Of a DNA stretch of 64,000 nucleotides, positions 1-64,000 are shown piece after piece. Each line of letters begins with the position of its first letter. Position 1 is the first letter of the stretch. Where the stretch lies: assembly GCA_009829735.1 (NCBI GenBank), contig CM020619.1, positions 936,590-1,000,589 on the forward strand. The letters run 5' to 3'. The DNA comes from Pyropia yezoensis (lineage: Eukaryota; Rhodophyta; Bangiophyceae; Bangiales; Bangiaceae). The notes beneath the pieces were generated by a model. That model did no database searches, was not told the origin of the DNA, and saw only the letters and a program-made list of their open reading frames with translations. A program made the translations under genes and the position numbers.

Positions 1-2946
1 GGGGCCTTGGGGACCATTGGGGCAACCCAACATCGTATAGACCTGGTACCAGGCGCACGACCCGCCCGCTCACAACCGCACCGAGCGGGACCTATGCAAC
101 GAGAGATCGTTGATGGAGAAGTGAAGAGGATGAGTGAAGCTAAGGTGATCCGACCTTCGATGTCGGAATGGGGTGCCCCAGTCGTTATTGTGCCGAAGAA
201 GGATCAAACCCCTCGGTTTTGCATCGATTATCGACGCCTCAACTTGGTTACCAAGAAGGACTCATACCCTTTACCAAGGATGGATGAATGCATCGACTCC
301 CTGGGGGAGGCTACGGTGTTTACCACCATCGACTGCAATGCCGGATACTGGCAGATCCCGGTGGCGGACGAGGATATCCCCAAGACGGCATTCGTCTGTC
401 ACAGTGGAGTGTACGAGTTCCTAAGGATGCCCTTCGGATTGTCCAACGCCCCAGCCACATTCCAGCGGGCCATCGACATCATACTGTCGGGGGTGAAGTG
501 GCGTAACTGCCTAGTGTACCTCGATGACGTCATCGTCTTCTCGCGTAACATGGATGACCATGTACAACATGTTGACGAGGTACTCACCCTCTTGAGGAAC
601 GCCGGGGTAACCCTGCGTCTGAAGAAGTGCGCCTTCTTCCAACAGACGGTCGAATATCTGGGCCACCAGATAACCCCTGGTAAACTAGGGGTACTCGAAG
701 CCAATACCCGGGCACTCCGGGATGCCCGGTTCCTTAACACCCAGACGCAGCTCAAGAGCTTCCTGGGAATGTGCAATGTATACCGACGGTTCGTCAAGGA
801 CTTCGCTCGGATAGCTAAACCGTTAACGGTTCTTACGAGCAGTACCTTACCCAAGGTACTCCAACCCCCTTCGCCTAGCGAAGAGGAGGCATTCGAGTCG
901 CTGAAGCGAGCCCTACTAGCCCCACCCGTCCTTGCGTTACCGCATAGACGGGGTACCTTCGTCATCGATGTCGATGCGTGTGATACACAAGTGGGATGCA
1001 CCCTGTTACAGGGAGAGACGTTGATAGGTACCGACAACGTTATCCCGGACCTACGTCCGGTAGGGTACTTCAGCCGGACACTCAACCCGGCTGAGCGGAA
1101 CTATAGTGCCACCGAGCGTGAATGCCTCGGAGTTATATGGGCAGTGCAACTGCTCCGTCCATACCTGGAGGGCTCCAGGTTCATCGTGAGGTCCGACCAC
1201 GAACCCCTACGATGGCTCCTCAACCTTGGTGACAAGGATTCCGATAGCCATGGGAGGCTAGCCCGATGGAGGCTGAAGATGGCCGAGCACGACTACCGCA
1301 CGGTGTATAAGGCTGGGTCAACCCACCACCTCGGAGACGCGTTGTCTCGACTCGACACCCCGAGCGGGGATACCCGCCCGGTGGACGAGGACATCCCGGT
1401 AGTACCGGTGTGCATGGTGGGTAATGCTACCCAGGGTATGGCTGACCATACCATGGCACACCTTGCGTGCCCATTGACCCTCGCGGACTTCCGCGAGGCA
1501 CAGGCCAACGACGATGACTGTAGACGTCATCGTGCTAACCTCCTGGCCGGTACGGCCGGCATCTTCTCCGAGAACGAAGACGGACTCATATACCGGCGGG
1601 CACCCGCCGATGGACGACATCAAGTCGTGGTTCCCGTGTCCTTACGGCAAGCCGTCATGGAACGAGAACACGAGAACCCTACAGCCGGACACCCGGGGGG
1701 CTCACGTATGTTCGCAGCAATGCGAAGGTTCTTCTACTGGCCAGCAATGGCCGTCGACGTGGTCGACCACGTACGGGGATGCCACCCCTGTGCACGTAAC
1801 CGCATGAGTCTACATAGGCGGGCGTCTGCCATGAAGCTATTCCCACCTGATGGGCCCAACGAGCAAGTCGCTATCGACATACTCGGGCCACTTCCGATAA
1901 CGGAAGAAGGGAACAGGTACATCCTGGTCATGTCTGACCGCTTCACTAAGCTGTCAAGAGCGGCAGCCATCCCGAATGATACGGCATACACGATCATGAA
2001 CGCAGTGGTTGACCACTGGATCAGTGCATACGGAGTCATGAAGCAACTCCTCTCCGATAACGGAGCAAACCTTACGTCGGCATTCTGCACTAAGGTCCTG
2101 GGCATGTTCGGTATCGAACCACGTCGGGCATCCGACTATCACCCGCAGTCCAACGGGCAGGTGGAGCGGTTCAACCGCACCATCGTAAAGATGCTACAGT
2201 GCTACGTGGCCGAGCACACGAACACTTGGGACAGGCTTCTGTCCGTACTCACCCTGGCATACAATGCCAGGCCACATCGGAGCACAAACATTGCTCCGCT
2301 GGAGTGGGTCATGCCACTAGGCGTCGGTAACCTGACGCTGCCACCCGGCAGGTGCACTCGGTATGATACACCGAAGGGCCGACCCGCCGAACGCATCCAC
2401 CTAGCTTGGTTGGCCAAGCTATCGTGGATGATTCCTAAGCTCAAGGGTGCCCTTGACAGAACACAACTTCGGTATAAGAAGAACTTCGACGCCCGACTAC
2501 GGGTGCGCAACGCAACCCTGGTAACAGGTGACTGGGTCTATATCAGACACCAGAAGTTCCGAGGGAACAAGCTTATGCAACCGGTCAAGGGACCGTACCA
2601 GATCCTCCACAGAGATGACCACTCTGTTATCTTACACTCCGATACGGAGATCCAACGCATCAGTATGAATGATGTCACACCTGCTCCGAAGCCGGAACAG
2701 CCTCAGCCGGTACCGGCTGGGTTGCTACATGAAGCTCTTACAACCCACCGGTCAGATGACCCGGTGGGGCCGGATGGGATTCCATACCAAGTAGAGAGCG
2801 TGGTCGGACGCACCGACCCGGACCTTCCAGGACCCTGGTACGTCAAGGTTATGTGGGTCGGATACGACTCACCCACCTGGGAACAGGCGGCAAATATACC
2901 CCGCCAACTCCTCATGCCTTACATGAGGCGACGACGCCTACTGTAA
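1..2946 (+). CDS. pol: Pol polyprotein of element A0, 5'-truncated by window edge (RT, RNase H, integrase, chromodomain)
   Basis: The frame is open from base 1, so the true start is upstream. The reverse transcriptase carries the YLDD catalytic motif near base 515. RNase H shows the IDVDA, TERE and RSDHE acidic motifs. The integrase has an HHCC zinc finger, then catalytic aspartates in AIDILGP and SDNGAN and the glutamate in GQVERFN; DNGAN replaces the common DNGPQ. A GPY/F motif (KGPYQ) follows, then a C-terminal chromodomain-like stretch ending RRRRLL. Chromodomains of this group direct integration to marked chromatin in known chromoviruses. No internal stop is seen, so this part could still be functional. 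Protease and gag cannot be assessed. Confidence 0.93.
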   Translation, partial: GALGTIGATQHRIDLVPGARPARSQPHRAGPMQREIVDGEVKRMSEAKVIRPSMSEWGAPVVIVPKKDQTPRFCIDYRRLNLVTKKDSYPLPRMDECIDSLGEATVFTTIDCNAGYWQIPVADEDIPKTAFVCHSGVYEFLRMPFGLSNAPATFQRAIDIILSGVKWRNCLVYLDDVIVFSRNMDDHVQHVDEVLTLLRNAGVTLRLKKCAFFQQTVEYLGHQITPGKLGVLEANTRALRDARFLNTQTQLKSFLGMCNVYRRFVKDFARIAKPLTVLTSSTLPKVLQPPSPSEEEAFESLKRALLAPPVLALPHRRGTFVIDVDACDTQVGCTLLQGETLIGTDNVIPDLRPVGYFSRTLNPAERNYSATERECLGVIWAVQLLRPYLEGSRFIVRSDHEPLRWLLNLGDKDSDSHGRLARWRLKMAEHDYRTVYKAGSTHHLGDALSRLDTPSGDTRPVDEDIPVVPVCMVGNATQGMADHTMAHLACPLTLADFREAQANDDDCRRHRANLLAGTAGIFSENEDGLIYRRAPADGRHQVVVPVSLRQAVMEREHENPTAGHPGGSRMFAAMRRFFYWPAMAVDVVDHVRGCHPCARNRMSLHRRASAMKLFPPDGPNEQVAIDILGPLPITEEGNRYILVMSDRFTKLSRAAAIPNDTAYTIMNAVVDHWISAYGVMKQLLSDNGANLTSAFCTKVLGMFGIEPRRASDYHPQSNGQVERFNRTIVKMLQCYVAEHTNTWDRLLSVLTLAYNARPHRSTNIAPLEWVMPLGVGNLTLPPGRCTRYDTPKGRPAERIHLAWLAKLSWMIPKLKGALDRTQLRYKKNFDARLRVRNATLVTGDWVYIRHQKFRGNKLMQPVKGPYQILHRDDHSVILHSDTEIQRISMNDVTPAPKPEQPQPVPAGLLHEALTTHRSDDPVGPDGIPYQVESVVGRTDPDLPGPWYVKVMWVGYDSPTWEQAANIPRQLLMPYMRRRRLL

Positions 2947-3026
2947 CAACCCAACCGACACCGACTTTGGCTGTTGGGGGGTGAGGCTTATACCTACTAA
3001 GTAGGGTGTGACATGGTTACGGCATA

Positions 3027-3146
3027 CTTAGGTTTCTAAGTCAAATCAGACTTAGGTTTCTAAGTCGAACCAAGCTTAGGTAACTAAGTCGAACCAAGCT
3101 TAGGTAACTCAGTAGAGCTAAGCTTAGGTAACAAAGTAAAACCTGA
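3027..3146. repeat. Five tandem 24-bp palindromic repeats after A0 pol
   Basis: Units start at 3027, 3051, 3075, 3099 and 3123 with an exact 24-bp period. Each begins CTTAGGT and the first units contain the inverted pair CTTAG/CTAAG around a 4-nt loop, decaying in the last two. The array lies in the 502-nt gap between the pol stop and the end of the antisense ORF, where the two opposing transcripts would converge. A role as terminator, protein-binding array or RNA hairpin cluster is inference. Element B has no equivalent in its 111-nt gap. Confidence 0.85.
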
Positions 3147-3448
3147 ACCTTAATAAGTTAACTTAAAGGTAAAGGCTAACCTCGATAATATCGAAGTAAC
3201 TAGGGAGCTTACACGGGAGAATGACCTCCCCAAGCCAAGACACCAAGGGAGGGAGGATGACCTCCCCAAGCATGAACCTACCGGAAGAAGTTGGACGGGA
3301 GGCAAGGCACCACTGAGCCAGAAGGGGTACTCCCCAGGGCAGCAAACAGAGGCAAGCAATGCCCCCAAAGGGGATGAGTTTATACTCACTACTACCCGGC
3401 TACCATAAGGGTTGCCGGGGCCCTCTCCCGCACAAACAATAGCACTCC

Positions 3449-5896
3449 TCAGTGGGTAGACCCACTGCCCGAGGGAGGCCACTCACGCGTAAGCGCGTAG
3501 ACCTCCGTGCTCCACCGGTCGGCAACGTCACGACGGTCGACCACCCGAGTTACCTCGGTGCATAGCTGGACGAGGGTGCTGCGGCCAGCCTCCACGTCCT
3601 CCAGAGCTTTCTGGAGGCGGTCCAGCACGCCACCGAAGCAACGCGCTGACCCAACCAGCGCAGCACCTGGGGGGATATCCCCCCAGCTAACAGAGAGACC
3701 CCCACGCATTGCGCGGGTAACAAGGGCGTCAACGCCTTCATACCAGAGACGGGGACCCCCGTCATGTAGGACAGAGGCGGGAGGTGACACTGGCGCAGCC
3801 AGAGGAGCCACAGGAGCCGACACGGCTACCACCGGAGCCGGTGGCACCTGATACGAGGCCCGGTAGGACCCTACCGAAGGGGCTCCACCGTAACCACGGC
3901 GGTACTCCGCCCGACGACGGGACACCTCACGCTCCCCACCCACAGAGCCCCACTCTCGGGGACGACGGCCAACCGCCGCCGGCATCGGGTTACCGAACCA
4001 CGGAGCAAGGACCTGAAGAGGGTCATGGATAACCATGGGAATACCCAGGTCAGCAACAGCCTCGGTGGATGCCCACCCATGGCAACTAGGCTCATCCGGC
4101 TGAGTACGCCGGACACGCAACGAGTGACGAGGCAAAGGGGAAGCCCCAGCCTGCGGGTCCCGGTACGGGGGAAGGGCCAACACCCCAGCCCAGTTCACGG
4201 CATCGTGAACAGCCAGCAGGGCTTCGAACTCCCGGGCCAACCCGGTCTTGGCGGCTATCAGATCCACGCCCAACTGCGCGATGTGCCGACGGACACCCGT
4301 CGGGAGATGAAACAGACGACCCTGCCGGCGGACGGACAGCAAGAAGGATGAAGCCTGCCCGAGGGTAACCTCAAGGGTGAAGGTACCCTGCAACGGGTGG
4401 ACCGGTCGCGAGGCCAACACACTCCCGAAATAGCGAAGGCAGGAGCCGGTGTCAAACCGGAAAGCAGGGGCGGGTTCCCACCCCTCCTGCCATAGCGGCG
4501 GGCGCACGGGAGTGTATACCGGAGCACGACCGTTGCCGGTCTGCAACGCACACGTTATATCCGTGCGGAACGCATCCGCCATGACACCATGGTTACGTCG
4601 CCAACTCGACGCCGACTTCAACCCCGCCATGGGCGGGTAGGGAGCCGTCAACGACAGATACGGGGGTACCCCCGGGTAGTAGTCAAAGTCGGGATACCGA
4701 CCGGTACGGCTCACCGTCTCCCCAAACGCAACCGGCTCCGCCGCCGCCGCAATCCCCCGAGCACTAGCCGGGTAGTCAATCTCCCGCGGCAACGCGGGGG
4801 CAATCAAGTCGCAGACCCCGAAGTTGGGGTCGAGGTAGACCTCACCCCGTCCCACCCTGGTGCGCCAAAGCTGCGCATGCCGGTCGTCCGGCTGACTCAG
4901 GATCCAATGATGTTCCACCCGGACCGCGTTCGGCTGGTTGACCAGCCGCACCAACTCCCGCTCCCAGCTCGGGTCCACCTTAACGCGGCGGGAGGACTCT
5001 CCACGGGGATGCATCAGGTGGAAGTCCACCCGCATACGCCCATCGGACTCCATCGACTCTTGCACCGTGAGGCCTCGAACCCGAGCCACCAAGTCGGACA
5101 CCGACATGGCGGGTTGACCCGCCGCCACGGCGACGCCGCCACCCAACGGGGCAACCCGGGCAGGACCAGGAAGAATCGGGGGCGCCGGGGGACGCACCAC
5201 CGGCAGAGGGGCCGACGTCGGAGATGGACGAGGCCGAGGAGGAAGAAGAAGGGCGGGCGCCCGCCCGGAGTAACTCCCGGTGTCAACCGCCATGGGAGAA
5301 GGAGCGTCTTGACCGCTCGACGCCCGCGGCACCGCAGGTACGGCACCGGCGCCGGCACCACCCGTCGGCGTAGCCCCCGCCTCGGAAGGGGAAGGCACTT
5401 GGACAGCCTCCGGAGCCGGAGCCCCGGCCGTGCGGACACCCGCACCGTCTTGACCCACCGCACCGGGTGTCGCACCGCCACCACCACCCGCGTCAACGTC
5501 GGGACCGCCTCGAGGAGTCACCGCCCGGACACCCGGACCACCTTGACCAGCCGGAGTCGGCTGCGGGTCGCCACCTCCGCCGCAGGGCGGACCATCTTGA
5601 GGTAGCTGCGGTGAGCCGGCACCGGCACCAGGCTCCATCCGGGCAGCCGGCAGAGAGGGGGTAGAAGCCGCCACGCGCGGTTGACCGCCGGGTTGACCAC
5701 CGGCCGACGGCACCGTCGTGCCGCTGCACACGGACGACAGTCCCCCGGCCGACAGACGGACGGACACCGCAGGCTCGTCGTCGTCAGACGAGCTCACCCC
5801 GTAACGCGCGGCGTCGGGACCGACAGGCGCGTCGTCCTCCATCTCCTCCCCAATCAGGAGGTCTTCCTCCTCTTCAACCACCTGGGGATAGGACAT
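3449..5896 (-). CDS. Antisense accessory protein of element A0 (815 aa), unknown function
   Basis: This long ORF runs opposite to pol, between the pol stop and the 3' LTR. The ATG at 5896 is chosen because the open frame upstream of it has only a GTG start. The N-terminus is acidic (EEEEDLLIGEEMEDD), followed by a Pro/Gly/Ala-rich region to about residue 330 and then a more ordered C-terminal half. Residues 490-532 run from FGSV to an RxGRLFHLP motif. The antisense ORF of the unrelated-family elements A and B has the same block (FGSV to RRGMLWHLP) at matching relative order, so the two are homologous. I recognise no known domain, signal peptide or membrane segment. A structural or regulatory retroelement protein is possible but unproven. 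Confidence 0.75.
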   Translation of the reverse strand: MSYPQVVEEEEDLLIGEEMEDDAPVGPDAARYGVSSSDDDEPAVSVRLSAGGLSSVCSGTTVPSAGGQPGGQPRVAASTPSLPAARMEPGAGAGSPQLPQDGPPCGGGGDPQPTPAGQGGPGVRAVTPRGGPDVDAGGGGGATPGAVGQDGAGVRTAGAPAPEAVQVPSPSEAGATPTGGAGAGAVPAVPRASSGQDAPSPMAVDTGSYSGRAPALLLPPRPRPSPTSAPLPVVRPPAPPILPGPARVAPLGGGVAVAAGQPAMSVSDLVARVRGLTVQESMESDGRMRVDFHLMHPRGESSRRVKVDPSWERELVRLVNQPNAVRVEHHWILSQPDDRHAQLWRTRVGRGEVYLDPNFGVCDLIAPALPREIDYPASARGIAAAAEPVAFGETVSRTGRYPDFDYYPGVPPYLSLTAPYPPMAGLKSASSWRRNHGVMADAFRTDITCALQTGNGRAPVYTPVRPPLWQEGWEPAPAFRFDTGSCLRYFGSVLASRPVHPLQGTFTLEVTLGQASSFLLSVRRQGRLFHLPTGVRRHIAQLGVDLIAAKTGLAREFEALLAVHDAVNWAGVLALPPYRDPQAGASPLPRHSLRVRRTQPDEPSCHGWASTEAVADLGIPMVIHDPLQVLAPWFGNPMPAAVGRRPREWGSVGGEREVSRRRAEYRRGYGGAPSVGSYRASYQVPPAPVVAVSAPVAPLAAPVSPPASVLHDGGPRLWYEGVDALVTRAMRGGLSVSWGDIPPGAALVGSARCFGGVLDRLQKALEDVEAGRSTLVQLCTEVTRVVDRRDVADRWSTEVYALTREWPPSGSGSTH

Positions 5897-6471
5897 GATA
5901 ACGGGTGCGGAGTCCCCCGCGCCCACAAGCCGTCGACGGCTACGACCCGATACGGTGGGATAACCGGGACGAGCCAGGGAAGCGCGGGCACCCGCGCTTA
6001 TGACCACAAACGGCCACGAGAAGCGCCACAAACACGCGGTTCGACCCACGCCCCACGGGGCTACGAACGCGCTCCACCCAGGCACCTGGGCGGGACGGGG
6101 CCACCCCCACACACGGGGTAAGCAAGGGGGGTCACCCCCAACCGCCCCCACGCAACGCGGGCAGCCCCCGCCCCCCACTCAATCGTCCACACGAGAGGGG
6201 CCCCCCTACCACCAGGCACCTGGTGGCGGATCCGCTTGCACCACCCCTCGGAAAGGGGGGTCGTGAACAAAAACCCGCATCGGGAAATTAACGGTCCGGA
6301 AAACGGATCGTGTGTGTGTACCACACCAAGGGGGGCACCCCCCTCGGACAACCTCGAAAAGGGGTGTCTGTCGCGACGGGGCGCAAAGCCCCACACGACG
6401 GGTAAACAGTCACGCGACCCACTTACATTCGGTAACCCGAATGCAACTCGACCCGAGGACGGGCCGAATCT

Positions 6472-6481
6472 AAGGGGGGGA
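6472..6481 (+). other. Polypurine tract of element A0
   Basis: The purine run AAGGGGGGGA lies two bases before the 3' LTR, the expected position of the plus-strand primer of an LTR retrotransposon. It supports placing the LTR start at 6484. Confidence 0.7.
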
Positions 6482-6483
6482 TA

Positions 6484-6845
6484 CGTAGCAATATGGTTGT
6501 CCGTATTGTGACCCTAGTATCAGGGGGGCTACTTCTAACCCTTAACTTCAATTCGAGAGTCCGGACTGGTCACGGTATCTATAAGTTACGTATGACCAGA
6601 GGGACTTGCATCTTGGGGTGGAGGGTAGTTAGTAGTGTCTCCGAGGGTTTATAGCGAGGGGGCCGGTGGCGAATCCACCGCCGGCCAAGGTAGAACAACA
6701 AACCCCTCCCATTTGGGCTCCCATCTTGGTCCCTTGGCTTGCGCTCCAAGGACAGCAACCTTGGCCTCCCGGTGACGTTGGTGCCGATCCCCCTTGGTGA
6801 GTGTTCCCTGAGAGTGGACGTGCGACGGATTCCTATTGTGCTACA
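6484..6845 (+). repeat. 3' LTR of element A0 (362 bp)
   Basis: The ends form an inverted pair: CGTAGCAATA at the left and TATTGTGCTACA at the right, whose reverse complement is TGTAGCACAATA. The first base is C where T is expected. The left end follows a polypurine tract, and the right end coincides with the start of element A pol homology. The partner 5' LTR is outside the window, so the length rests on these end signals alone. Confidence 0.75.
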
Positions 6846-7163
6846 GGTCCGCACAGTAAACGGACAGGATGTGGTCAAAGTTGCACACCGCCTGCAGGAG
6901 ACCCAGCTTGGGCACGTGCGTTGGAGTCGTGGCGCCTCCCCTCACTGCCTGCGGCCAAACAGGGCCCACAGGAGTACGTGTTCGATAAGTTCATCGACCA
7001 CGGATGGGATGAAGACACTGACCGCCTCATGTTGAGGGTGCGTTGGTTTGGCTACAAAGCCAAGGACGATACATGGGAGTATGTGGAGGACCTTCCCGCT
7101 GAGAAGGTCCGGGCGTACTGTGCCCGGAATGAGGTAGACCCTAACAGCCCTCCCTCAACGTGA
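6846..7163 (+). pseudogene. pol: Pol C-terminal remnant of element A (chromodomain tail)
   Basis: The stretch corresponds to the last 106 codons of B pol, including the chromodomain from EYVFDKF to the PPST terminus. It is cut at its 5' end by insertion of A0. Relative to B it has one base missing near 6888 (GCACACC against GCACCACC), which breaks the frame before the chromodomain. It is therefore dead twice over: disconnected from the rest of pol and frameshifted. Confidence 0.88.
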
Positions 7164-7274
7164 GGGAAGGCCGAGCAACAGTGCCAAGAGAGTGCTTCAA
7201 GTCGAAGTGGTACGCAGAGTGGCTTTTAACTACAGCCCTAACCCTCACACTCTCACAACAAAGGCAGCTGCCAA

Positions 7275-9218
7275 CTAGGCACGCATGCTAGACTCTCCCA
7301 CTCCACGGCCCTCGCCCCCACGTGGAGGCGAGCGGCGAGACCCACGCCGATAACGGTCTCCACTTGTTGGAGGGGGCGGCGGCTCCAGGTCGGAACCGTC
7401 GCGTCCCTCACGGTCGCGCAAGTGGCGCCGACCGTGGCCACTCTTCTGCCTGGTCTTGCGCGCAAGTTTGCGACGCAGACGCTGGACAGACTCCGTCTCC
7501 GACGGGGTAGAGGACTCCGAAACGGAGTAAGACAACTCGTCTTCCGATACGGAAGGAGAGCGCCGCGAGTGTCGGCGACGACGGCGAGGAGGCGAGTATG
7601 CCCGGCTCGCGCGACGTTTGCCACGCCCAAGTGGGGCTGGCTGGGGCATAATAGCCCCAATGCGAGCCAACTCGGCTGTCATAAACTCCGCCACCGACTC
7701 GCAACTCGCGGTCGCCACTGCAGTACGAACGCGCTCCTCAAGTTGAGGAGTCTCGGAACTCTGTAGGGTTGCGGTCGACGCGGCCAACCAGGAAATGGTG
7801 CGCACCAACGTGGTGATCATCATCTCTGAGGTGAGAGGCGTGGGCGGCAACACCAACTTGGGGTATACCGTCAGGAGGGTGGCCCCCAAGTTGGGGGACA
7901 CCGGGGTGGAAGACTCCACGGCCACGCTGATCGGGATGTTCCCGTGAGGTTGGAAAGGAACAGGAGGAAGCGGAGGGGCCCGCCGAGGTGGCGGTACCCG
8001 GGTGTAACTGCGACCCCGACTTGGGGCCCCCGCAGTGGGTTGAGTCATATGGTCATCATAGGACGGCACGGCCATAACTATGGGCTTGTCCGGGGGTGGC
8101 GCAGTGTGGCGATCCACCCCCGGGGCATACGGGTAGTCCCCGATGCCCAACCCCTCTCGTAGGACCACACGGCCGTCGTGAAGTTCACGAGCGACCCACA
8201 CGAACTGGCGAAGTGCGCCATCGTCCTTGGGCCCACGAGTGGGGCGGCGCAACTTGTGCTCAATGCTCTCCCACTCGATAAACTTATGGATCCGGAGCAT
8301 CTCCTCAAGTAGAGTGAGTTGTCCTGATGAGCACCCCTCAGCAACTAGCTGAGGGGTGAGCTGTTCCAAACCTTGGAGGAGCCGGAGGGGGAGATGCCAG
8401 AGCATCCCCCGCCGCTGAACACAGGACACCCAGGTCGACATGACCTCGAGGAGCCACTGGGTGGCCAACATGGCCCACACCAGGTGATCAGGGGCAGCCG
8501 TCAACATGACGGAGCCGAAGTGGTCAAGCAACCGTGGCAACAACGCCGGGAACCCGTAGGGGACCTCAACTTGAGGCCACCACTCGGGCTTCTTCGGATA
8601 GTACTGCTCCCTCCTGGCAGCAGACTGTTGAGGAAACTCAAGTTGAGCCGAGGTCACCAAGTAGGGACCTCGCCGGAAGTCTTTCTTCATCCGCACATCA
8701 AAGTGATGAGTGTGCGGATCGGCCTCGTGGAGGTACGGTGGGCGAGTTGCCACAGCGTCCCACGTGAAGGTCGGCAAGTCGCCGGGACCCGGGATAGTTC
8801 CCCCGCGGTCCACCATGGCCTTGGCACGCTGAACGTCCTCAACCTCCTCATCGTCCAGGAAGGCAAACTGGTCCGTCCTGAAGCCGGCAGGGAACCCGAC
8901 CCTACGGGGATACTTCTCCCGTAGGCGGTCCCATACCCGGCCCATCGCTGCGCCAAGTCGGCCACAGCGAAGAACAGTCAGCCCCTCCTCATAGAGAGGC
9001 CAAGCGGGGTAAAACCACCGCCCCAAGGCCTCACGCGGGACAACTTGTCCCGCCTCCGGGGGAGACCCCGCCGTCAACCCAAAGCCGGGTGACGCGGGAG
9101 TCCCATCCCCCGGAGCGATCGCGGAGCCCCCGCTGAAAGTTCCGGCGGGTGCTGCACCGTAGGAGGTGTCCTCCATGCGCTCGTCAAGAGAGTCCGTCTC
9201 CACTCCCGGAGTCGCCAT
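7275..9218 (-). CDS. Antisense accessory protein of element A (647 aa), unknown function
   Basis: This ORF opposes pol, with its stop 111 nt beyond the pol stop and its ATG 338 nt before the LTR. The ATG at 9218 is preferred over an upstream in-frame TTG. The N-terminus is acidic and Ser/Thr-rich. A more ordered central part follows (residues about 50-320), with an FGSV to WHLP block at residues 234-277 shared with the A0 antisense protein. Then come a proline-rich linker and an Arg/Ser-rich tail (RRRRRHSRRSPS) resembling a nuclear or nucleic-acid-binding basic region. It is nearly identical to the copy in element B, so it has stayed intact although this element's pol is broken. No known family was recognised. 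Confidence 0.75.
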   Translation of the reverse strand: MATPGVETDSLDERMEDTSYGAAPAGTFSGGSAIAPGDGTPASPGFGLTAGSPPEAGQVVPREALGRWFYPAWPLYEEGLTVLRCGRLGAAMGRVWDRLREKYPRRVGFPAGFRTDQFAFLDDEEVEDVQRAKAMVDRGGTIPGPGDLPTFTWDAVATRPPYLHEADPHTHHFDVRMKKDFRRGPYLVTSAQLEFPQQSAARREQYYPKKPEWWPQVEVPYGFPALLPRLLDHFGSVMLTAAPDHLVWAMLATQWLLEVMSTWVSCVQRRGMLWHLPLRLLQGLEQLTPQLVAEGCSSGQLTLLEEMLRIHKFIEWESIEHKLRRPTRGPKDDGALRQFVWVARELHDGRVVLREGLGIGDYPYAPGVDRHTAPPPDKPIVMAVPSYDDHMTQPTAGAPSRGRSYTRVPPPRRAPPLPPVPFQPHGNIPISVAVESSTPVSPNLGATLLTVYPKLVLPPTPLTSEMMITTLVRTISWLAASTATLQSSETPQLEERVRTAVATASCESVAEFMTAELARIGAIMPQPAPLGRGKRRASRAYSPPRRRRRHSRRSPSVSEDELSYSVSESSTPSETESVQRLRRKLARKTRQKSGHGRRHLRDREGRDGSDLEPPPPPTSGDRYRRGSRRSPPRGGEGRGVGESSMRA

Positions 9219-9556
9219 GGCTCTCCCCAAGTTGGGGAGAGACGCTCTGGCTATCGCAGCACGAGACCCGCCTCGAGTTGAGGGGGACTCGGATCGTGGG
9301 TATACGGGTGGCCTCCCCAGCGTGGGGCGGCCCAGTGGAAGGTGAAGGGGAGGTGGTGGTGATGGTGAAGTGTGAACTGAGGAGAGCAAGCTGCCGAGTG
9401 GGCAAGCTTGGGGAGAGGGGCGGTCAACGTGACCGCCTCCACATCCGCGTTACGTACTCGCTGGGGGACAGCAAGTCGCGCCCCCAACGCCGAGACGTGC
9501 GTTTACGCACCCCCTCACAGGGCCGACCGGGTCGGTCGGAACTGAGGAGAGGGGAA

Positions 9557-10025
9557 CGTGGCAGTATTGACCCCCATGTAGGGGGGCAACACGTGCCATG
9601 CAAGGGGCGGCAGGCCACTAGCCTGATCCGTTCCTCCCCCTGCATTTGGGTCCATATTCCCTAAGTTTGGGATAGTTAGCTTAGTAGTAAATCCAACTTG
9701 GATTTGAGGGTTTTCTGCATTTATCGTCTTGAATTTTCGTGTGGCCCGGTGGGCAGGTGCTGGGGTGGGAGATTCTGAGTGGCGAGATTCTGAGTGGACC
9801 CTGGGGGGATAAGGGGAGGGACAGCGGGGCTTGGCCCTGCGTCCCCGTCCCGACCAAGAAACTGTTGGACCACACACCATCCTCTTGTTTGTCCGTGGGG
9901 GGTTTGCCCCACAACAGGGACAGAGTGCGTGCGACTTGCACTTCTTCCGGTTCCCCCGACACGGGAGGCAGCCCTAGCACACCGCCCCAACTTGGGTGCC
10001 GTGTGTGCTTGTGGTTTTTGCCACA
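9557..10025 (+). repeat. LTR1 (469 bp): 3' LTR of A and 5' LTR of B
   Basis: The boundaries are set by comparison with the LTR at 54516, whose ends are fixed by a target duplication. The ends are [C]GTGGCAG and TTTTGCCACA, an inverted pair, with C replacing the first T. It differs from LTR2 at 4 of 469 positions by my reading and from LTR3 at 6. A polypurine tract precedes it and a primer binding site follows it, as expected for an LTR serving both roles. Confidence 0.92.
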
Positions 10026-10027
10026 TT

Positions 10028-10043
10028 TGGTGGAGCAGCAGGG
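10028..10043 (+). other. Primer binding site of element B
   Basis: TGGTGGAGCAGCAGGG begins two bases after the LTR. It starts with TGG, complementary to the CCA end of a tRNA. It is not the usual plant initiator-Met type (TGGTATCAGAG). The same sequence follows LTR3. I cannot name the tRNA without the host tRNA set. Confidence 0.7.
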
Positions 10044-10144
10044 GACAGAGGTAAACTTTACCTCCGGGTGCACCCGGGTGTAGGGGGCCCTCTGTCTCAG
10101 AGGAACGGTGGTCTTGGACCGTGTCATACGGATCGTCAGCCAAC

Positions 10145-12091
10145 ATGGCTAGCTCGGACCCCCCGTCGTCCGGGGAGTACACGGGTGACGCACGTTCTTC
10201 AGTGCCTTTGAATACTGGTGAGACACAGGTCGGTTTACCTGGGGTCGCAGAGGGACTAGAGGTCCCTCAAGCCAGCAGGACTGGAAGTACGGGCGGGCAA
10301 CAGGCCACCCCGACTCAGTCGGGAGTTCACTCGGGTGACACTTCTGATGTGGGTGGGCCGAAGTCTGGCCACCGCGTGGTATACTCAACGGGAACGTCCC
10401 AAGGGGTGAGGACTGTCCCCGCGGGTTCCACTCGGGTTGGAGCCAACTTTGGCATGGAGCCGTCGCCAACTAGGCTTTCGGAGGACGGTGGACCTCCGTT
10501 GGTCGGCGATGGGCTCGCGCCCATGCCCCCGGTTGAGACCCCTGAGGAACGTGGTTACCCCTCAGGTGGACTCCCGGAGGCGGACCGAGACTCAACTGGA
10601 GTCGTCAATCCACTCCTCGCGGAAACTGTTCGTCGGGAGGCGACCAATGTGTTGCGGCAGACTTTGCCGGACCTGGTGGTCACGATGACGAATACTATTT
10701 TGAATCAGATTGTGGCGAGTTTGCCAGATGGCCTTAATGTCCAGACCGGATTGGGGCTTTCGAGCCCGCAGGCGCAGGGGGAATCCCCCCTTACGCCTAT
10801 CTCTGGTCGCCCCGAACTGGGGGCGACACCTGTGACTCCCAACGTGGGAGCCACACCATACTCGGTGGGGCGTACGCCCTTCACGGGGGAGTTCCCCCCG
10901 GAAACGCCGGCGGCTACACCAAGCGCGCCGCGCCGGACTACAGGCACTGAGAGTGAACTTACCCCAGTGCCACAGCGGCTGTTCCCTCAACGTGAGGTGC
11001 CGCCCAAGATCCAGGTAGCCAACCCGGTCTACCAGAGGATCTTTGACTGTGAGACCTACGCCCTCCACAATAAGTCGGTGGCGTATGGTCCTGACCAGGC
11101 CCGAGCCATGGGCCGTGCCAAGAAGAATGCACTTCATTCTTTTGGGCACAAAGCGGAGTGGGACGGAACTCCCCCCCTCCGTGTCTTTGAGTTCCTACGT
11201 CGGTTCACAAAAGCCTGTGACGACAATGCCATAAGTGAAGGCATGGCTTTTTACATGCTACAAAAGTTTACGAAGGGCGACCTACGGACAGAACTTATGT
11301 CCGTCATGCCCAGCTCCTCAAGTGGAGGCGCTGGGGAGGTGACGTCCTATTTGGAGCTCGTCAACTGGTTGTTGAGAGCCATGGTTGATGAGGCAGCGTT
11401 GGCTTCTCAAGTCGAGGAGTTTACGCAAGCCCATCAGGAAGAGGCGGAGGACGAGTTGTCCTTTGCGGAGCGAGTCCGTAAGCTCAACAATCTTTGTGGG
11501 TTTCTTCATCCACAAGCTGTGGTGAAGAGTCGGTTTGTGGAGGGACTCCATTGGTCAGTCCGGATGGAGACCCGGGAGCATACCACTGCCCGGGCGACCC
11601 TGGCCGAGTTGGCCAGGTTCGCCTATCGCAGAGGCGAGGCCTACCGCAAGTTGCGGGAGGAACAACGCCAGGAGCGTCAGGCCGAGTTGCCCAAGGAACG
11701 CGAGGAGGCGCGCCAGGCCAGAGAGTTGAGAGAGGCACGCCGAATCCGCAAGGAGAGGGTGGTAGCTGCCGTGGGAACTTCCCAGGGTATCCCTTCGTCT
11801 TCCCCAGTTGGGAAGACCCCTCCCGGACCGGACCATCGGTGTTGGAACTGCAACTCCGATGGTCACTGGGCATATGATTGCCCCAAGTTGAGTAAACGCA
11901 TCCAACAACTTGTTAGGAATGCGAGTAAAAAGTCGGCTACGAACGAAGTACGTTCACGCCGCGAGGGTGGGTCTCGACCGGTCGTTGCGGTCGCCACACC
12001 CTCGGCGGAGGAGGCGGACACGTCGTCCTCGGACTCGTCGTCTTCCTCCCCGCCCTCAGATTCGGACGCCAAGTCGGCGGGAAACGAATGA
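10145..12091 (+). CDS. gag: Gag protein of element B (648 aa)
   Basis: Gag forms the particle that packages element RNA. The first ATG after the leader (10145) is used; the frame extends a little upstream only through a GTG. Residues 1-280 are Ser/Pro/Gly/Thr-rich and probably disordered. About 290-480 is a helix-rich capsid-like region, followed by a highly charged Arg/Glu stretch. A CCHC zinc knuckle (C566-x2-C569-x4-H574-x4-C579, core CWNCNSDGHW) binds RNA in known Gags. A Ser/Asp-rich tail ends the protein. The stop overlaps the pol ATG in the tetranucleotide ATGA. Confidence 0.93.
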   Translation: MASSDPPSSGEYTGDARSSVPLNTGETQVGLPGVAEGLEVPQASRTGSTGGQQATPTQSGVHSGDTSDVGGPKSGHRVVYSTGTSQGVRTVPAGSTRVGANFGMEPSPTRLSEDGGPPLVGDGLAPMPPVETPEERGYPSGGLPEADRDSTGVVNPLLAETVRREATNVLRQTLPDLVVTMTNTILNQIVASLPDGLNVQTGLGLSSPQAQGESPLTPISGRPELGATPVTPNVGATPYSVGRTPFTGEFPPETPAATPSAPRRTTGTESELTPVPQRLFPQREVPPKIQVANPVYQRIFDCETYALHNKSVAYGPDQARAMGRAKKNALHSFGHKAEWDGTPPLRVFEFLRRFTKACDDNAISEGMAFYMLQKFTKGDLRTELMSVMPSSSSGGAGEVTSYLELVNWLLRAMVDEAALASQVEEFTQAHQEEAEDELSFAERVRKLNNLCGFLHPQAVVKSRFVEGLHWSVRMETREHTTARATLAELARFAYRRGEAYRKLREEQRQERQAELPKEREEARQARELREARRIRKERVVAAVGTSQGIPSSSPVGKTPPGPDHRCWNCNSDGHWAYDCPKLSKRIQQLVRNASKKSATNEVRSRREGGSRPVVAVATPSAEEADTSSSDSSSSSPPSDSDAKSAGNE

Positions 12092-15000
12092 CCGTTGGGG
12101 CTGGTCGTCCGAAGCTCACAACGGCAGCCTCGGCCAAGTGGGCCAGGAGGGCGAACCAACCGTGCCGGATACTGCGGCGACCTAAGGGAGTCCGCCCACC
12201 TCGGGTAGGACTCCCCAAGAACGTAAACCCACGTCGGGTCATCGCGGTGCTGACGGGTGAGAACTTCCAGGTGGCTGGACGGGTGCAACTTGCCCCCGGC
12301 CGTGCATGCTGTACCCGTATCGTACTTGATACCGGGTCAGGAGCCTCCTTGATACGCAAGTCGCTATTACCAAAGGAGGTGAAGCTCCAACGCTGGAGGT
12401 CCAAAGCTGACCATATGATTGACATCAATGGTGGGGTACTTCCCATCGTTGGTGCCGTGACCCTACCAACTAGGTTGGGGACCCATGAGGTCGACGTGAC
12501 CTATGGCGTAGTTGAGAATATGTCGGTACCCCTGCTTCTGGGTACCCCTTATGTTGTTACACAAGTGCCTTTGATTTGTGGCCCTGAGTACTGGGTCAAG
12601 TTGATGAATGGGGAGACTATCCCCATCCTTGGTAAGGGAAAGTCTGTGGCTCCTGTGACAGTCCCACAGTCGAAGCCTGTTTGCTCTGTGAGGGAAGGGT
12701 TTACTGCTACCCTTCGTTTAGCCCGCAAAGTCACGTTGTCCCCCAACTCGGTGGTGCACGTTGATGTTGTAACTGATTTTACGGGGAACGGGTTGGTGCA
12801 CCCTCACCCCCGTCTTGCTCGCAAGCACCAAGTGCATGTTGCCCTTGGCACGATGGACTCCAAAGCCGGAGTCCCGTGGAGGATCCAGGTGATGAACCTG
12901 AGCCCGACGCCCAAGTACTTCAAGTCGGGAGCCAAGTTCGGCTATATCGACCAACACGAGGGACCGGTAGTAGCGGTCACCCTCAACGCGGGCGCAAGTA
13001 GCGACCCGAAGTCCGGAAAGGAGAAGCATCAAACCAAGTCGGCCGCCTCTCCTCGACCCCATGTGAACATGGAGGGTGTCCCCCCCAGGTTGAGGGTTCA
13101 AGTTGAACGCCTCTTGGACCAATATGACAAGCTGTGGGATGGTCAATTGGGACTCATGAGAGCCACCCAACACCGGATCGAGTTGAAGCCCGGTGCACCC
13201 CCTATACACCAACAACCGTATAGGGGAGGACCTCGTTCAAGGGCCCACGTTAAGGAGCAAGTTGCTCGCATGGAGGCCCTCGATGTGATCGAGGCCAGCA
13301 ACGCCGAGTGGGCGAGTCCGGTGGTTATCGTCCCCAAAGTTGATGGGACCCCCCGGTTTTGTATCGACTACCGTAAGCTCAACGAGAGCACGGTGAAGGA
13401 TAGTCATCCCCTACCTAGGATGGATGACTGTCTGGACTCTCTGGGGGAGGCAAACGTGTTCTCTACCCTGGACTGTAACGCGGGGTACTGGCAAATTCCC
13501 ATTGCCCCGGAGGACAGGCATAAAACTACCTTTACCTGTCACTGTGGTACCTACCAGTGCAAGCGCCTACCGTTTGGTCTGTGTAACGCGCCGGCAACTT
13601 TCCAGCGCGCTATGGACATGATTCTGGCCGGAGTACGGTGGCAGATCTGTCTTGTGTACCTAGACGATATCATTGTGTTCTCCCGAAGTCCGGAGGAACA
13701 CATTGGCCATCTTGGCCAGGTGTTCAAGCTACTTGCTGACGCCGGTGTGCCACTGAAGGCAAGTAAGTGCCACCTCTTCACTCAAGAGGTGGAGTACTTG
13801 GGACATGTTGTCCGCCCGGGGCGTCTCAGTGTCAACGAGAAGAACTTGAGGGCCATTCGTAAGGCTCAGTACCCCCGGACCCAGACCCAGATGAGGAGCT
13901 TCCTCGGGATGTGTAACGTGTACCGACGTTTCACCAAGGGCTTCGCCAAGGTGGCGAAGCCGTTGAATGAGCTAGTGAGCTCAACGCTACCGAAGAACCT
14001 GCCTCCCCCAAGTCGGGTGGAGCAGGAATCCTTTGAGACTTTTCGGGACCTTCTGCTGAAGCCCCCTATCTTGGCTATTCCCAGGTTGGGAGGCCACTAC
14101 ATCCTGGATGTGGACGCTAGCTACGACCAACTTGGTTGTGTGTTGCTTCAGCAGCAGCCGGACAAGGAGTACTTTCCGGTGGGATACTTTAGTAAGGGGC
14201 TGAACTCGGCCGAGAAGAACTACGGAGTCACCGAGTTGGAAGGACTCGCAGTGGTGTGGGCGGTGACGTCACTTCGTCACTACCTGGAGGGTGAGAAGTT
14301 CCTCATCCGCTGTGACCACCGCGCGTTGCAGTTCATCTTTAAGACGGACTGTACGAACACTCGTCTCAACCGATGGAGGGTGCGACTGGCACCCTTCAAC
14401 TTTGACATTGAGTACCGACCTGGCAGGCAACATGCCCTTGCCGACGGCCTCTCTCGGGTACCTACCGAGGGGCTGGACACTAACCCAGTCGATGAGGACA
14501 TCCCCATCGTGGGGGTAGTCACGCGCTCGGGTCAGGCGTTGAACCCCGAGGCGCCAGGGAACAAGAAGTACTTGCCCCTGTCCCTGGACGAGGTAGTGAA
14601 GGCCCAGGCCGAGGATCCCTTCTGCAAGTCGCAGAGGGATATACTGGATACGGTGGTTGAGACGCGCTTCTTTCTGGGAGACGATGGCCTCCTCATGAGG
14701 AGGGGGGTATTCCAGGGGACCGAACAACTTGTCGTCCCCGCATCCCTTAAGGACAGTATCCTTGAGAGGGAGCACAACGCTCCCACGGGTGGACACCTGG
14801 GGTCTAGTAAACTGTACCAGACCCTGAGGACCAGGTACTACTGGCCGTCCATGGTGGTGGACATCTACAGTTGGGTGGCTGCCTGCACAAGTTGTGCACA
14901 GAATCGTCTGATGGAACGGCGGCCTAGTACGGCTATGCTATTGTTCCCGGCCAAGGAGCCCTTCGCCGCGTTGGCGATGGACATCCTTGGGCCACTGCCC

Positions 15001-16071
15001 GTGACCGAGGAGGGCAACCAGTACCTCCTGGTCATCTGTGACCGCTTCACGAAACTTACGCGAGCGATCCCACTGGCAGAGATCACGGCCATGTCGGTCG
15101 TGTCAGCCTTCCTAGATCACTGGGTTGCCGCGTATGGCATCCCAGATAGTACACTATCGGACAATGGACCGCAATTTGCGTCTGTACTGTTTCAGGGAGT
15201 GCTGGATATGTTGGGGGTTAAGGCAAACTATGCCACCCCCTACCACCCACAAACTAATGGGCAGGTGGAGCGCTTCAACAAAACTATTGTTAGGCAGCTG
15301 CGCCACTATGTGAGTGAGCACGTGAGAACGTGGGACCAATACATTTCTGTTCTTACCACTGCCTACAATTCGCAGGTTCACTCATCTACCGGGGAAGTAC
15401 CCCTCGCTTTTGTGACCCCCCGTCGCGTGCGGTCTATTGCCGTGCGGCGGCCGCTCCCAACTAGGGAGGATGGTGGCAGGACGCCTACTCCTACTGAGAG
15501 TAAGGCGGAGTTCGCTGCTAGGCTTGAAAACCTCATCCCTAAAGTCAGGGCTGAGATGGACAAAGCACAAAAGCGCTACAAGCGTACCTTTGACAAGAAG
15601 GTCCGCAATGCTAAGCACGTCCCCGAGCGGGGTGACTGGGTACTGGTTCACTCACACACCCCAGCTGGGGGTAAGTTGGTATTCCAGACGAAGGGACCGT
15701 ACCAGGTCCTTCGTACTGATGGGCGGCGCTTCACCATCGAAAGTGACGATGGGGTCCGCACAGTGAACGGACAGGACGTGGTCAAAGTTGCACCACCGCC
15801 TGCAGGAGACCCAGCTTGGGCGCGTGCGTTGGAATCGTGGCGCCTCCCCTCACTGCCTGCGGCCAAACAGGGCCCACAGGAGTACGTGTTCGATAAGTTC
15901 ATCGACCACGGATGGGATGAAGACACTGACCGCCTCATGTTGAGGGTGCGTTGGTTTGGCTACAAAGCCAAGGACGATACATGGGAGTATGTGGAGGACC
16001 TTCCCGCTGAGAAGGTCCGGGCGTACTGTGCCCGGAATGAGGTAGACCCTAACAGCCCTCCCTCAACGTGA
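12088..16071 (+). CDS. pol: Pol polyprotein of element B (1327 aa): protease, RT, RNase H, integrase, chromodomain
   Basis: The aspartic protease motif LDTGSG has D81. The reverse transcriptase has YLDD at residues 524-527. RNase H acidic motifs are in LDVDA, TELEG and RCDHR. The integrase has an HHCC finger and the D965/D1025/E1061 triad with the canonical 35-residue spacing (MDILGP, SDNGPQ, GQVERFN). A GPY/F motif (KGPYQ) precedes a chromodomain at about 1265-1315 with aromatic residues in VRWFGY and DDTWEY. All catalytic residues are present. Pol is in the -1 frame relative to gag and starts at an ATG overlapping the gag stop. Expression may be by termination-reinitiation or frameshifting. 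Confidence 0.96.
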   Translation: MTVGAGRPKLTTAASAKWARRANQPCRILRRPKGVRPPRVGLPKNVNPRRVIAVLTGENFQVAGRVQLAPGRACCTRIVLDTGSGASLIRKSLLPKEVKLQRWRSKADHMIDINGGVLPIVGAVTLPTRLGTHEVDVTYGVVENMSVPLLLGTPYVVTQVPLICGPEYWVKLMNGETIPILGKGKSVAPVTVPQSKPVCSVREGFTATLRLARKVTLSPNSVVHVDVVTDFTGNGLVHPHPRLARKHQVHVALGTMDSKAGVPWRIQVMNLSPTPKYFKSGAKFGYIDQHEGPVVAVTLNAGASSDPKSGKEKHQTKSAASPRPHVNMEGVPPRLRVQVERLLDQYDKLWDGQLGLMRATQHRIELKPGAPPIHQQPYRGGPRSRAHVKEQVARMEALDVIEASNAEWASPVVIVPKVDGTPRFCIDYRKLNESTVKDSHPLPRMDDCLDSLGEANVFSTLDCNAGYWQIPIAPEDRHKTTFTCHCGTYQCKRLPFGLCNAPATFQRAMDMILAGVRWQICLVYLDDIIVFSRSPEEHIGHLGQVFKLLADAGVPLKASKCHLFTQEVEYLGHVVRPGRLSVNEKNLRAIRKAQYPRTQTQMRSFLGMCNVYRRFTKGFAKVAKPLNELVSSTLPKNLPPPSRVEQESFETFRDLLLKPPILAIPRLGGHYILDVDASYDQLGCVLLQQQPDKEYFPVGYFSKGLNSAEKNYGVTELEGLAVVWAVTSLRHYLEGEKFLIRCDHRALQFIFKTDCTNTRLNRWRVRLAPFNFDIEYRPGRQHALADGLSRVPTEGLDTNPVDEDIPIVGVVTRSGQALNPEAPGNKKYLPLSLDEVVKAQAEDPFCKSQRDILDTVVETRFFLGDDGLLMRRGVFQGTEQLVVPASLKDSILEREHNAPTGGHLGSSKLYQTLRTRYYWPSMVVDIYSWVAACTSCAQNRLMERRPSTAMLLFPAKEPFAALAMDILGPLPVTEEGNQYLLVICDRFTKLTRAIPLAEITAMSVVSAFLDHWVAAYGIPDSTLSDNGPQFASVLFQGVLDMLGVKANYATPYHPQTNGQVERFNKTIVRQLRHYVSEHVRTWDQYISVLTTAYNSQVHSSTGEVPLAFVTPRRVRSIAVRRPLPTREDGGRTPTPTESKAEFAARLENLIPKVRAEMDKAQKRYKRTFDKKVRNAKHVPERGDWVLVHSHTPAGGKLVFQTKGPYQVLRTDGRRFTIESDDGVRTVNGQDVVKVAPPPAGDPAWARALESWRLPSLPAAKQGPQEYVFDKFIDHGWDEDTDRLMLRVRWFGYKAKDDTWEYVEDLPAEKVRAYCARNEVDPNSPPST

Positions 16072-16182
16072 GGGAAGGCCGAGCAACAGTGCCAAGAGAG
16101 TGCTTCAAGTCGAAGTGGTACGCAGAGTGGCTTTTAACTACAGCCCTAACCCTCACACTCTCACAACAAAGGCAGCTGCCAA

Positions 16183-18126
16183 CTAGGCACGCATGCTAGA
16201 CTCTCCCACTCCACGGCCCTCGCCCCCACGTGGAGGCGAGCGGCGAGACCCACGCCGATAACGGTCTCCACTTGTTGGAGGGGGCGGCGGCTCCAGGTCG
16301 GAACCGTCGCGTCCCTCACGGTCGCGCAAGTGGCGCCGACCGTGGCCACTCTTCTGCCTGGTCTTGCGCGCAAGTTTGCGACGCAGACGCTGGACAGACT
16401 CCGTCTCCGACGGGGTAGAGGACTCCGAAACGGAGTAAGACAACTCGTCTTCCGATACGGAAGGAGAGCGCCGCGAGTGTCGGCGACGACGGCGAGGAGG
16501 CGAGTATGCCCGGCTCGCGCGACGTTTGCCACGCCCAAGTGGGGCTGGCTGGGGCATAATAGCCCCAATGCGAGCCAACTCGGCTGTCATAAACTCCGCC
16601 ACCGACTCGCAACTCGCGGTCGCCACTGCAGTACGAACGCGCTCCTCAAGTTGAGGAGTCTCGGAACTCTGTAGGGTTGCGGTCGACGCGGCCAACCAGG
16701 AAATGGTGCGCACCAACGTGGTGATCATCATCTCTGAGGTAAGAGGCGTGGGCGGCAACACCAACTTGGGGTATACCGTCAGGAGGGTGGCCCCCAAGTT
16801 GGGGGACACCGGGGTGGAAGACTCCACGGCCACGCTGATCGGGATGTTCCCGTGAGGTTGGAAAGGAACAGGAGGAAGCGGAGGGGCCCGCCGAGGTGGC
16901 GGTACCCGGGTGTAACTGCGACCCCGACTTGGGGCCCCCGCAGTGGGTTGAGTCATATGGTCATCATAGGACGGCACGGCCATAACTATGGGCTTGTCCG
17001 GGGGTGGCGCAGTGTGGCGATCCACCCCCGGGGCATACGGGTAGTCCCCGATGCCCAACCCCTCTCGTAGGACCACACGGCCGTCGTGAAGTTCACGAGC
17101 GACCCACACGAACTGGCGAAGTGCGCCATCGTCCTTGGGCCCACGAGTGGGGCGGCGCAACTTGTGCTCAATGCTCTCCCACTCGATAAACTTATGGATC
17201 CGGAGCATCTCCTCAAGTAGAGTGAGTTGTCCTGATGAGCACCCCTCAGCAACTAGCTGAGGGGTGAGCTGTTCCAAACCTTGGAGGAGCCGGAGGGGGA
17301 GATGCCAGAGCATCCCCCGCCGCTGAACACAGGACACCCAGGTCGACATGACCTCGAGGAGCCACTGGGTGGCCAACATGGCCCACACCAGGTGATCAGG
17401 GGCAGCCGTCAACATGACGGAGCCGAAGTGGTCAAGCAACCGTGGCAACAACGCCGGGAACCCGTAGGGGACCTCAACTTGAGGCCACCACTCGGGCTTC
17501 TTCGGATAGTACTGCTCCCTCCTGGCAGCAGACTGTTGAGGAAACTCAAGTTGAGCCGAGGTCACCAAGTAGGGACCTCGCCGGAAGTCTTTCTTCATCC
17601 GCACATCAAAGTGATGAGTGTGCGGATCGGCCTCGTGGAGGTACGGTGGGCGAGTTGCCACAGCGTCCCACGTGAAGGTCGGCAAGTCGCCGGGACCCGG
17701 GATAGTTCCCCCGCGGTCCACCATGGCCTTGGCACGCTGAACGTCCTCAACCTCCTCATCGTCCAGGAAGGCAAACTGGTCCGTCCTGAAGCCGGCAGGG
17801 AACCCGACCCTACGGGGATACTTCTCCCGTAGGCGGTCCCATACCCGGCCCATCGCTGCGCCAAGTCGGCCACAGCGAAGAACAGTCAGCCCCTCCTCAT
17901 AGAGAGGCCAAGCGGGGTAAAACCACCGCCCCAAGGCCTCACGCGGGACAACTTGTCCCGCCTCCGGGGGAGACCCCGCCGTCAACCCAAAGCCGGGTGA
18001 CGCGGGAGTCCCGTCCCCCGGAGCGATCGCGGAGCCCCCGCCGGAAGTCCCGGCGGGTGCTGCCCCGTAGGAGGTGTCCTCCATGCGCTCGTCAAGAGAG
18101 TCCGTCTCCACTCCCGGAGTCGCCAT
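16183..18126 (-). CDS. Antisense accessory protein of element B (647 aa), unknown function
   Basis: This is the intact copy in the complete element. Its stop lies 111 nt beyond the pol stop in convergent orientation, and its ATG lies 338 nt before the 3' LTR. It differs from the element A copy by only a few residues (GTSGGGS against GTFSGGS near the N-terminus). Its layout is acidic N-terminus, central ordered part with the FGSV to WHLP block at 234-277, Pro-rich linker, and Arg/Ser-rich basic tail with SVSEDELSYS. The longest plus-strand frame here is 183 codons. Transcription would need an antisense promoter in or near the 3' LTR. The function is unknown; candidates such as env-like, silencing-suppressor or integration-cofactor roles are speculative. 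Confidence 0.78.
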   Translation of the reverse strand: MATPGVETDSLDERMEDTSYGAAPAGTSGGGSAIAPGDGTPASPGFGLTAGSPPEAGQVVPREALGRWFYPAWPLYEEGLTVLRCGRLGAAMGRVWDRLREKYPRRVGFPAGFRTDQFAFLDDEEVEDVQRAKAMVDRGGTIPGPGDLPTFTWDAVATRPPYLHEADPHTHHFDVRMKKDFRRGPYLVTSAQLEFPQQSAARREQYYPKKPEWWPQVEVPYGFPALLPRLLDHFGSVMLTAAPDHLVWAMLATQWLLEVMSTWVSCVQRRGMLWHLPLRLLQGLEQLTPQLVAEGCSSGQLTLLEEMLRIHKFIEWESIEHKLRRPTRGPKDDGALRQFVWVARELHDGRVVLREGLGIGDYPYAPGVDRHTAPPPDKPIVMAVPSYDDHMTQPTAGAPSRGRSYTRVPPPRRAPPLPPVPFQPHGNIPISVAVESSTPVSPNLGATLLTVYPKLVLPPTPLTSEMMITTLVRTISWLAASTATLQSSETPQLEERVRTAVATASCESVAEFMTAELARIGAIMPQPAPLGRGKRRASRAYSPPRRRRRHSRRSPSVSEDELSYSVSESSTPSETESVQRLRRKLARKTRQKSGHGRRHLRDREGRDGSDLEPPPPPTSGDRYRRGSRRSPPRGGEGRGVGESSMRA

Positions 18127-18451
18127 GGCTCTCCCCAAGTTGGGGAGAGACGCTCTGGCTATCGCAGCACGAGACCCGCCTCGAGTTGAGGGGGACTCGG
18201 ATCGTGGGTATACGGGTGGCCTCCCCAGCGTGGGGCGGCCCAGTGGAAGGTGAAGGGGAGGTGGTGGTGATGGTGAAGTGTGAACTGAGGAGAGCAAGCT
18301 GCCGAGTGGGCAAGCTTGGGGAGAGGGGCGGTCAACGTGACCGCCTCCACATCCGCGTTACGTACTCGCTGGGGGACAGCAAGTCGCGCCCCCAACGCCG
18401 AGACGTGCGTTTACGCACCCCCTCACAGGGCGGACCGGGTCGGTCGGAACT

Positions 18452-18461
18452 GAGGAGAGGG
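18452..18461 (+). other. Polypurine tract of element B
   Basis: The run GAGGAGAGGG lies three bases before LTR2, where plus-strand synthesis is primed. The corresponding site in element A lies just before LTR1. Confidence 0.72.
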
Positions 18462-18464
18462 TAG

Positions 18465-18933
18465 TGTGGCAGTATTGACCCTCAGGTAGGGGGGCAACAC
18501 GTGCCATGCAAGGGGCGGCAGGCCACTAGCCTGATCCGTTCCTCCCCCTGCATTTGGGTCCATATTCCCTAAGTTTGGGATAGTTAGCTTAGTAGTAAAT
18601 CCAACTTGGATTTGAGGGTTTTCTGCATTTATCGTCTTGAATTTTCGTGTGGCCCGGTGGGCAGGTGCTGGGGTGGGAGATTCTGAGTGGCGAGATTCTG
18701 AGTGGACCCTGGGGGGATAAGGGGAGGGACAGCGGGGCTTGGCCCTGCGTCCCCGTCCCGACCAAGAAACTGTTGGACCACACACCATCCTCTTGTTTGT
18801 CCGTGGGGGGTTTGCCCCACAACAGGGACAGAGTGTGTGCGACTTGCACTTCTTCCGGTTCCCCCGACACGGGAGGCAGCCCTAGCACACCGCCCCAACT
18901 TGGGTGCCGTGTGTGCTTGTGGTTTTTGCCACA
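18465..18933 (+). repeat. LTR2 (469 bp), 3' LTR of element B
   Basis: It starts TGTGGCAG and ends TTGCCACA, a terminal inverted pair with the standard TG...CA ends. It is 4 substitutions from LTR1 and 4 from LTR3. Similarity to the other copies stops exactly at 18933, after which unrelated, less GC-rich sequence begins. Confidence 0.94.
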
Positions 18934-21900
18934 TACCTCACACATGAAGTTTCTATTGCCTCAATGTCGTTTCTTCCCACTCGCCTACAGCGCACGGTGA
19001 TGACGTTTGAATGCAACTTCAAGTTCGCTTCTATCTGCCCTCCTCATGCCAGTAGAGAGGCTGATAAAGAAACAAGTTAGTGCCCGTTGTGTTTATAAAC
19101 TGTGAAGATCCGTTGTTCCCGGCGGTCCTCAGATGGTGGCGGTTCTGCTTGTTCTCTTCAGGAGTGTGTGTTTGGTGAGGGCGGTGGTCGCTTGTCATGG
19201 CGGGTGACGCCGCATCAAAGAATGCCGGCGCCGTAGGGGGAAAGGTGGACGCCATTGGAGGGCGACCCCTGTCGTCAAGTCCCCCTCCCTAGACCTTTGA
19301 AGATGCCGCTGGCCCCTTCAAGCGTGTGCGCAGGAGCTACTCGACATTGCAAGCAAATGATCTAATCAACGGGCGTTGTCGTGAAGAGACGAACGTCCAC
19401 GTAACCGAGGAACTTTGCTGTTGAGCAGAAAGAATCTTACTGGAATCAAGTTTCAATATATTGATGTTTGCTCGCACTTCAGTGCGCTGTTTAAACTTAG
19501 TTTCCGGGGCATTTGCTCCCCCCCCCCACCCCCCCGAGTGCCTAATCTCTCCCACCCGCTTTTCCAGAAATTCCAGCAAATGGTTTAAGGCATGGGTCTG
19601 GGCAGGTTGTCATGTAGTCAGGCGGCCATTGCGTCGCCTGCGCACGAGAAAGCCAGCCCCTTGCCGTTGCAACCTTCTCGACGCCTCGCAGGCTATGAGG
19701 AGATCATGAGAAGGAACGGAGGGAAGCGGACCCCAGTCACTCATACTGATGTCATCGTCGCAAAGCCCCATTGCGAGCGCCACAACCACCCTCACAAAAT
19801 GTTTTGTAAGTCGTGCGCTCTGCCAGGCATTGCTGAGCACTTCCAACAGTCGAATTTTATGAACCTGCTTGCTTTGCCCTGATCGACCAAGGAAGCAATT
19901 GTTAACGGGGCCTAAGCAGTTCTTTGCTGCACGTCTAGCAATCAATGGTTGCATGGTTGTCACAGGAAAACCGTATACGGTTACGCATTTCGTTAATCTA
20001 CATATTAACGTGTTCGAACTGTTCGATTCACGGTTCAGAGATGGTTCGTGGAATCTGATGCGACGAAGTACAGAAGATCTCCCGCGGAGCTGCAACGGCC
20101 AGTTCCGGCTGCCAAGCCCAGGAAGTCTCCCAGAGTCATGCTGATCATGATGATCTTGCAGCAGTTCTGAAGACAGTCTTGATGCGTTATGTAGTTCCAC
20201 TGTGTTACAACTACTACATCGCGTTCAGGACTATTTCAGTCTAGACTTCGTCGTGTTCTGCATTGCTTGGCGGCCATAGAAGGTACCGCATTGCCGCCGT
20301 CCGGCACCCCCTCCCCCTTCAGGAGCCCCACTACCCCTCTCCGCGCCCCTCGCCATGGTCATCTTCTTCATGGCGCGTAACACCGAGCAGTTGCCCCGCT
20401 TTCTCGGCCCGCTTGCTATGTCTTTGCTGGGTTCGCATCGTTTTTTCGCCGCGTCGGAGGGCACCTCGGCCCGTCTGGGTGCTCGCGTGCAATGAAACGG
20501 GGTTGGCTCGAACCGCAGGGAATTATACTGGCCTTTTTCGCTGATCGCGAGCGAGGCGGCCGCGACCGCGCGGTGGGGCGAAAGGAGCGGCGTGGGAGAC
20601 GTGTTTGGGGGATGAAAGTAATTTCAAGTCGCATCCCTTCACCCATGTCCTTCCCGCCGATGAGGTGGGCCGCCGAACGGGGGGCACCACCGAGGTGTCC
20701 GATGGCAGAAGGTCGCGGGTAGCACCTGAGTGCGCTTTGACCTCTTGGGGCGGTGGACTCTGCGACCGACAGAACCACGGACTTCACCGGCACATTCCGA
20801 GGTCACGTGTACGGCAATTCATTGAAGAAGCGTAAAATCAGAACTCATAAACTATTACGTCAGCTCTCATGCCATGTCGTTCTGCAACAATGCGGTTAGA
20901 TGCGTCCAGACGTGGTCGTGTCGAGCCCTTACATCGATAGCTGCTCGCATTTATAGTGGGGCGTATCAGGAACGTATATATATAAACCTTGAGACCACAG
21001 GTCACACTCTCAGGTGAGGCGGTACAGTGTACGAAGAGCAAGCAATCAGTGTCAGTCAAATTACTTTTATCGTTAAAAGAGGAGCACGCTGAAATACAGC
21101 TGGCAGAGCGTTCCCTGCTGCAAGTGCAAGACTGCCCCAATAACAGGTGCGCGAGTATTTTTTAGCACTTCACGAGACAGCTGCAGCCGTTGATTCACGC
21201 ATGTGTCAGCGTTCGTTGCTGGAATAAAATCAAAGTCATAGACCTGCTCAGAACAGATTTACAAGCAGTCGTCAGAGCAGTTTCGCCATACTGTTCCATT
21301 TATTGTCTTGGACTCGTTCTTGCAGCGCGGTGGAACTCTTCAGTGATTGGATCCTGGTTTTTATGAAGTCGGAGGTGGTCCCATGTTATGAATGTCATCA
21401 GAGATACTGCTGGTTTCTGATTTCTGTCCTGGGAGACCGAGACTCACTCTCTCAGACTACTATCAGCCAATCAGTTACACCGCCGGTACCATTTCCCTGG
21501 CCGCTGTGCCTCTACAGGCTGGAATCGCCTGTATTTTTCTTTGTATCTCCGGGGAAACGTGACGTGTTACTCAGTGGTTCTGCCAAGATCGCCCGGCAAA
21601 GTGCTCCTGACAGTAAAAAACATCAAGCGTCTGAGAAGATGGAGTAAGAAACCGTTGAGGTCTTTTCTGCCACAGCAAACGAGCGCATGATCGGGGTCGT
21701 CTGAGAGCCGATAGCGCTGTTCAACCAGTGCGGTGCCCGTACTACTCAAAAACTGAATATTAGTCTCAGTCTTAGGCAATCAGGACAAAATACAGAAAGC
21801 AGCAATAGTCCGGAACTTGTGTTCTCTTTATTCTCGTAAGGTCTTGGAGGACACTTTTCGTGGATCTCTTCGTGATCTTTCGAAATTGAAGAGTTCCTCG

Positions 21901-22705
21901 TCATTTGCTTTGGATACGATATATATATGTAGTCTTGCACGCAACGGCGCAGTCTGTTTGCGCCCTCGTGGAGGTTGGGACGAGCAAAGTGGTGGAGTTC
22001 TAAACACTCTGGTCTCCCCACTTCTGGCAGTCGTGCTTGTGCACTGTTCAGTGCTTAAAACTGCTCGTGCTCTGCCGAGCAGTTTTAGCAGCAACGTGCC
22101 TGGAACTCAACTGGACTGACCAATGGAGGCTTTGTAACATGCCGGCCCGACATCAAAGCACATCAAGCTCGTCGAGGATTGCGTGCAGATCAACCGGAAA
22201 AGTGGCCCGAGGATGTGCGCTGGAAACTATGTAGGACGGGAGATTTGCGGTCGACGGCAGGCTCACTCTGCCCACCCCTCGTATGCAAGGGCCAAGGCTG
22301 ACACCTCGCCATGAAGCATGAGAATGACCCCACGCGTTGCCTGTGCGCACCACAGGCCGGTGGCCCACAATGTTGTGGGGGCCCCACCGCTCGCGGAGCG
22401 CAGCAGGTTTTGTACTGGGCACGAGACCCACTGCCCCACCGCGGTGATGCCCAGCTGGGTTCATTTACCAGCCCGACAAACCACTCATCCCTTCCCCGGC
22501 CCCGCCTGACCACCAGTTTCACTGTGGTACCCGCTGCGCTCGCCGCGCCGCGAACTGCTTCAAAGCCATTCCCCCTCTGCCGCCCCCTCCCCCGCCGCCA
22601 CCCCCTGGTGCACCGTGCTGGCAGGCGTGGCCGCCCCCTCGCCTGCTGCTACCCGCTCGCGGAGGTGGGTATTGCCTTTGTCGCGCGCCACAGCGGGGGC
22701 ACCCC
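18934..22705. other. Lower-GC region without recognisable gene
   Basis: From the retroelement edge to about 22.2 kb the composition is close to balanced, against the strong GC excess elsewhere. Stop codons are frequent in all frames and the longest ORF (19610-20200, minus) shows no recognisable motif. There are short simple repeats such as TATATATA near 20975 and 21925. It may be an old decayed element or ordinary spacer. The last 400 bp return to high GC and are probably the promoter region of the gene at 22706. Confidence 0.6.
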
Positions 22706-24043
22706 ATGGCCACTTCCGCCGCAGGTGCGGCGGAGAGGGAGGCGGGCGGCGGTGGCATCCCCCCGCCCCGCCCCGCGCTTCCGCCGCCGGCGGTGGCCGA
22801 TGAGGAAGCGAGGGGCTTGCCGTCCTTGCGTCCTTCCTTGAGCGTGGCTGCTGCAGGGGCCAGTGGTCGACAGGGCGGGTGCTCCCCTCGTGAGACGCGG
22901 ACGTTCGCGCGTCTGGTAGGTGGGCTTGGGCTGCTCACCATTCTTGTCCAGGCCATCATCTGGGTCCCCGTCCTGTACAATGCCGAGTGGGCGTGCACCG
23001 ATGCCGTAAGCCAGCGGCTGCTACCGTGCGACGGTGTTGTGGTGGGGCGAGGCAGAGGGGCGGTGTGCTCGGAAGACGAGCCCCTGTTGGTCTCCTATTC
23101 ATTGTGGAGAGTTGTGTCCACTGTGGTCGGCGCCATCTGCTCTCCCTTGTGGGGGCTGCTCGCCTGGCTGTGGGTTGTGGGGGCGAGGGTGGTCGCGGTC
23201 GCCTGGAAGCGCGTCATCACCGCCCCGCCTCCCCCCCTCTCATCCGAGGCGTTTGGTGTCTCTGCTGCGCAGCACGTCCGTCGGATGACCGAGCGCAAAC
23301 TACTGGCTTCTATCCTCGCATGCAACCTGCTGGCGCTGCTTGTCCTCGCCGCCCTACAGCCACCCCACTTCATGGAGTGGAAGACGGCGGATTGCATCTG
23401 GGCGGCGTGGCTGTGTGTCGCCTCTACGGTGGCTCACGTGGGCGTCGTGACCGCGCTCATCACCGTCATTCCCCTGTCGGCTGACGCCCTTGTCATCCAG
23501 AGATTCGACCAGTGGTGGATGTCCCGAGCGCGCATGGCAGGGGTGGCGAGTGCGCGTGGAGCAGGGATGCGCAGCCAACGGGCCAGGGGAGGGCGGGGGG
23601 TTTGGGCCTCGGGCGCTTCTCCGCCGGCCCTCCCATCGTCCACCCTGATGCCCAAGGTGTCGGTGTCGCAGGTGCTGGGCGCAGACTCTCTCTCCGTGGT
23701 GTCTCTGCCCATCATTTATTATGCGTTGCGATTGGGAACGACGGCCGGCATGGCGTGGTGCGCCTCGTCTGGCGGCGCGTATGTGCCGGATGGGTGGCCT
23801 TTGGTTGGGTTCTTGTCTGCCGACTTTCTTGTGGAGATGGCCGTCATCTTCGGAGGGCTCTGGTTATGGTTGACCCACTTCACCTTTTGGAGCGCCGCAG
23901 GGGGGGGGAGCCATGACCGAGTGGCGGCGTCGGTGCCCCGGACAAGTGCGCTCCAGGGCGGGAATGGACAAGAAGAGGGAGTGAGGCAGCCTCTGGTTCT
24001 TGACCAATCGGTGACGACTTTTGGGGCCACTGCACGGGGCTGA
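22706..24043 (+). CDS. Six-helix membrane protein (445 aa), unknown family
   Basis: The ATG at 22706 follows CCCC and is the first in the frame after a proline-rich upstream stretch. Residues 1-65 are Pro/Gly/Ala-rich and cytosolic-looking. Six hydrophobic segments follow, around residues 70-95 (LVGGLGLLTILVQAIIW), 130-165, 195-218, 232-260, 335-360 and 372-402 (VIFGGLWLWLTHF). A long polar loop with Arg/Gly runs at about 275-330, between helices 4 and 5. The tail is polar. Two cysteines in the first extracellular-type loop could form a disulphide. I recognise no family. A single exon is assumed; introns cannot be excluded. Confidence 0.6.
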   Translation: MATSAAGAAEREAGGGGIPPPRPALPPPAVADEEARGLPSLRPSLSVAAAGASGRQGGCSPRETRTFARLVGGLGLLTILVQAIIWVPVLYNAEWACTDAVSQRLLPCDGVVVGRGRGAVCSEDEPLLVSYSLWRVVSTVVGAICSPLWGLLAWLWVVGARVVAVAWKRVITAPPPPLSSEAFGVSAAQHVRRMTERKLLASILACNLLALLVLAALQPPHFMEWKTADCIWAAWLCVASTVAHVGVVTALITVIPLSADALVIQRFDQWWMSRARMAGVASARGAGMRSQRARGGRGVWASGASPPALPSSTLMPKVSVSQVLGADSLSVVSLPIIYYALRLGTTAGMAWCASSGGAYVPDGWPLVGFLSADFLVEMAVIFGGLWLWLTHFTFWSAAGGGSHDRVAASVPRTSALQGGNGQEEGVRQPLVLDQSVTTFGATARG

Positions 24044-24400
24044 GGGAGGAGGGCGCCGTACGACTCGGGGGCTGATGTGTATGGTCGAGGTGGGCTGTGC
24101 AGTGGGTCTAAAACCGAGTACCTACATTTGCGCGCATCGGGTCAAAATTGGACGTGTCCGCCCGTGCAAGGTCTCCTGTAGGGCCCGTAAAGGCCGAATG
24201 TTTGCAAGAAACGCACTCTCGGGGATGCTACGGGCAGGGAACAGAACCGCTTTTATCCGCTCCTTAACGACGAGAAAGAGGACGTCGAGACCTACCTTCT
24301 CATATGAGAAGGCCGTTTTCTGTTCTGTTCTCGCCGAGATAGCTTTTTTCCAACGCGCTGTTGCATCGCTGTTCTTGCACAGGGATACACGAAAAGGTGG

Positions 24401-24460
24401 TACTGTACTGTACAGCATGTATGTATGTACTGTACATACATGTACAGTATGTACTGTACC
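24401..24460. repeat. TGTAC-rich palindromic cluster
   Basis: A 60-bp block is built from TGTAC/GTACA and ATGTAC units. It contains a perfect 21-bp palindrome, two 10-bp arms (ATGTATGTAC and its complement) around a central T, at 24421-24441. It lies between the ends of two convergent genes. Related GTACAT/ATGTAC pairs recur at 27041-27062 and 48284-48300. A regulatory or cruciform role is inference. Confidence 0.7.
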
Positions 24461-24616
24461 GTCGGCTCGTGCACCCCCCGACCCCCCCCCCCCCCAACCC
24501 AGTGGCCGCAAGCTGCAGCCGTTCGTCTATTCCTGGGACGCCATTCCCCTCCACCTACCCCCCGCCCCCCCCCGCCCCCCGCGACTATTCTTCCCCGCCG
24601 CAGCTGCACCCGCCTC

Positions 24617-25803
24617 TCACACACACACCTGCGAAGCGGCGGCGGCGGCAGCGTCACCCCGCCGCCGCCGCTGCCGCACCCGGTGGACGAGCCAGCCGAG
24701 CCAGGCGTGGCGGCGGCGGCCGCCGCCGCCCCCCCCTCCTCCGCCGCCGCCGGCGGCATCCCTCCCCGGCGGCGGCGCCAGCCCGAGGGAGCCCCCCCAC
24801 TTGCGCCCCGCCCCCGGCGGGGGCGCCGAAGCCACCGTCGGGAGGGCGCCCGCCCGCGGCCGCGCCGCCAGCGGCCGCGCCACGGGCGGCCGCCCCATGG
24901 CCGCCGCCACCACCGCAACGGCGGTCGTTGGCCGCCCGGCCGCCGCTCCCCCGGCCGCCGCCCCCCCGTCCCCCACCCCACCGCCGCCCCCTCCCGCCTC
25001 GTCGTCTGCCGCAAACCGAAACGCGCGCGTCCGCGGCAGCGCCTTACCGCCGCCACACACCCCCCCCGCGGCGGCGCCGTCGCCGCCGCCGGCCACCGAC
25101 AGGCACGAGCCCGCCGCGGCGACCAGCGCGCCGGGGCCCCCCGCCGACAGGGGCGGCGGTGGCGCCGCCGCCACCGTCGCTGCCGCCCGCCGACCGCCCG
25201 CCCCTTCGGTCCACCGGCGAGTAACAAACGGCTGGGCCGCCGGATCGGAGGCCTCCACCGCCGCCGCCGCCGCCCCTGCCGGCCTCGCCGCCGCCCCTGC
25301 CGGCCTCGCCGCCGCCGGCCTCGCCGCCGCCGGCCTCGCTGCCGCCGCCGCCGCCGCCGCCGCACCGTCGCCGCCGCCGCCGCCGCCGCCGCCGTTGCCC
25401 ATACGAACACCCGGGTCGACGTGCCTGCGCGGCGATCCACCCCCCTTCCCCCCCTTTCCTCCTCTCGTGCTTGTCGACAGCGTTAGCCGCGGCGGGGTGG
25501 ACACGTCTAGCGGCGGCGCCGACCACCCACCCCCCCCCGGGGGGGACACCCCAATGACCAGCCTCCCAGACGAGCCGCGCCGCCGCCGCCGCGGGGACGT
25601 CGTGCCCGACGACGCGGGCGAGCCGCCGCCACCGCCGCCACCGCCGCCGCCGTGCAACGATCGCGCCGCGTGGTCGGCCCAGTCCGTGAGCGTCTGCGCG
25701 CGCGCGGCAGCAGCATCGGCCGGGGAGGTGGGCAATGTCACGTCAGCCGCAAACGTCGGAGGAGGAGGAGGGAGAAGGGGCGACCCGCCGGCCCCGCCAC
25801 CGC

Positions 25804-25834
<31 letters not shown>

Positions 25835-26002
25835 GGTACTGGGGGCGCCGCCACCACCGCTGCCGCCTGCCGAGGAGACCGATCCACGGCGGCGGCGCAG
25901 CGCGGGGCCAGCCGGCAAAGGGGGCACGTCGGGAGGCGCGGCCGCGTACGTGACGCCGGCGCCGTCAAGGGGGCCGCCAAATTCATACAGGCGGTCTTCC
26001 AT
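24617..26002 (-). CDS. Low-complexity Gly/Ala/Pro-rich protein (461 aa), tentative
   Basis: The ORF starts at an ATG with a non-repetitive N-terminus (MEDRLYEFGGPLDG) and contains islands of ordinary composition among Gly and Ala runs: TDWADHAARSLHGG, GSSGRLVIGVSPP, PFVTRRWTEGAG and TRAFRFAADDE. Several RRRRGS-type basic/Ser motifs resemble kinase sites. The opposite strand is also open for 674 codons but gives only Pro/Ala runs, so minus is preferred. Trinucleotide GCC/GGC runs dominate. No domain is recognised, and frame and ends are uncertain because of poly-G tracts. Confidence 0.4.
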
Positions 26003-26035
26003 GACAGCAACAGCAGGGGAGGGGGGGGGGGCGGG

Positions 26036-26101
26036 AAAGGCGTGAGAGCAGAAGGGGAAAGGCGTGAGAGCAGAAGGGGAAAGGCGTCAGCGCAGAGAAG
26101 C
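26036..26101. repeat. 22-bp tandem repeat, three units
   Basis: The unit AAAGGCGTGAGAGCAGAAGGGG repeats at 26036, 26058 and 26080, the last with substitutions. It lies just upstream of the minus-strand ATG at 26002, within its putative 5' leader or promoter. Confidence 0.75.
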
Positions 26102-27434
26102 AAAAAAAGGCTTGGCCACAACAAGAAAAACGGGCAAGGGGCGCCGTGGGGCAAAAAAGGCAAGGGCGGCACAGCGCGTTCTTGGCGATGACGGCCCCGC
26201 TCGTGCGAGGGCAAGGATGAGACCCCCAAGAGGGGAGCGCGGGTGCTCTCTTGCACAGTCCGTGTGACGGAGGGGGTGTGTGCCGCCGGCTGATCTAGGC
26301 GCCCAACGTCCGAGGATGGAAGGGCAGAGCGCCGAGAGGGCGGGCGGAGCAGCTGCTGACCCCGTTGGACGGGGCGGGCCACCGCGTCACGGCTGCAAAA
26401 GTGGGCACACCCTCGGCGCGGCTGGCCGCGGCGCGTCACGCCCAGCTTTCCACGGGTGGCCGTCACCACGGGGTTGCGTGGAGGCGCGGCCACTTGCTTT
26501 TTTCCACGGCTTCCGCATTCAGCTGCCAGCGCGTTTTCTACATACCTACACGCCTCGGGCGGGCATCTCGACCTCTCCGGCCCCCAGCCCCCCACCCCCA
26601 CAGCGCGTTCCCCCCACCGCTGTGATTGGTGCCAGCGAGAACCAACCGGGGCGTGGGGTTGGCAGCCGCTGAGCGGGGCTGGCCTTCAGGTGGAGGTGTG
26701 ACCGGTCGGAGCCAGGCGTGTGTGTATATGGATACGTGCCCCGGTCGGCCGGTTTGAAGGGGTGCGGGTGGGGGCCCCCGCGGGGGCGCCACCCCCTCCG
26801 ACGGGCACCACGGCCCCATTATTGGGCCATGTTGCATGATGACGGGGCCGGGTTGCTTCTCCGCCTCGTCCCTGGCGGGAGATCGTTTGCCGACCCTTCG
26901 CCTGGAGGTCCGTTGTGGCGGATCAGCCAACAAGGGGTGGCGGTCGCATCTGCTGGCGAATAGGAAGCGCGTGTCAGGCGAGAGAAATGGATGGGCGACC
27001 ACTGAACTGCGCATGCGCAACGGGTTGACAGGTCTTTGTTGTACATTCTGTACTGTATGTACACAATGACACCTTCGTCTCAAAAGTCGGCCAAGCCAGT
27101 ACGTATGTACTTGCTGACGCGTTTGGACATCGGGCGGGCTTCGTCTTGGCTGCAGGGCGTGCTCGGTATGAATATTTGATGCGGGGCGGGCTCCTGCCTC
27201 GGCGGCTCCAAAGACGGCCCAGCATGCCTGCTTGATGCAACGTGCAAGCGTGTCCGCCGCATGGTCTCCTTTCTGGAACACCGCGGGAAGCAGTATCACA
27301 TTGGCCAGCGCGGCAAAAAACTTATGCTCGTCCCCGAAAAAAGAGAAACATAATAACGAACACGTACGAAATGAGAGGGCATTCTCCCGACGCGCCCTCT
27401 CCCCCTCCTCTCACCGACTTCGCCCCCTCCTCTC
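26102..27434. other. Intergenic, no gene seen
   Basis: The stretch lies between the start of the minus ORF at 26002 and the end of DXS. It has AG-rich sequence at its left, several short ORFs without motifs, and a GTACAT/ATGTAC inverted pair at 27041-27062. It probably holds the promoter of the left gene and the 3' end of DXS. Confidence 0.5.
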
Positions 27435-29704
27435 TCAAGCGCCAATGGTCCCTGACATCACTTCTGCGCTGCGGCCAAGCAGCCGCAACGCCGTCGCTTC
27501 AATGTGGCTCGCATTCAGCCCCGCCTCCTCGTACTGCTGGTTCTGGCTCCCGTGGTCAATGTACCTATCGGGAAGGACCATCGGCCGCACCCGCAGGTCC
27601 CCCCCGTCGAGGAGCCCCTCGAGCGCCAGAAAGTGGAGCACGTGGTCACCGAAGCCCCCAATGCTGCCCTCCTCCACCGTCACCAACACCTCGTGGTCGG
27701 TCGCGAGCGACCGCACTAGCTCCGTGTCGAGCGGCTTCATGAACCGCGCGTCCGCAACCGTCACGTCCACGCCAGCAGCCTCGAGCGCGTCGGCCGCGTT
27801 AATGCACTCGAGCAGCCGCGTGCCAATGGACAGGAGCGCCACCTTACGCCCGCCATTGCCGGAGGCGTGGCGGAGGATGCGGCCCTTGCCAATCGGCAGC
27901 GCCCGCCCGCGCGTCGGCATCTCGGCGCCGCGGTAGCCAAACTTAGACCGCAGCGTCTCCAGGCCAAGGCCATTGCCCCGCGGGTACCGCACGACCGTCG
28001 GGCCATCATCAAACGCAATGGCCGTGGCAACCATGTGCTGGAGCTCCACCTCGTCCGACGGCGCCATGATTGTCATGTTGGGCAGGCAGCCCAGGTAGGC
28101 CAGGTCAAACGACCCCGCATGGGTAGCGCCATCGTTGCCAACAAGCCCTGCTCGGTCGAGGATGAAGCGGACGGGCAGCCGCTGAAGCGCCACATCGTGC
28201 ACGACCTGGTCATAGCCGCGCTGGAGGAAGGTTGAGTAGATGCAGCAGACGGGCTTGGCACCTTCGGTGGCCATCCCTGCCGCCAGCGTCACCGCGTGCT
28301 GCTCGGCAATCCCTACGTCGTAGCACCGGTTGGGGAAGCGCTCACCAAACAGGTTGAGGCCCGTCCCACCCGGCATGGCCGCGGTGATGGCCACCACCTT
28401 GCGGTCCCGCTCCGCCTCGGCAATGAGTGACCGGGCAAAGACGCCCGTGTAAGAGGGCGTTGGCGCCACCGTCTTGGCTTGCTTGCCCGTGGCAACGTCA
28501 AACTTGGCCACCCCGTGGTACTTGTCAAAGGCGCCCTCGGCGGGGGCGTAGCCGCGGCCCTTCTCCGTCTTGACGTGAAGCATGACCGGCTTGTTGCCAG
28601 GCAGATCCCGCACATTCTCCAGGATGGGGATGAGGGTGTCCAGGTTGTGCCCGTCAATGGGGCCAATGTAGTAAAAGCCGAGCTCCTCAAACAGGGTGCC
28701 CCCCCCACCGGGCGACACGATACCCCGTGCGTACTCGTCCACCTTGGCGGCGATGCCCTGTACCTCCTCGGGGAAGAGGCGGGAGAAGTCCTTCGCCGCC
28801 GACCGCACGTCGGAAAACGGCTTGGACGACAGCAGCCGGCTGGTGTAGTTGGAGAGGGCCCCCGACGGCACCACCCCCGCGGCCGTCTGGGTGCCCGTCG
28901 GCAGACTGACCTGTCCATTATCGTTGAGCACCACAATCACCCGGTTCTTGAGGTACCCCGCGTTGTTCATGGCCTCGTAGGCCATCCCACCCGTAATGGC
29001 ACCGTCGCCAATCACCGCAATGCACTCATTGTTCTTGCCCGCCAAGTCGCGAGCGACCGCCATGCCCAGCGCCGCAGAGATACTGGTGCTGCTGTGGCCA
29101 GCACCAAACGGGTCGTACTCTGACTCGGTGCGCTTGGTGAAGCCACTCAGCCCGCCGCTCTGGCGCATGGTGCCCATGGCGGCACGGCGGCTGGTCAGGA
29201 TCTTGTGCGGGTACGTCTGGTGCGCCACGTCCCACACAATCCGGTCGTGGGGGGTGTTAAAAACGTAGTGGAGGGCGACGGTGAGCTCGACGACGCCCAG
29301 CGAGGCGCCCAGGTGGCCGCCCGTCTTGGAAACGGACCGGATGGTGTCCCAGCGGAGCTCGTGCGCCAGCCGCTTAATCTGGGGTAGCGACCAGCCGCGG
29401 TAGTCGGCGGGCTCGGCAATCCGGTCCAGCAGCGGGGTGCTCTTGGGGCCATTGTCATAGGTAGACGGCGGCGACGGGGGCGGCAGTCCCGCCGCGGGGG
29501 GGGGGGGGGGACCGCGCCATTGCCGGCGCGCCCGTCGGCGTGCGCGACCAGCGGGTGGAAGGTGGAGGGGGTCCGCCCGACAGACACGCCAGCGGCGCGT
29601 CGGCTGGCGGGGGTGCCCACCGCGGCCGCCGACGTGGTGGCGCCAAAGGCGGCCGCCGCCCGACCGGGCAGCGGCGGCACCGCAAAAGCTGCCACCGGCG
29701 CCAT
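27435..29704 (-). CDS. dxs: 1-deoxy-D-xylulose-5-phosphate synthase, plastid-targeted, frame break in N-terminal region
   Basis: DXS condenses pyruvate and glyceraldehyde 3-phosphate with thiamine diphosphate, the first step of the plastid MEP pathway. The body is full length: GGHLGASLG, the ThDP motif GDGAITGG followed by the NN and LNDN region, GAGHSS, the catalytic-domain [18 protein letters not shown], and the C-terminal domain ending GTIGA. The body frame lacks an ATG upstream. A good transit peptide with an ATG at 29704 ([15 protein letters not shown], rich in Ala, Ser and Thr) is in another frame, joined across a run of 15 G at 29496-29510. One additional G, or two fewer, would restore continuity. 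A miscount in the assembly is more likely than a dead gene. No introns are seen. Confidence 0.95.
29496..29510. other. Poly-G run (15) at the DXS frame break
   Basis: This homopolymer separates the transit-peptide frame from the DXS body frame. On the coding strand it encodes a proline run, tolerant of length change in protein terms but not in frame. Confidence 0.85.
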
Positions 29705-31164
29705 CGCACCCACCGTACAACGCGTGTGGTGGGGATGGGCGTGCGTGGGTAGGCGGCGGCGACGGCGGCGGCGGCGACGGCGGCAGTGACGGCTATGACG
29801 GCGTGTGCGGCGGGGCGGATTGGCGGGGGGGTGGGGGTGGGGCAGGGATAGCAGGGACGGGGGCGCCAAGAGGGGATTGGAGGGGGGGGGCGGCTGGAGA
29901 GCGCCGCCCACAGTGGGAGCGCCGCGGTGCTCGGAGGCGTCCTTCCAGGGGCGGCCGTGGTTCAAAAAACGAAATTTCTGTCCGTATCTCTTTTTGTGTG
30001 GCACTTTTCGGCTGTGGCTGGGGCTGCTGCCAGTCGGCGTCGTTGCGTTGCGCCAGGCCGCTGTAAACGTGCGAGCGTGTCTATTACCTTTTCAGAGTTT
30101 TTTCATCCTCGTCTTGCGCGAGGCTACTGCTGCTGGCGGCCTTAAAACCGCGGCGGCAGAGGGTGTGTGACGAAGCGGCGGGGCGGACATGCGTGTGCCG
30201 GTGGAGCCCACCCACTGCTGTCATGGCAGGTTGCACGCGCAGCACATAGTGGTGATGGTGGTGGCGGCGGCGCGTGCCGCGCGGCTGCGGATCGCCTGTG
30301 GGGTCGTTTTCATGCCCGCAGCCGACCCCGTGGGCTCTCGCGGTCGCATAGGCGAGAAGCCCTCGTCACCGGCCACCTCACCGGCCGTCGCAGCGGCTCC
30401 ATGCTTTGGTCGAGTGCCGTTGCCGTCGCGGCCGCGCCGCGGGCGGTGCACTTCCTCCACAGGGGAGAGGGGGGGGGCGTGCCAGCGGAACGGTGCCCGC
30501 TGCCAACGCGCCGACCGCCTGTGTGTGGAGGGGTTGTGGGCAGCGAGCAGCGACGTCCGCCCCCCCAGCTCCTGCCCCTACCGCCTGCATCGCGGTGCCA
30601 GAGTACACACAAAAAAAAAAAAGAACCCCCCCGGCATACAACCCGGCTACACGGCCACACCCGGCCGCCCACACTCGCCACACAACAAAAAGAACAAGCA
30701 ACCACCATCCCACACCCACGTCCGACACGAGCCACCCCGCCTCCGTCCACCCCTGCGCTCACTCGCGCGGCTCCGCGGTGCGACACCACCCAGCCGTCCC
30801 CCCGGCCGCGCGGCAGCGCACGTGCACCACCGCGCTGGCCGCAGGGGTCTCCAACGACCGCGGGTCACACCGCCTTCCTCACCAACCGGGACCGAGTCAA
30901 CAGCCCACAAGCAGGATCCTGGTCCCCACCGCACGGTTCCGCCGTCCGACCGACAGCAACACAGCCGTCAGACCCCACGACGCTCCGTCGGCCCGCCCGT
31001 TGTTCACCCGTTTCCGCCCGCCCGCCAATCCCGGTCACCGCGCACCCCCAACCCCGCGTCCACCGCGCGTTCAAGGCGGGCACACCTTGACCGCAGGGCG
31101 CCGCCGCAGACCACTCATATAGGCTCGCGCAGATGCTGACCGCTCGCCCCGAACCCCCCCCCCA
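29705..31164. other. Intergenic, no gene seen
   Basis: Upstream of DXS the sequence is GGC/GCG-trinucleotide-rich, then mixed, with a stretch rich in C and A from 30600. Plus-strand frames are open to 316 codons but contain only Pro/Arg/Ala-rich sequence without any ordered motif. It includes the promoter side of DXS and the 3' flank of the Rab gene. Confidence 0.45.
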
Positions 31165-32294
31165 TCAGCACGAGCAGTCAGAAGCCGACGTCCGGTCAGA
31201 GGAGCCAAGGGTGGTCAGCCCCGGCGCCTCTGCCCCCCCGCCCCCCCCCGACGAGGAGGTGCACAGCTGGGGCGTATCCAGCACCTTGCGCACCAGCTCC
31301 TCAAAGCATTGCCTCACCCCCGTCGCCGTCCGCGCCGACGACTCAATAAAGAGGCACCCATTCCGACGCGCCAGCGCGTCGCCGTCAGCGGCCGACACCT
31401 CCCGGGTGGCCAAGTCCAGCTTGTTGCCCACAATCATCTTGATCACCTCGGGCCGCGTGCTGTACTGGTTCACCTCAGGCAGCCACACTGACGCGAGGTT
31501 ATCAAACGTCTCCCGCTTGGACACGTCATAGACGAGCACCACCCCGTGCGCGCCGCGATAGTAGGCAGAGGTGAGGGTGCGGAAGCGCTCCTGGCCGGCT
31601 GCGGGTCGGCGCAAGCGCAACCCCACCGCCGTGCCAGCGGGAAAGGGGCAGACACAAGGGATGAACCAGGGGAACAGATACATACGGCACAAGGACGAGA
31701 CGGGTGTCAGAAATGGGCCCCAGAGCACAGGACTCGCAGAAAGGAGCCCCCAGACAACAGCGCGGACGGCCAGAAGACAGCGCGCGGACACAAACACGGG
31801 TGGACTGGACCGACCTGATCGGCTGACGCGGGAATGATAGCGAGACAGCCCCGCCACTCGACACGCCACGTGACACCCACCGCAGCGATATGGAAAACGT
31901 ACCGGTATCCCAAGCAGTGATTTTCACACGGCGGCCATCGACGTCCAGCGCCTTGACCTTGAAGTCGACGCCAATGGTGGGGGCAACGTCGTCAAAAACG
32001 TCATCCGTGAAGCGGAGGAGGATAGAGCTCTTCCCGACACCTGCGAGACGCACACAAACCCAGAGAGGCCAACAGACAGGCAACCACACAACACGAAACA
32101 TCAAGAGCCTCCAGATGGAGCAGTGACAGCAGGTTAGCCTCCACCAATTCATCAGCCCCCCCCCCTCCTTACCCGCCAGACGCGCACCGCAAACGCTTGC
32201 AACAAGGCTCAGTACCACGGCGACCAGTGGCATTCCAAAACGCACCGCTATCCCCACAAAGCAGCACCTTGAACTGCTCGTCATAGCTATTCAT
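31165..32294 (-). CDS. RAB18: Rab18/RabC-type small GTPase, three exons (206 aa)
   Basis: Exons are 32294-32246, 32040-31903 and 31598-31165, joined by GT-AG introns of 205 and 304 bp, both in phase 1, giving 207 codons with stop. The protein has the P-loop GDSGVGKSS, switch I with [10 protein letters not shown], switch [18 protein letters not shown] and the SAR/SAK-type motif ESSART. Switch sequences and [14 protein letters not shown] match Rab18, which acts at the ER-lipid droplet interface in other eukaryotes. The C-terminus has a Gly-rich linker and ends DCSC, a CXC double geranylgeranylation signal. Splice sites split the P-loop and switch II codons exactly, which fixes the model well. 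Confidence 0.93.
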
Positions 32295-32875
32295 TGGGGA
32301 CGGCAGGAGGTGGCGCGGGGGGGGCGGGGGGGGAAGCTTGCCAGCACCGTCGATCAATCCGCTGGGCGCGGCACAGTCGCTGGCAGCCAAGGAGTCTGTC
32401 GGCACAGAGAATGCGCCGCCGAGCACCCCCGAGAGGTGGGCGGTCTCGTCTCTCCGCGCCAAGCTGGACAGGCGGGAACCGGTCCTCCTTGGGCGTCGAC
32501 GGGAAGCGACGCCAGCGCGGGGATGCGGGGCGCACCACAAGCGCAGGCGCAGGAGGGGTAACAGACAGACGAGTCCCCGACCGCCACGGCAGCTTGCGAC
32601 AGGCAGAAAAGCAGGCAGGGGAATCAAAATTTCTGGTCTGCCAGCCTTGAAAACCTTTAGGATTTCGTTCACGGGCGCGTCGAGATTCAAAGATCGGAAA
32701 ACAACAAGAGCTTGCATGTGTGTTTGCAAAAGATCAACACCACGGACTCCAAGAGCTGGCGCACACAACATACACACCACGGACTCATGACTGGCGCGCA
32801 CAAAAGAAGAAGAAAAAGAAACAGCAGGCGTGACGGCTCGCCACAGGCCGCCTGCACCACTCGAGCTCCTCCGCC

Positions 32876-35800
32876 CTACAACAGCCCCCACCCCTTCCCA
32901 TCCATCTTGGCACGTCCGCCCAACCCCCCGCCCTTGCGCTCCACCCGTGTCCGCTCCTCCGCGGCGCGGAGCTCCGCACGCTGCGCGTCTAGCGCCGTGC
33001 GGTCGGCATCTGCAATGCGCCGCCTCTTGGTCACCAGCGTGTTGCGGGTGGTGAGGCGGCGGCGGCCTTCCCGCACTTCCGCCTCACCCCGAGTCAGCGC
33101 CGCCGCCTCGGCTACGACGGCCCGGCGGGTCGCGGCGAGGCGGGCCTCCTCGGCTTTGATGGCTGCGCTCTCTCCCGACTGGGGACGCCCGCTGCGCATG
33201 TGCGCGATGCGCCGCTGCACGAGGGCGGCCTCCTCAGTGGCCAGTGCCGCGGCCGCCGCGTCATTAAGCTTGCGCCGCCGCACGTGCGCCGCGGCCGTGG
33301 CAACAAAAGTCCGCCGGCCGGCACGGATGGCCGTTTCCTCTGTTGTCAGTGTGGCTTCAGTGGCCGCCAGAGCAGCTTCGGCGGCGGCCAGCGATCGGGC
33401 AGTGGCGCTGGCACCACCAGCCGCGGGCAAGGGGCCATAGGGGAAAGGTCCGATCGGGTGAGTGCCCATCATGGGAAGGGGACCGCCATGGGGGGTACCG
33501 ACGGGGGGGGGGGGCACCGTGAAAAGGTGCCCGCCATGGGGGGTACCGACGGGGGGTGTACGGACCGGGGGGGCGCCCGCCATCGGAAGGTGACCGCCAC
33601 TGGGGATATTGACGGGGGGGGGACCGACGGGGAGGGTGCCCGCCATGGAAAGGTGGCCGCCACGGGGAATACCGACGGGGGGCGTGCCACGGAAGGGGGC
33701 CCTATTGCCGCCCGGTGGGTTGGGCTGCGCGGGGGTGGGCCCCGCCGTCGGAGCCGTCGGACCAGGCCGCGGCCGGGCTGGGCCGTCCCCGCCGGCCGAG
33801 GGGGAGCCCCGCCCCGTATTGAAGGGCGTGTCGCGAGGTTCGCGACTGCGGCTCCCGTCGCGGGGGTCCCACCGGCCCCCCGCCCGCGGGTCGTACCGCT
33901 CCCGGCCATCCGCACCGAGACGGCGGCGGACGGGCGGCGGCGCCTCGTCGGCGGCGGGCTCGGCTGAGCGGCCACGGCGGCCGAGAGGGTAGCCGCCTGA
34001 GCCCCCGCCGCCCGCCAGCCTGGCACGGTCCCCCGCCAGGGACGCCGCCCCGCGGGCGTCGCCGGTAGAGGCCCGGCGGCGCTCCCCGCCGCAGACCGTG
34101 CCGCCGTCGCGGCCCGCGGCATCCCCGTGTCGCGAGCCGCGGTGGTGGTCGTCTTCCTGTGTCGCTGACTGTTGAGGCCCCTCCCCGGGCTCGGCTGAGC
34201 GGCCACGGCGGCTGAGAGGGTAGCCGCCTGAGCCCCCGCCGCCCGCCGGCGTGGCACGGTCCCCCGCCAGGGACGCCGCCCCGCGGGCGTCGCCGGTAGA
34301 GGTCCGGCGGCGCTCCCCGCCGCCGACCGTGCCGCCGTCGCGGCCCGCAGCATCCCCGGGGCGCGAGCCGCGGTGGTGGTCGTCTTTCTGTGTCGCCGAC
34401 TGTTGAGGCCCCTCCCCGGGCTCGGCTGAGCGGCCACGGCGGCTGAGAGGGTAGCCGCCTGAGCCCCCGCCGCCCGCCGGCGTGGCACGGTCCCCCGCCA
34501 GGGACGCCGCCCCGCGGGCGTCGCCGGTAGAGGTCCGGCGGCGCTCCCCGCCGCCGACCGTGCCGCCGTCGCGGCCCGCAGCATCCACATGTCGCGACCC
34601 GCGGTGGTAGTCGTCTTGCGGTGTCGCCGACTGTTGAGGCCCCTCCCGTCGGTCACGGCGGTCAGGTTGCGCCGACGACCGGCCGTCTCCGTCAGGAGGG
34701 CAACGCCGGCCGCCGTCCCGAGGCGGCGAGGGCGGGCCGTCGCGGGGTAACGGATGGGGCCCGTCCCGCGGCGCGGCGCGGTCACTGAAGCGAGGATCGG
34801 GCTCGTGACGAAAGCGGGGCACGTGGGGTTCCCGTGCCGGCCGAACGTCCACGTCTGACAGCGGGCGGGCGCCTGCCCGGCCACGCGACAAAACGTCAGG
34901 GTCCCCACGCAGGTTATGGTTGGCACCCACTCCTCGGCTGGCGTCACGCCCGTCGTCGTGACCTCGGTAAATGGATTCGCGCAGATCTGCCCTTCCAATG
35001 CTCCCCCCGCCCAGCCCCCCCCGGCGCACCGCCCCTCGGCCGCTGCGGTCCCCGTTCGACGGCGAAAGGGGGTCCCCCCGTCCAAGCGACACAAAGTCAA
35101 AGGCGGCTTTGCCACCCCGACCGTTGCCGTCGCCAGTGTCCCGACTCACCCGTGGCCCGAGGCGGTCACCCAAGCGCGGCGAAGGGCCGTCCCTGAACGA
35201 CGGCATGGGGAGGTCCAGTAGCCGCCGAAGGTCCCCGTCTGTCGGTGGGGGGGAGTCCCCTCGGCCACGTGCCAGCTCGTCATAATCCCCACGCCGGCAC
35301 TTGCCGGCGCCCTTGTCGTCGCCCGCTCCTCGTCTGGCGTCACGACCACCGTCGTCGCGGCCTTGGCAAGTGGAATCGCGCATATCAGCCCGTCCAATGC
35401 CCCCCCCGCTCAGCCCCCCCCGGGGCACTACTCCTCGGCCGCTGCGGTCCCGGTTCGCCGGCGGGAGGGGGTCCCCCCGGCCGAGCGACACGAAGTCAAA
35501 GGCGGCTTTGCCACAACGACTGTTACCAGCGCCAGTGTCCCGGCAGTCGCCACGCCCGTCGTCACGCCCGTGGCGGGAGACGAGGAGCCGGTCGTCTTGT
35601 CCACCCCCTGCTCCCCCCGCCGACCCCCCGCGAAGCCCCCCTCGGCCGCTGCTGCTCAACCCGTCGCCGTGCCGCGTGACCGACGCCATGGAATCTGACG
35701 ACGGTGGCTTGCCGCTTCCGCTCATGGATCCTTTGACGGATGGGGCGCGCGTTGACCAGCCGTGGGTGCTGGTGGGCTCAGCTGTGGCCCCTGGCTGCCG

Positions 35801-36520
35801 GCCCCACGCCTTGTCAGCCCGCCCACCGTCTAACATCGACGCCAGAGACAGGTGAAGACGCCCAGGTTTCACGTCGTGGAGCGCCTCATCTGGCTGCGGG
35901 GTCCGCGACTGTTGCTTCAGGCCCGCCAATAGGGACGCCGTCCTGTCGACGGGAGGCGCGCTGCTGCTGCCGCCGCGGACGCCACCGCCGCCACTGCCGC
36001 CGACATTGCTGCGCCCGCCTCGCCCGTCCCGCGACACGGTCGACGCTCGGGCGCCCACGTCGTCGTGGCGGCAACGCCTCTCATTGGGCTTTATCGCCGT
36101 TCCGGCCCCCATCCGTGGCGCGGCCGCCCCAGGCACAGCCCCTTCCAGTTTGACACGCGGCATCCCCGTCTTCTGCTGTTGCAGCCGGTGCCGGATGTCC
36201 CCGGGCGGCAGCGGTGGCGACCCAAGGGAGTGCGCGCGGTTGGCGGCAGGGCCCTCCGTCGGCCACGGGAGCACAAACGGCAGCGGGCTCGGGCGCGAGA
36301 GGTGCTCACCAGGGGGGGGTGAGGGGGGGAGGGGCATGGCTCGTGATGGTTGCTGATGCTCGGGACAGTCGGGAGGATATGGGGGGGCAAAGGGGAAGAT
36401 AAATCGACTGCCTGAGCGCGAGAGAGGTTGACGAGCGGTTGACGACGAATGTTTGAACGCGCAGCGCACGGTGCACGCTTCGCGAGGCAAGCGCCGAGCC
36501 CTGCGCCCACCAGCAGGCAT
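32876..36520 (-). CDS. Large disordered Arg/Gly/Asp-rich repeat protein with helical C-terminus (1214 aa)
   Basis: A single open frame runs from ATG 36520 to TAG 32876; later ATGs (36337 and others) are possible starts. The middle is rich in Arg, Gly and Asp with RGG/RDG motifs and two copies, 133 residues apart, of a block containing KAAFDFVSLGRGDPL. Then come three 77-residue tandem repeats (GPQQSATQ, YPLSRRGRSAEP), a short region RERYDPRAGGRWDPRDGSRS, proline-rich GTPPVG/GGHL repeats, and a final 190 residues rich in Ala, Glu and Arg that should form long helices or coiled coil. This resembles RNA-binding or phase-separating nuclear proteins in composition only. No domain is recognised. 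The left neighbour on the same strand is Rab18, 581 bp away. Confidence 0.65.
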   Translation of the reverse strand: MPAGGRRARRLPREACTVRCAFKHSSSTARQPLSRSGSRFIFPFAPPYPPDCPEHQQPSRAMPLPPSPPPGEHLSRPSPLPFVLPWPTEGPAANRAHSLGSPPLPPGDIRHRLQQQKTGMPRVKLEGAVPGAAAPRMGAGTAIKPNERRCRHDDVGARASTVSRDGRGGRSNVGGSGGGGVRGGSSSAPPVDRTASLLAGLKQQSRTPQPDEALHDVKPGRLHLSLASMLDGGRADKAWGRQPGATAEPTSTHGWSTRAPSVKGSMSGSGKPPSSDSMASVTRHGDGLSSSGRGGLRGGSAGGAGGGQDDRLLVSRHGRDDGRGDCRDTGAGNSRCGKAAFDFVSLGRGDPLPPANRDRSGRGVVPRGGLSGGGIGRADMRDSTCQGRDDGGRDARRGAGDDKGAGKCRRGDYDELARGRGDSPPPTDGDLRRLLDLPMPSFRDGPSPRLGDRLGPRVSRDTGDGNGRGGKAAFDFVSLGRGDPLSPSNGDRSGRGAVRRGGLGGGSIGRADLRESIYRGHDDGRDASRGVGANHNLRGDPDVLSRGRAGARPLSDVDVRPAREPHVPRFRHEPDPRFSDRAAPRDGPHPLPRDGPPSPPRDGGRRCPPDGDGRSSAQPDRRDRREGPQQSATPQDDYHRGSRHVDAAGRDGGTVGGGERRRTSTGDARGAASLAGDRATPAGGGGSGGYPLSRRGRSAEPGEGPQQSATQKDDHHRGSRPGDAAGRDGGTVGGGERRRTSTGDARGAASLAGDRATPAGGGGSGGYPLSRRGRSAEPGEGPQQSATQEDDHHRGSRHGDAAGRDGGTVCGGERRRASTGDARGAASLAGDRARLAGGGGSGGYPLGRRGRSAEPAADEAPPPVRRRLGADGRERYDPRAGGRWDPRDGSRSREPRDTPFNTGRGSPSAGGDGPARPRPGPTAPTAGPTPAQPNPPGGNRAPFRGTPPVGIPRGGHLSMAGTLPVGPPPVNIPSGGHLPMAGAPPVRTPPVGTPHGGHLFTVPPPPVGTPHGGPLPMMGTHPIGPFPYGPLPAAGGASATARSLAAAEAALAATEATLTTEETAIRAGRRTFVATAAAHVRRRKLNDAAAAALATEEAALVQRRIAHMRSGRPQSGESAAIKAEEARLAATRRAVVAEAAALTRGEAEVREGRRRLTTRNTLVTKRRRIADADRTALDAQRAELRAAEERTRVERKGGGLGGRAKMDGKGWGLL
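33957..34649. repeat. Three tandem 231-bp repeats in the coding sequence
   Basis: Units begin at 33957, 34188 and 34419 with an exact 231-bp period, a multiple of three that keeps the frame (77 residues). The units differ at only a few bases, pointing to recent duplication or homogenisation. Confidence 0.92.
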
Positions 36521-39500
36521 GCATCAGGTCAGGGTGGGCACACCACCTTGAACGAGTCAACCGGGAGCCGCGCAACTTGAACAGCGCGCGGGATCTGGTC
36601 GCACAAGCCTTGCCACTTGGGAGTTGCAGGGCCCTTTCAGGTCCTCGCTGGGTTCCAAGTAGGGGCACCTGGAATTGTAGAGCCGGGCGGATGTAGTTGT
36701 ACGTGTCAGGAGGCCACCATTGATCCAAATTTGACTTGATCTGATTGCGCGGCCGTGCGCGGCGACCGCGACAGCCGCGAGGAGAAGTCAAAGGCTGCCA
36801 GTAACAACTCGCTGCGCACCTCTGGCGCAGCGAAGAAAGCTGGGCTGAACAACGCGCGTGCTGCGTGTTCGCAGTGCGGCGGCAGTCGACCGTGGTGGCG
36901 TCGCAGTTGGGAAAGCTCCTGAGCTTGACCCAGCTTGCATTTTCAACCGGGTGAGGCGAGCCGCGCTTGCCCCTATGCGCCCGCCGGCTTCCCACACGAC
37001 GGTGTATGTTTCTTGTTCCCCCCCCCTGCTGTGTGTCTATCTGTCCTCCCCTTCCCCCTCCCCTTCCCTCTCCCCGTCCCTGCATGGTGCTCTGGGTGTG
37101 ATGATTTACTATTAGAATCTCGTTAATATTGATGGCCCGGCGCATTCATTTCTTCACTTTTGATTGCCGGACGCTGCATGAAGCCACCAGTATTGGGCTC
37201 TGACCTTTGCGCTACGCAGGGCGTTTGTTTCTTTTCCAGGAGCTGTTCTTTGGCTCGGGCACCAGTTACTGACGCACGTATTTTTTCCTCCTGTCTGTGT
37301 TATCGCGACCGTACTGCTGGCTGCGTGCGGCGTCGCAGTAGATTGATGTGCTCAGCCACATGGTTTGGCCTGTTGCCTGTGCTCCCTAGTTGTATGCGTT
37401 TCTTACTTCTTCCACTGTCGCATCATGTCGCTGTGCTCTACGAAACACGCAAACCTAGCGATTTTTTTATCATCCTTGTTGCTACCGACCACGTCGCTGT
37501 GCGAGCACGCCTGGTTCCGTAGTCTTCTGCTGTGATGCAGGGACGAGGAGAATGGCTGGACCATGCATACCTTGTTTCCATGTCGGCCCAGTGTTACCTC
37601 CTTGTTGAGTGCCAGCGCGTTACACGAGCGAACGCGTCGTACGTGCAATGTGCCCCACGTGATGCTGTGTCGTAGCGACACAGCACTGGACCGCCAGGTG
37701 GATAGCCGCAGAGGTGGTCTGGCTGTGGTCGCCCACACGGCGCTGACGGCGGCTGCCCGGCAGAAAGATGTTTCATTAGGCCCTCGGCCATCCTCTGCGG
37801 GTGCATCCATTGCGAGGTCCCTTGGTGTTTCCCTCGGCTCTCGCCTCCGTGCGCCGACCCCGTGGCGGCAACCCCGAAGGGGCGCCGCCGACAGATGGGT
37901 GGTGGCCAGCCGACCTCGCCTCTCTGCTGCACCTTGAACTGGAGCGATCAACCGCCCAGCCAGCGCCGCCCCCCCCGCTCGCGCCCAACGCGGTGCGCGG
38001 GTGGACCGCCAGCCGCCCACGGGCGCACGGCCCACCTTGCCGTCGGCGACGCCGCTGCCGCGCGAGCTGGCGCCCATGCCGCCACCGACACCGCCACCGC
38101 CACCGCGTGAGGGCACAGCCATGCGTAGGCACGCACAAACGCCGCGGCGCTGCCCCAGCTGGTGAGCGGGCGTCACGGGTGGTTGGGGGGCAAAGGGCGT
38201 GCTTGCGCGTCGGAGTCGAGCCCAGCGGAACCACTCGACCGGCACGGACACTCCCACCTCCCGCCCCCCCTCCCCCCCCTCCCCTCTCCTCTCCAAAGTC
38301 GCGCAGCCCCGACCGGCAGACCGCGACGACCGACAGGAGCAACGGGATTTGCTGCTGGTAGCAGACCCGGCGATGACGTGGGCGAGTCGTCGCCCGCGGG
38401 GGAGGGGGCAAAAGGAAAAAAAGAACAGGCGGGGGGGGGGGGGGGCACGAGCGCACGCACGGAGCAGACCAGCGGCGTGGCCACGCGCTGCGCGTCGGCG
38501 GAATTTACTTCTGTACAGTTCCCGAGGCGCCACCTCGCTCGCCTGCGCCCGCGTTTTCTGTAAAGCGCCGATCCGGCCGCGCTCGTATGTACCGCAGGTA
38601 TGTACAACGCCGCGCCTCGCTGCGAGTCCCTGCCGCTTCCTCTGCCGCAAGCACGCGACGTACGATCGTCCGTCGCGCCGCCCAACTTGGTCCCTCCTTC
38701 CTTCCTACGTCGATTCCGCCGTCCCGCCGGGCACGCGGCGACGGGCTTCTCGGTCCCACGCTCTAATTTTTTGGTAGCCGCCGCCGTGCTCACGCCCACC
38801 CCCACCCATTCGCCCTCCCACCACCCCCCGCCCCAACCACGCACCTCCACCGCACCTGTGGGGGAGCTCCCCCCGCCCTCCCCACCCCGTCCCTTTCCCC
38901 GCAATTCGGCTGTCGACGGCGGTCACCGTTGCCGCCGCCGCCGCCGCCGCGCACCGCGCCGTCGACACGTGCGTCGTGGCGGCCACGCCGCGTCGCGCCG
39001 CCGGCGACGACCGGGGAGGCGCGGCGGGGGGCGGGGCGGCGCGCGGCCTCCCGTCCAGCGCCTCTGCAACGTTTGACCCGGCGCGCCGCCGCTCCCGACC
39101 GGCCGGCGGGGCAGCCGGTCGTCCAGGTGGCGGCCACCGCCGGCGCCCCTCTAGGCTGGCCTCCCGTCCCGTGGTGCAGATCAAGTCGACGACAACGACG
39201 ACGGCGGCGGTGGGGCGGCGGTGACACGGGAGATGGCGGCGGGTGGCTAGGCCGGCGGTGGCGGCGGCCGCTGCCGCCGTCGTCGACCGCCATCGTCGCC
39301 GCCCCCTCCCCACGGTGGCTGGATTGCCGAATTGACCCCTCCACACCCGCCCCCTCCTTTGTGCACGTCGGTGGCCACGACCATGCGACCCGCCTCCCTC
39401 CCTTCCTCCCTCGTAGGGCGCACCGCCCCGGTGGGCGTGTGCCGTCGGCGGCGTCGTTGGCCATTCCCCACGCCGGCCGTGTCAATGGCCGCCGCTGTTG

Positions 39501-40684
39501 TCACGCCCGCGCGCCGCGCCGCGCCACGAGCGCTGTTTGCCTCCTTTCCCGCAGCAGAGTTGTGTGCGCAGGGGGGGGGGGGGGGCGTGGGTTGGCGGCG
39601 GGAGGGACCGCACCACCTCGACCTTCAAGAACTCCCACCTGTAATGTCACTGGCACAGGGTGGCGGCGGTGGTGGCAAGCGGTGGCCGGTTGGCCAGGGC
39701 TTGCAGCGGTCTTAGTAGCGGCGCGCCGGGCTTGGAGGGTGGTGGGGGGTCCCGTTGGGGGGTGGGGGAGGGTCGGGAGGGGGTGGCGCTGGCCTCGCCC
39801 GCTGGCAGGGCGGGTGGTGCCGGCTACCGCGGTAATCGAGCACGCAGCCATTAGCGGTCCGCGCGGCTACGTGGGGTCTCTTTCCCCCCTTCCTCCCCTG
39901 GCAGGCGCGTGGACGGTGGGTCGACGTCCAGACGGATATCTCCCCCCCCAACCCCACACGGGGGCACCTGTCATCTCAACTCCAACTTCCCCCTTCCCCC
40001 ACACGCACCCCTCCCCCCGGCTGACGCGGCACCCCGCGCGTCACGCTGGCCCCCTTCCACCGCCTCGGGCGGCCAAGTCATTCCCGCCGCCGGGTGAGGC
40101 GCTGCCTGCCCGCCTGTCTGCCTGCCTGCCCGGCGGCGCGCAGAGGGAAGGGGGGGGGGGGGGGGGGGGGGGCGGAGCTCCAAAGGGCGCCACCGCCGTG
40201 GCCAGTCGTTTTTTGTTGTTGTTTTTTTGCGCCGCCTAGCCTTCCTGGTAGTGGGGGGGGGGGGGGGGTGGGACGGGTGGCGCTGGGGAGGTGAGAGAGG
40301 TGGGCCGGCTAGGCCGGCTAGGCGGCGGGTGCCGCGGCCACGCAGCTGGGGTATACATACCCGCCGCGCCGCGGGGCTACTCGCTCACCCCCCTGGCCAA
40401 CGGCTGACGAAAACACCGCCGCCAGGCGTGGGCGGTCGCAACGCCGGCGGGTCGGCCCCTCTTCCTCCCGCATCGCACTTGCCCACCACCCGCGCTCAGG
40501 GTCACTCCCTGTCGCACCCGCGTTCCCCCATCTCACTTCCCGCCGCTCACCAGCCCTGGCGCTCCTGGCCGCTCCTTCCTTCCGCGGCCCCACCGGCGGG
40601 TCCTCCTCGACGCCGCAGACAACGACGGGTCCTCCCCCTCCATCCCCCCTCCCGCTGGTGAGGCCTCCCCTATCACCGTTCATC
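36521..40684. other. Long intergenic region between divergent genes
   Basis: The region lies between the divergent starts at 36520 (-) and 40685 (+). The first 1 kb is moderately GC-rich with pyrimidine runs. From about 37.8 kb composition becomes extreme, with poly-G/C tracts (40151-40172, 40252-40268). TGTAC motifs occur near 38513, 38585 and 38600. Open frames on both strands (to 436 codons) are Arg/Pro/Ala-rich without motifs. The last 300 bp are pyrimidine-rich (CTC/CCC), as expected for a promoter or 5' leader of the oxidase gene. Confidence 0.5.
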
Positions 40685-43600
40685 ATGTTTCGCCTCTTCC
40701 GCGCGCTGCAGCGGCCCCTGTCCAAGACAGAAGCCGTCCTCAGTGACAGGGGCTTCCGGCTGACCTTCCTCGCCCTCTACGTGTGCGTCAACGTCCTCCT
40801 ATTTACTGATGGGGCGGTCAAGGAGTACCCCCGCCACGACGACTACCGGCGCTGGACGACGAGCATTGCGCGCGGGGCGGGGTCGACGCTGAACCTCAAC
40901 TCGGCGCTGGTGGTGCTCCTCGCCGCGCGGAGCTTCATCACCTTTTTGCGGGAGACGCCGCTCAACCTGGTCCTCGAGTTTGACAAGGCCATGCCCGTCT
41001 TCCACGCCGCCGTCGGTATGCTGGTGATAGTGGGCGGCGCCGTCCACGCCATCTTTCACTGGGTCGCCTACGCCATCTCGTCCCCGTGGTCGGGTGGCCT
41101 GACGGGCCTCACCAGCCTGTTTGTGTCGGGTATGCTGCTGGTCATTTTACTGGCGGTCATCCGGCTCACTTCCATGGCGTCGGTGCGGATGGCCAACTTT
41201 GAGCTCTTCCACGCCGTCCACATTGGGGGCATGTGCCTCTTTTACATCCTCCTCATCATACACGGCCTCCACTATGGGACGCCCCGCACGTGGAAGTGGG
41301 TGGTCGCGCCGCTTCTCCTCTACACCTTTGACCGCCTCACCCGCCGATGGAGGGAACACCGCTCGTACGTGCTGGTGACCAAACACGCGGCGGACTTTAG
41401 TGACTCGGACGTGCTGCGGCTGCGGCTGCCGCGGGTGTTCCATTTCCAGGCGGGGCAGTATGCAGAGGTCAAGGTGCCGGCGCTGTCCAAGCTCCAGTGG
41501 CACCCCTTTACAATCGCGTCGTCACCCCACGAGGAGGACATGACGTTTTACATCAAGAGCGCGGGGGACTGGTCCGCCGCCATGCACGCCGTCTTTCGGG
41601 ACCGCGTCATTGCGTGCGGCGAGGACATTGAGGTACACGTCCGCGGGCCGTACGGGTCGCCCGCGCAGCACGTTGGCCAGTTTGAGCACATTGTGCTCAT
41701 TGGCGGCGGCGTCGGCGCCACCCCCTTCTCGTCTGTCACCAAGGCGGCGCACCACTGGATGACCAACTGGGGCGCGCCGTCGGCCACATTGGCAGCCGCG
41801 GCCGCCGCGGCAGCGGCGGCCACGCCCGTCGGCAGCAAGTCGACGACGGGCCACTTTTCGCCCGGCGAGTCGGTCCCGTCTGGCGACCGCTGGTGGTCCC
41901 AGGACCATGAGAGCGACGGTGACGAGCCGGCAGGCCTCGCGCGGCGCCTTGCCAGCGGCACGGCGTCTGAGACGGAGCTCCCCCCCATTGTGGGCGCCAT
42001 TGCCAAGCGCCCCGCCGTGTCGTTTGCGCCCACCGCCGAACGCACCACGTACACCCCCTCCCCCGTTAGCGGCGCCTACATGGACGATGACGACGACGAC
42101 CCGTCGTTTGCATCGTCCGGCACATTTTTCACTGCCAGGGAGGGGCGGGACAGTGACGAATGCGAGGCGGACAGCGGCAGCGAGCGGGCCGTGGCCGGTG
42201 GTGCCCTCGACGCGGTCATCCGCATCGAGACGGACGACAGCAGCAGCGATGGGGAGGCTGCAGGCGTGCTCAAGCGGCCACCGACGGGCCGCCCGCGGCG
42301 CGCCGTGGGGACCGCCGTCGCGCTACCATTGGACTCTTCCCACTCGTCCGCGTCGGATGCTGGGCACGTGCGGGGGGGGTTTGCCACCCCCCTGCCATCG
42401 GCCAATCTGCCCGGCGCCGGCGCGGGCGCCGACGACGGCACCCACCCACCGGCCGACCGGCTGCACCCCCCCCTGGGCCCCCTTCTCCGCTCCGTGTCGG
42501 CGCCGAGCATGTCGCGGCCGTCGGCCGGCGGCACCGCCCCCCCCGCCGCGGTGGTCCTGGACATGGGCGGGGCCCTCCCACAGCAGCCCCGCCCCCGCTC
42601 TGGGCGGGGCGGCGACGACGACGGCTCTGCGGCCGACGCGTCGGGGACGCGGGGGCCCCCCTACGCGCTCTCCCACGAGATGATGAGCGTCAACGAGGCG
42701 GCGTCAGAGGTGGAGCACCGTCGCCGGCGGGAGCAGCGGAAGGCGGTGGAAAAGGCGGCCGCCGCCGGGCGGCACTCGGACGCGAGCTCCCAGGCGTACG
42801 TGGATGCGCTGACGCAGGCCTTCTCGGGCCTCCAAGCGCAGGAGCGGACGGCAACGTACCACATGTCGGTGAGCGCCATGATTGGGATGAGCTTTGGGAG
42901 CACCGCGATGGTGCGGCAGGCGCAGCAGCGGCGGGCGCGGCTGGCGGACGGAACCCTCGTGGACCGCCCCGCTGATGACCTGGCGGTGCTGCGGTCCAAG
43001 CGGATGCTCCTGCTGCTGTACCTCCACTCGGTCACGGTCAACATCCTGCTGCTGTGGGTGCTGCTGCTGCGGTTTGTGGTGGTGGGCTTTTCGGCCATCT
43101 TTGGGGAGCTGGACCTCCTCTCCCAGGGCCTGTCGGTCCACCGGCTCGACGCACTGACGGCGGTGGACCTGGCCCTCTGCGGCTGCGTGACGGCGGTGAT
43201 TGGCCTCACTTCGGTGCTGGAGGTGATTGAGCTGCGGGGCGTCCCGTACAATGGCCTGGACCTGTTTGTCCTCTTCCCCGCCTCCCTCTTTTGTGTCGTC
43301 ACCGACATCCTGTCGCTGGCCGGGGTGCGGTCGCCCGCCAACCTGTTTGGCGTCTTCCAGCTCCTTATCGTGTGGCCGGTGCTTGCCCTCTTCCTCGGCG
43401 CCCGGCTGCTCCGCGTCATTGGCGACCGGGTGGTGCTGGCGGAGAACTACCAAAACTCCCACTCCAAGACCCGCTCCCTGGACTTTGTGTGGACGGCCCC
43501 CTCCCCCCAGGCGGACTCGTGGCTGGTGCGGGAGATGCTGCCGCTGGCCGACTCCCCCTGCGTGCGCCTCCACCGGTACCTCACCCGGTCGGCGCCGGCG

Positions 43601-44059
43601 CTGGAGCCGTGGATGGCCGACTATGAGCGGGTGCCGCTGCGCACCCACTATGGCCGCCCCGACTGGGACGGGATCTTTGAGGGCATCGCCGCGCGGTCGC
43701 GGAACAACGCGGTGCACGGCGTCTTTTTTTGTGGCCCCGCCGCCATGGCCGACGCCGTCCGCGCGGCGGCGATGCGCGCCATGCGGGGGACGATCGTGCG
43801 GGGGCTGCTGACGGGGGCGGGGAGCGCCACCTTCCCGGGCGCCCGCGGGATGACCGTCTTTGGGCGGGACGTGTCGGCGGCGGTGGCGGACCTCAGCGGC
43901 GCGGCGGGGCTGGAAGCGGCGCTGGGGGGGGGGGTGGGGGGGGTCGGCCGCCACGGCCATGGGGGGGGGGCGGGAGGGGGTGGGTCGTCGGCCGCCGAGA
44001 CGTCGCTCGACTTTGGGTGCAACGTCAAGTTTGTTGTGCGGGTGGAGCACTTTGGGTAG
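40685..44059 (+). CDS. RBOH: NADPH oxidase / respiratory burst oxidase of red-algal type (1124 aa)
   Basis: The enzyme passes electrons from NADPH via FAD and two haems across a membrane to form superoxide. The ATG at 40685 (atcATGTTTCGC) is the first in frame. The ferric-reductase-like membrane domain covers residues 30-215, with haem-ligand candidates H107/H121 and H179/H193. FAD binding is shown by HPFT at 273 and the pyrophosphate-site region near GPYG. NADPH site one is LIGGGVGATPF near 338-348. A polar, Ser/Gly/Asp/Pro-rich insertion (about 365-770) follows, then four further hydrophobic helices (about 774-805, 825-850, 857-881, 886-913). The C-terminal NADPH site FFCGP is near 1015. 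EF-hands are absent. Extra helices between the nucleotide-binding parts are, from memory, typical of red algal homologues. Confidence 0.93.
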   Translation: MFRLFRALQRPLSKTEAVLSDRGFRLTFLALYVCVNVLLFTDGAVKEYPRHDDYRRWTTSIARGAGSTLNLNSALVVLLAARSFITFLRETPLNLVLEFDKAMPVFHAAVGMLVIVGGAVHAIFHWVAYAISSPWSGGLTGLTSLFVSGMLLVILLAVIRLTSMASVRMANFELFHAVHIGGMCLFYILLIIHGLHYGTPRTWKWVVAPLLLYTFDRLTRRWREHRSYVLVTKHAADFSDSDVLRLRLPRVFHFQAGQYAEVKVPALSKLQWHPFTIASSPHEEDMTFYIKSAGDWSAAMHAVFRDRVIACGEDIEVHVRGPYGSPAQHVGQFEHIVLIGGGVGATPFSSVTKAAHHWMTNWGAPSATLAAAAAAAAAATPVGSKSTTGHFSPGESVPSGDRWWSQDHESDGDEPAGLARRLASGTASETELPPIVGAIAKRPAVSFAPTAERTTYTPSPVSGAYMDDDDDDPSFASSGTFFTAREGRDSDECEADSGSERAVAGGALDAVIRIETDDSSSDGEAAGVLKRPPTGRPRRAVGTAVALPLDSSHSSASDAGHVRGGFATPLPSANLPGAGAGADDGTHPPADRLHPPLGPLLRSVSAPSMSRPSAGGTAPPAAVVLDMGGALPQQPRPRSGRGGDDDGSAADASGTRGPPYALSHEMMSVNEAASEVEHRRRREQRKAVEKAAAAGRHSDASSQAYVDALTQAFSGLQAQERTATYHMSVSAMIGMSFGSTAMVRQAQQRRARLADGTLVDRPADDLAVLRSKRMLLLLYLHSVTVNILLLWVLLLRFVVVGFSAIFGELDLLSQGLSVHRLDALTAVDLALCGCVTAVIGLTSVLEVIELRGVPYNGLDLFVLFPASLFCVVTDILSLAGVRSPANLFGVFQLLIVWPVLALFLGARLLRVIGDRVVLAENYQNSHSKTRSLDFVWTAPSPQADSWLVREMLPLADSPCVRLHRYLTRSAPALEPWMADYERVPLRTHYGRPDWDGIFEGIAARSRNNAVHGVFFCGPAAMADAVRAAAMRAMRGTIVRGLLTGAGSATFPGARGMTVFGRDVSAAVADLSGAAGLEAALGGGVGGVGRHGHGGGAGGGGSSAAETSLDFGCNVKFVVRVEHFG

Positions 44060-45574
44060 GGCGAGGCGCCCGGCGGCGGGCCGGGGAGGTTGCGGGTGGA
44101 GCACTCTGGGTTAGGGCGCGGCGGGCCGCGGCGCAAGCGGGCGGGGGGGGGTGCGAGGGGGGGCACGGAGGGAGGGGGGGCGGGGGGGGTGGTGCGGGAC
44201 GCACAAGGGAGTGGGTGGATGGTGTTTTTGGGTGGGGGGTGGGTGGGTGGGTGGGTGGACTGCGGGGGGCCGGCACGAGGACGAGCCCCGTCTGACTGAT
44301 CGTGGGAAGCGTAGATAACGAGCGGCACCGAGCAACACGGGAGAGCGCCGAGCGGCGGGCGGGTCCCCCCGCAGGTCTTTCCTCTCCCTCTCTCACGCAA
44401 TGTAAATAGATGGGCAACGTCCAGGAGCAGGCGCAGGGGGGGGGGGGCTGTCTCCCCAGGCAGCGGGGGGTCTGGGGCGGCGCAACCCCCCCCCCCCCCC
44501 CCCCCCTCAACCCGGCAGCGTCAGCGGTGTGGCAGCGCGCAGCCACCGCGGGCGGCCGCCGCCCGTCCACCGCCGTCGGGGTGGGCGCGGCATCAATGGG
44601 GCGGCGGCGTCTGCCGTCGGGCGGTGGCGGCGGGGGAGCCCCACAGGCTCTCTGCAAAGAAGAAACAGCCGCCGGGGGGGGGGGGGGGGGGGGAAGAGGC
44701 AAGAGCGACGCGGGGGGGGGGGGAGGGGGGGAGGTGGTAGGTAGGCGGGGGGGGGGGGGGGTGAGGAGGACACTGGCAGCTACGCCGCCAGCAGTCTCAT
44801 CCTCCCACCCAGTTCCACCCTCCGCATCCCCCCTCCCCTCTCTCTCTCCCTCTCTGTCAACCCACCCGCCCGGGAAGAGAGGGACGAGCGGGTGGGGGAG
44901 GCAGGGAGGGGGGGCTGCCGGTACAGGGAGGCGGCCACTGCCGGCCGACGCCTCGCCCCCAGCCACACCCACCCGGGAGGGACGGCCGGGGGGGGTCCCC
45001 GCGCGCCGCCACCGCCGGGTAGAAACCCAGAGCGTGGGGCGGGCAAGCACCCCCCGCCTGGCAGCGTTACACCCGCTGCGGGGGGGGGGGGGGGGGGGGG
45101 GCGGCACGGCAGCGGCAGTGGTGGCGCGGCGGACGGCGGCGGCGGCAGGGACCGAGGAGAACAAACCGCCAGCGTCGACCCCCGACAGGGCGGCCGGCCG
45201 CCGCACCCCCACACGGCGCGGGCGGGGCGCCCCAAAAAGGGGCGTCGGCCGCTGGCGCCACCGCCGCGCCCCGCCCGCCTGCCACCAAGGCCGCCCCGCG
45301 CGCGGCCGACGGGGCGCGTCGTCCACGGTGCGCCACCCCCGTCCCCCCCCCCCCCCCGGCGTTGGCCAACGTGACAAAACGGCAGTGCCCCCTGCCCCCA
45401 CCCACAGCACCGCCCGTGCCGGGGCCGCGGCACCCCGCGTGTGGGTGTGCGGGGGTGGGGCGCCCCGCGCGGGGGGGGTCCCCCCCCCGTCAAGACGACT
45501 TGGACGGCGTGGCCACCGGCCCTTGCCGCGGCGGCCCTCCCGCCCCCCCCCCACCGCCGCCGCTGCCGCCGCAA
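44060..45574. other. Poly-G/C-rich intergenic sequence
   Basis: Downstream of the oxidase the sequence is dominated by G-rich then C-rich tracts, including runs of C at 44488-44507 and of G at 44675-44692, 44712-44722 and 44750-44761. Frames are open on both strands but encode only low-complexity sequence. It contains the 3' flank of the oxidase; no gene is supported. Confidence 0.5.
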
Positions 45575-46918
45575 TCACCGCCATCTCCGCCACCGCCACC
45601 ACCGCCTCCACCGCCACCGCCACCGCCGCTCTCCCCGCCGGCCGGCCACGTCAGGCGGTGGACGCGCGGCACGGGTCGCCCCCCCCCCCCCCCCCCCCTC
45701 TTCCGCCCAGGCGTCCCCCTCCCCTCCCCCCCCCCCGCCCCACGCCTCTAGGCCATCCGCCGACGCCCACGGGGGGTGGGCGGCGGCAGCGGCGGCAGCG
45801 GCGGCGGCGGCGGGAGCGTCTGCCGCCCCCCCCCGCCCCCCCCCCCCCCCCCACGGGGACAGCCGGCGCCCCCCCCCGCCGCCCGTCCAGGACGGCCGCA
45901 TCGACCGGGGCCGCCGGGGGGACCCGTCGGGGAGGTCCCACTCGTCGGCGCCGCCCAGGCTCCGGTGGGGCCCCCGCCCGCCGCCGCCGGCAGAGCCCCA
46001 GTGGGGCAGCGCCGACCACGGCCGGCGGGGCAGGTCCCAGTCCCCCGCGCCGCCGTCGCCGTCTGCCCCGCCCCCGTCCTCGGCCGCCATCCCGCCGCCC
46101 CCCCCGCCCCCGCCCCCGTGGAGGTGCGGCCGGTGCGACGCGACGCCCGCCGCCCAGTCGCGGAGGGTGCGGCGGGAAAAGACGCCGCCGCCGTCGGCAT
46201 CGTCGCCGCCGCCCTCCCCCCCCCCGCCGCCGTCTTCTTCCCCCTGCCCCACATCGTCACCCCCACCACCACCACCACCACCGCCACGCCCCCGGTCGCC
46301 GCTCTTGCGGCTCCACAGGCTGTCGGCAGAGCGCGTCGGGGTGGCCACCCCGTACGCCTCCACCTTGCCCGCCGTCCGGGAGCGCCGCCAGCGGTGGTCG
46401 GCGGCAGCGGCCGCCGCCTCCCGCGCCGACGCGTCGTTTGGCCGCGCCGCGCCGCGCGCCCAAAAGAGGAAGAAGGTGATGGCTGACCGGAGGGTGGGAC
46501 ACGACACGGGCGTGCCGAGCCGCGCGTGGCGGGCGCGGCGCTTGCGCGCCCGCGCTGCAGAGAGGGTGGGGGGGACGGCGGCGGTGGTGGTGGCGGGTGC
46601 CCCCAGGACGGGGCGCAGGGAGGGGGCGGGCAGCGGCCGGGGGGAGGGGGAGGGGGCGACGGACGACCCCGGCGCCATGGGTGGTACCGCCGCGGTGCCC
46701 GCGTCCGTGTCTGCGGCCGTAGTGGCTGCATCAGCGGCCGCGTCGGCCGCCACCGCCGCAGAGGTGGTGGTGGTGGTGGTGGAGGTGGAGGAGGTTGTGG
46801 CGGCGGTGGTCGTCAGAGGTGACGGCGGCACAACGACGGCGGCGGCGGCGGCGGCGGCCGGGGCGGGGGCGCCCGCGGCGGCGGCCGCCACCGCCACCGC
46901 TGGCCCGGGCGGCGCCAT
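45575..46918 (-). CDS. Low-complexity Gly/Ala-rich protein with WDLP motifs (447 aa or longer), tentative
   Basis: The ATG at 46918 opens a frame with an Ala/Pro/Thr-rich N-terminus. It then has unusually ordinary segments: LRSAITFFLFWARGAARP, DHRWRRSRTAGKVEAYGVAT, SADSLWSRKSGDRG and FSRRTLRDWAAGVASH. Two WDLP motifs (GDWDLPRRPWSALP, DEWDLPDGSPRRP) lie about 35 residues apart. After a C-run at 45680-45699 the frame degenerates into Trp/Arg repeats. Another frame ends more plausibly (GPVATPSKSS), so the 3' end may be shifted by a homopolymer miscount. No family is recognised. Confidence 0.35.
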   Translation of the reverse strand: MAPPGPAVAVAAAAAGAPAPAAAAAAAVVVPPSPLTTTAATTSSTSTTTTTTSAAVAADAAADAATTAADTDAGTAAVPPMAPGSSVAPSPSPRPLPAPSLRPVLGAPATTTAAVPPTLSAARARKRRARHARLGTPVSCPTLRSAITFFLFWARGAARPNDASAREAAAAAADHRWRRSRTAGKVEAYGVATPTRSADSLWSRKSGDRGRGGGGGGGGGDDVGQGEEDGGGGGEGGGDDADGGGVFSRRTLRDWAAGVASHRPHLHGGGGGGGGGMAAEDGGGADGDGGAGDWDLPRRPWSALPHWGSAGGGGRGPHRSLGGADEWDLPDGSPRRPRSMRPSWTGGGGGRRLSPWGGGGGRGGAADAPAAAAAAAAAAAHPPWASADGLEAWGGGGGGEGDAWAEEGGGGGGATRAARPPPDVAGRRGERRWRWRWRRWWRWRRWR

Positions 46919-48839
46919 TCAAGGGCCCACCCCGCGGGGGCAACAGCCGACGGCAGCGGCGGCGATGGCAGCGTCGACGGGCGGCCGACGCCGCCGTCGG
47001 GCAGCCGCGGGCGGTGGCGGCGGCGTGGCGGGGGCGGCGACCGCGGCGACCGGCAGCACCCCAACAACGGCGGCAGCGGAAGCGGCGGCGGCGGCGGCGG
47101 TGGGGGCGGCGGTCATGACCCGCCCGGCCCGACGGTGCGGATGGGCACGAGCCAAAAAAAAAAAAAGAGAAACGCAAAACGCAAAACGGCTCGAGGCGGT
47201 CGAGGGAAAAAAAGGGGGGGGTGGGGAGGGGAAGGGATGGGACGGGACGGGATGGGACGGGACGGGATGGGACGGGACGGGATGGAATGGGACGGAAGGG
47301 TGGCGACGGCGGACGGCAGGGCGGGCTCCCCACCCCACACGCGGTCGGCAGCGTGTCACCACTGTCACCAAAGCGGCTGGGCGGTGGGGGGTGGGTGGGG
47401 GGGGGGGGCGGGAGGGGGGGGGTGGGGGGGGCGGAAGGCAGCCCCGCCGGTGGGAGGTGCAAGGGCGGGGGGGGGGGGGGGGGGCGGCGCGGCCGTCGGC
47501 GCGGCACGGCAGGGGGAGTGTTGGCCGCCGGCAGGTGGTTGGGGGGGGGCCGCTCGCGCACCGCGCCGCGAGCTGCGCGTCCCGGCAGGGTTGTGTGTGG
47601 GTCACGAGGGGGGCGTGGACGGAGAGGCGCGGCCGCGGGTGCCAGGCGCAGCGGCGCAGCACCGCGCAGCGGCGCAGCACCACCACCAGCGCCGCGGTCA
47701 AGGTCGGCGGGGGGGGGGCGTGACGGGGGAGGCGGGGGGAAGGGGGGGGGGGGAGGGGCGTGAAATGGGGTGGTGGTGGAGGTGGGTGGGGGGGCGGGAG
47801 GTGGGGGGGGGCGCCGCGGCCGCTGCGTGCAAGCGGGGGGCGGGAGGGGGGGGGAGGGAGGGAGGCGCGGAGGGGGGAGGGAGGCGTGGTGTCGGGGTCC
47901 TGCCTGCCCGTGTTGCTCCCGCCGCGCGCCTCGGCACTGACTGTGGCGGCCGCCGCGGCCCGACGGGCGCGTGCATTCTTGGGAGGCGGGGGCGTGTGCA
48001 GCGTGGGCGCGTGGGCGTGAGCAGGATTGGTGTCGGCGTCGGCGGGGCCAAGACCACAGATCCGGCAGCCCGCCGCGCCGCGTACCCAAACGGGGTGTGC
48101 AAAATAGCGGGCAGCCACACCCCCCACACAGCCGCTCCTCGCTGTCGCTGTCGCGTGCGCAGGAGGGGGGGGACACGGAAAGAAAAAAATGAGGGGGGGC
48201 CGCGGAGCTCGCGGGGGCAGCGGGACGCGAGTGCAACGTGGCCCAGCGATGGTGTGTGTACACCAGCACACTTTCTTTTTTGCTGTACATACAGTACATA
48301 TCTACAATCCTGCTGTGTACGGCTCGTGCGAGGACCTGTTCGATTGGACCATGACAGATTCCCTCACGCGTCGGACAGTTCAGTGTGTAGCGGGTTTTGT
48401 GATGGCAGGGCCTTACAGTGTGTCATAGTCTACATGCATGACCATGCTGTGCCAGGGCCTGCAGACAGTAAAACGGAGCAAAAGAAGAGGTCTGCGGAGG
48501 CACACGGGACCGGGACCGCGTCGCGTATACAGCAGGAGGGGAACACGTGAGCCCCCCCCACCGGCGGGCGAGACGACACGCGCACGCCACCCCCCTTACG
48601 CCCCGCACGTCCCCTCCTCTCCCCCAGGAAGCACAGCGCTCCCACTACCCCTGCCCTCCCCCCGGGGAAAGAGCCAGAGAGAGGGATGAGGGGAACAGGG
48701 GACAGAGGGGGTGACGAGAGGGGAGCTGTGCCCCCCCACCCTGGGGGAGCAAAGCCATGGCTCGCTGGCCAGCGGATACTGGGGCCGCTTCTCCGAGCTC
48801 CCCCCTGGACCCACCCCCCCCTCGCCCCTACCCAGCTCC
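46919..48839. other. Intergenic, G-rich, no gene seen
   Basis: The region holds an A12 run near 47154, a GGGAC/GGGAT minisatellite and repeated poly-G tracts to 48 kb. A less extreme stretch at 48.2-48.5 kb has a TGTACATACAGTACA motif at 48284-48298. Minus frames to 522 codons are Pro/Arg runs without motifs. It probably includes the promoter of the minus ORF at 46918 and the 3' flank of the hydrolase. Confidence 0.45.
47234..47295. repeat. GGGAT/GGGAC minisatellite (15-bp period)
   Basis: The unit GGGATGGGACGGGAC repeats about four times, the last with GGAATGGGAC. Regular G-triplets every five bases make stable G-quadruplex formation likely. Confidence 0.85.
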
Positions 48840-50847
48840 TCACTCGGGCCAACCAGTCGACGGCGTCGGCGGCGGCGGCAGCGCCGGGTCCGCCTCACGC
48901 CGCGCCAGCCGCGGTACGTCCACCCGGCCGGTAAGGAAGAAGCGGTGCGCTTCCGACACGAGCGACGGCCACTGGGCGTTGACCATCCCCTGGCTCGTCG
49001 CCGTCGGGTCCACCATGGGGTGGGGCACCCGCGCCGCCGCCGGGTACCACCCCAGGACGTGGCCCCCGTCGGCGCCGCCGGCGCCGGCGGGGCCGTCGGT
49101 GACGCCAGAGCCGGCGCCGTCGGCGACGGCGGCGAAAAAGGCGCGGTTGGTCGCCACGTCCGCCGCGTCCTCATTGGCGGTGAGCATGAGGAAGAGCCGC
49201 GTCGCCCGCGACGCGTACGCGTCCTTGACGGCGGGGGAGCTGAGGACGGTGTTGCCAAACACGTCGTTGGCTGTGGGCGCGCGACGGGTGGGGGGGGCAA
49301 GGCGCGAGCGCGGAATTCAACCCACACACAGAGCAGGCACCACGGGGAGCGTCAGCGGTGGTGGCACCCATCAACGCGTTTCGTCAGTCGGTGAGCAACT
49401 TGCCCCCAGTGGCTGCGGCGCTGACGCCATCAAAGAAGAGGCCCTCGCGTGTGGGGGGGCACTGGCGCTTCTGCGTCGCTCAGCGCCATTGGAAAAACAC
49501 AGGGCTCCCAACGAGGGGGCCCTCTCACCCCCCAACCAACAACCCCCCTCCCCCCGCACACCCACCCCCCCGCTTCCCCACTTGGCAGAGCCCCCGCCCC
49601 AGCCGCGCGCAAAAAAAATACGTACCCGTATGGCAGGCGAGCGGAAACCGGTTGGTGGGCGTCCACCCCTGCTCGGGGCCCACCCCCAGGGGCCCCACCG
49701 TCAGCGCCTGCCGCCGCCTGTCCGGGTCGTGCAGCCGCAGCAGCGGCGCGCACGCCACCACGTGCGACACCCGCCCGCGGGCGGCGGCGCCGCCCAGCCA
49801 CAGCGCCGTCGCGCCGCCCACCGACGAGCCCACCGCCACCACGCTGCCGGGGAGGCCGGCCACGTGCGTCAGCGCCGCCTCTGCCCCCGCCCCGTACGCG
49901 GCGGCGGTCGAGTCAAAGCGGGCGTCAAAGGCGCCGTCGGCGGCAGCCGGCCCGCCCTCGAGGGCCGCCACGTACGCGTCGGGGGGGCCCGCGCCGGCCA
50001 GCTGCGGCACCGCCGCGGCGAGGGCGCCCATCATGGCGGCCGGGTCCGCTGCGGTGGCCACCGCCGCGGCAACGTCGGGGTTGGCGGCAACGGCCGCCGC
50101 GAGCGCGCCGTCGCCCCCGTATTCCGCCTTGAGGTGCACCTGTGGCCAGGCGTCGCCCTTGAACGCGTGGCCCGCCAGGATAGGCATGTACACATTCCAC
50201 CCGGCGGTGTGGAGGTAGTGGCCAAACCAGCGCATGCCATACGGCTCCCCTGTTAGGTTTCCAAGTCACAGCGAGACGGGGGCACGGCAGCAGACCGGCA
50301 CACACACCAGGCATGCCATTCAAAAGGGCGCCCGGAACACGCACGTCGCAGAGTCAGAGAGGAACTCGGGGGCGGGGGCAGTCCAATACCACCCCATCTC
50401 CACGCCCTCCATTTGGACACAACACACACCAACACGTAGCAAGGGGCCCTCTCCAGCACTTTTCTCTCCTTCCCAACCTCCCCGCCCCTCCCCCCCCCCC
50501 CACGCCCCCCCCCTCCCAACCGCCAACGTACCTGAAAAGCCGTGGAACAGCAACGCCGTCCCGTACACGGGCGTCCCGACGGGGTGGAAGTAGTGGACCG
50601 GCTTGTTGTGCCGGCGGGGCGCCCCCCCCCCCCCCCCGTCGCCCTCATCCAGCGCCGCCCCCGCCGCGTCAATGGCGGCTACGGCGGCCGCCAGCTGGGC
50701 GGCCGTCGGCAAGTGCGTTGGCGCGGGGAGCGCCCCGTCCCCGCCGCCGCCACCGTCCGGCTTGCCGCCTCCACCGTCGGGCTTGCCGCCGCCGCCGCCA
50801 CCATCGCCAGGCAAGTTCTCGCGCACACGGTCGATGAAATTACCCAT
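48840..50847 (-). CDS. Alpha/beta hydrolase (lipase/esterase-like), four exons (481 aa)
   Basis: Proposed exons are 50847-50532, 50249-49626, 49478-49404 and 49270-48840, all joins in phase 1, totalling 482 codons with stop. Introns 1 and 2 start GTACGT; intron 3 starts GCAAGT and would be a GC-AG intron. The small third exon is the least certain. The protein starts MGNFIDRV, a possible N-myristoylation site, followed by a Gly-rich linker. The fold shows the oxyanion-type HGFSGEPYGM, the nucleophile elbow GSSVGG (GxSxG), a likely catalytic Asp in LTANEDAAD, and later His candidates (GHVLGW, VPHPMV). Hydrolysis of an ester or lipid substrate is likely; the substrate is unknown. Confidence 0.82.
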
Positions 50848-50939
50848 GGCGGGGAGGGGGGGAAGGGCCCAGCGGCGCTGCTGGGGAAGTGGGGAAGGGG
50901 ATGGGTGGGTGGAGCGCTGGTGAAGGGGCGGTGGCGATA

Positions 50940-50975
<36 letters not shown>

Positions 50976-52214
50976 ACAAGCGCAGGCGCGAAGCGGCACC
51001 GCGGGGACCCCCGCGGGGGGAAAAGGGGGAGGATGGCGTCGCCGGCGGGATGGGTGGCCGTCGTGGGGCTGGTGACGGCAATGGACGGGGGATGGGCAGA
51101 GTGACCAGTGGGGCTCCCACGGATCCAGCCCCTCTTAAGAGAGGGTTCACCGCCGCTCCCCCCCTCCCCTGACCCTCTCCCCCAGCCGCGCGCACCCCTT
51201 CGTGACCCCCGCAGGCGGTCGACGCGCAGCGGCGCAGGGTCGCACGCGCCCTGCAAGCTCCCCTATCCCCCCCCCCGCCCCTCCCCGCCCCTCCCCCCCC
51301 ATCCCAGGACGACAGCGTGGTCGGCGGGCGCCGGGGCAACGTCGCGTCGCCACCCGCGCGCCGTCCAGCTGGCGAGGAGCGCTCGACCACCCACAGGCCG
51401 TCGTGTGGCGCGGGCCAGGCGCTGCGGCGCGCCCGGGTGCTGGTGTCTGTCTGGCAGCGGGGGGGGCGGGCAGGTGTGGTATGCCCCCTGGCCATCACGG
51501 CATGATGCCGTCGTGCCACGCCACCTGTGCCCGCCAGGCCTTGACCGCCTCCTCCCTCCCCTACCCCCCCCCCCCCCCTTCCCCTCGCCACCAAAAACCC
51601 CGTTCCCTGCAGCCCCCCCGAGGTTTGGCCCCCCCCCCCCCCCCCCCCGCAAAGCCCCTTCTCTCTCCAAGCCCTCTATCGACAGACCCGCGAGGCGGGG
51701 CTCGGCCAAGGGAACTGTGTATGGGGATGTGCCCCCCTCAAAATCTGTGCTGCTGGGTGCTGGTGGGACCTCTCACCAATGGCGACACCGCACGGAAGGC
51801 CTCTGTCCACATGGTGGGTGGTGGAACAGGTGGACGAGTCGGGGGGCGGGATCTGTCACTGGCGGCCGTCGACCCAGCCCGCACGGCTGGCGACTTCGGG
51901 GAGGGACAGGGCCGTCCAGGCCGCGGTGGACCCACTCTTGAGACTGCTTGTGATCGCTCGTCGTCAAGTCAACTCACACGTGCTGCACGTTCGCTACGTG
52001 GTTGGGCCAACCCCCGGAAAAAACTCGCGACTGTTGGGTCGACACCGAGAAGTAGACGCAACGGTCGATATCCGTTCGTTGTGCGGAAACGGCAGTCCAC
52101 GAGATTTTTTCGTGATAAGAAGTAGATGCGTTGCACACTTTCCAAGACCAACTCGTATTTGAGAGCACCCCTGTATGTACTTGAGAGAGCAAACGGCGAC
52201 ATGAAGAAGTCCGC
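50848..52214. other. Intergenic upstream of hydrolase, with a 33-G tract
   Basis: A run of 33 G spans 50942-50974, only about 95 bp upstream of the hydrolase ATG. Poly-C runs follow at 51563-51575 and 51631-51648. From 51.7 kb the composition is milder. Open frames to 424 codons extend the hydrolase first exon upstream or are shadows, and none shows an ordered motif. Confidence 0.5.
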
Positions 52215-52385
52215 TGCGCAGTGGGGCTTAAAGGGGGTCCACGCTTTTCTTGCTTTTTCCTTGCGAAGTGGCCTGTACAAAACTTGCAGCCCCTCTCACA
52301 GGCAGCTCATTGGTTGAGCAGAGGAGTACAAGGGACGGTCACTATGGTCCGTTGCAGAAAAAAGATACATCGAGGTTTTTCTCGT
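52215..52385 (-). repeat. Dispersed repeat copy L, inverted relative to 57781-58010
   Basis: The reverse complement of this stretch matches the sequence at 57781-58010. Shared blocks include ATGTATCTTTTTT, GCCTGTGAGAGGGG and GCGTGGACCCCCTT, in the same order. Copy L lacks about 90 bp present in the other copy. Translated fragments also agree (KAWTPF, MYLF), but no intact ORF spans either copy, so coding origin is uncertain. Confidence 0.75.
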
Positions 52386-53679
52386 CTCGGGCCCGGGCAG
52401 GACATCGGCCGTGACGGGGTCCACGGCCGCTATGCTGACAGAAGGATCATAGAGGTCCTTGCGAACTAATGAGGTCCTTGGGTCTCCTGGTTTGTGTACC
52501 GCTCTGAGGGACACCCTGAGTGGACCAGATGCTGACGAACCTAAAATGGGGCCTTTCTTTTCGCATTGATTTGCACTGCTCGGGGGCTGATTCGGGCCCA
52601 TGTGCTAACTGGGGCTTGGAAGGGGGGTAGTCGAGATAGGGGAGCTTCGCGGGGACAGCTGGAGGGCATTTTTTTCAGATTCTTTTTTCGCTCGCGAGAC
52701 CTCGTGTATAAAATGGTCTCGCGAGAGGAAATAGTTCCAACCAGTGCGCTCGTGTGATTGGTCGATGAGCAAGACTGGTGCTCATGCGTTAGTCATGCTT
52801 CGAGACCGTTAGCGTGCGCCCCGACGGTCCCCGATGAGGAAGCGGAGAGCGCCTCTCTCGCCTTCTGGTTCCCTCTCATCGTCCTGCCCCTCCCGCCAGC
52901 CAGTGCCAAGCAACCCCTTCCACCCTTTCCTCCCGCCTGGCACGACAGGTCCATTGTTGGCGACTTAGGTGGTGCCAGCCTCGGTGCATCCAACGTGGCT
53001 CGGGGGATGGGGGGACGGGGTAACCAGGGAGAAGGTGCCGCCAGCCTCAACGTTAGATGAGCTGTGGTGGGCGTGCCAGGGTGAGGAAAACGCACCCCGG
53101 GCGTGTGGGCGAGGCGGGGGGAGGGGGATGATAATGGGAGGCAGACGGAAGGGAAAAAAAAAAAAAGCGGAACGCGACGGTCTGCTTGGCTCTTGTGGTC
53201 TAGGGCCGGGGCGCAAAAGAAAATAGGGAAAACAAGCGCCTGTTCTCTTTTGCGCGGGGGTGCGAGAGAGGGGGTAGTCTGCATGCATTGTGCGTTGCTC
53301 CGCCGCGCCCCACACTCCCGCCACCGATTTCCTGCACGAGACATTCTGGGATACCTTGCCTGGCTATGACATCGTCGACAAGGCACCCATGACCGCCCTC
53401 CTTTACTATAAAAAAACAATCGTGCCGACGCCGGCGATTCACCCAGCGCTGGCGGCATCACCGCCCCTAACAACCCCACCAGCAACACCGCCACCACCTA
53501 CGCTTCCCATCCCGTCACATAAATCACACCGCCCACGACCCCCCCCCCCCGCATACTGCCAACCTCTCCCCCCCTCTCCCAAACACGTGGCCGACCCCAC
53601 CGTCAGAAAAAGCTCTCCGTCTCCACCGCCACCAACGCAAGCCCCCCACTCCACAGCCAAAGCTACCAAAACCCCCGTC
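52386..53679. other. Intergenic, no gene seen
   Basis: Mixed composition, with two copies of CTCGCGAGAC/GTCTCGCGAGAG-type sequence near 52693-52727, and a simple-sequence A run at 53154. Short ORFs have no motifs. The right end grades into the satellite. Confidence 0.45.
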
Positions 53680-54515
53680 GCCACGTATAACCCCGTCGCC
53701 ACGGCCACCCCCGTCGCCACCACCACGCCCGTCGCCACCGCCGTCGCCACCACCACGGCCGTCGCCACCAACGCCGCCGCCGCCGCCGTCGCCCGCGCCA
53801 CCCCGTCGCCACCGCCACCCCAGTCGCCACCGCCGTCGCCTCCGCCACGGCCGTCGCCCCCGCCACCGCGTCGCCTCCGCCGTCGCCACCGCCACGGCCG
53901 TCGCCCCCGCCACCGCGTCGCCACCGCCGTCGCCACCGGCACGGCCGTCGCCCCCGCCACCGCGTCGCCACCGCCGTAGCCACCGGCACGGCCGTCGCCC
54001 CCGCCACCCCGTCGCCACCGCCACTCCAGTCGCCACCGCCGTCGCCTCCGCCACGGCCGTCGCCCCCGCCACCGCGTCGCCACCCCCGTCGCCACCGCCA
54101 CGGCCGTCGCCACCGCCAACGCGTCGCCTGCGCCACCGTAGTCGCTACCATCGCCACCGCCACGGCCGTCGCCACCGACGCCGCCGTCGCCACCGTCGCC
54201 ACCGTCGCCACCGTCGCCATCGCCACCCCAGTCGCCACCGCCGTCGCCTCCGCCACGGCCGTCGCCCCCGCCACCGCGTCGCCACCGCCGTCGCCACCGG
54301 CACGGCCGTCGCCCCCGCCACCCCGTCGCCACCGCCACTCCAGTCGCCACCGCCGTCGCCTCCGCCACGGCCGTCGCCCCCGCCACCGCGTCGCCACCAC
54401 CGTCGCCACCGCCACGGATGTCGCCCCCGCCACCGCGTCGCCACCTCCGTCGCCACCGGCACGGCCGTCGCCCCCGCCACCCCGTCGCCACCGCCGCCCC
54501 AGGCGCTACCGTCGC

Positions 54516-54984
54516 TGTGGCAGTATTGACCCCCAGGTAGGGGGGCAACACGTGCCATGCAAGGGGCGGCAGGCCACTAGCCTGATCCGTTCCTCCCCCT
54601 GCATTTGGGTCCATATTCCCTAAGTTTGGGATAGTTAGCTTAGTAGTAAATCCAACTTGGATTTGAGGGTTTTCTGCATTTATCGTCTTGAATTTTCGTG
54701 TGGCCCGGTGGGCAGGTGCTGGGGTGGGAGATTCTGAGTGGCGAGATTCTGAGTGGACCCTGGGGGGATAAGGGGAGGGACAGCGGGGCTTGGCCCTGCG
54801 TCCCCGTCCCGACCAAGAAACTGTTGGACGACACACCATCTTCTTGTTTGTCCGTGGGGGGTTTGCCCCACAACAGGGACAGAGTGTGTGCGACTTGCAC
54901 TTCTTCCGGTTCCCCCGACACGGGAGGCAGCCCTGGCACACCGCCCCAACTTGGGTGCCGTGTGTGCTTGTGGTTTTTGCCACA
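54516..54984 (+). repeat. LTR3 (469 bp), 5' LTR of element C
   Basis: It runs TGTGGCAG to TTGCCACA and begins immediately after the GTCGC target copy, which fixes the LTR ends for the whole family. It differs from LTR2 at 4 positions. Confidence 0.95.
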
Positions 54985-55103
54985 TTTGGTGGAGCAGCAG
55001 GGGATAGAGGTAAACTTTACCTCCGGGTGCACCCGGGTGTAGGGGGCCCTCTGTCTCAGAGGAACGGTGGTCTTGGACCGTGTCATACGGATCGTCAGCC
55101 AAC

Positions 55104-55600
55104 ATGGCTAGCTCGGACCCCCCGTCGTCCGGGGAGTACACGGGTGACGCACGTACTTCAGTGCCTTTGAATACTGGTGAGATACAGGTGGGTTTACCTG
55201 GGGTCGCAGAGGGACTAGAGGTCCCTCAAGCCAGCAGGACTGGAAGTGCGGGCGGGCAACAGGCCACCCCGACTCAGTCGGGAGTTCACTCGGGTGACAC
55301 TTCTGATGTGGGTGGGCCGAAGTCTGGCCACCGCGTGGTATACTCAACGGGAACGTCCCAAGGGGTGAGGACTGTCCCCGCGGGTTCCACTCGGGTTGGA
55401 GCCAACTTTGGCTTGGAGTCGTCGCCAACTAGGCTTTCGGAGGACGGTGGACCTCCGTTGGTCGGCGATGGGCTCGCGCCCATGCCCCCAGTTGAGACCC
55501 CTGAGGAACGTGGTTACCCCTCAGGTGGACTCCCGGAGGCGGACCGAGACTCAACTGGAGTCGTCAATCCCCTCCTCGCGGAAGCTGTCCGTCGGGAGGC
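55104..55600 (+). pseudogene. gag: Truncated gag of element C
   Basis: The ATG at 55104 corresponds to the gag start of B. The first 165 codons are nearly identical to B (for example SSVP becomes TSVP). The coding homology stops at CGGGAGGC, after which LTR and satellite sequence continue the open frame by chance. The capsid-like region and zinc knuckle are missing, so no functional Gag is expected. Confidence 0.92.
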
Positions 55601-55656
55601 AGCCCTAGCACACCGCCCCAACTTGGGTGTCGTGTGTGCTTGTGGTTTTTGCCACA
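55593..55656 (+). repeat. 3' LTR remnant of element C
   Basis: Only the terminal 63-64 bp of the LTR remain, from CGGGAGGCAGCC to TTGCCACA. The first eight bases are shared with gag and mark the deletion junction. Confidence 0.9.
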
Positions 55657-57780
55657 GTCGCCCCCGCCACCGCGTCGCCACCGCCGTCGCCACCACCACG
55701 GCCGTCGACCCCGCCACCGCGTCGCCATCGCCGTCGCCACCGCCACAGCCGTCGCCACCGCCACCGCGTCGCCTGCGCCACTGTAGTCGCTACCATCGCC
55801 ACCGGCACGGCCGTCGCCACCGACGCCGCCGTCGCCACCGTCGCCACCATCGCCACCGTCGCCACCGCCGCCACCGCGTTGCCACCGCCGTCGCCTCCGC
55901 CACGGCCGTCGCCCCCGCCACCGCGTCGCCACCGCCGTCGCCACCGCCACGGCCGTCGCCACCGCCACCGCGTCGCCACCGCCGTCGCCACCGCCACGGC
56001 CGTCGCCACCGCCACCGCGTCGCCTGCGCCTTCGTAGTCGCGACCATCGCCACCGCCACGGCCGTCGCCACCGACGCCGCCGTCGCCACCGTCGCCACTT
56101 TCGCCACCGTCGCCACCGCCACCCGAGTCGCCACCGCCGTCGCCTCCGCCACGGCCGTCGCCCCCGCCACCGCGTTGCCACCGCCGTCGCCTCCGCCACG
56201 GCCGGCGCCCCCGCCACCGCGTCGCCACCACCGTCGCCACCGCCACAGCCGTTGCCCCCGCCACCGCGTCGCCACCGCCGTCGCCACCGGCACGGCCGTC
56301 GCCCCCGCCACCCCGTCGCCACCGCCGCCCCAGGCGCTACCGTCGCCCCCGCCACCGCGTCGCCACCGCCGTCGCCTCCGCCACGGTCGTCGCCCCCGCC
56401 ACCGCGTCGCCACCACCGTCGCCACCGCCACGGATGTCGCCCCCGCCACCGAGTCGCCACCTCCGTCGCCACCGGCACGGCCGTCGCCCCCGCCACCCCG
56501 TCGCCACCGCCGCCCCAGGCGCTACCGTCGCCCCCGCCACCGCGTCGCCACCGCCGTCGCCACCGCCACGGCCGTCGCCCCCGCCACCGCGTCGCCACCG
56601 CCGTCGCCACCGCCACGGCCGTCGCCACCGCCACCGCGTCGCCTGCGCCACTGTAGTCGCTACCATCGCCACCGGCACGGCCGTCGCCACCGACGCCGCC
56701 GTCGCCACCGTCGCCACCGTCGCCACCGTCGCCACCGTCGCCACCGCCGCCACCGCGTTGCCACCGCATTCGCCTCCGCCACAGCCGTCGCCCCCGCCAC
56801 CGCGTCGCCACCGCCGTCGCCTCCGCCACGGCCGTCGCCCCCGCCACCGCGTCGCCACCACCGTCGCCACCGCCACGGCCGTCGCCCCCGCCACCGCGTC
56901 GCCACCGCCGTCGCCACCGGCACGGCCGTCGCCCCCGCCACCCCGTCGCCACCGCCGCCCCAGGCGCTACCGTCGCCCCCGCCACCGCGTCGCCACCGCC
57001 GTCGCCACCACCACGGCCGTCGCCCCCGCCACCGCGCCGCCATTGCCGTCGTCACCGGCACGGCCGTCGCCACCGCCACCGCGTCGCCTGCGCCACCGTA
57101 GTCGCTACCATCGCCACCGCCACGGCCGTCGCCACCGACGCCGCCGTCGCCACCGTCGCCACCGTCGCCACCGTCGCCATCGCCACCCCAGTCGCCACCG
57201 CCGTCGCCTCCGCCACGGCCGTCGCCCCCGCCACCGCGTCGCCACCGCCGTCGCCACCGCCACGGCCGTCGCCCCCGCCACCGCGTCGCCACCGCCGTCG
57301 CCACCGCCACGGCCGTCGCCACCGCTACGGCGTCGCCTGCGCCACCGTAGTCGCGACCATCGCCACCGCCACGGCCGTCGCCACCGACGCCGCCGTCGCC
57401 ACTGTCGCCACCGTCGCCACCGTCGCCACCGCCACCCCAGTCGCCACCGCCGTCGCCTCCGCCACGGCCGTCGCCCCCGCCACCGCGTCGCCACCGCCGT
57501 CGCCACCGCCACTGCCACCCCCGTCGCCACCGTCGCCACCGTCGCGCCGTCGCCGACGCCGACCGCAGCACCGGCGACACCCCTGGCGTGGCCACCGCGG
57601 CGGCCGTCAAAACCCTGCACACTTTCCCAAAAGCCTGACTAATGAGCGTGCACACCACACCCGAAAGGAGCCCACCATCAAGCAGGACCAGTCCATTACA
57701 CCGGGGCAAATTCCCGAGGCACCTGATTGGCCGAGGGGTGTGGCCCGAACAACGCCGGAGAAGAAAGAAAGTAATGCTCG

Positions 57781-58010
57781 ATGTATCTTTTTTGTGCAAC
57801 GTACCATATACCATATAGCAAGACACCAGAAGATGGTGGTACGTGTTGTGTAGCGGGCGGTGGTACCCCACCATGTACGAGCATGGATGCGGAAAAATCT
57901 CGGCGTTTTTCGGCCCTGAGCATGCCTGTGAGAGGGGCCGCAAGTTTTTGGCAGCCACTTGGCAAGGACAATATAAAAAAGGCGTGGACCCCCTTTACGC
58001 CCCACCGCGC
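57781..58010 (+). repeat. Dispersed repeat copy R, inverted partner of 52215-52385
   Basis: It holds the same ordered blocks as copy L in opposite orientation, plus about 90 bp containing palindromic GGTGGTACCCCACC. The pair brackets the satellite and element C. Confidence 0.75.
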
Positions 58011-58210
58011 TGGTGCCTGGTTCCTCCCGCATACATACACCTTGCACTTGTTCGAAGGTGCCGTGCGTCTCTTCTCCCCCCAACCACAGCACGAAGATAT
58101 TCGACGCCCCCTTCCCTTTTCTTTCTTGCCGCCCTTGCCTCTCTCTTCACTCACGCCTTTATTCCTCGCCTTCCTTGCACCGTCACCCCTTTCGTGCTCT
58201 TCTTGTCACC

Positions 58211-58600
58211 ATGGCCTGCAGGCGTCCCAAGCTCAAGCGCCGCACCGCGCTCCCTGCCGGCATTTGACACTGTCGCCGACGCGCTCACGCGCTATTCGCA
58301 AGTGGGAAAGGCAGACGCGTGAGGCGGCCGCGGAGCCCACCGGCAGGCAAGACCAGCGCCCGAGACCACCTGGCGCGTCACCAAAAACTTCCACCAGCAG
58401 CGTAGCCGCCACGTCTACGACCTGTTCCCATGTGGCCCACGGCTTCAGCCGGGAGCTGTAGGTACCCACGACTGGCGTGGGCGGGAGCGCCTCGTGGACG
58501 TGCCGCTGCTGTCCATAGAGTGGCGCAAGCCGGGCGATACGAGCGCACCTGTGCTCTCTGGCCGCAGCAGGGACCGCGGGTCTGTCACTGGGGGCGGCCC
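58211..58600 (+). CDS. Possible gene start with unresolved exons
   Basis: A pyrimidine-rich leader precedes CACCATGG at 58211, but that frame stops after 18 codons. Two neighbouring frames hold ordinary-looking protein: FDTVADALTRYSQVGKAD (58266-58319), and from about 58335 ETTWRVTKNF and RSRHVYDLFPCGP through LVDVPLLSIEWRKPGD. A GTGGGA...GGCAG intron at about 58303-58348 would join them in phase. How the ATG connects is unclear; a frame error or other exon is needed. I recognise no family. After 58.6 kb only low-complexity sequence follows. Confidence 0.25.
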
Positions 58601-59244
58601 CGCCGGCCGGGGACGGCCGGCGCCGGCGCGTGGCGGCTGCATCGGTGGGGCGGGAGGCGGGGGTGGGGGCGGCGGCGAGGGCGCCACTGGCCGAGCTGCG
58701 GGGGTGGGTGGGTTGCGGTATGTAAGTGGGGCGGGCGGCGGTGGGCGGGCCGCCCCGGGGTCTGCCGGCCCACGGGCTGTGGGCGGCGGGAGCCGACGCG
58801 ACGGCCGCCGCGCGCCTTGGTCCTTCCCCTGGCCCTGCTTCCCTCCCCCGCCCCCCCCGTCGGGCGCGAGCGCGCGCCCTTGCCATCCGCGCACCCTCCC
58901 CGCCACTCCCCCCACGAGCCGGCAGACGTTGACGAGACACGAGCCCAACGCCTGTGGACGACCCGCCCCTCCCCACCGAGGCCGCTCGCGGTCCGCCCTC
59001 CCCCCGCAATTCCTCCCTCTGGGCCAGCGACGCCCCCCCCCCTCCCGCTGTGGCCCCTCATTGGGTCGGCAGGGGGGTCATGTGGTGGCGGCGGGACCCT
59101 TCACGGCACGGTCCCATCCGCCTTCCCCCCCCCCCCCCCCCCAGCCCCCTCCACTGCCATGCACCCGTGGATTCAACGAACCCCCCCCCAATCCCACAGA
59201 CACGACAGTTCAGTGCAACCCCAAGCAAGCTTCTATATACCTAT

Positions 59245-61086
59245 GAGGCAGTTGCGCAAAGTGACAAATTTGCACGCAGAGTGACATTTGATCTCGCCAC
59301 CCGTCCCCCCCCCCCGTCGAGTCCTACGACCCCTGTCGACCATGAAGAAGTGCACCCTGCGGGACGTGGGTCACACCGCTGTGCTCCTCAGACCTTGCGC
59401 TCTGTGCCCATGTGTTTTTTTCTGGAAAAAGATTGATCATTGGCCACGTATGGCCATCATCCATACCGAAGCAGAAGTACGCTCATGTCCGTCGCCCGCC
59501 CCATGATTTCCGCACCACCAGGCACCGAAGAGCAACACCACGCACCACGATACCTCCCTCTACCTATCCTGCTTCTGTTCGTCAAAAAAAAAACCGGTGG
59601 GTATCGATTGTATGTTGCCCTGTGGAGCACTTCTTCACGACGAAGCAACTAAAAACTGTAGTTTCTGAGCCCCCCCCCTCATCGCCAAGAGAAGGACAGC
59701 AACCGGGCAGTAGCATGGCCCAAACTAAACCTCTGTGTCCCTGCGAGCTTGCAGGTACACAAAAACTGCTTTGCCGGTATCCCGATGTGCTCCCAGGGGC
59801 GGGGCTTTGCACACGCTGGGACCCCCCTGCCGCAGCGTGTGCCTGTAAAAAAAAGTGGATCCTCACAGAACAGACCACCCCCTGCGAGCTCAGGACCCTC
59901 CGCGGAGTCCGTATGAGCAACCGGTGCCAAAAAGTTCAGTCAAACGACGCCCAGGACTGGGTGGGGATATGTGGATAGGAGACCTCATGTTCCTGCGCTC
60001 TCTCTTGTGTTTCAATGGGTGGGCACGGGCCGAGGGGCACGATGAAAGACATGACCTGTGCACTGTTGCGCATCCTAGCGTGTTGGGACTCCGTAGATGT
60101 TTTTCCTTCCATCAGAGAGAGTCTTGAACAGCTCAAAAGCACCCCGTACAGGCAGTACTCTTCATAGTGTGCTTCCTGCTTCACTCACTGACTCTGGCTG
60201 GGAGCTGGCACTAAGCAGGGGAATGGAAGAGAATATACAGAGTCCAAACACGCTAGAATGCGCAACAGTGCACAGGTCATGTCTTTCATCGTGCCCCAAG
60301 GCCCGTGCGCACCCATTGAAACACAAGAGAGAGCGCAGGAACATGAGGTCTCCTATCCACATATCCCCACCCAGTCCTGGGCGTCGTTTGACTGAACTTT
60401 TTGGCACCGGTTGCTCATACGGACTCCGCGGAGGGTCCTGAGCTCGCAGGGGGTGGTCTGTTCTGTGAGGATCCACTTTTTTTTACAGGCACACGCTGCG
60501 GCAGGGGGGTCCCAGCGTGTGCAAAGCCCCGCCCCTGGGAGCACATCGGGATACCGGCAAAGCAGTTTTTGTGTACCTGCAAGCTCGCAGGGACACAGAG
60601 GTTTAGTTTGGGCCATGCTACTGCCCGGTTGCTGTCCTTCTCTTGGCGATGAGGGGGGGGGCTCAGAAACTACAGTTTTTAGTTGCTTCGTCGTGAAGAA
60701 GTGCTCCACAGGGCAACATACAATCGATACCCACCGGTTTTTTTTTTGACGAACAGAAGCAGGATAGGTAGAGGGAGGTATCGTGGTGCGTGGTGTTGCT
60801 CTTCGGTGCCTGGTGGTGCGGAAATCATGGGGCGGGCGACGGACATGAGCGTACTTCTGCTTCGGTATGGATGATGGCCATACGTGGCCAATGATCAATC
60901 TTTTTCCAGAAAAAAACACATGGGCACAGAGCGCAAGGTCTGAGGAGCACAGCGGTGTGACCCACGTCCCGCAGGGTGCACTTCTTCATGGTCGACAGGG
61001 GTCGTAGGACTCGACGGGGGGGGGGGACGGGTGGCGAGATCAAATGTCACTCTGCGTGCAAATTTGTCACTTTGCGCAACTGCCTC
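59245..61086. repeat. Fold-back element with long inverted arms (1842 bp)
   Basis: The left arm from 59245 (GAGGCAGTTGCGCAAAG) and the right arm ending at 61086 are reverse complements. By my reading they are identical for about 770 bp, including equal homopolymer lengths (11 C/G, 10 A/T). Toward the centre (about 60020-60110 against 60220-60310) the arms differ by substitutions and then diverge. The outer flanks share TAT, a possible 3-bp target duplication. The 188-codon frames in both arms are mirror copies without motifs. It could be a fold-back/MITE-like transposon or an inverted duplication. Confidence 0.85.
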
Positions 61087-61157
61087 TATGCTACATAACA
61101 TTCCCACCCACCCACCCACCCCCCCCCCCTCCCCCCCCCCGCTCATTCTTATCATCA

Positions 61158-64000
61158 TCAGCGGCGCGAAAAGACGCGGCGCGCGCGCGCAAGGATGCGC
61201 GTCGCGCGGCGGCCACGGCCGCCACCATCCCCCCGCCCCGGCGGGTCGCTGAAAAAGTCGAGGAAGGCGTCGTCGTTGGACAGCCCCGCCGCCGCCGCCG
61301 CCTCTGCGGCCGGGTCGTCGCAGACGGCTCTCCCGCCCGCCCCTCCCCCTCCGCCGTCCCCGCCGTCGCCCCCCGCCGCCGCCGCGATTGACGTGGTCGT
61401 CCCCGCCGGTGACGGGCGGCGGCGGCGGGCCATGGAGCCAACGACGGGGGTGGAGAGGGTCTTGCCATATGTGGCGAGCGACAGCGCCCGCTCCGACGCC
61501 AGGATGCGGCTGCGGATGCCCGCAAAGCCCGCGCCGAGGGAGCCCCCGCTGGGTGGCTCCACCACTACCGCGTCCCACTGGTCGTCGCCGCACCCGCCGC
61601 CGCCGCCGCCGCCGCCCACACTGTCGGCCGACGTGGCGGGGGAGGTGGGGAGGAACAACCCCCAGGGGGCACAAGCGCCCGGCGCCAGCGGCGGCGCCTC
61701 TGGCAGCGTCACCACCACGAGGGGAGGCGGGAAAGGGGGGGGAGGCAGAGGCGGGGGGGGGGGGGGGGGGCACCAGCGGCCGCCGCGGCGCCACCGCCAC
61801 CGCCGCCCACCCGTCGGGTCTGCAGCGGCGGCGGCGGCGGGGGCGCGGGCACCCGCCCGGGTAGCGCGGACGTCTGGGGGGCGGCTGGCACCCGTGGGCG
61901 ACGGCGCACCCACCCCCCCGCCCCGCGACGCGGGGCGGCGCCGCCGCCGCCTCCGCCGCCGCTGCCACCGCGGGGTGTGGCCACCGCCGCCGCCGCCGCC
62001 GCGGCCGCTGCTGCTGCTGCTGCCGCCAGCTTGCGGCTGGCGCGGCGGCCGATGGGTGCCGACGGCGGGCTGGGCGGCCGCGCCGCCGGCGGCAGCGGGC
62101 CTGCGCCGCCACCCCCGCCGGGGCCGCGGCCAAAGGCACCCTCCCCGGCCCACCAGTCGCGGCCGTCGTACTCCTCCTCCCTGATGAGCGAGACGCGGCG
62201 GTGCAGCAGGTCCGCGGCGCCCCCTGCGTACGGCTGCAGCAGCTGCCGGCTGCTCACCGACCGGGACGACGCGGCCGCCGGCCGCCGCCGCCGCCGCCGC
62301 CGGCCGCTGCACCGCCCACAGCCGTCGGGGGTGGTGGCCCAGGCAGACTCGCACTGGCACGCCGGCTGGGACGCCTCGTCCGAACCCCCAGAGGAGGTGC
62401 ACGGCGACCCGCCGCCGCCGCCGCCCCCAACGGGCAGACCAAACGCGGGGCGGGGGTCTTGGACGAGCGCCGGCGCCCACCCGCCGCCGCCTCCGCCGAC
62501 ATCGCCAAACGCGGCGGCCGCCGCCAGCGGTGACGGGGACCACCCCGCCGCGCTGCGGTGGCGAGGGCCCAGCGAGAGCACCGGGGAGGACAGCGACTCC
62601 TGGCTGGTTGACCGGTAGATGAACACCTTTGACCGCGGCAGCCGCCCGGGCTCCGGGCCGACGCCACCACCCCCGCCACCACCACCACCGCCACCACCAC
62701 CACCGCTCGCACCAGCACCGGCGGCTGCGCCGTCAGAACCGAGCGGGGAGAACGCCGTGGCTGGCAGCAGCGGCAGCAGCGGCAGCAGGCCACCGGCCCC
62801 CGGCATCCTCTTCTTTGAACCCTTGAGGGCGGCGCCGTCAGTGTCAGGCGGCGGCGCCGCCCGTCGGCCCCGTCCGTCCCCTCGCCCCGCCGCCGCCACC
62901 GCCTGCACCGTGTGCTTGCATGCCAGCCGCGACCGGCGCTCCCCTGCCGCCGCTCCGGCGGCGCCTCTGCCGCTGCCGCCGCCGCCACCAGCGCAGCCAC
63001 CGCCGCCACCCCCACCCCCACCACCAGCCCCGCTGCCGGCCGACCGCCGTGCCCCACAGTACCGAGACGGAGACGGGGGGCGGACCGACGGCCGACCGCC
63101 GTGGCCGGCCCCCCCCCCGTCTGACTCATCCGAAGAGGTGGCCGCGGCAGCTACCGCCGCCGCCGCAGCCGCACGGCGGCCGCCGGGGGCGGGGGGCGGC
63201 CGCCTCGGCCGCGGCCGGGCGGCCGTCGGCGGCGGCGGCGGCGACAGCGGCCCGGCGGCGGCGGCGGCGGCCGACACGGCCCACCCCCACACGCCGGCCG
63301 AGCCCCCCTCCTCCTCCCCGCTGCCGCCGCGGCCACCCCACAGGCCGCTGCCGGGCTCGCCGCCCACCGACACGGGCGGCAGCAGCGTCGATGCGTCCGA
63401 CTCGGAGCAGCTGCCGTCTCCCCCCCCGCCCGCCGCCGACGACCAGTCACTCAGCACCGCATCGCTGCCGCCGCTGCCGCCGCTGGCCGTGGGGAGGAGG
63501 GGCGCGCTGTCAGCAGTGGCCCACGACGCCGCCGCCGCCGCCGCCGACGCGGCTGCCGGCAAGGGTTCCGCCGACGCCGACGCGAGTGACGACGCGCCGC
63601 TTCCCGACGACCGCGACGGCGGGGTGGGGGTGGTCATCCGCTGGGGGGGGTTGTCGCCCTCCCCCCACCCAGACACGGTCAATGGAAATGGGGGCAGGGG
63701 CCAGGCGGCGGTGGCGGCGGCGGCGTCGTCACCGCCACCAGTCACGGCGGCACCGCTGCGCCCGCCACCGCCACCACCACTCCGCGGGCGGGGGGTGGGG
63801 GTGCCACGGGTACGGAGGGAGAGGCCCCCAACAGGCGCCGCGCCGCCGTCTGTGGCGGCGGGCGCGTCACCGCCGCGGCCGCCGTCGCCACCGCCAGACG
63901 CCGCCGCCGATGGGGTGACGCGGAAACGCCACGGGCGGGCGCCGCCGCCGCCGCCGCCGCCCCCCTCCCCCCCCCACGCCGCCGCCGCCGCTGCCGCTGG
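61158..64000 (-). CDS. Low-complexity Gly/Ala/Ser-rich protein, 3' part, frame break at poly-G tract
   Basis: The gene enters from the right edge; no ATG is seen in the upstream frame, so its start is outside. The upstream frame (to the tract) has islands such as SKVFIYRSTSQESLSSP, ACQCESAWATTPDGCG, SSRQLLQPYAGGAADLLHRR and VSLIREEEYDGRDWW. After 18 G at 61753-61770 it degenerates. A different frame then gives a convincing C-terminus: TLPEAPPLAPG, IRSRILASERALSLATYG, STPVVGSMARRRR, DDAFLDFFSDPPG and ending RRVFSRR. One additional G, or two fewer, would join them. Ser-rich basic motifs suggest a phosphorylated, largely disordered protein. No family is recognised. Confidence 0.55.
61753..61770. 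other. Poly-G run (18) at a frame break
   Basis: This homopolymer separates two minus-strand frames that each look coding on their own side. The required shift has the same direction as in DXS. Confidence 0.8.

Follow-up and report, generated by a model that had tools for sequence, protein, structure and literature searches.

Two families of Gypsy-type LTR retrotransposons in the red alga Pyropia yezoensis, A0 and B, carry a long gene on the strand opposite to gag-pol. We interpret it as encoding an accessory protein of the element, homologous in the two families, exchanged between element lineages and probably nuclear and regulatory, and give this reading as a whole a probability of roughly 0.62.

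The window is a stretch of 64,000 nucleotides of contig CM020619.1 (positions 936,590 to 1,000,589); positions below follow its numbering, negative ones lying upstream. Element A0 spans about -3998 to 6845 and sits within the pol gene of the left of two B elements, with the 5-bp duplication GGTCC on both flanks. The second (right) B element corresponds to 10027–18934. The main features are:

-3998..-3638: A0 5′ LTR
-3424..-1232: A0 gag frame
-1325..2943, plus strand: A0 pol frame, ending at 2946 (94..2946 in the window), with reverse transcriptase (RT), RNase H and integrase
3027..3137: tandem array of 4.6 copies of a 24-bp unit, in the gap that separates A0 pol from the antisense gene
3449..5896, minus strand: A0 antisense accessory gene, 815 aa
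6485..6845, plus strand: A0 3′ LTR, 361 bp, 98.3% identical to the 5′ LTR
6846..10026, plus strand: rest of the left B element beyond A0, with the end of pol, the antisense gene and the middle LTR
7275..9218, minus strand: B antisense accessory gene, left copy, 647 aa
9564..10026, plus strand: B middle LTR (aligned repeat; a few further terminal bases belong to it)
10145..12091, plus strand: B gag, 648 aa, with a CCHC zinc knuckle (Pfam zf-CCHC, 2.1e-5)
12088..16071, plus strand: B pol, 1327 aa, with RT, RNase H, integrase and a weak chromodomain (Pfam)
16183..18126, minus strand: B antisense accessory gene, right copy, 647 aa
18472..18934, plus strand: B right 3′ LTR (aligned repeat; terminal TGTGGCA from about 18465)

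In both families the antisense frame lies between pol and the 3′ LTR and is convergent with pol, as the preliminary description had stated. The same convergence is found in five further loci (L041–L045), with an LTR beyond the frame in L041 and L043–L045. The Ty3/Gypsy pol order RT–RNase H–integrase is present (Pfam; for A0 pol, RVT_1 at 1.8e-36 together with RT_RNaseH, Integrase_H2C2 and rve), so that A0 and B are Gypsy-type elements with the aORF-3R layout, i.e., an antisense ORF located from pol to the 3′ LTR. The first 20 bases 3′ of the 5′ LTR are identical in the two families and likely represent the primer-binding site. Otherwise the families differ, as described earlier: the LTR measures 361 bp in A0 and about 470 bp in B, and B pol shares 34–41% identity with the end of pol in six A-family loci. 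The original label of chromovirus is borne out in part at most: Pfam Chromo (PF00385) scores E 0.001 and 19.4 bits in B, under the cut-off of 25.1, and in A0 pol the Pfam scan gave no chromodomain match. An Rfam scan of the window returned none at gathering thresholds. Copies of the 24-bp repeat of A0 differ by 24- and 48-bp indels.

The segment 6846–10026 is 99.4% identical to 15753–18934, hinting at a 3.18-kb LTR enclosing the antisense gene. This was rejected, since the upstream DNA places A0 in B pol and the middle LTR is common to the left and right B elements; it differs from the right LTR at three of 463 positions and from the 5′ LTR of the left element at about 6%. The two B antisense proteins are two residues apart. 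The preliminary description had stressed that B copies stay intact where pol is broken; the frames are indeed intact, but the observation carries little weight, because the left pol was broken by the A0 insertion and the middle LTR is shared.

Alignments identify the A0 and B antisense proteins as homologous in their core, with weak similarity elsewhere. The ordered block noticed earlier was confirmed, with FGSV at residue 490 in A0 and 234 in B, followed by RQGRLFHLP (524–532) and RRGMLWHLP (269–277), respectively, and the similarity extends beyond it: BLASTP aligns the two proteins at 25% identity over 230 residues (E = 2e-11 in a single comparison). When A0 was searched against 591 window ORFs of at least 60 residues, the B copies scored E 2.2e-9 and 2.3e-9, and the next match E = 2.5. 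Among 801 controls (800 shuffles of B plus B reversed) 481 aligned, the best at 29.3 bits versus 53.5 bits for B. Four A-lineage queries (A0, L044, L041 and P0005 of P. vietnamensis) each match both B copies at E 5e-6 to 2e-9, their best match outside antisense genes among the same ORFs being E 0.43; per query 473–487 controls aligned at no more than 31.6 bits, versus 42.0–53.5 for B. By tblastn, five A-family loci show similarity to B at E 4e-8 to 2e-7. Profile–profile comparison gave a probability of 88% (E 2.8e-6) from alignments of very low diversity, a moderate result that the core-only HMM supports by finding both B copies at E 4e-6. A full-length HMM scored the ATG-started B protein at only 11.8 bits (best shuffle 6.5), and the B stop-to-stop frame was absent among the matches listed, which reach down to 1.0 bits. 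Homology thus holds for the core: similarity is weak outside residues 361–572 of A0 and 95–319 of B, and the long N-terminal region of A0 is missing from B. For the same reasons, a single function for both proteins is less secure.

At least 17 related proteins were found in protein searches, each of which scored the 8000 candidates with the most words in common with the query. Seven of them, including MMPV_001347, are hypothetical proteins of Pyropia vietnamensis, known as protein sequences rather than in genomic context. The relative P0003 shares 315 of 331 core residues with A0 and 140 of 219 residues of the N-terminal part. These matches suggest that some "hypothetical proteins" of P. vietnamensis are genes of the A0/B antisense kind.

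Codon-level variation shows that the antisense frame does encode a protein and that purifying selection acts on it in A0 and B alike. A0 and 34 distinct copies contain 217 variants, of which 58 lie at first, 45 at second and 114 at third codon positions; the N/S ratio is 0.42 of the composition-matched expectation, and one stop is seen versus 6.0 expected. As copies picked by protein score tend to low N/S, seven copies picked by DNA identity served as a check: 75 variants (22/18/35), N/S 0.54 and no stops versus 2.0 expected. The pol tail, a positive control, gave 0.42 overall and 0.09 for the copies picked by DNA identity. Sense frame 1, which shares its third positions with the gene, mirrors the bias at 0.51, and the other four frames give 1.38–2.00. 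Between A0 and type-2 copies (a second version of the gene, see below) the third-position excess begins at the A0 ATG, alike in six loci; versus L043 the counts are 13/9/9 upstream of the ATG, 14/13/26 over residues 1–220 and 136/95/245 in the cassette discussed below. A longer A0 protein starting upstream of this ATG is unsupported, no codon bias being seen there in six type-2 loci. Indels in 11 copies are multiples of three in five of seven cases within the frame and in six of 19 outside it. Mean divergence from A0 is 1.3% in the antisense gene, 1.5% in the pol tail and 3.8% in the gap between pol and the gene.

The right B copy of the window and copy U differ by 152 changes (30/20/102), with dN/dS 0.149; the antisense gene of copy U now carries three stops. 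Whole-gene dN/dS of A0 versus L041, L043 and L044 is 0.30–0.32, with dS near saturation for L041; these three and the B–U pair define a range of about 0.15–0.32. The whole-gene values of L042 and L045 are unreliable, because their first 104–260 residues are out of frame, and the window B copy and the nearly identical L054 give dN/dS 1.0 from very few changes. An internal stop is lacking in 51 of the 55 best-scoring A0 matches, and all 116 best-scoring B core matches are open; both lists comprise best-scoring copies, and decayed copies exist besides, with one to three stops in the gene in three of six aligned B copies and one or two in three of five diverged A-family loci. A McDonald–Kreitman-type test between cassette types (five type-1 and eight type-2 copies) gave no sign of positive selection (p 0.53–0.61). 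Purifying selection in other copies, whose absence would have spoken against the preliminary description, is thus found in both the N/S and the dN/dS comparisons.

The window contains 84 ORFs of at least 200 residues in all frames, and high reverse-strand G+C might hold long frames open by chance. We regard this explanation of the antisense genes as practically refuted by the homology across families (E 2e-9 among 591 ORFs), the codon bias with its low dN/dS and the relatives in another species; the earlier argument against chance frames thus holds. A second alternative is that the antisense RNA, not a protein, matters, by giving rise, together with the sense transcript, to dsRNA or siRNA. Antisense non-coding regulation has been discussed for such elements (PMC7264820). 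However, the codon-position pattern together with mostly frame-keeping indels shows that selection acts on the protein, and a sole RNA role is improbable, while an additional one beside the protein may exist. Equally improbable in our view is a captured host or viral passenger gene useless to the element. Acquisition from outside is plausible, and copies with stops do exist, but a passenger would decay throughout, which is at odds with the purifying selection seen in A0 and B and with the hundreds of copies marked in either family; the A0 query also found no relatives in viral contigs, in a scan sensitive to close relatives only. Selection and presence in two families indicate that the elements benefit from the gene.

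The A family contains two versions of this gene. Type 2 is carried by eight loci (L042–L045 and L047–L050), and the comparison with A0 (type 1) delimits a cassette; a corresponding but less pronounced stretch is seen in B:

3413..5235: A0 type-1 cassette, residues about 222–815 plus 36 bp past the stop, apparently swapped relative to type 2
16207..18466: part of B in which synonymous divergence between the window copy and U is elevated, from the gene up to the LTR start

Versus A0, type-2 loci are 89–93% identical in pol, 92–94% in the gap between pol and the gene and 89–92% in antisense residues 1–220, with the LTR at 94–97% where present; the cassette is only 73–74% identical. The LTR side is lost in L042. 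L043 is 94–98% identical to the other seven type-2 loci in the cassette and 92–95% in pol. L046 (type-1-like, internally rearranged) and L051 (cassette 84% type-2-like, pol unalignable) were left out of the type-2 comparison, and type 1 is represented in the identity, tree and McDonald–Kreitman-type tests by five of 36 copies, A0 included. The maximum chi-square method placed the left switch at 3413, 36 bp past the stop codon, in four of four type-2 loci and the right switch at 5235, within the gene, in three of four; the right switch point of L042, 6173, marks the loss of homology there and not a cassette end. At the boundary, identity falls from 95–98% to about 68–70% across adjacent 150-bp windows.

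Synonymous differences per site between A0 and six of the eight type-2 loci (without L042 and L047) are 0.195–0.265 in pol and 0.465–0.486 in the cassette (Fisher p 4e-8 to 1e-12), with 0.124–0.175 over residues 1–220. Within type 2 the order is reversed, synonymous divergence in the cassette being lower than in pol in seven of seven pairs tried. In trees built without L047 (partial pol), with L041 as outgroup only and its unalignable backbone parts masked, the stems between types add up to 0.36 in the cassette and to 0.045 in the backbone. As the backbone tree does not reject a type-2 clade (AU p 0.437), the argument for exchange is built on branch lengths and synonymous divergence rather than on tree topology. 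By both measures, the cassette of one type stems from a more remote lineage than the remainder of the element does. These comparisons show that in the A family most of the antisense gene, including its conserved core, has evidently been exchanged between lineages as a block. Type 2 is the closer of the two to one P. vietnamensis protein, at 58–61% identity versus 54–55% for most type-1 matches.

In the B family the direction appears the same, with a smaller effect and weaker support. The switch points between the window copy and U fall at 16207, 24 bp inside the 3′ end of the gene, and, weakly, at 18466 at the LTR start. Synonymous divergence of the window copy is 0.053 in pol and 0.203 in the gene versus U (p 1.7e-12), 0.113 and 0.199 versus L052 (p 2e-4), and 0.119 and 0.177 versus L053 (p 0.011); L054 was omitted for its pol deletion. 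Three B pairs not involving the window copy show no difference between pol and gene.

A higher local mutation rate or relaxed selection, rather than exchange, might raise divergence between the A0 and type-2 cassettes, and the weaker, pair-dependent effect in B and the unrejected type-2 clade are compatible with it. Still, we consider it very unlikely, because the synonymous excess in the cassette recurs in all six loci and is reversed within type 2, and the identity drop is abrupt. Exchange as a block remains the preferred reading.

Copy numbers of the two types differ strongly. Marker words of 26 bases, searched with at most one mismatch in the 107.5-Mb genome, were found 681 times for type 1, 41 times for type 2 and 1038 times for B (reversed control, 0 each), corresponding to an about seventeen-fold excess of type 1 over type 2 in marked copies. 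These counts refer to words, not intact elements, and since the words are invariant in 36 type-1 copies (A0 included), eight type-2 loci and six B copies, a more varied type would be undercounted. We speculate, with considerable doubt, that the antisense gene could be a swappable specificity module, its cassette being replaced from a different lineage to escape a sequence- or protein-specific brake while the rest of the element is kept; the abundant type-1 cassette would then mark escape and burst. Candidate brakes would be small RNAs at the sense/antisense overlap, or copy-number control by the antisense protein. The two types constitute a natural experiment, with similar elements that differ most in the version of the antisense gene and seventeen-fold in marked copies, so that its role can be tested by comparing them.

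Prediction of the biochemical activity is hindered by the lack of matches: neither protein scores above the cut-off of any Pfam family or matches a PDB chain. An AlphaFold model of the A0 protein (mean pLDDT 31, pTM 0.22) is useless for fold. Two compositional features are seen: an acidic N-terminus in A0, P0003 and P0004 (Asp/Glu make up 25% of A0 residues 1–60) and an arginine-rich tail in B (28% Lys/Arg over the last 117 residues). Antisense RNA would start from a putative promoter in or next to the 3′ LTR, and the protein translated from it might enter the nucleus and control expression, silencing or integration of the element that encodes it. This assignment is tentative, somewhat short of even odds, and draws on the composition of the A0 N-terminus and B tail and on analogy with plant proteins: Grande gene23 is nuclear, DNA binding is predicted for TRP28, and a regulatory role has been proposed for both (PMC7264820, PMC11963269). 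Alternatively, the product could be a structural or particle-associated cofactor, such as a Gag partner or an Env-like or movement-like protein. Env-like genes do occupy the site between pol and the 3′ LTR in other elements (PMC7264820), but an antisense gene cannot be expressed from genomic RNA or its splice products, neither protein has a Pfam Gag or Env match, and the basic B tail also speaks against it; we consider such a role unlikely, and a nuclear regulatory protein remains our preferred candidate.

Retroviral antisense proteins of the HBZ kind contain a bZIP domain. Neither A0 nor B resembles HBZ in this respect, the Pfam scan giving no bZIP or other accepted match. HTLV HBZ and other retroviral genes are nevertheless antisense as here, and an antisense promoter in the 3′ LTR is described for them (PMC7264820, PMC11963269). 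Another parallel is offered by canonical Ty1 and Ty1′ of yeast, whose reconstructed Gag is 79% and Pol more than 90% identical and which produce Gag-derived restriction factors (PMC10951436). Like the A types, they combine similar pol with one strongly diverged gene; in Ty1 this is the sense-strand gag, in the A family the antisense accessory gene, and restriction is described for Ty1. We treat this parallel as a lead, not as evidence.

The preliminary description knew of no described protein of this kind in red algal chromoviruses. For the layout, a lack of precedent is not supported: antisense ORFs between pol and the 3′ LTR occur in maize Grande, rice RIRE2, Silene Retand, Phaseolus PvRetro13 and fungal Boty (PMC7264820, PMC11963269), and LTR retrotransposons have long been known to bear antisense accessory genes to which no role is assigned (PMC7264820). 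What appears new is the protein family, its red-algal occurrence and the cassette exchange, within an open-access literature with no report of a red-algal antisense accessory ORF; most subscription papers lie outside this scope. Boty (Botrytis cinerea, Sclerotinia) shares the layout in a non-plant host and is likened here by layout, not by protein sequence (PMC7264820). Grande gene23, RIRE2, Retand ORF4/TRP28 and PvRetro13 ORF2 resemble A0/B in being antisense, present in many copies and homologous between families, and many Retand elements, non-chromoviruses, possess tandem repeats in the same region, as does A0 (PMC7264820, PMC11963269). Unlike these plant aORF-3R elements, A0 and B reside in a red-algal host and lack Transposase_28 or SMC matches (PF04195 was absent from both proteins in a Pfam scan at E 0.1), and cassette exchange does not feature in the accounts consulted for the plant elements. 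Red algae thus add to this architecture an apparently unrelated protein family, carried by abundant element families under codon-level selection.

Two B elements, members of the second Gypsy-type family, are arranged in tandem with one LTR common to both and together span positions -10192 to 18934, negative positions lying upstream of the window start; this upstream part is contained in L009 and L010, two stretches that reach beyond the window. The Gypsy-type element A0 is nested inside the left B element. The left 5′ LTR of the array differs from the middle LTR by approximately 6%, and inspection by eye revealed no clear target duplication flanking the array. The window also contains a host gene, a ferric reductase/NADPH-oxidase-like gene and, within A0, a repeat array:

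3027–3137: tandem array of a 24-bp unit, in the gap that separates pol from the antisense gene in A0
27435–29720 (-): host gene, 1-deoxy-D-xylulose-5-phosphate synthase (Pfam, 4e-104)
40658–44059 (+): ferric reductase/NADPH-oxidase-like gene (Pfam FAD_binding_8, NAD_binding_6, Ferric_reduct)

The B-type locus L054 retains an intact antisense gene and LTR, while in its pol residues 655–745 directly adjoin residues 1063–1327, an internal deletion. At L051, the antisense-gene cassette is 84% identical to that of the type-2 locus L043 and the LTR is 87% identical to that of A0; a pol match is absent from the stretch of the locus examined. Judging by these sequences, the L051 backbone is possibly a different one. 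L046, an A0-type copy, has an inverted segment in the region of the antisense gene's 5′ part. Among the database relatives, several Pyropia vietnamensis models of the antisense gene (P0004, P0008 and P0016) stop early or omit a segment between approximately RTD and VSAFLL, gaps that probably represent predicted introns or broken copies.

The B antisense gene contains long stretches that are invariant at the DNA level across six aligned B sequences (17113–17169, 17201–17253 and 17773–17824), with synonymous divergence reaching 0.2 between some of these same sequences. Such invariance could reflect either chance, given six sequences, or a second constraint.

Copy-to-copy length differences in the 24-bp repeat of A0 correspond to whole repeat units. 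This array recalls Retand elements, many of which are described as carrying tandem arrays in the corresponding region.
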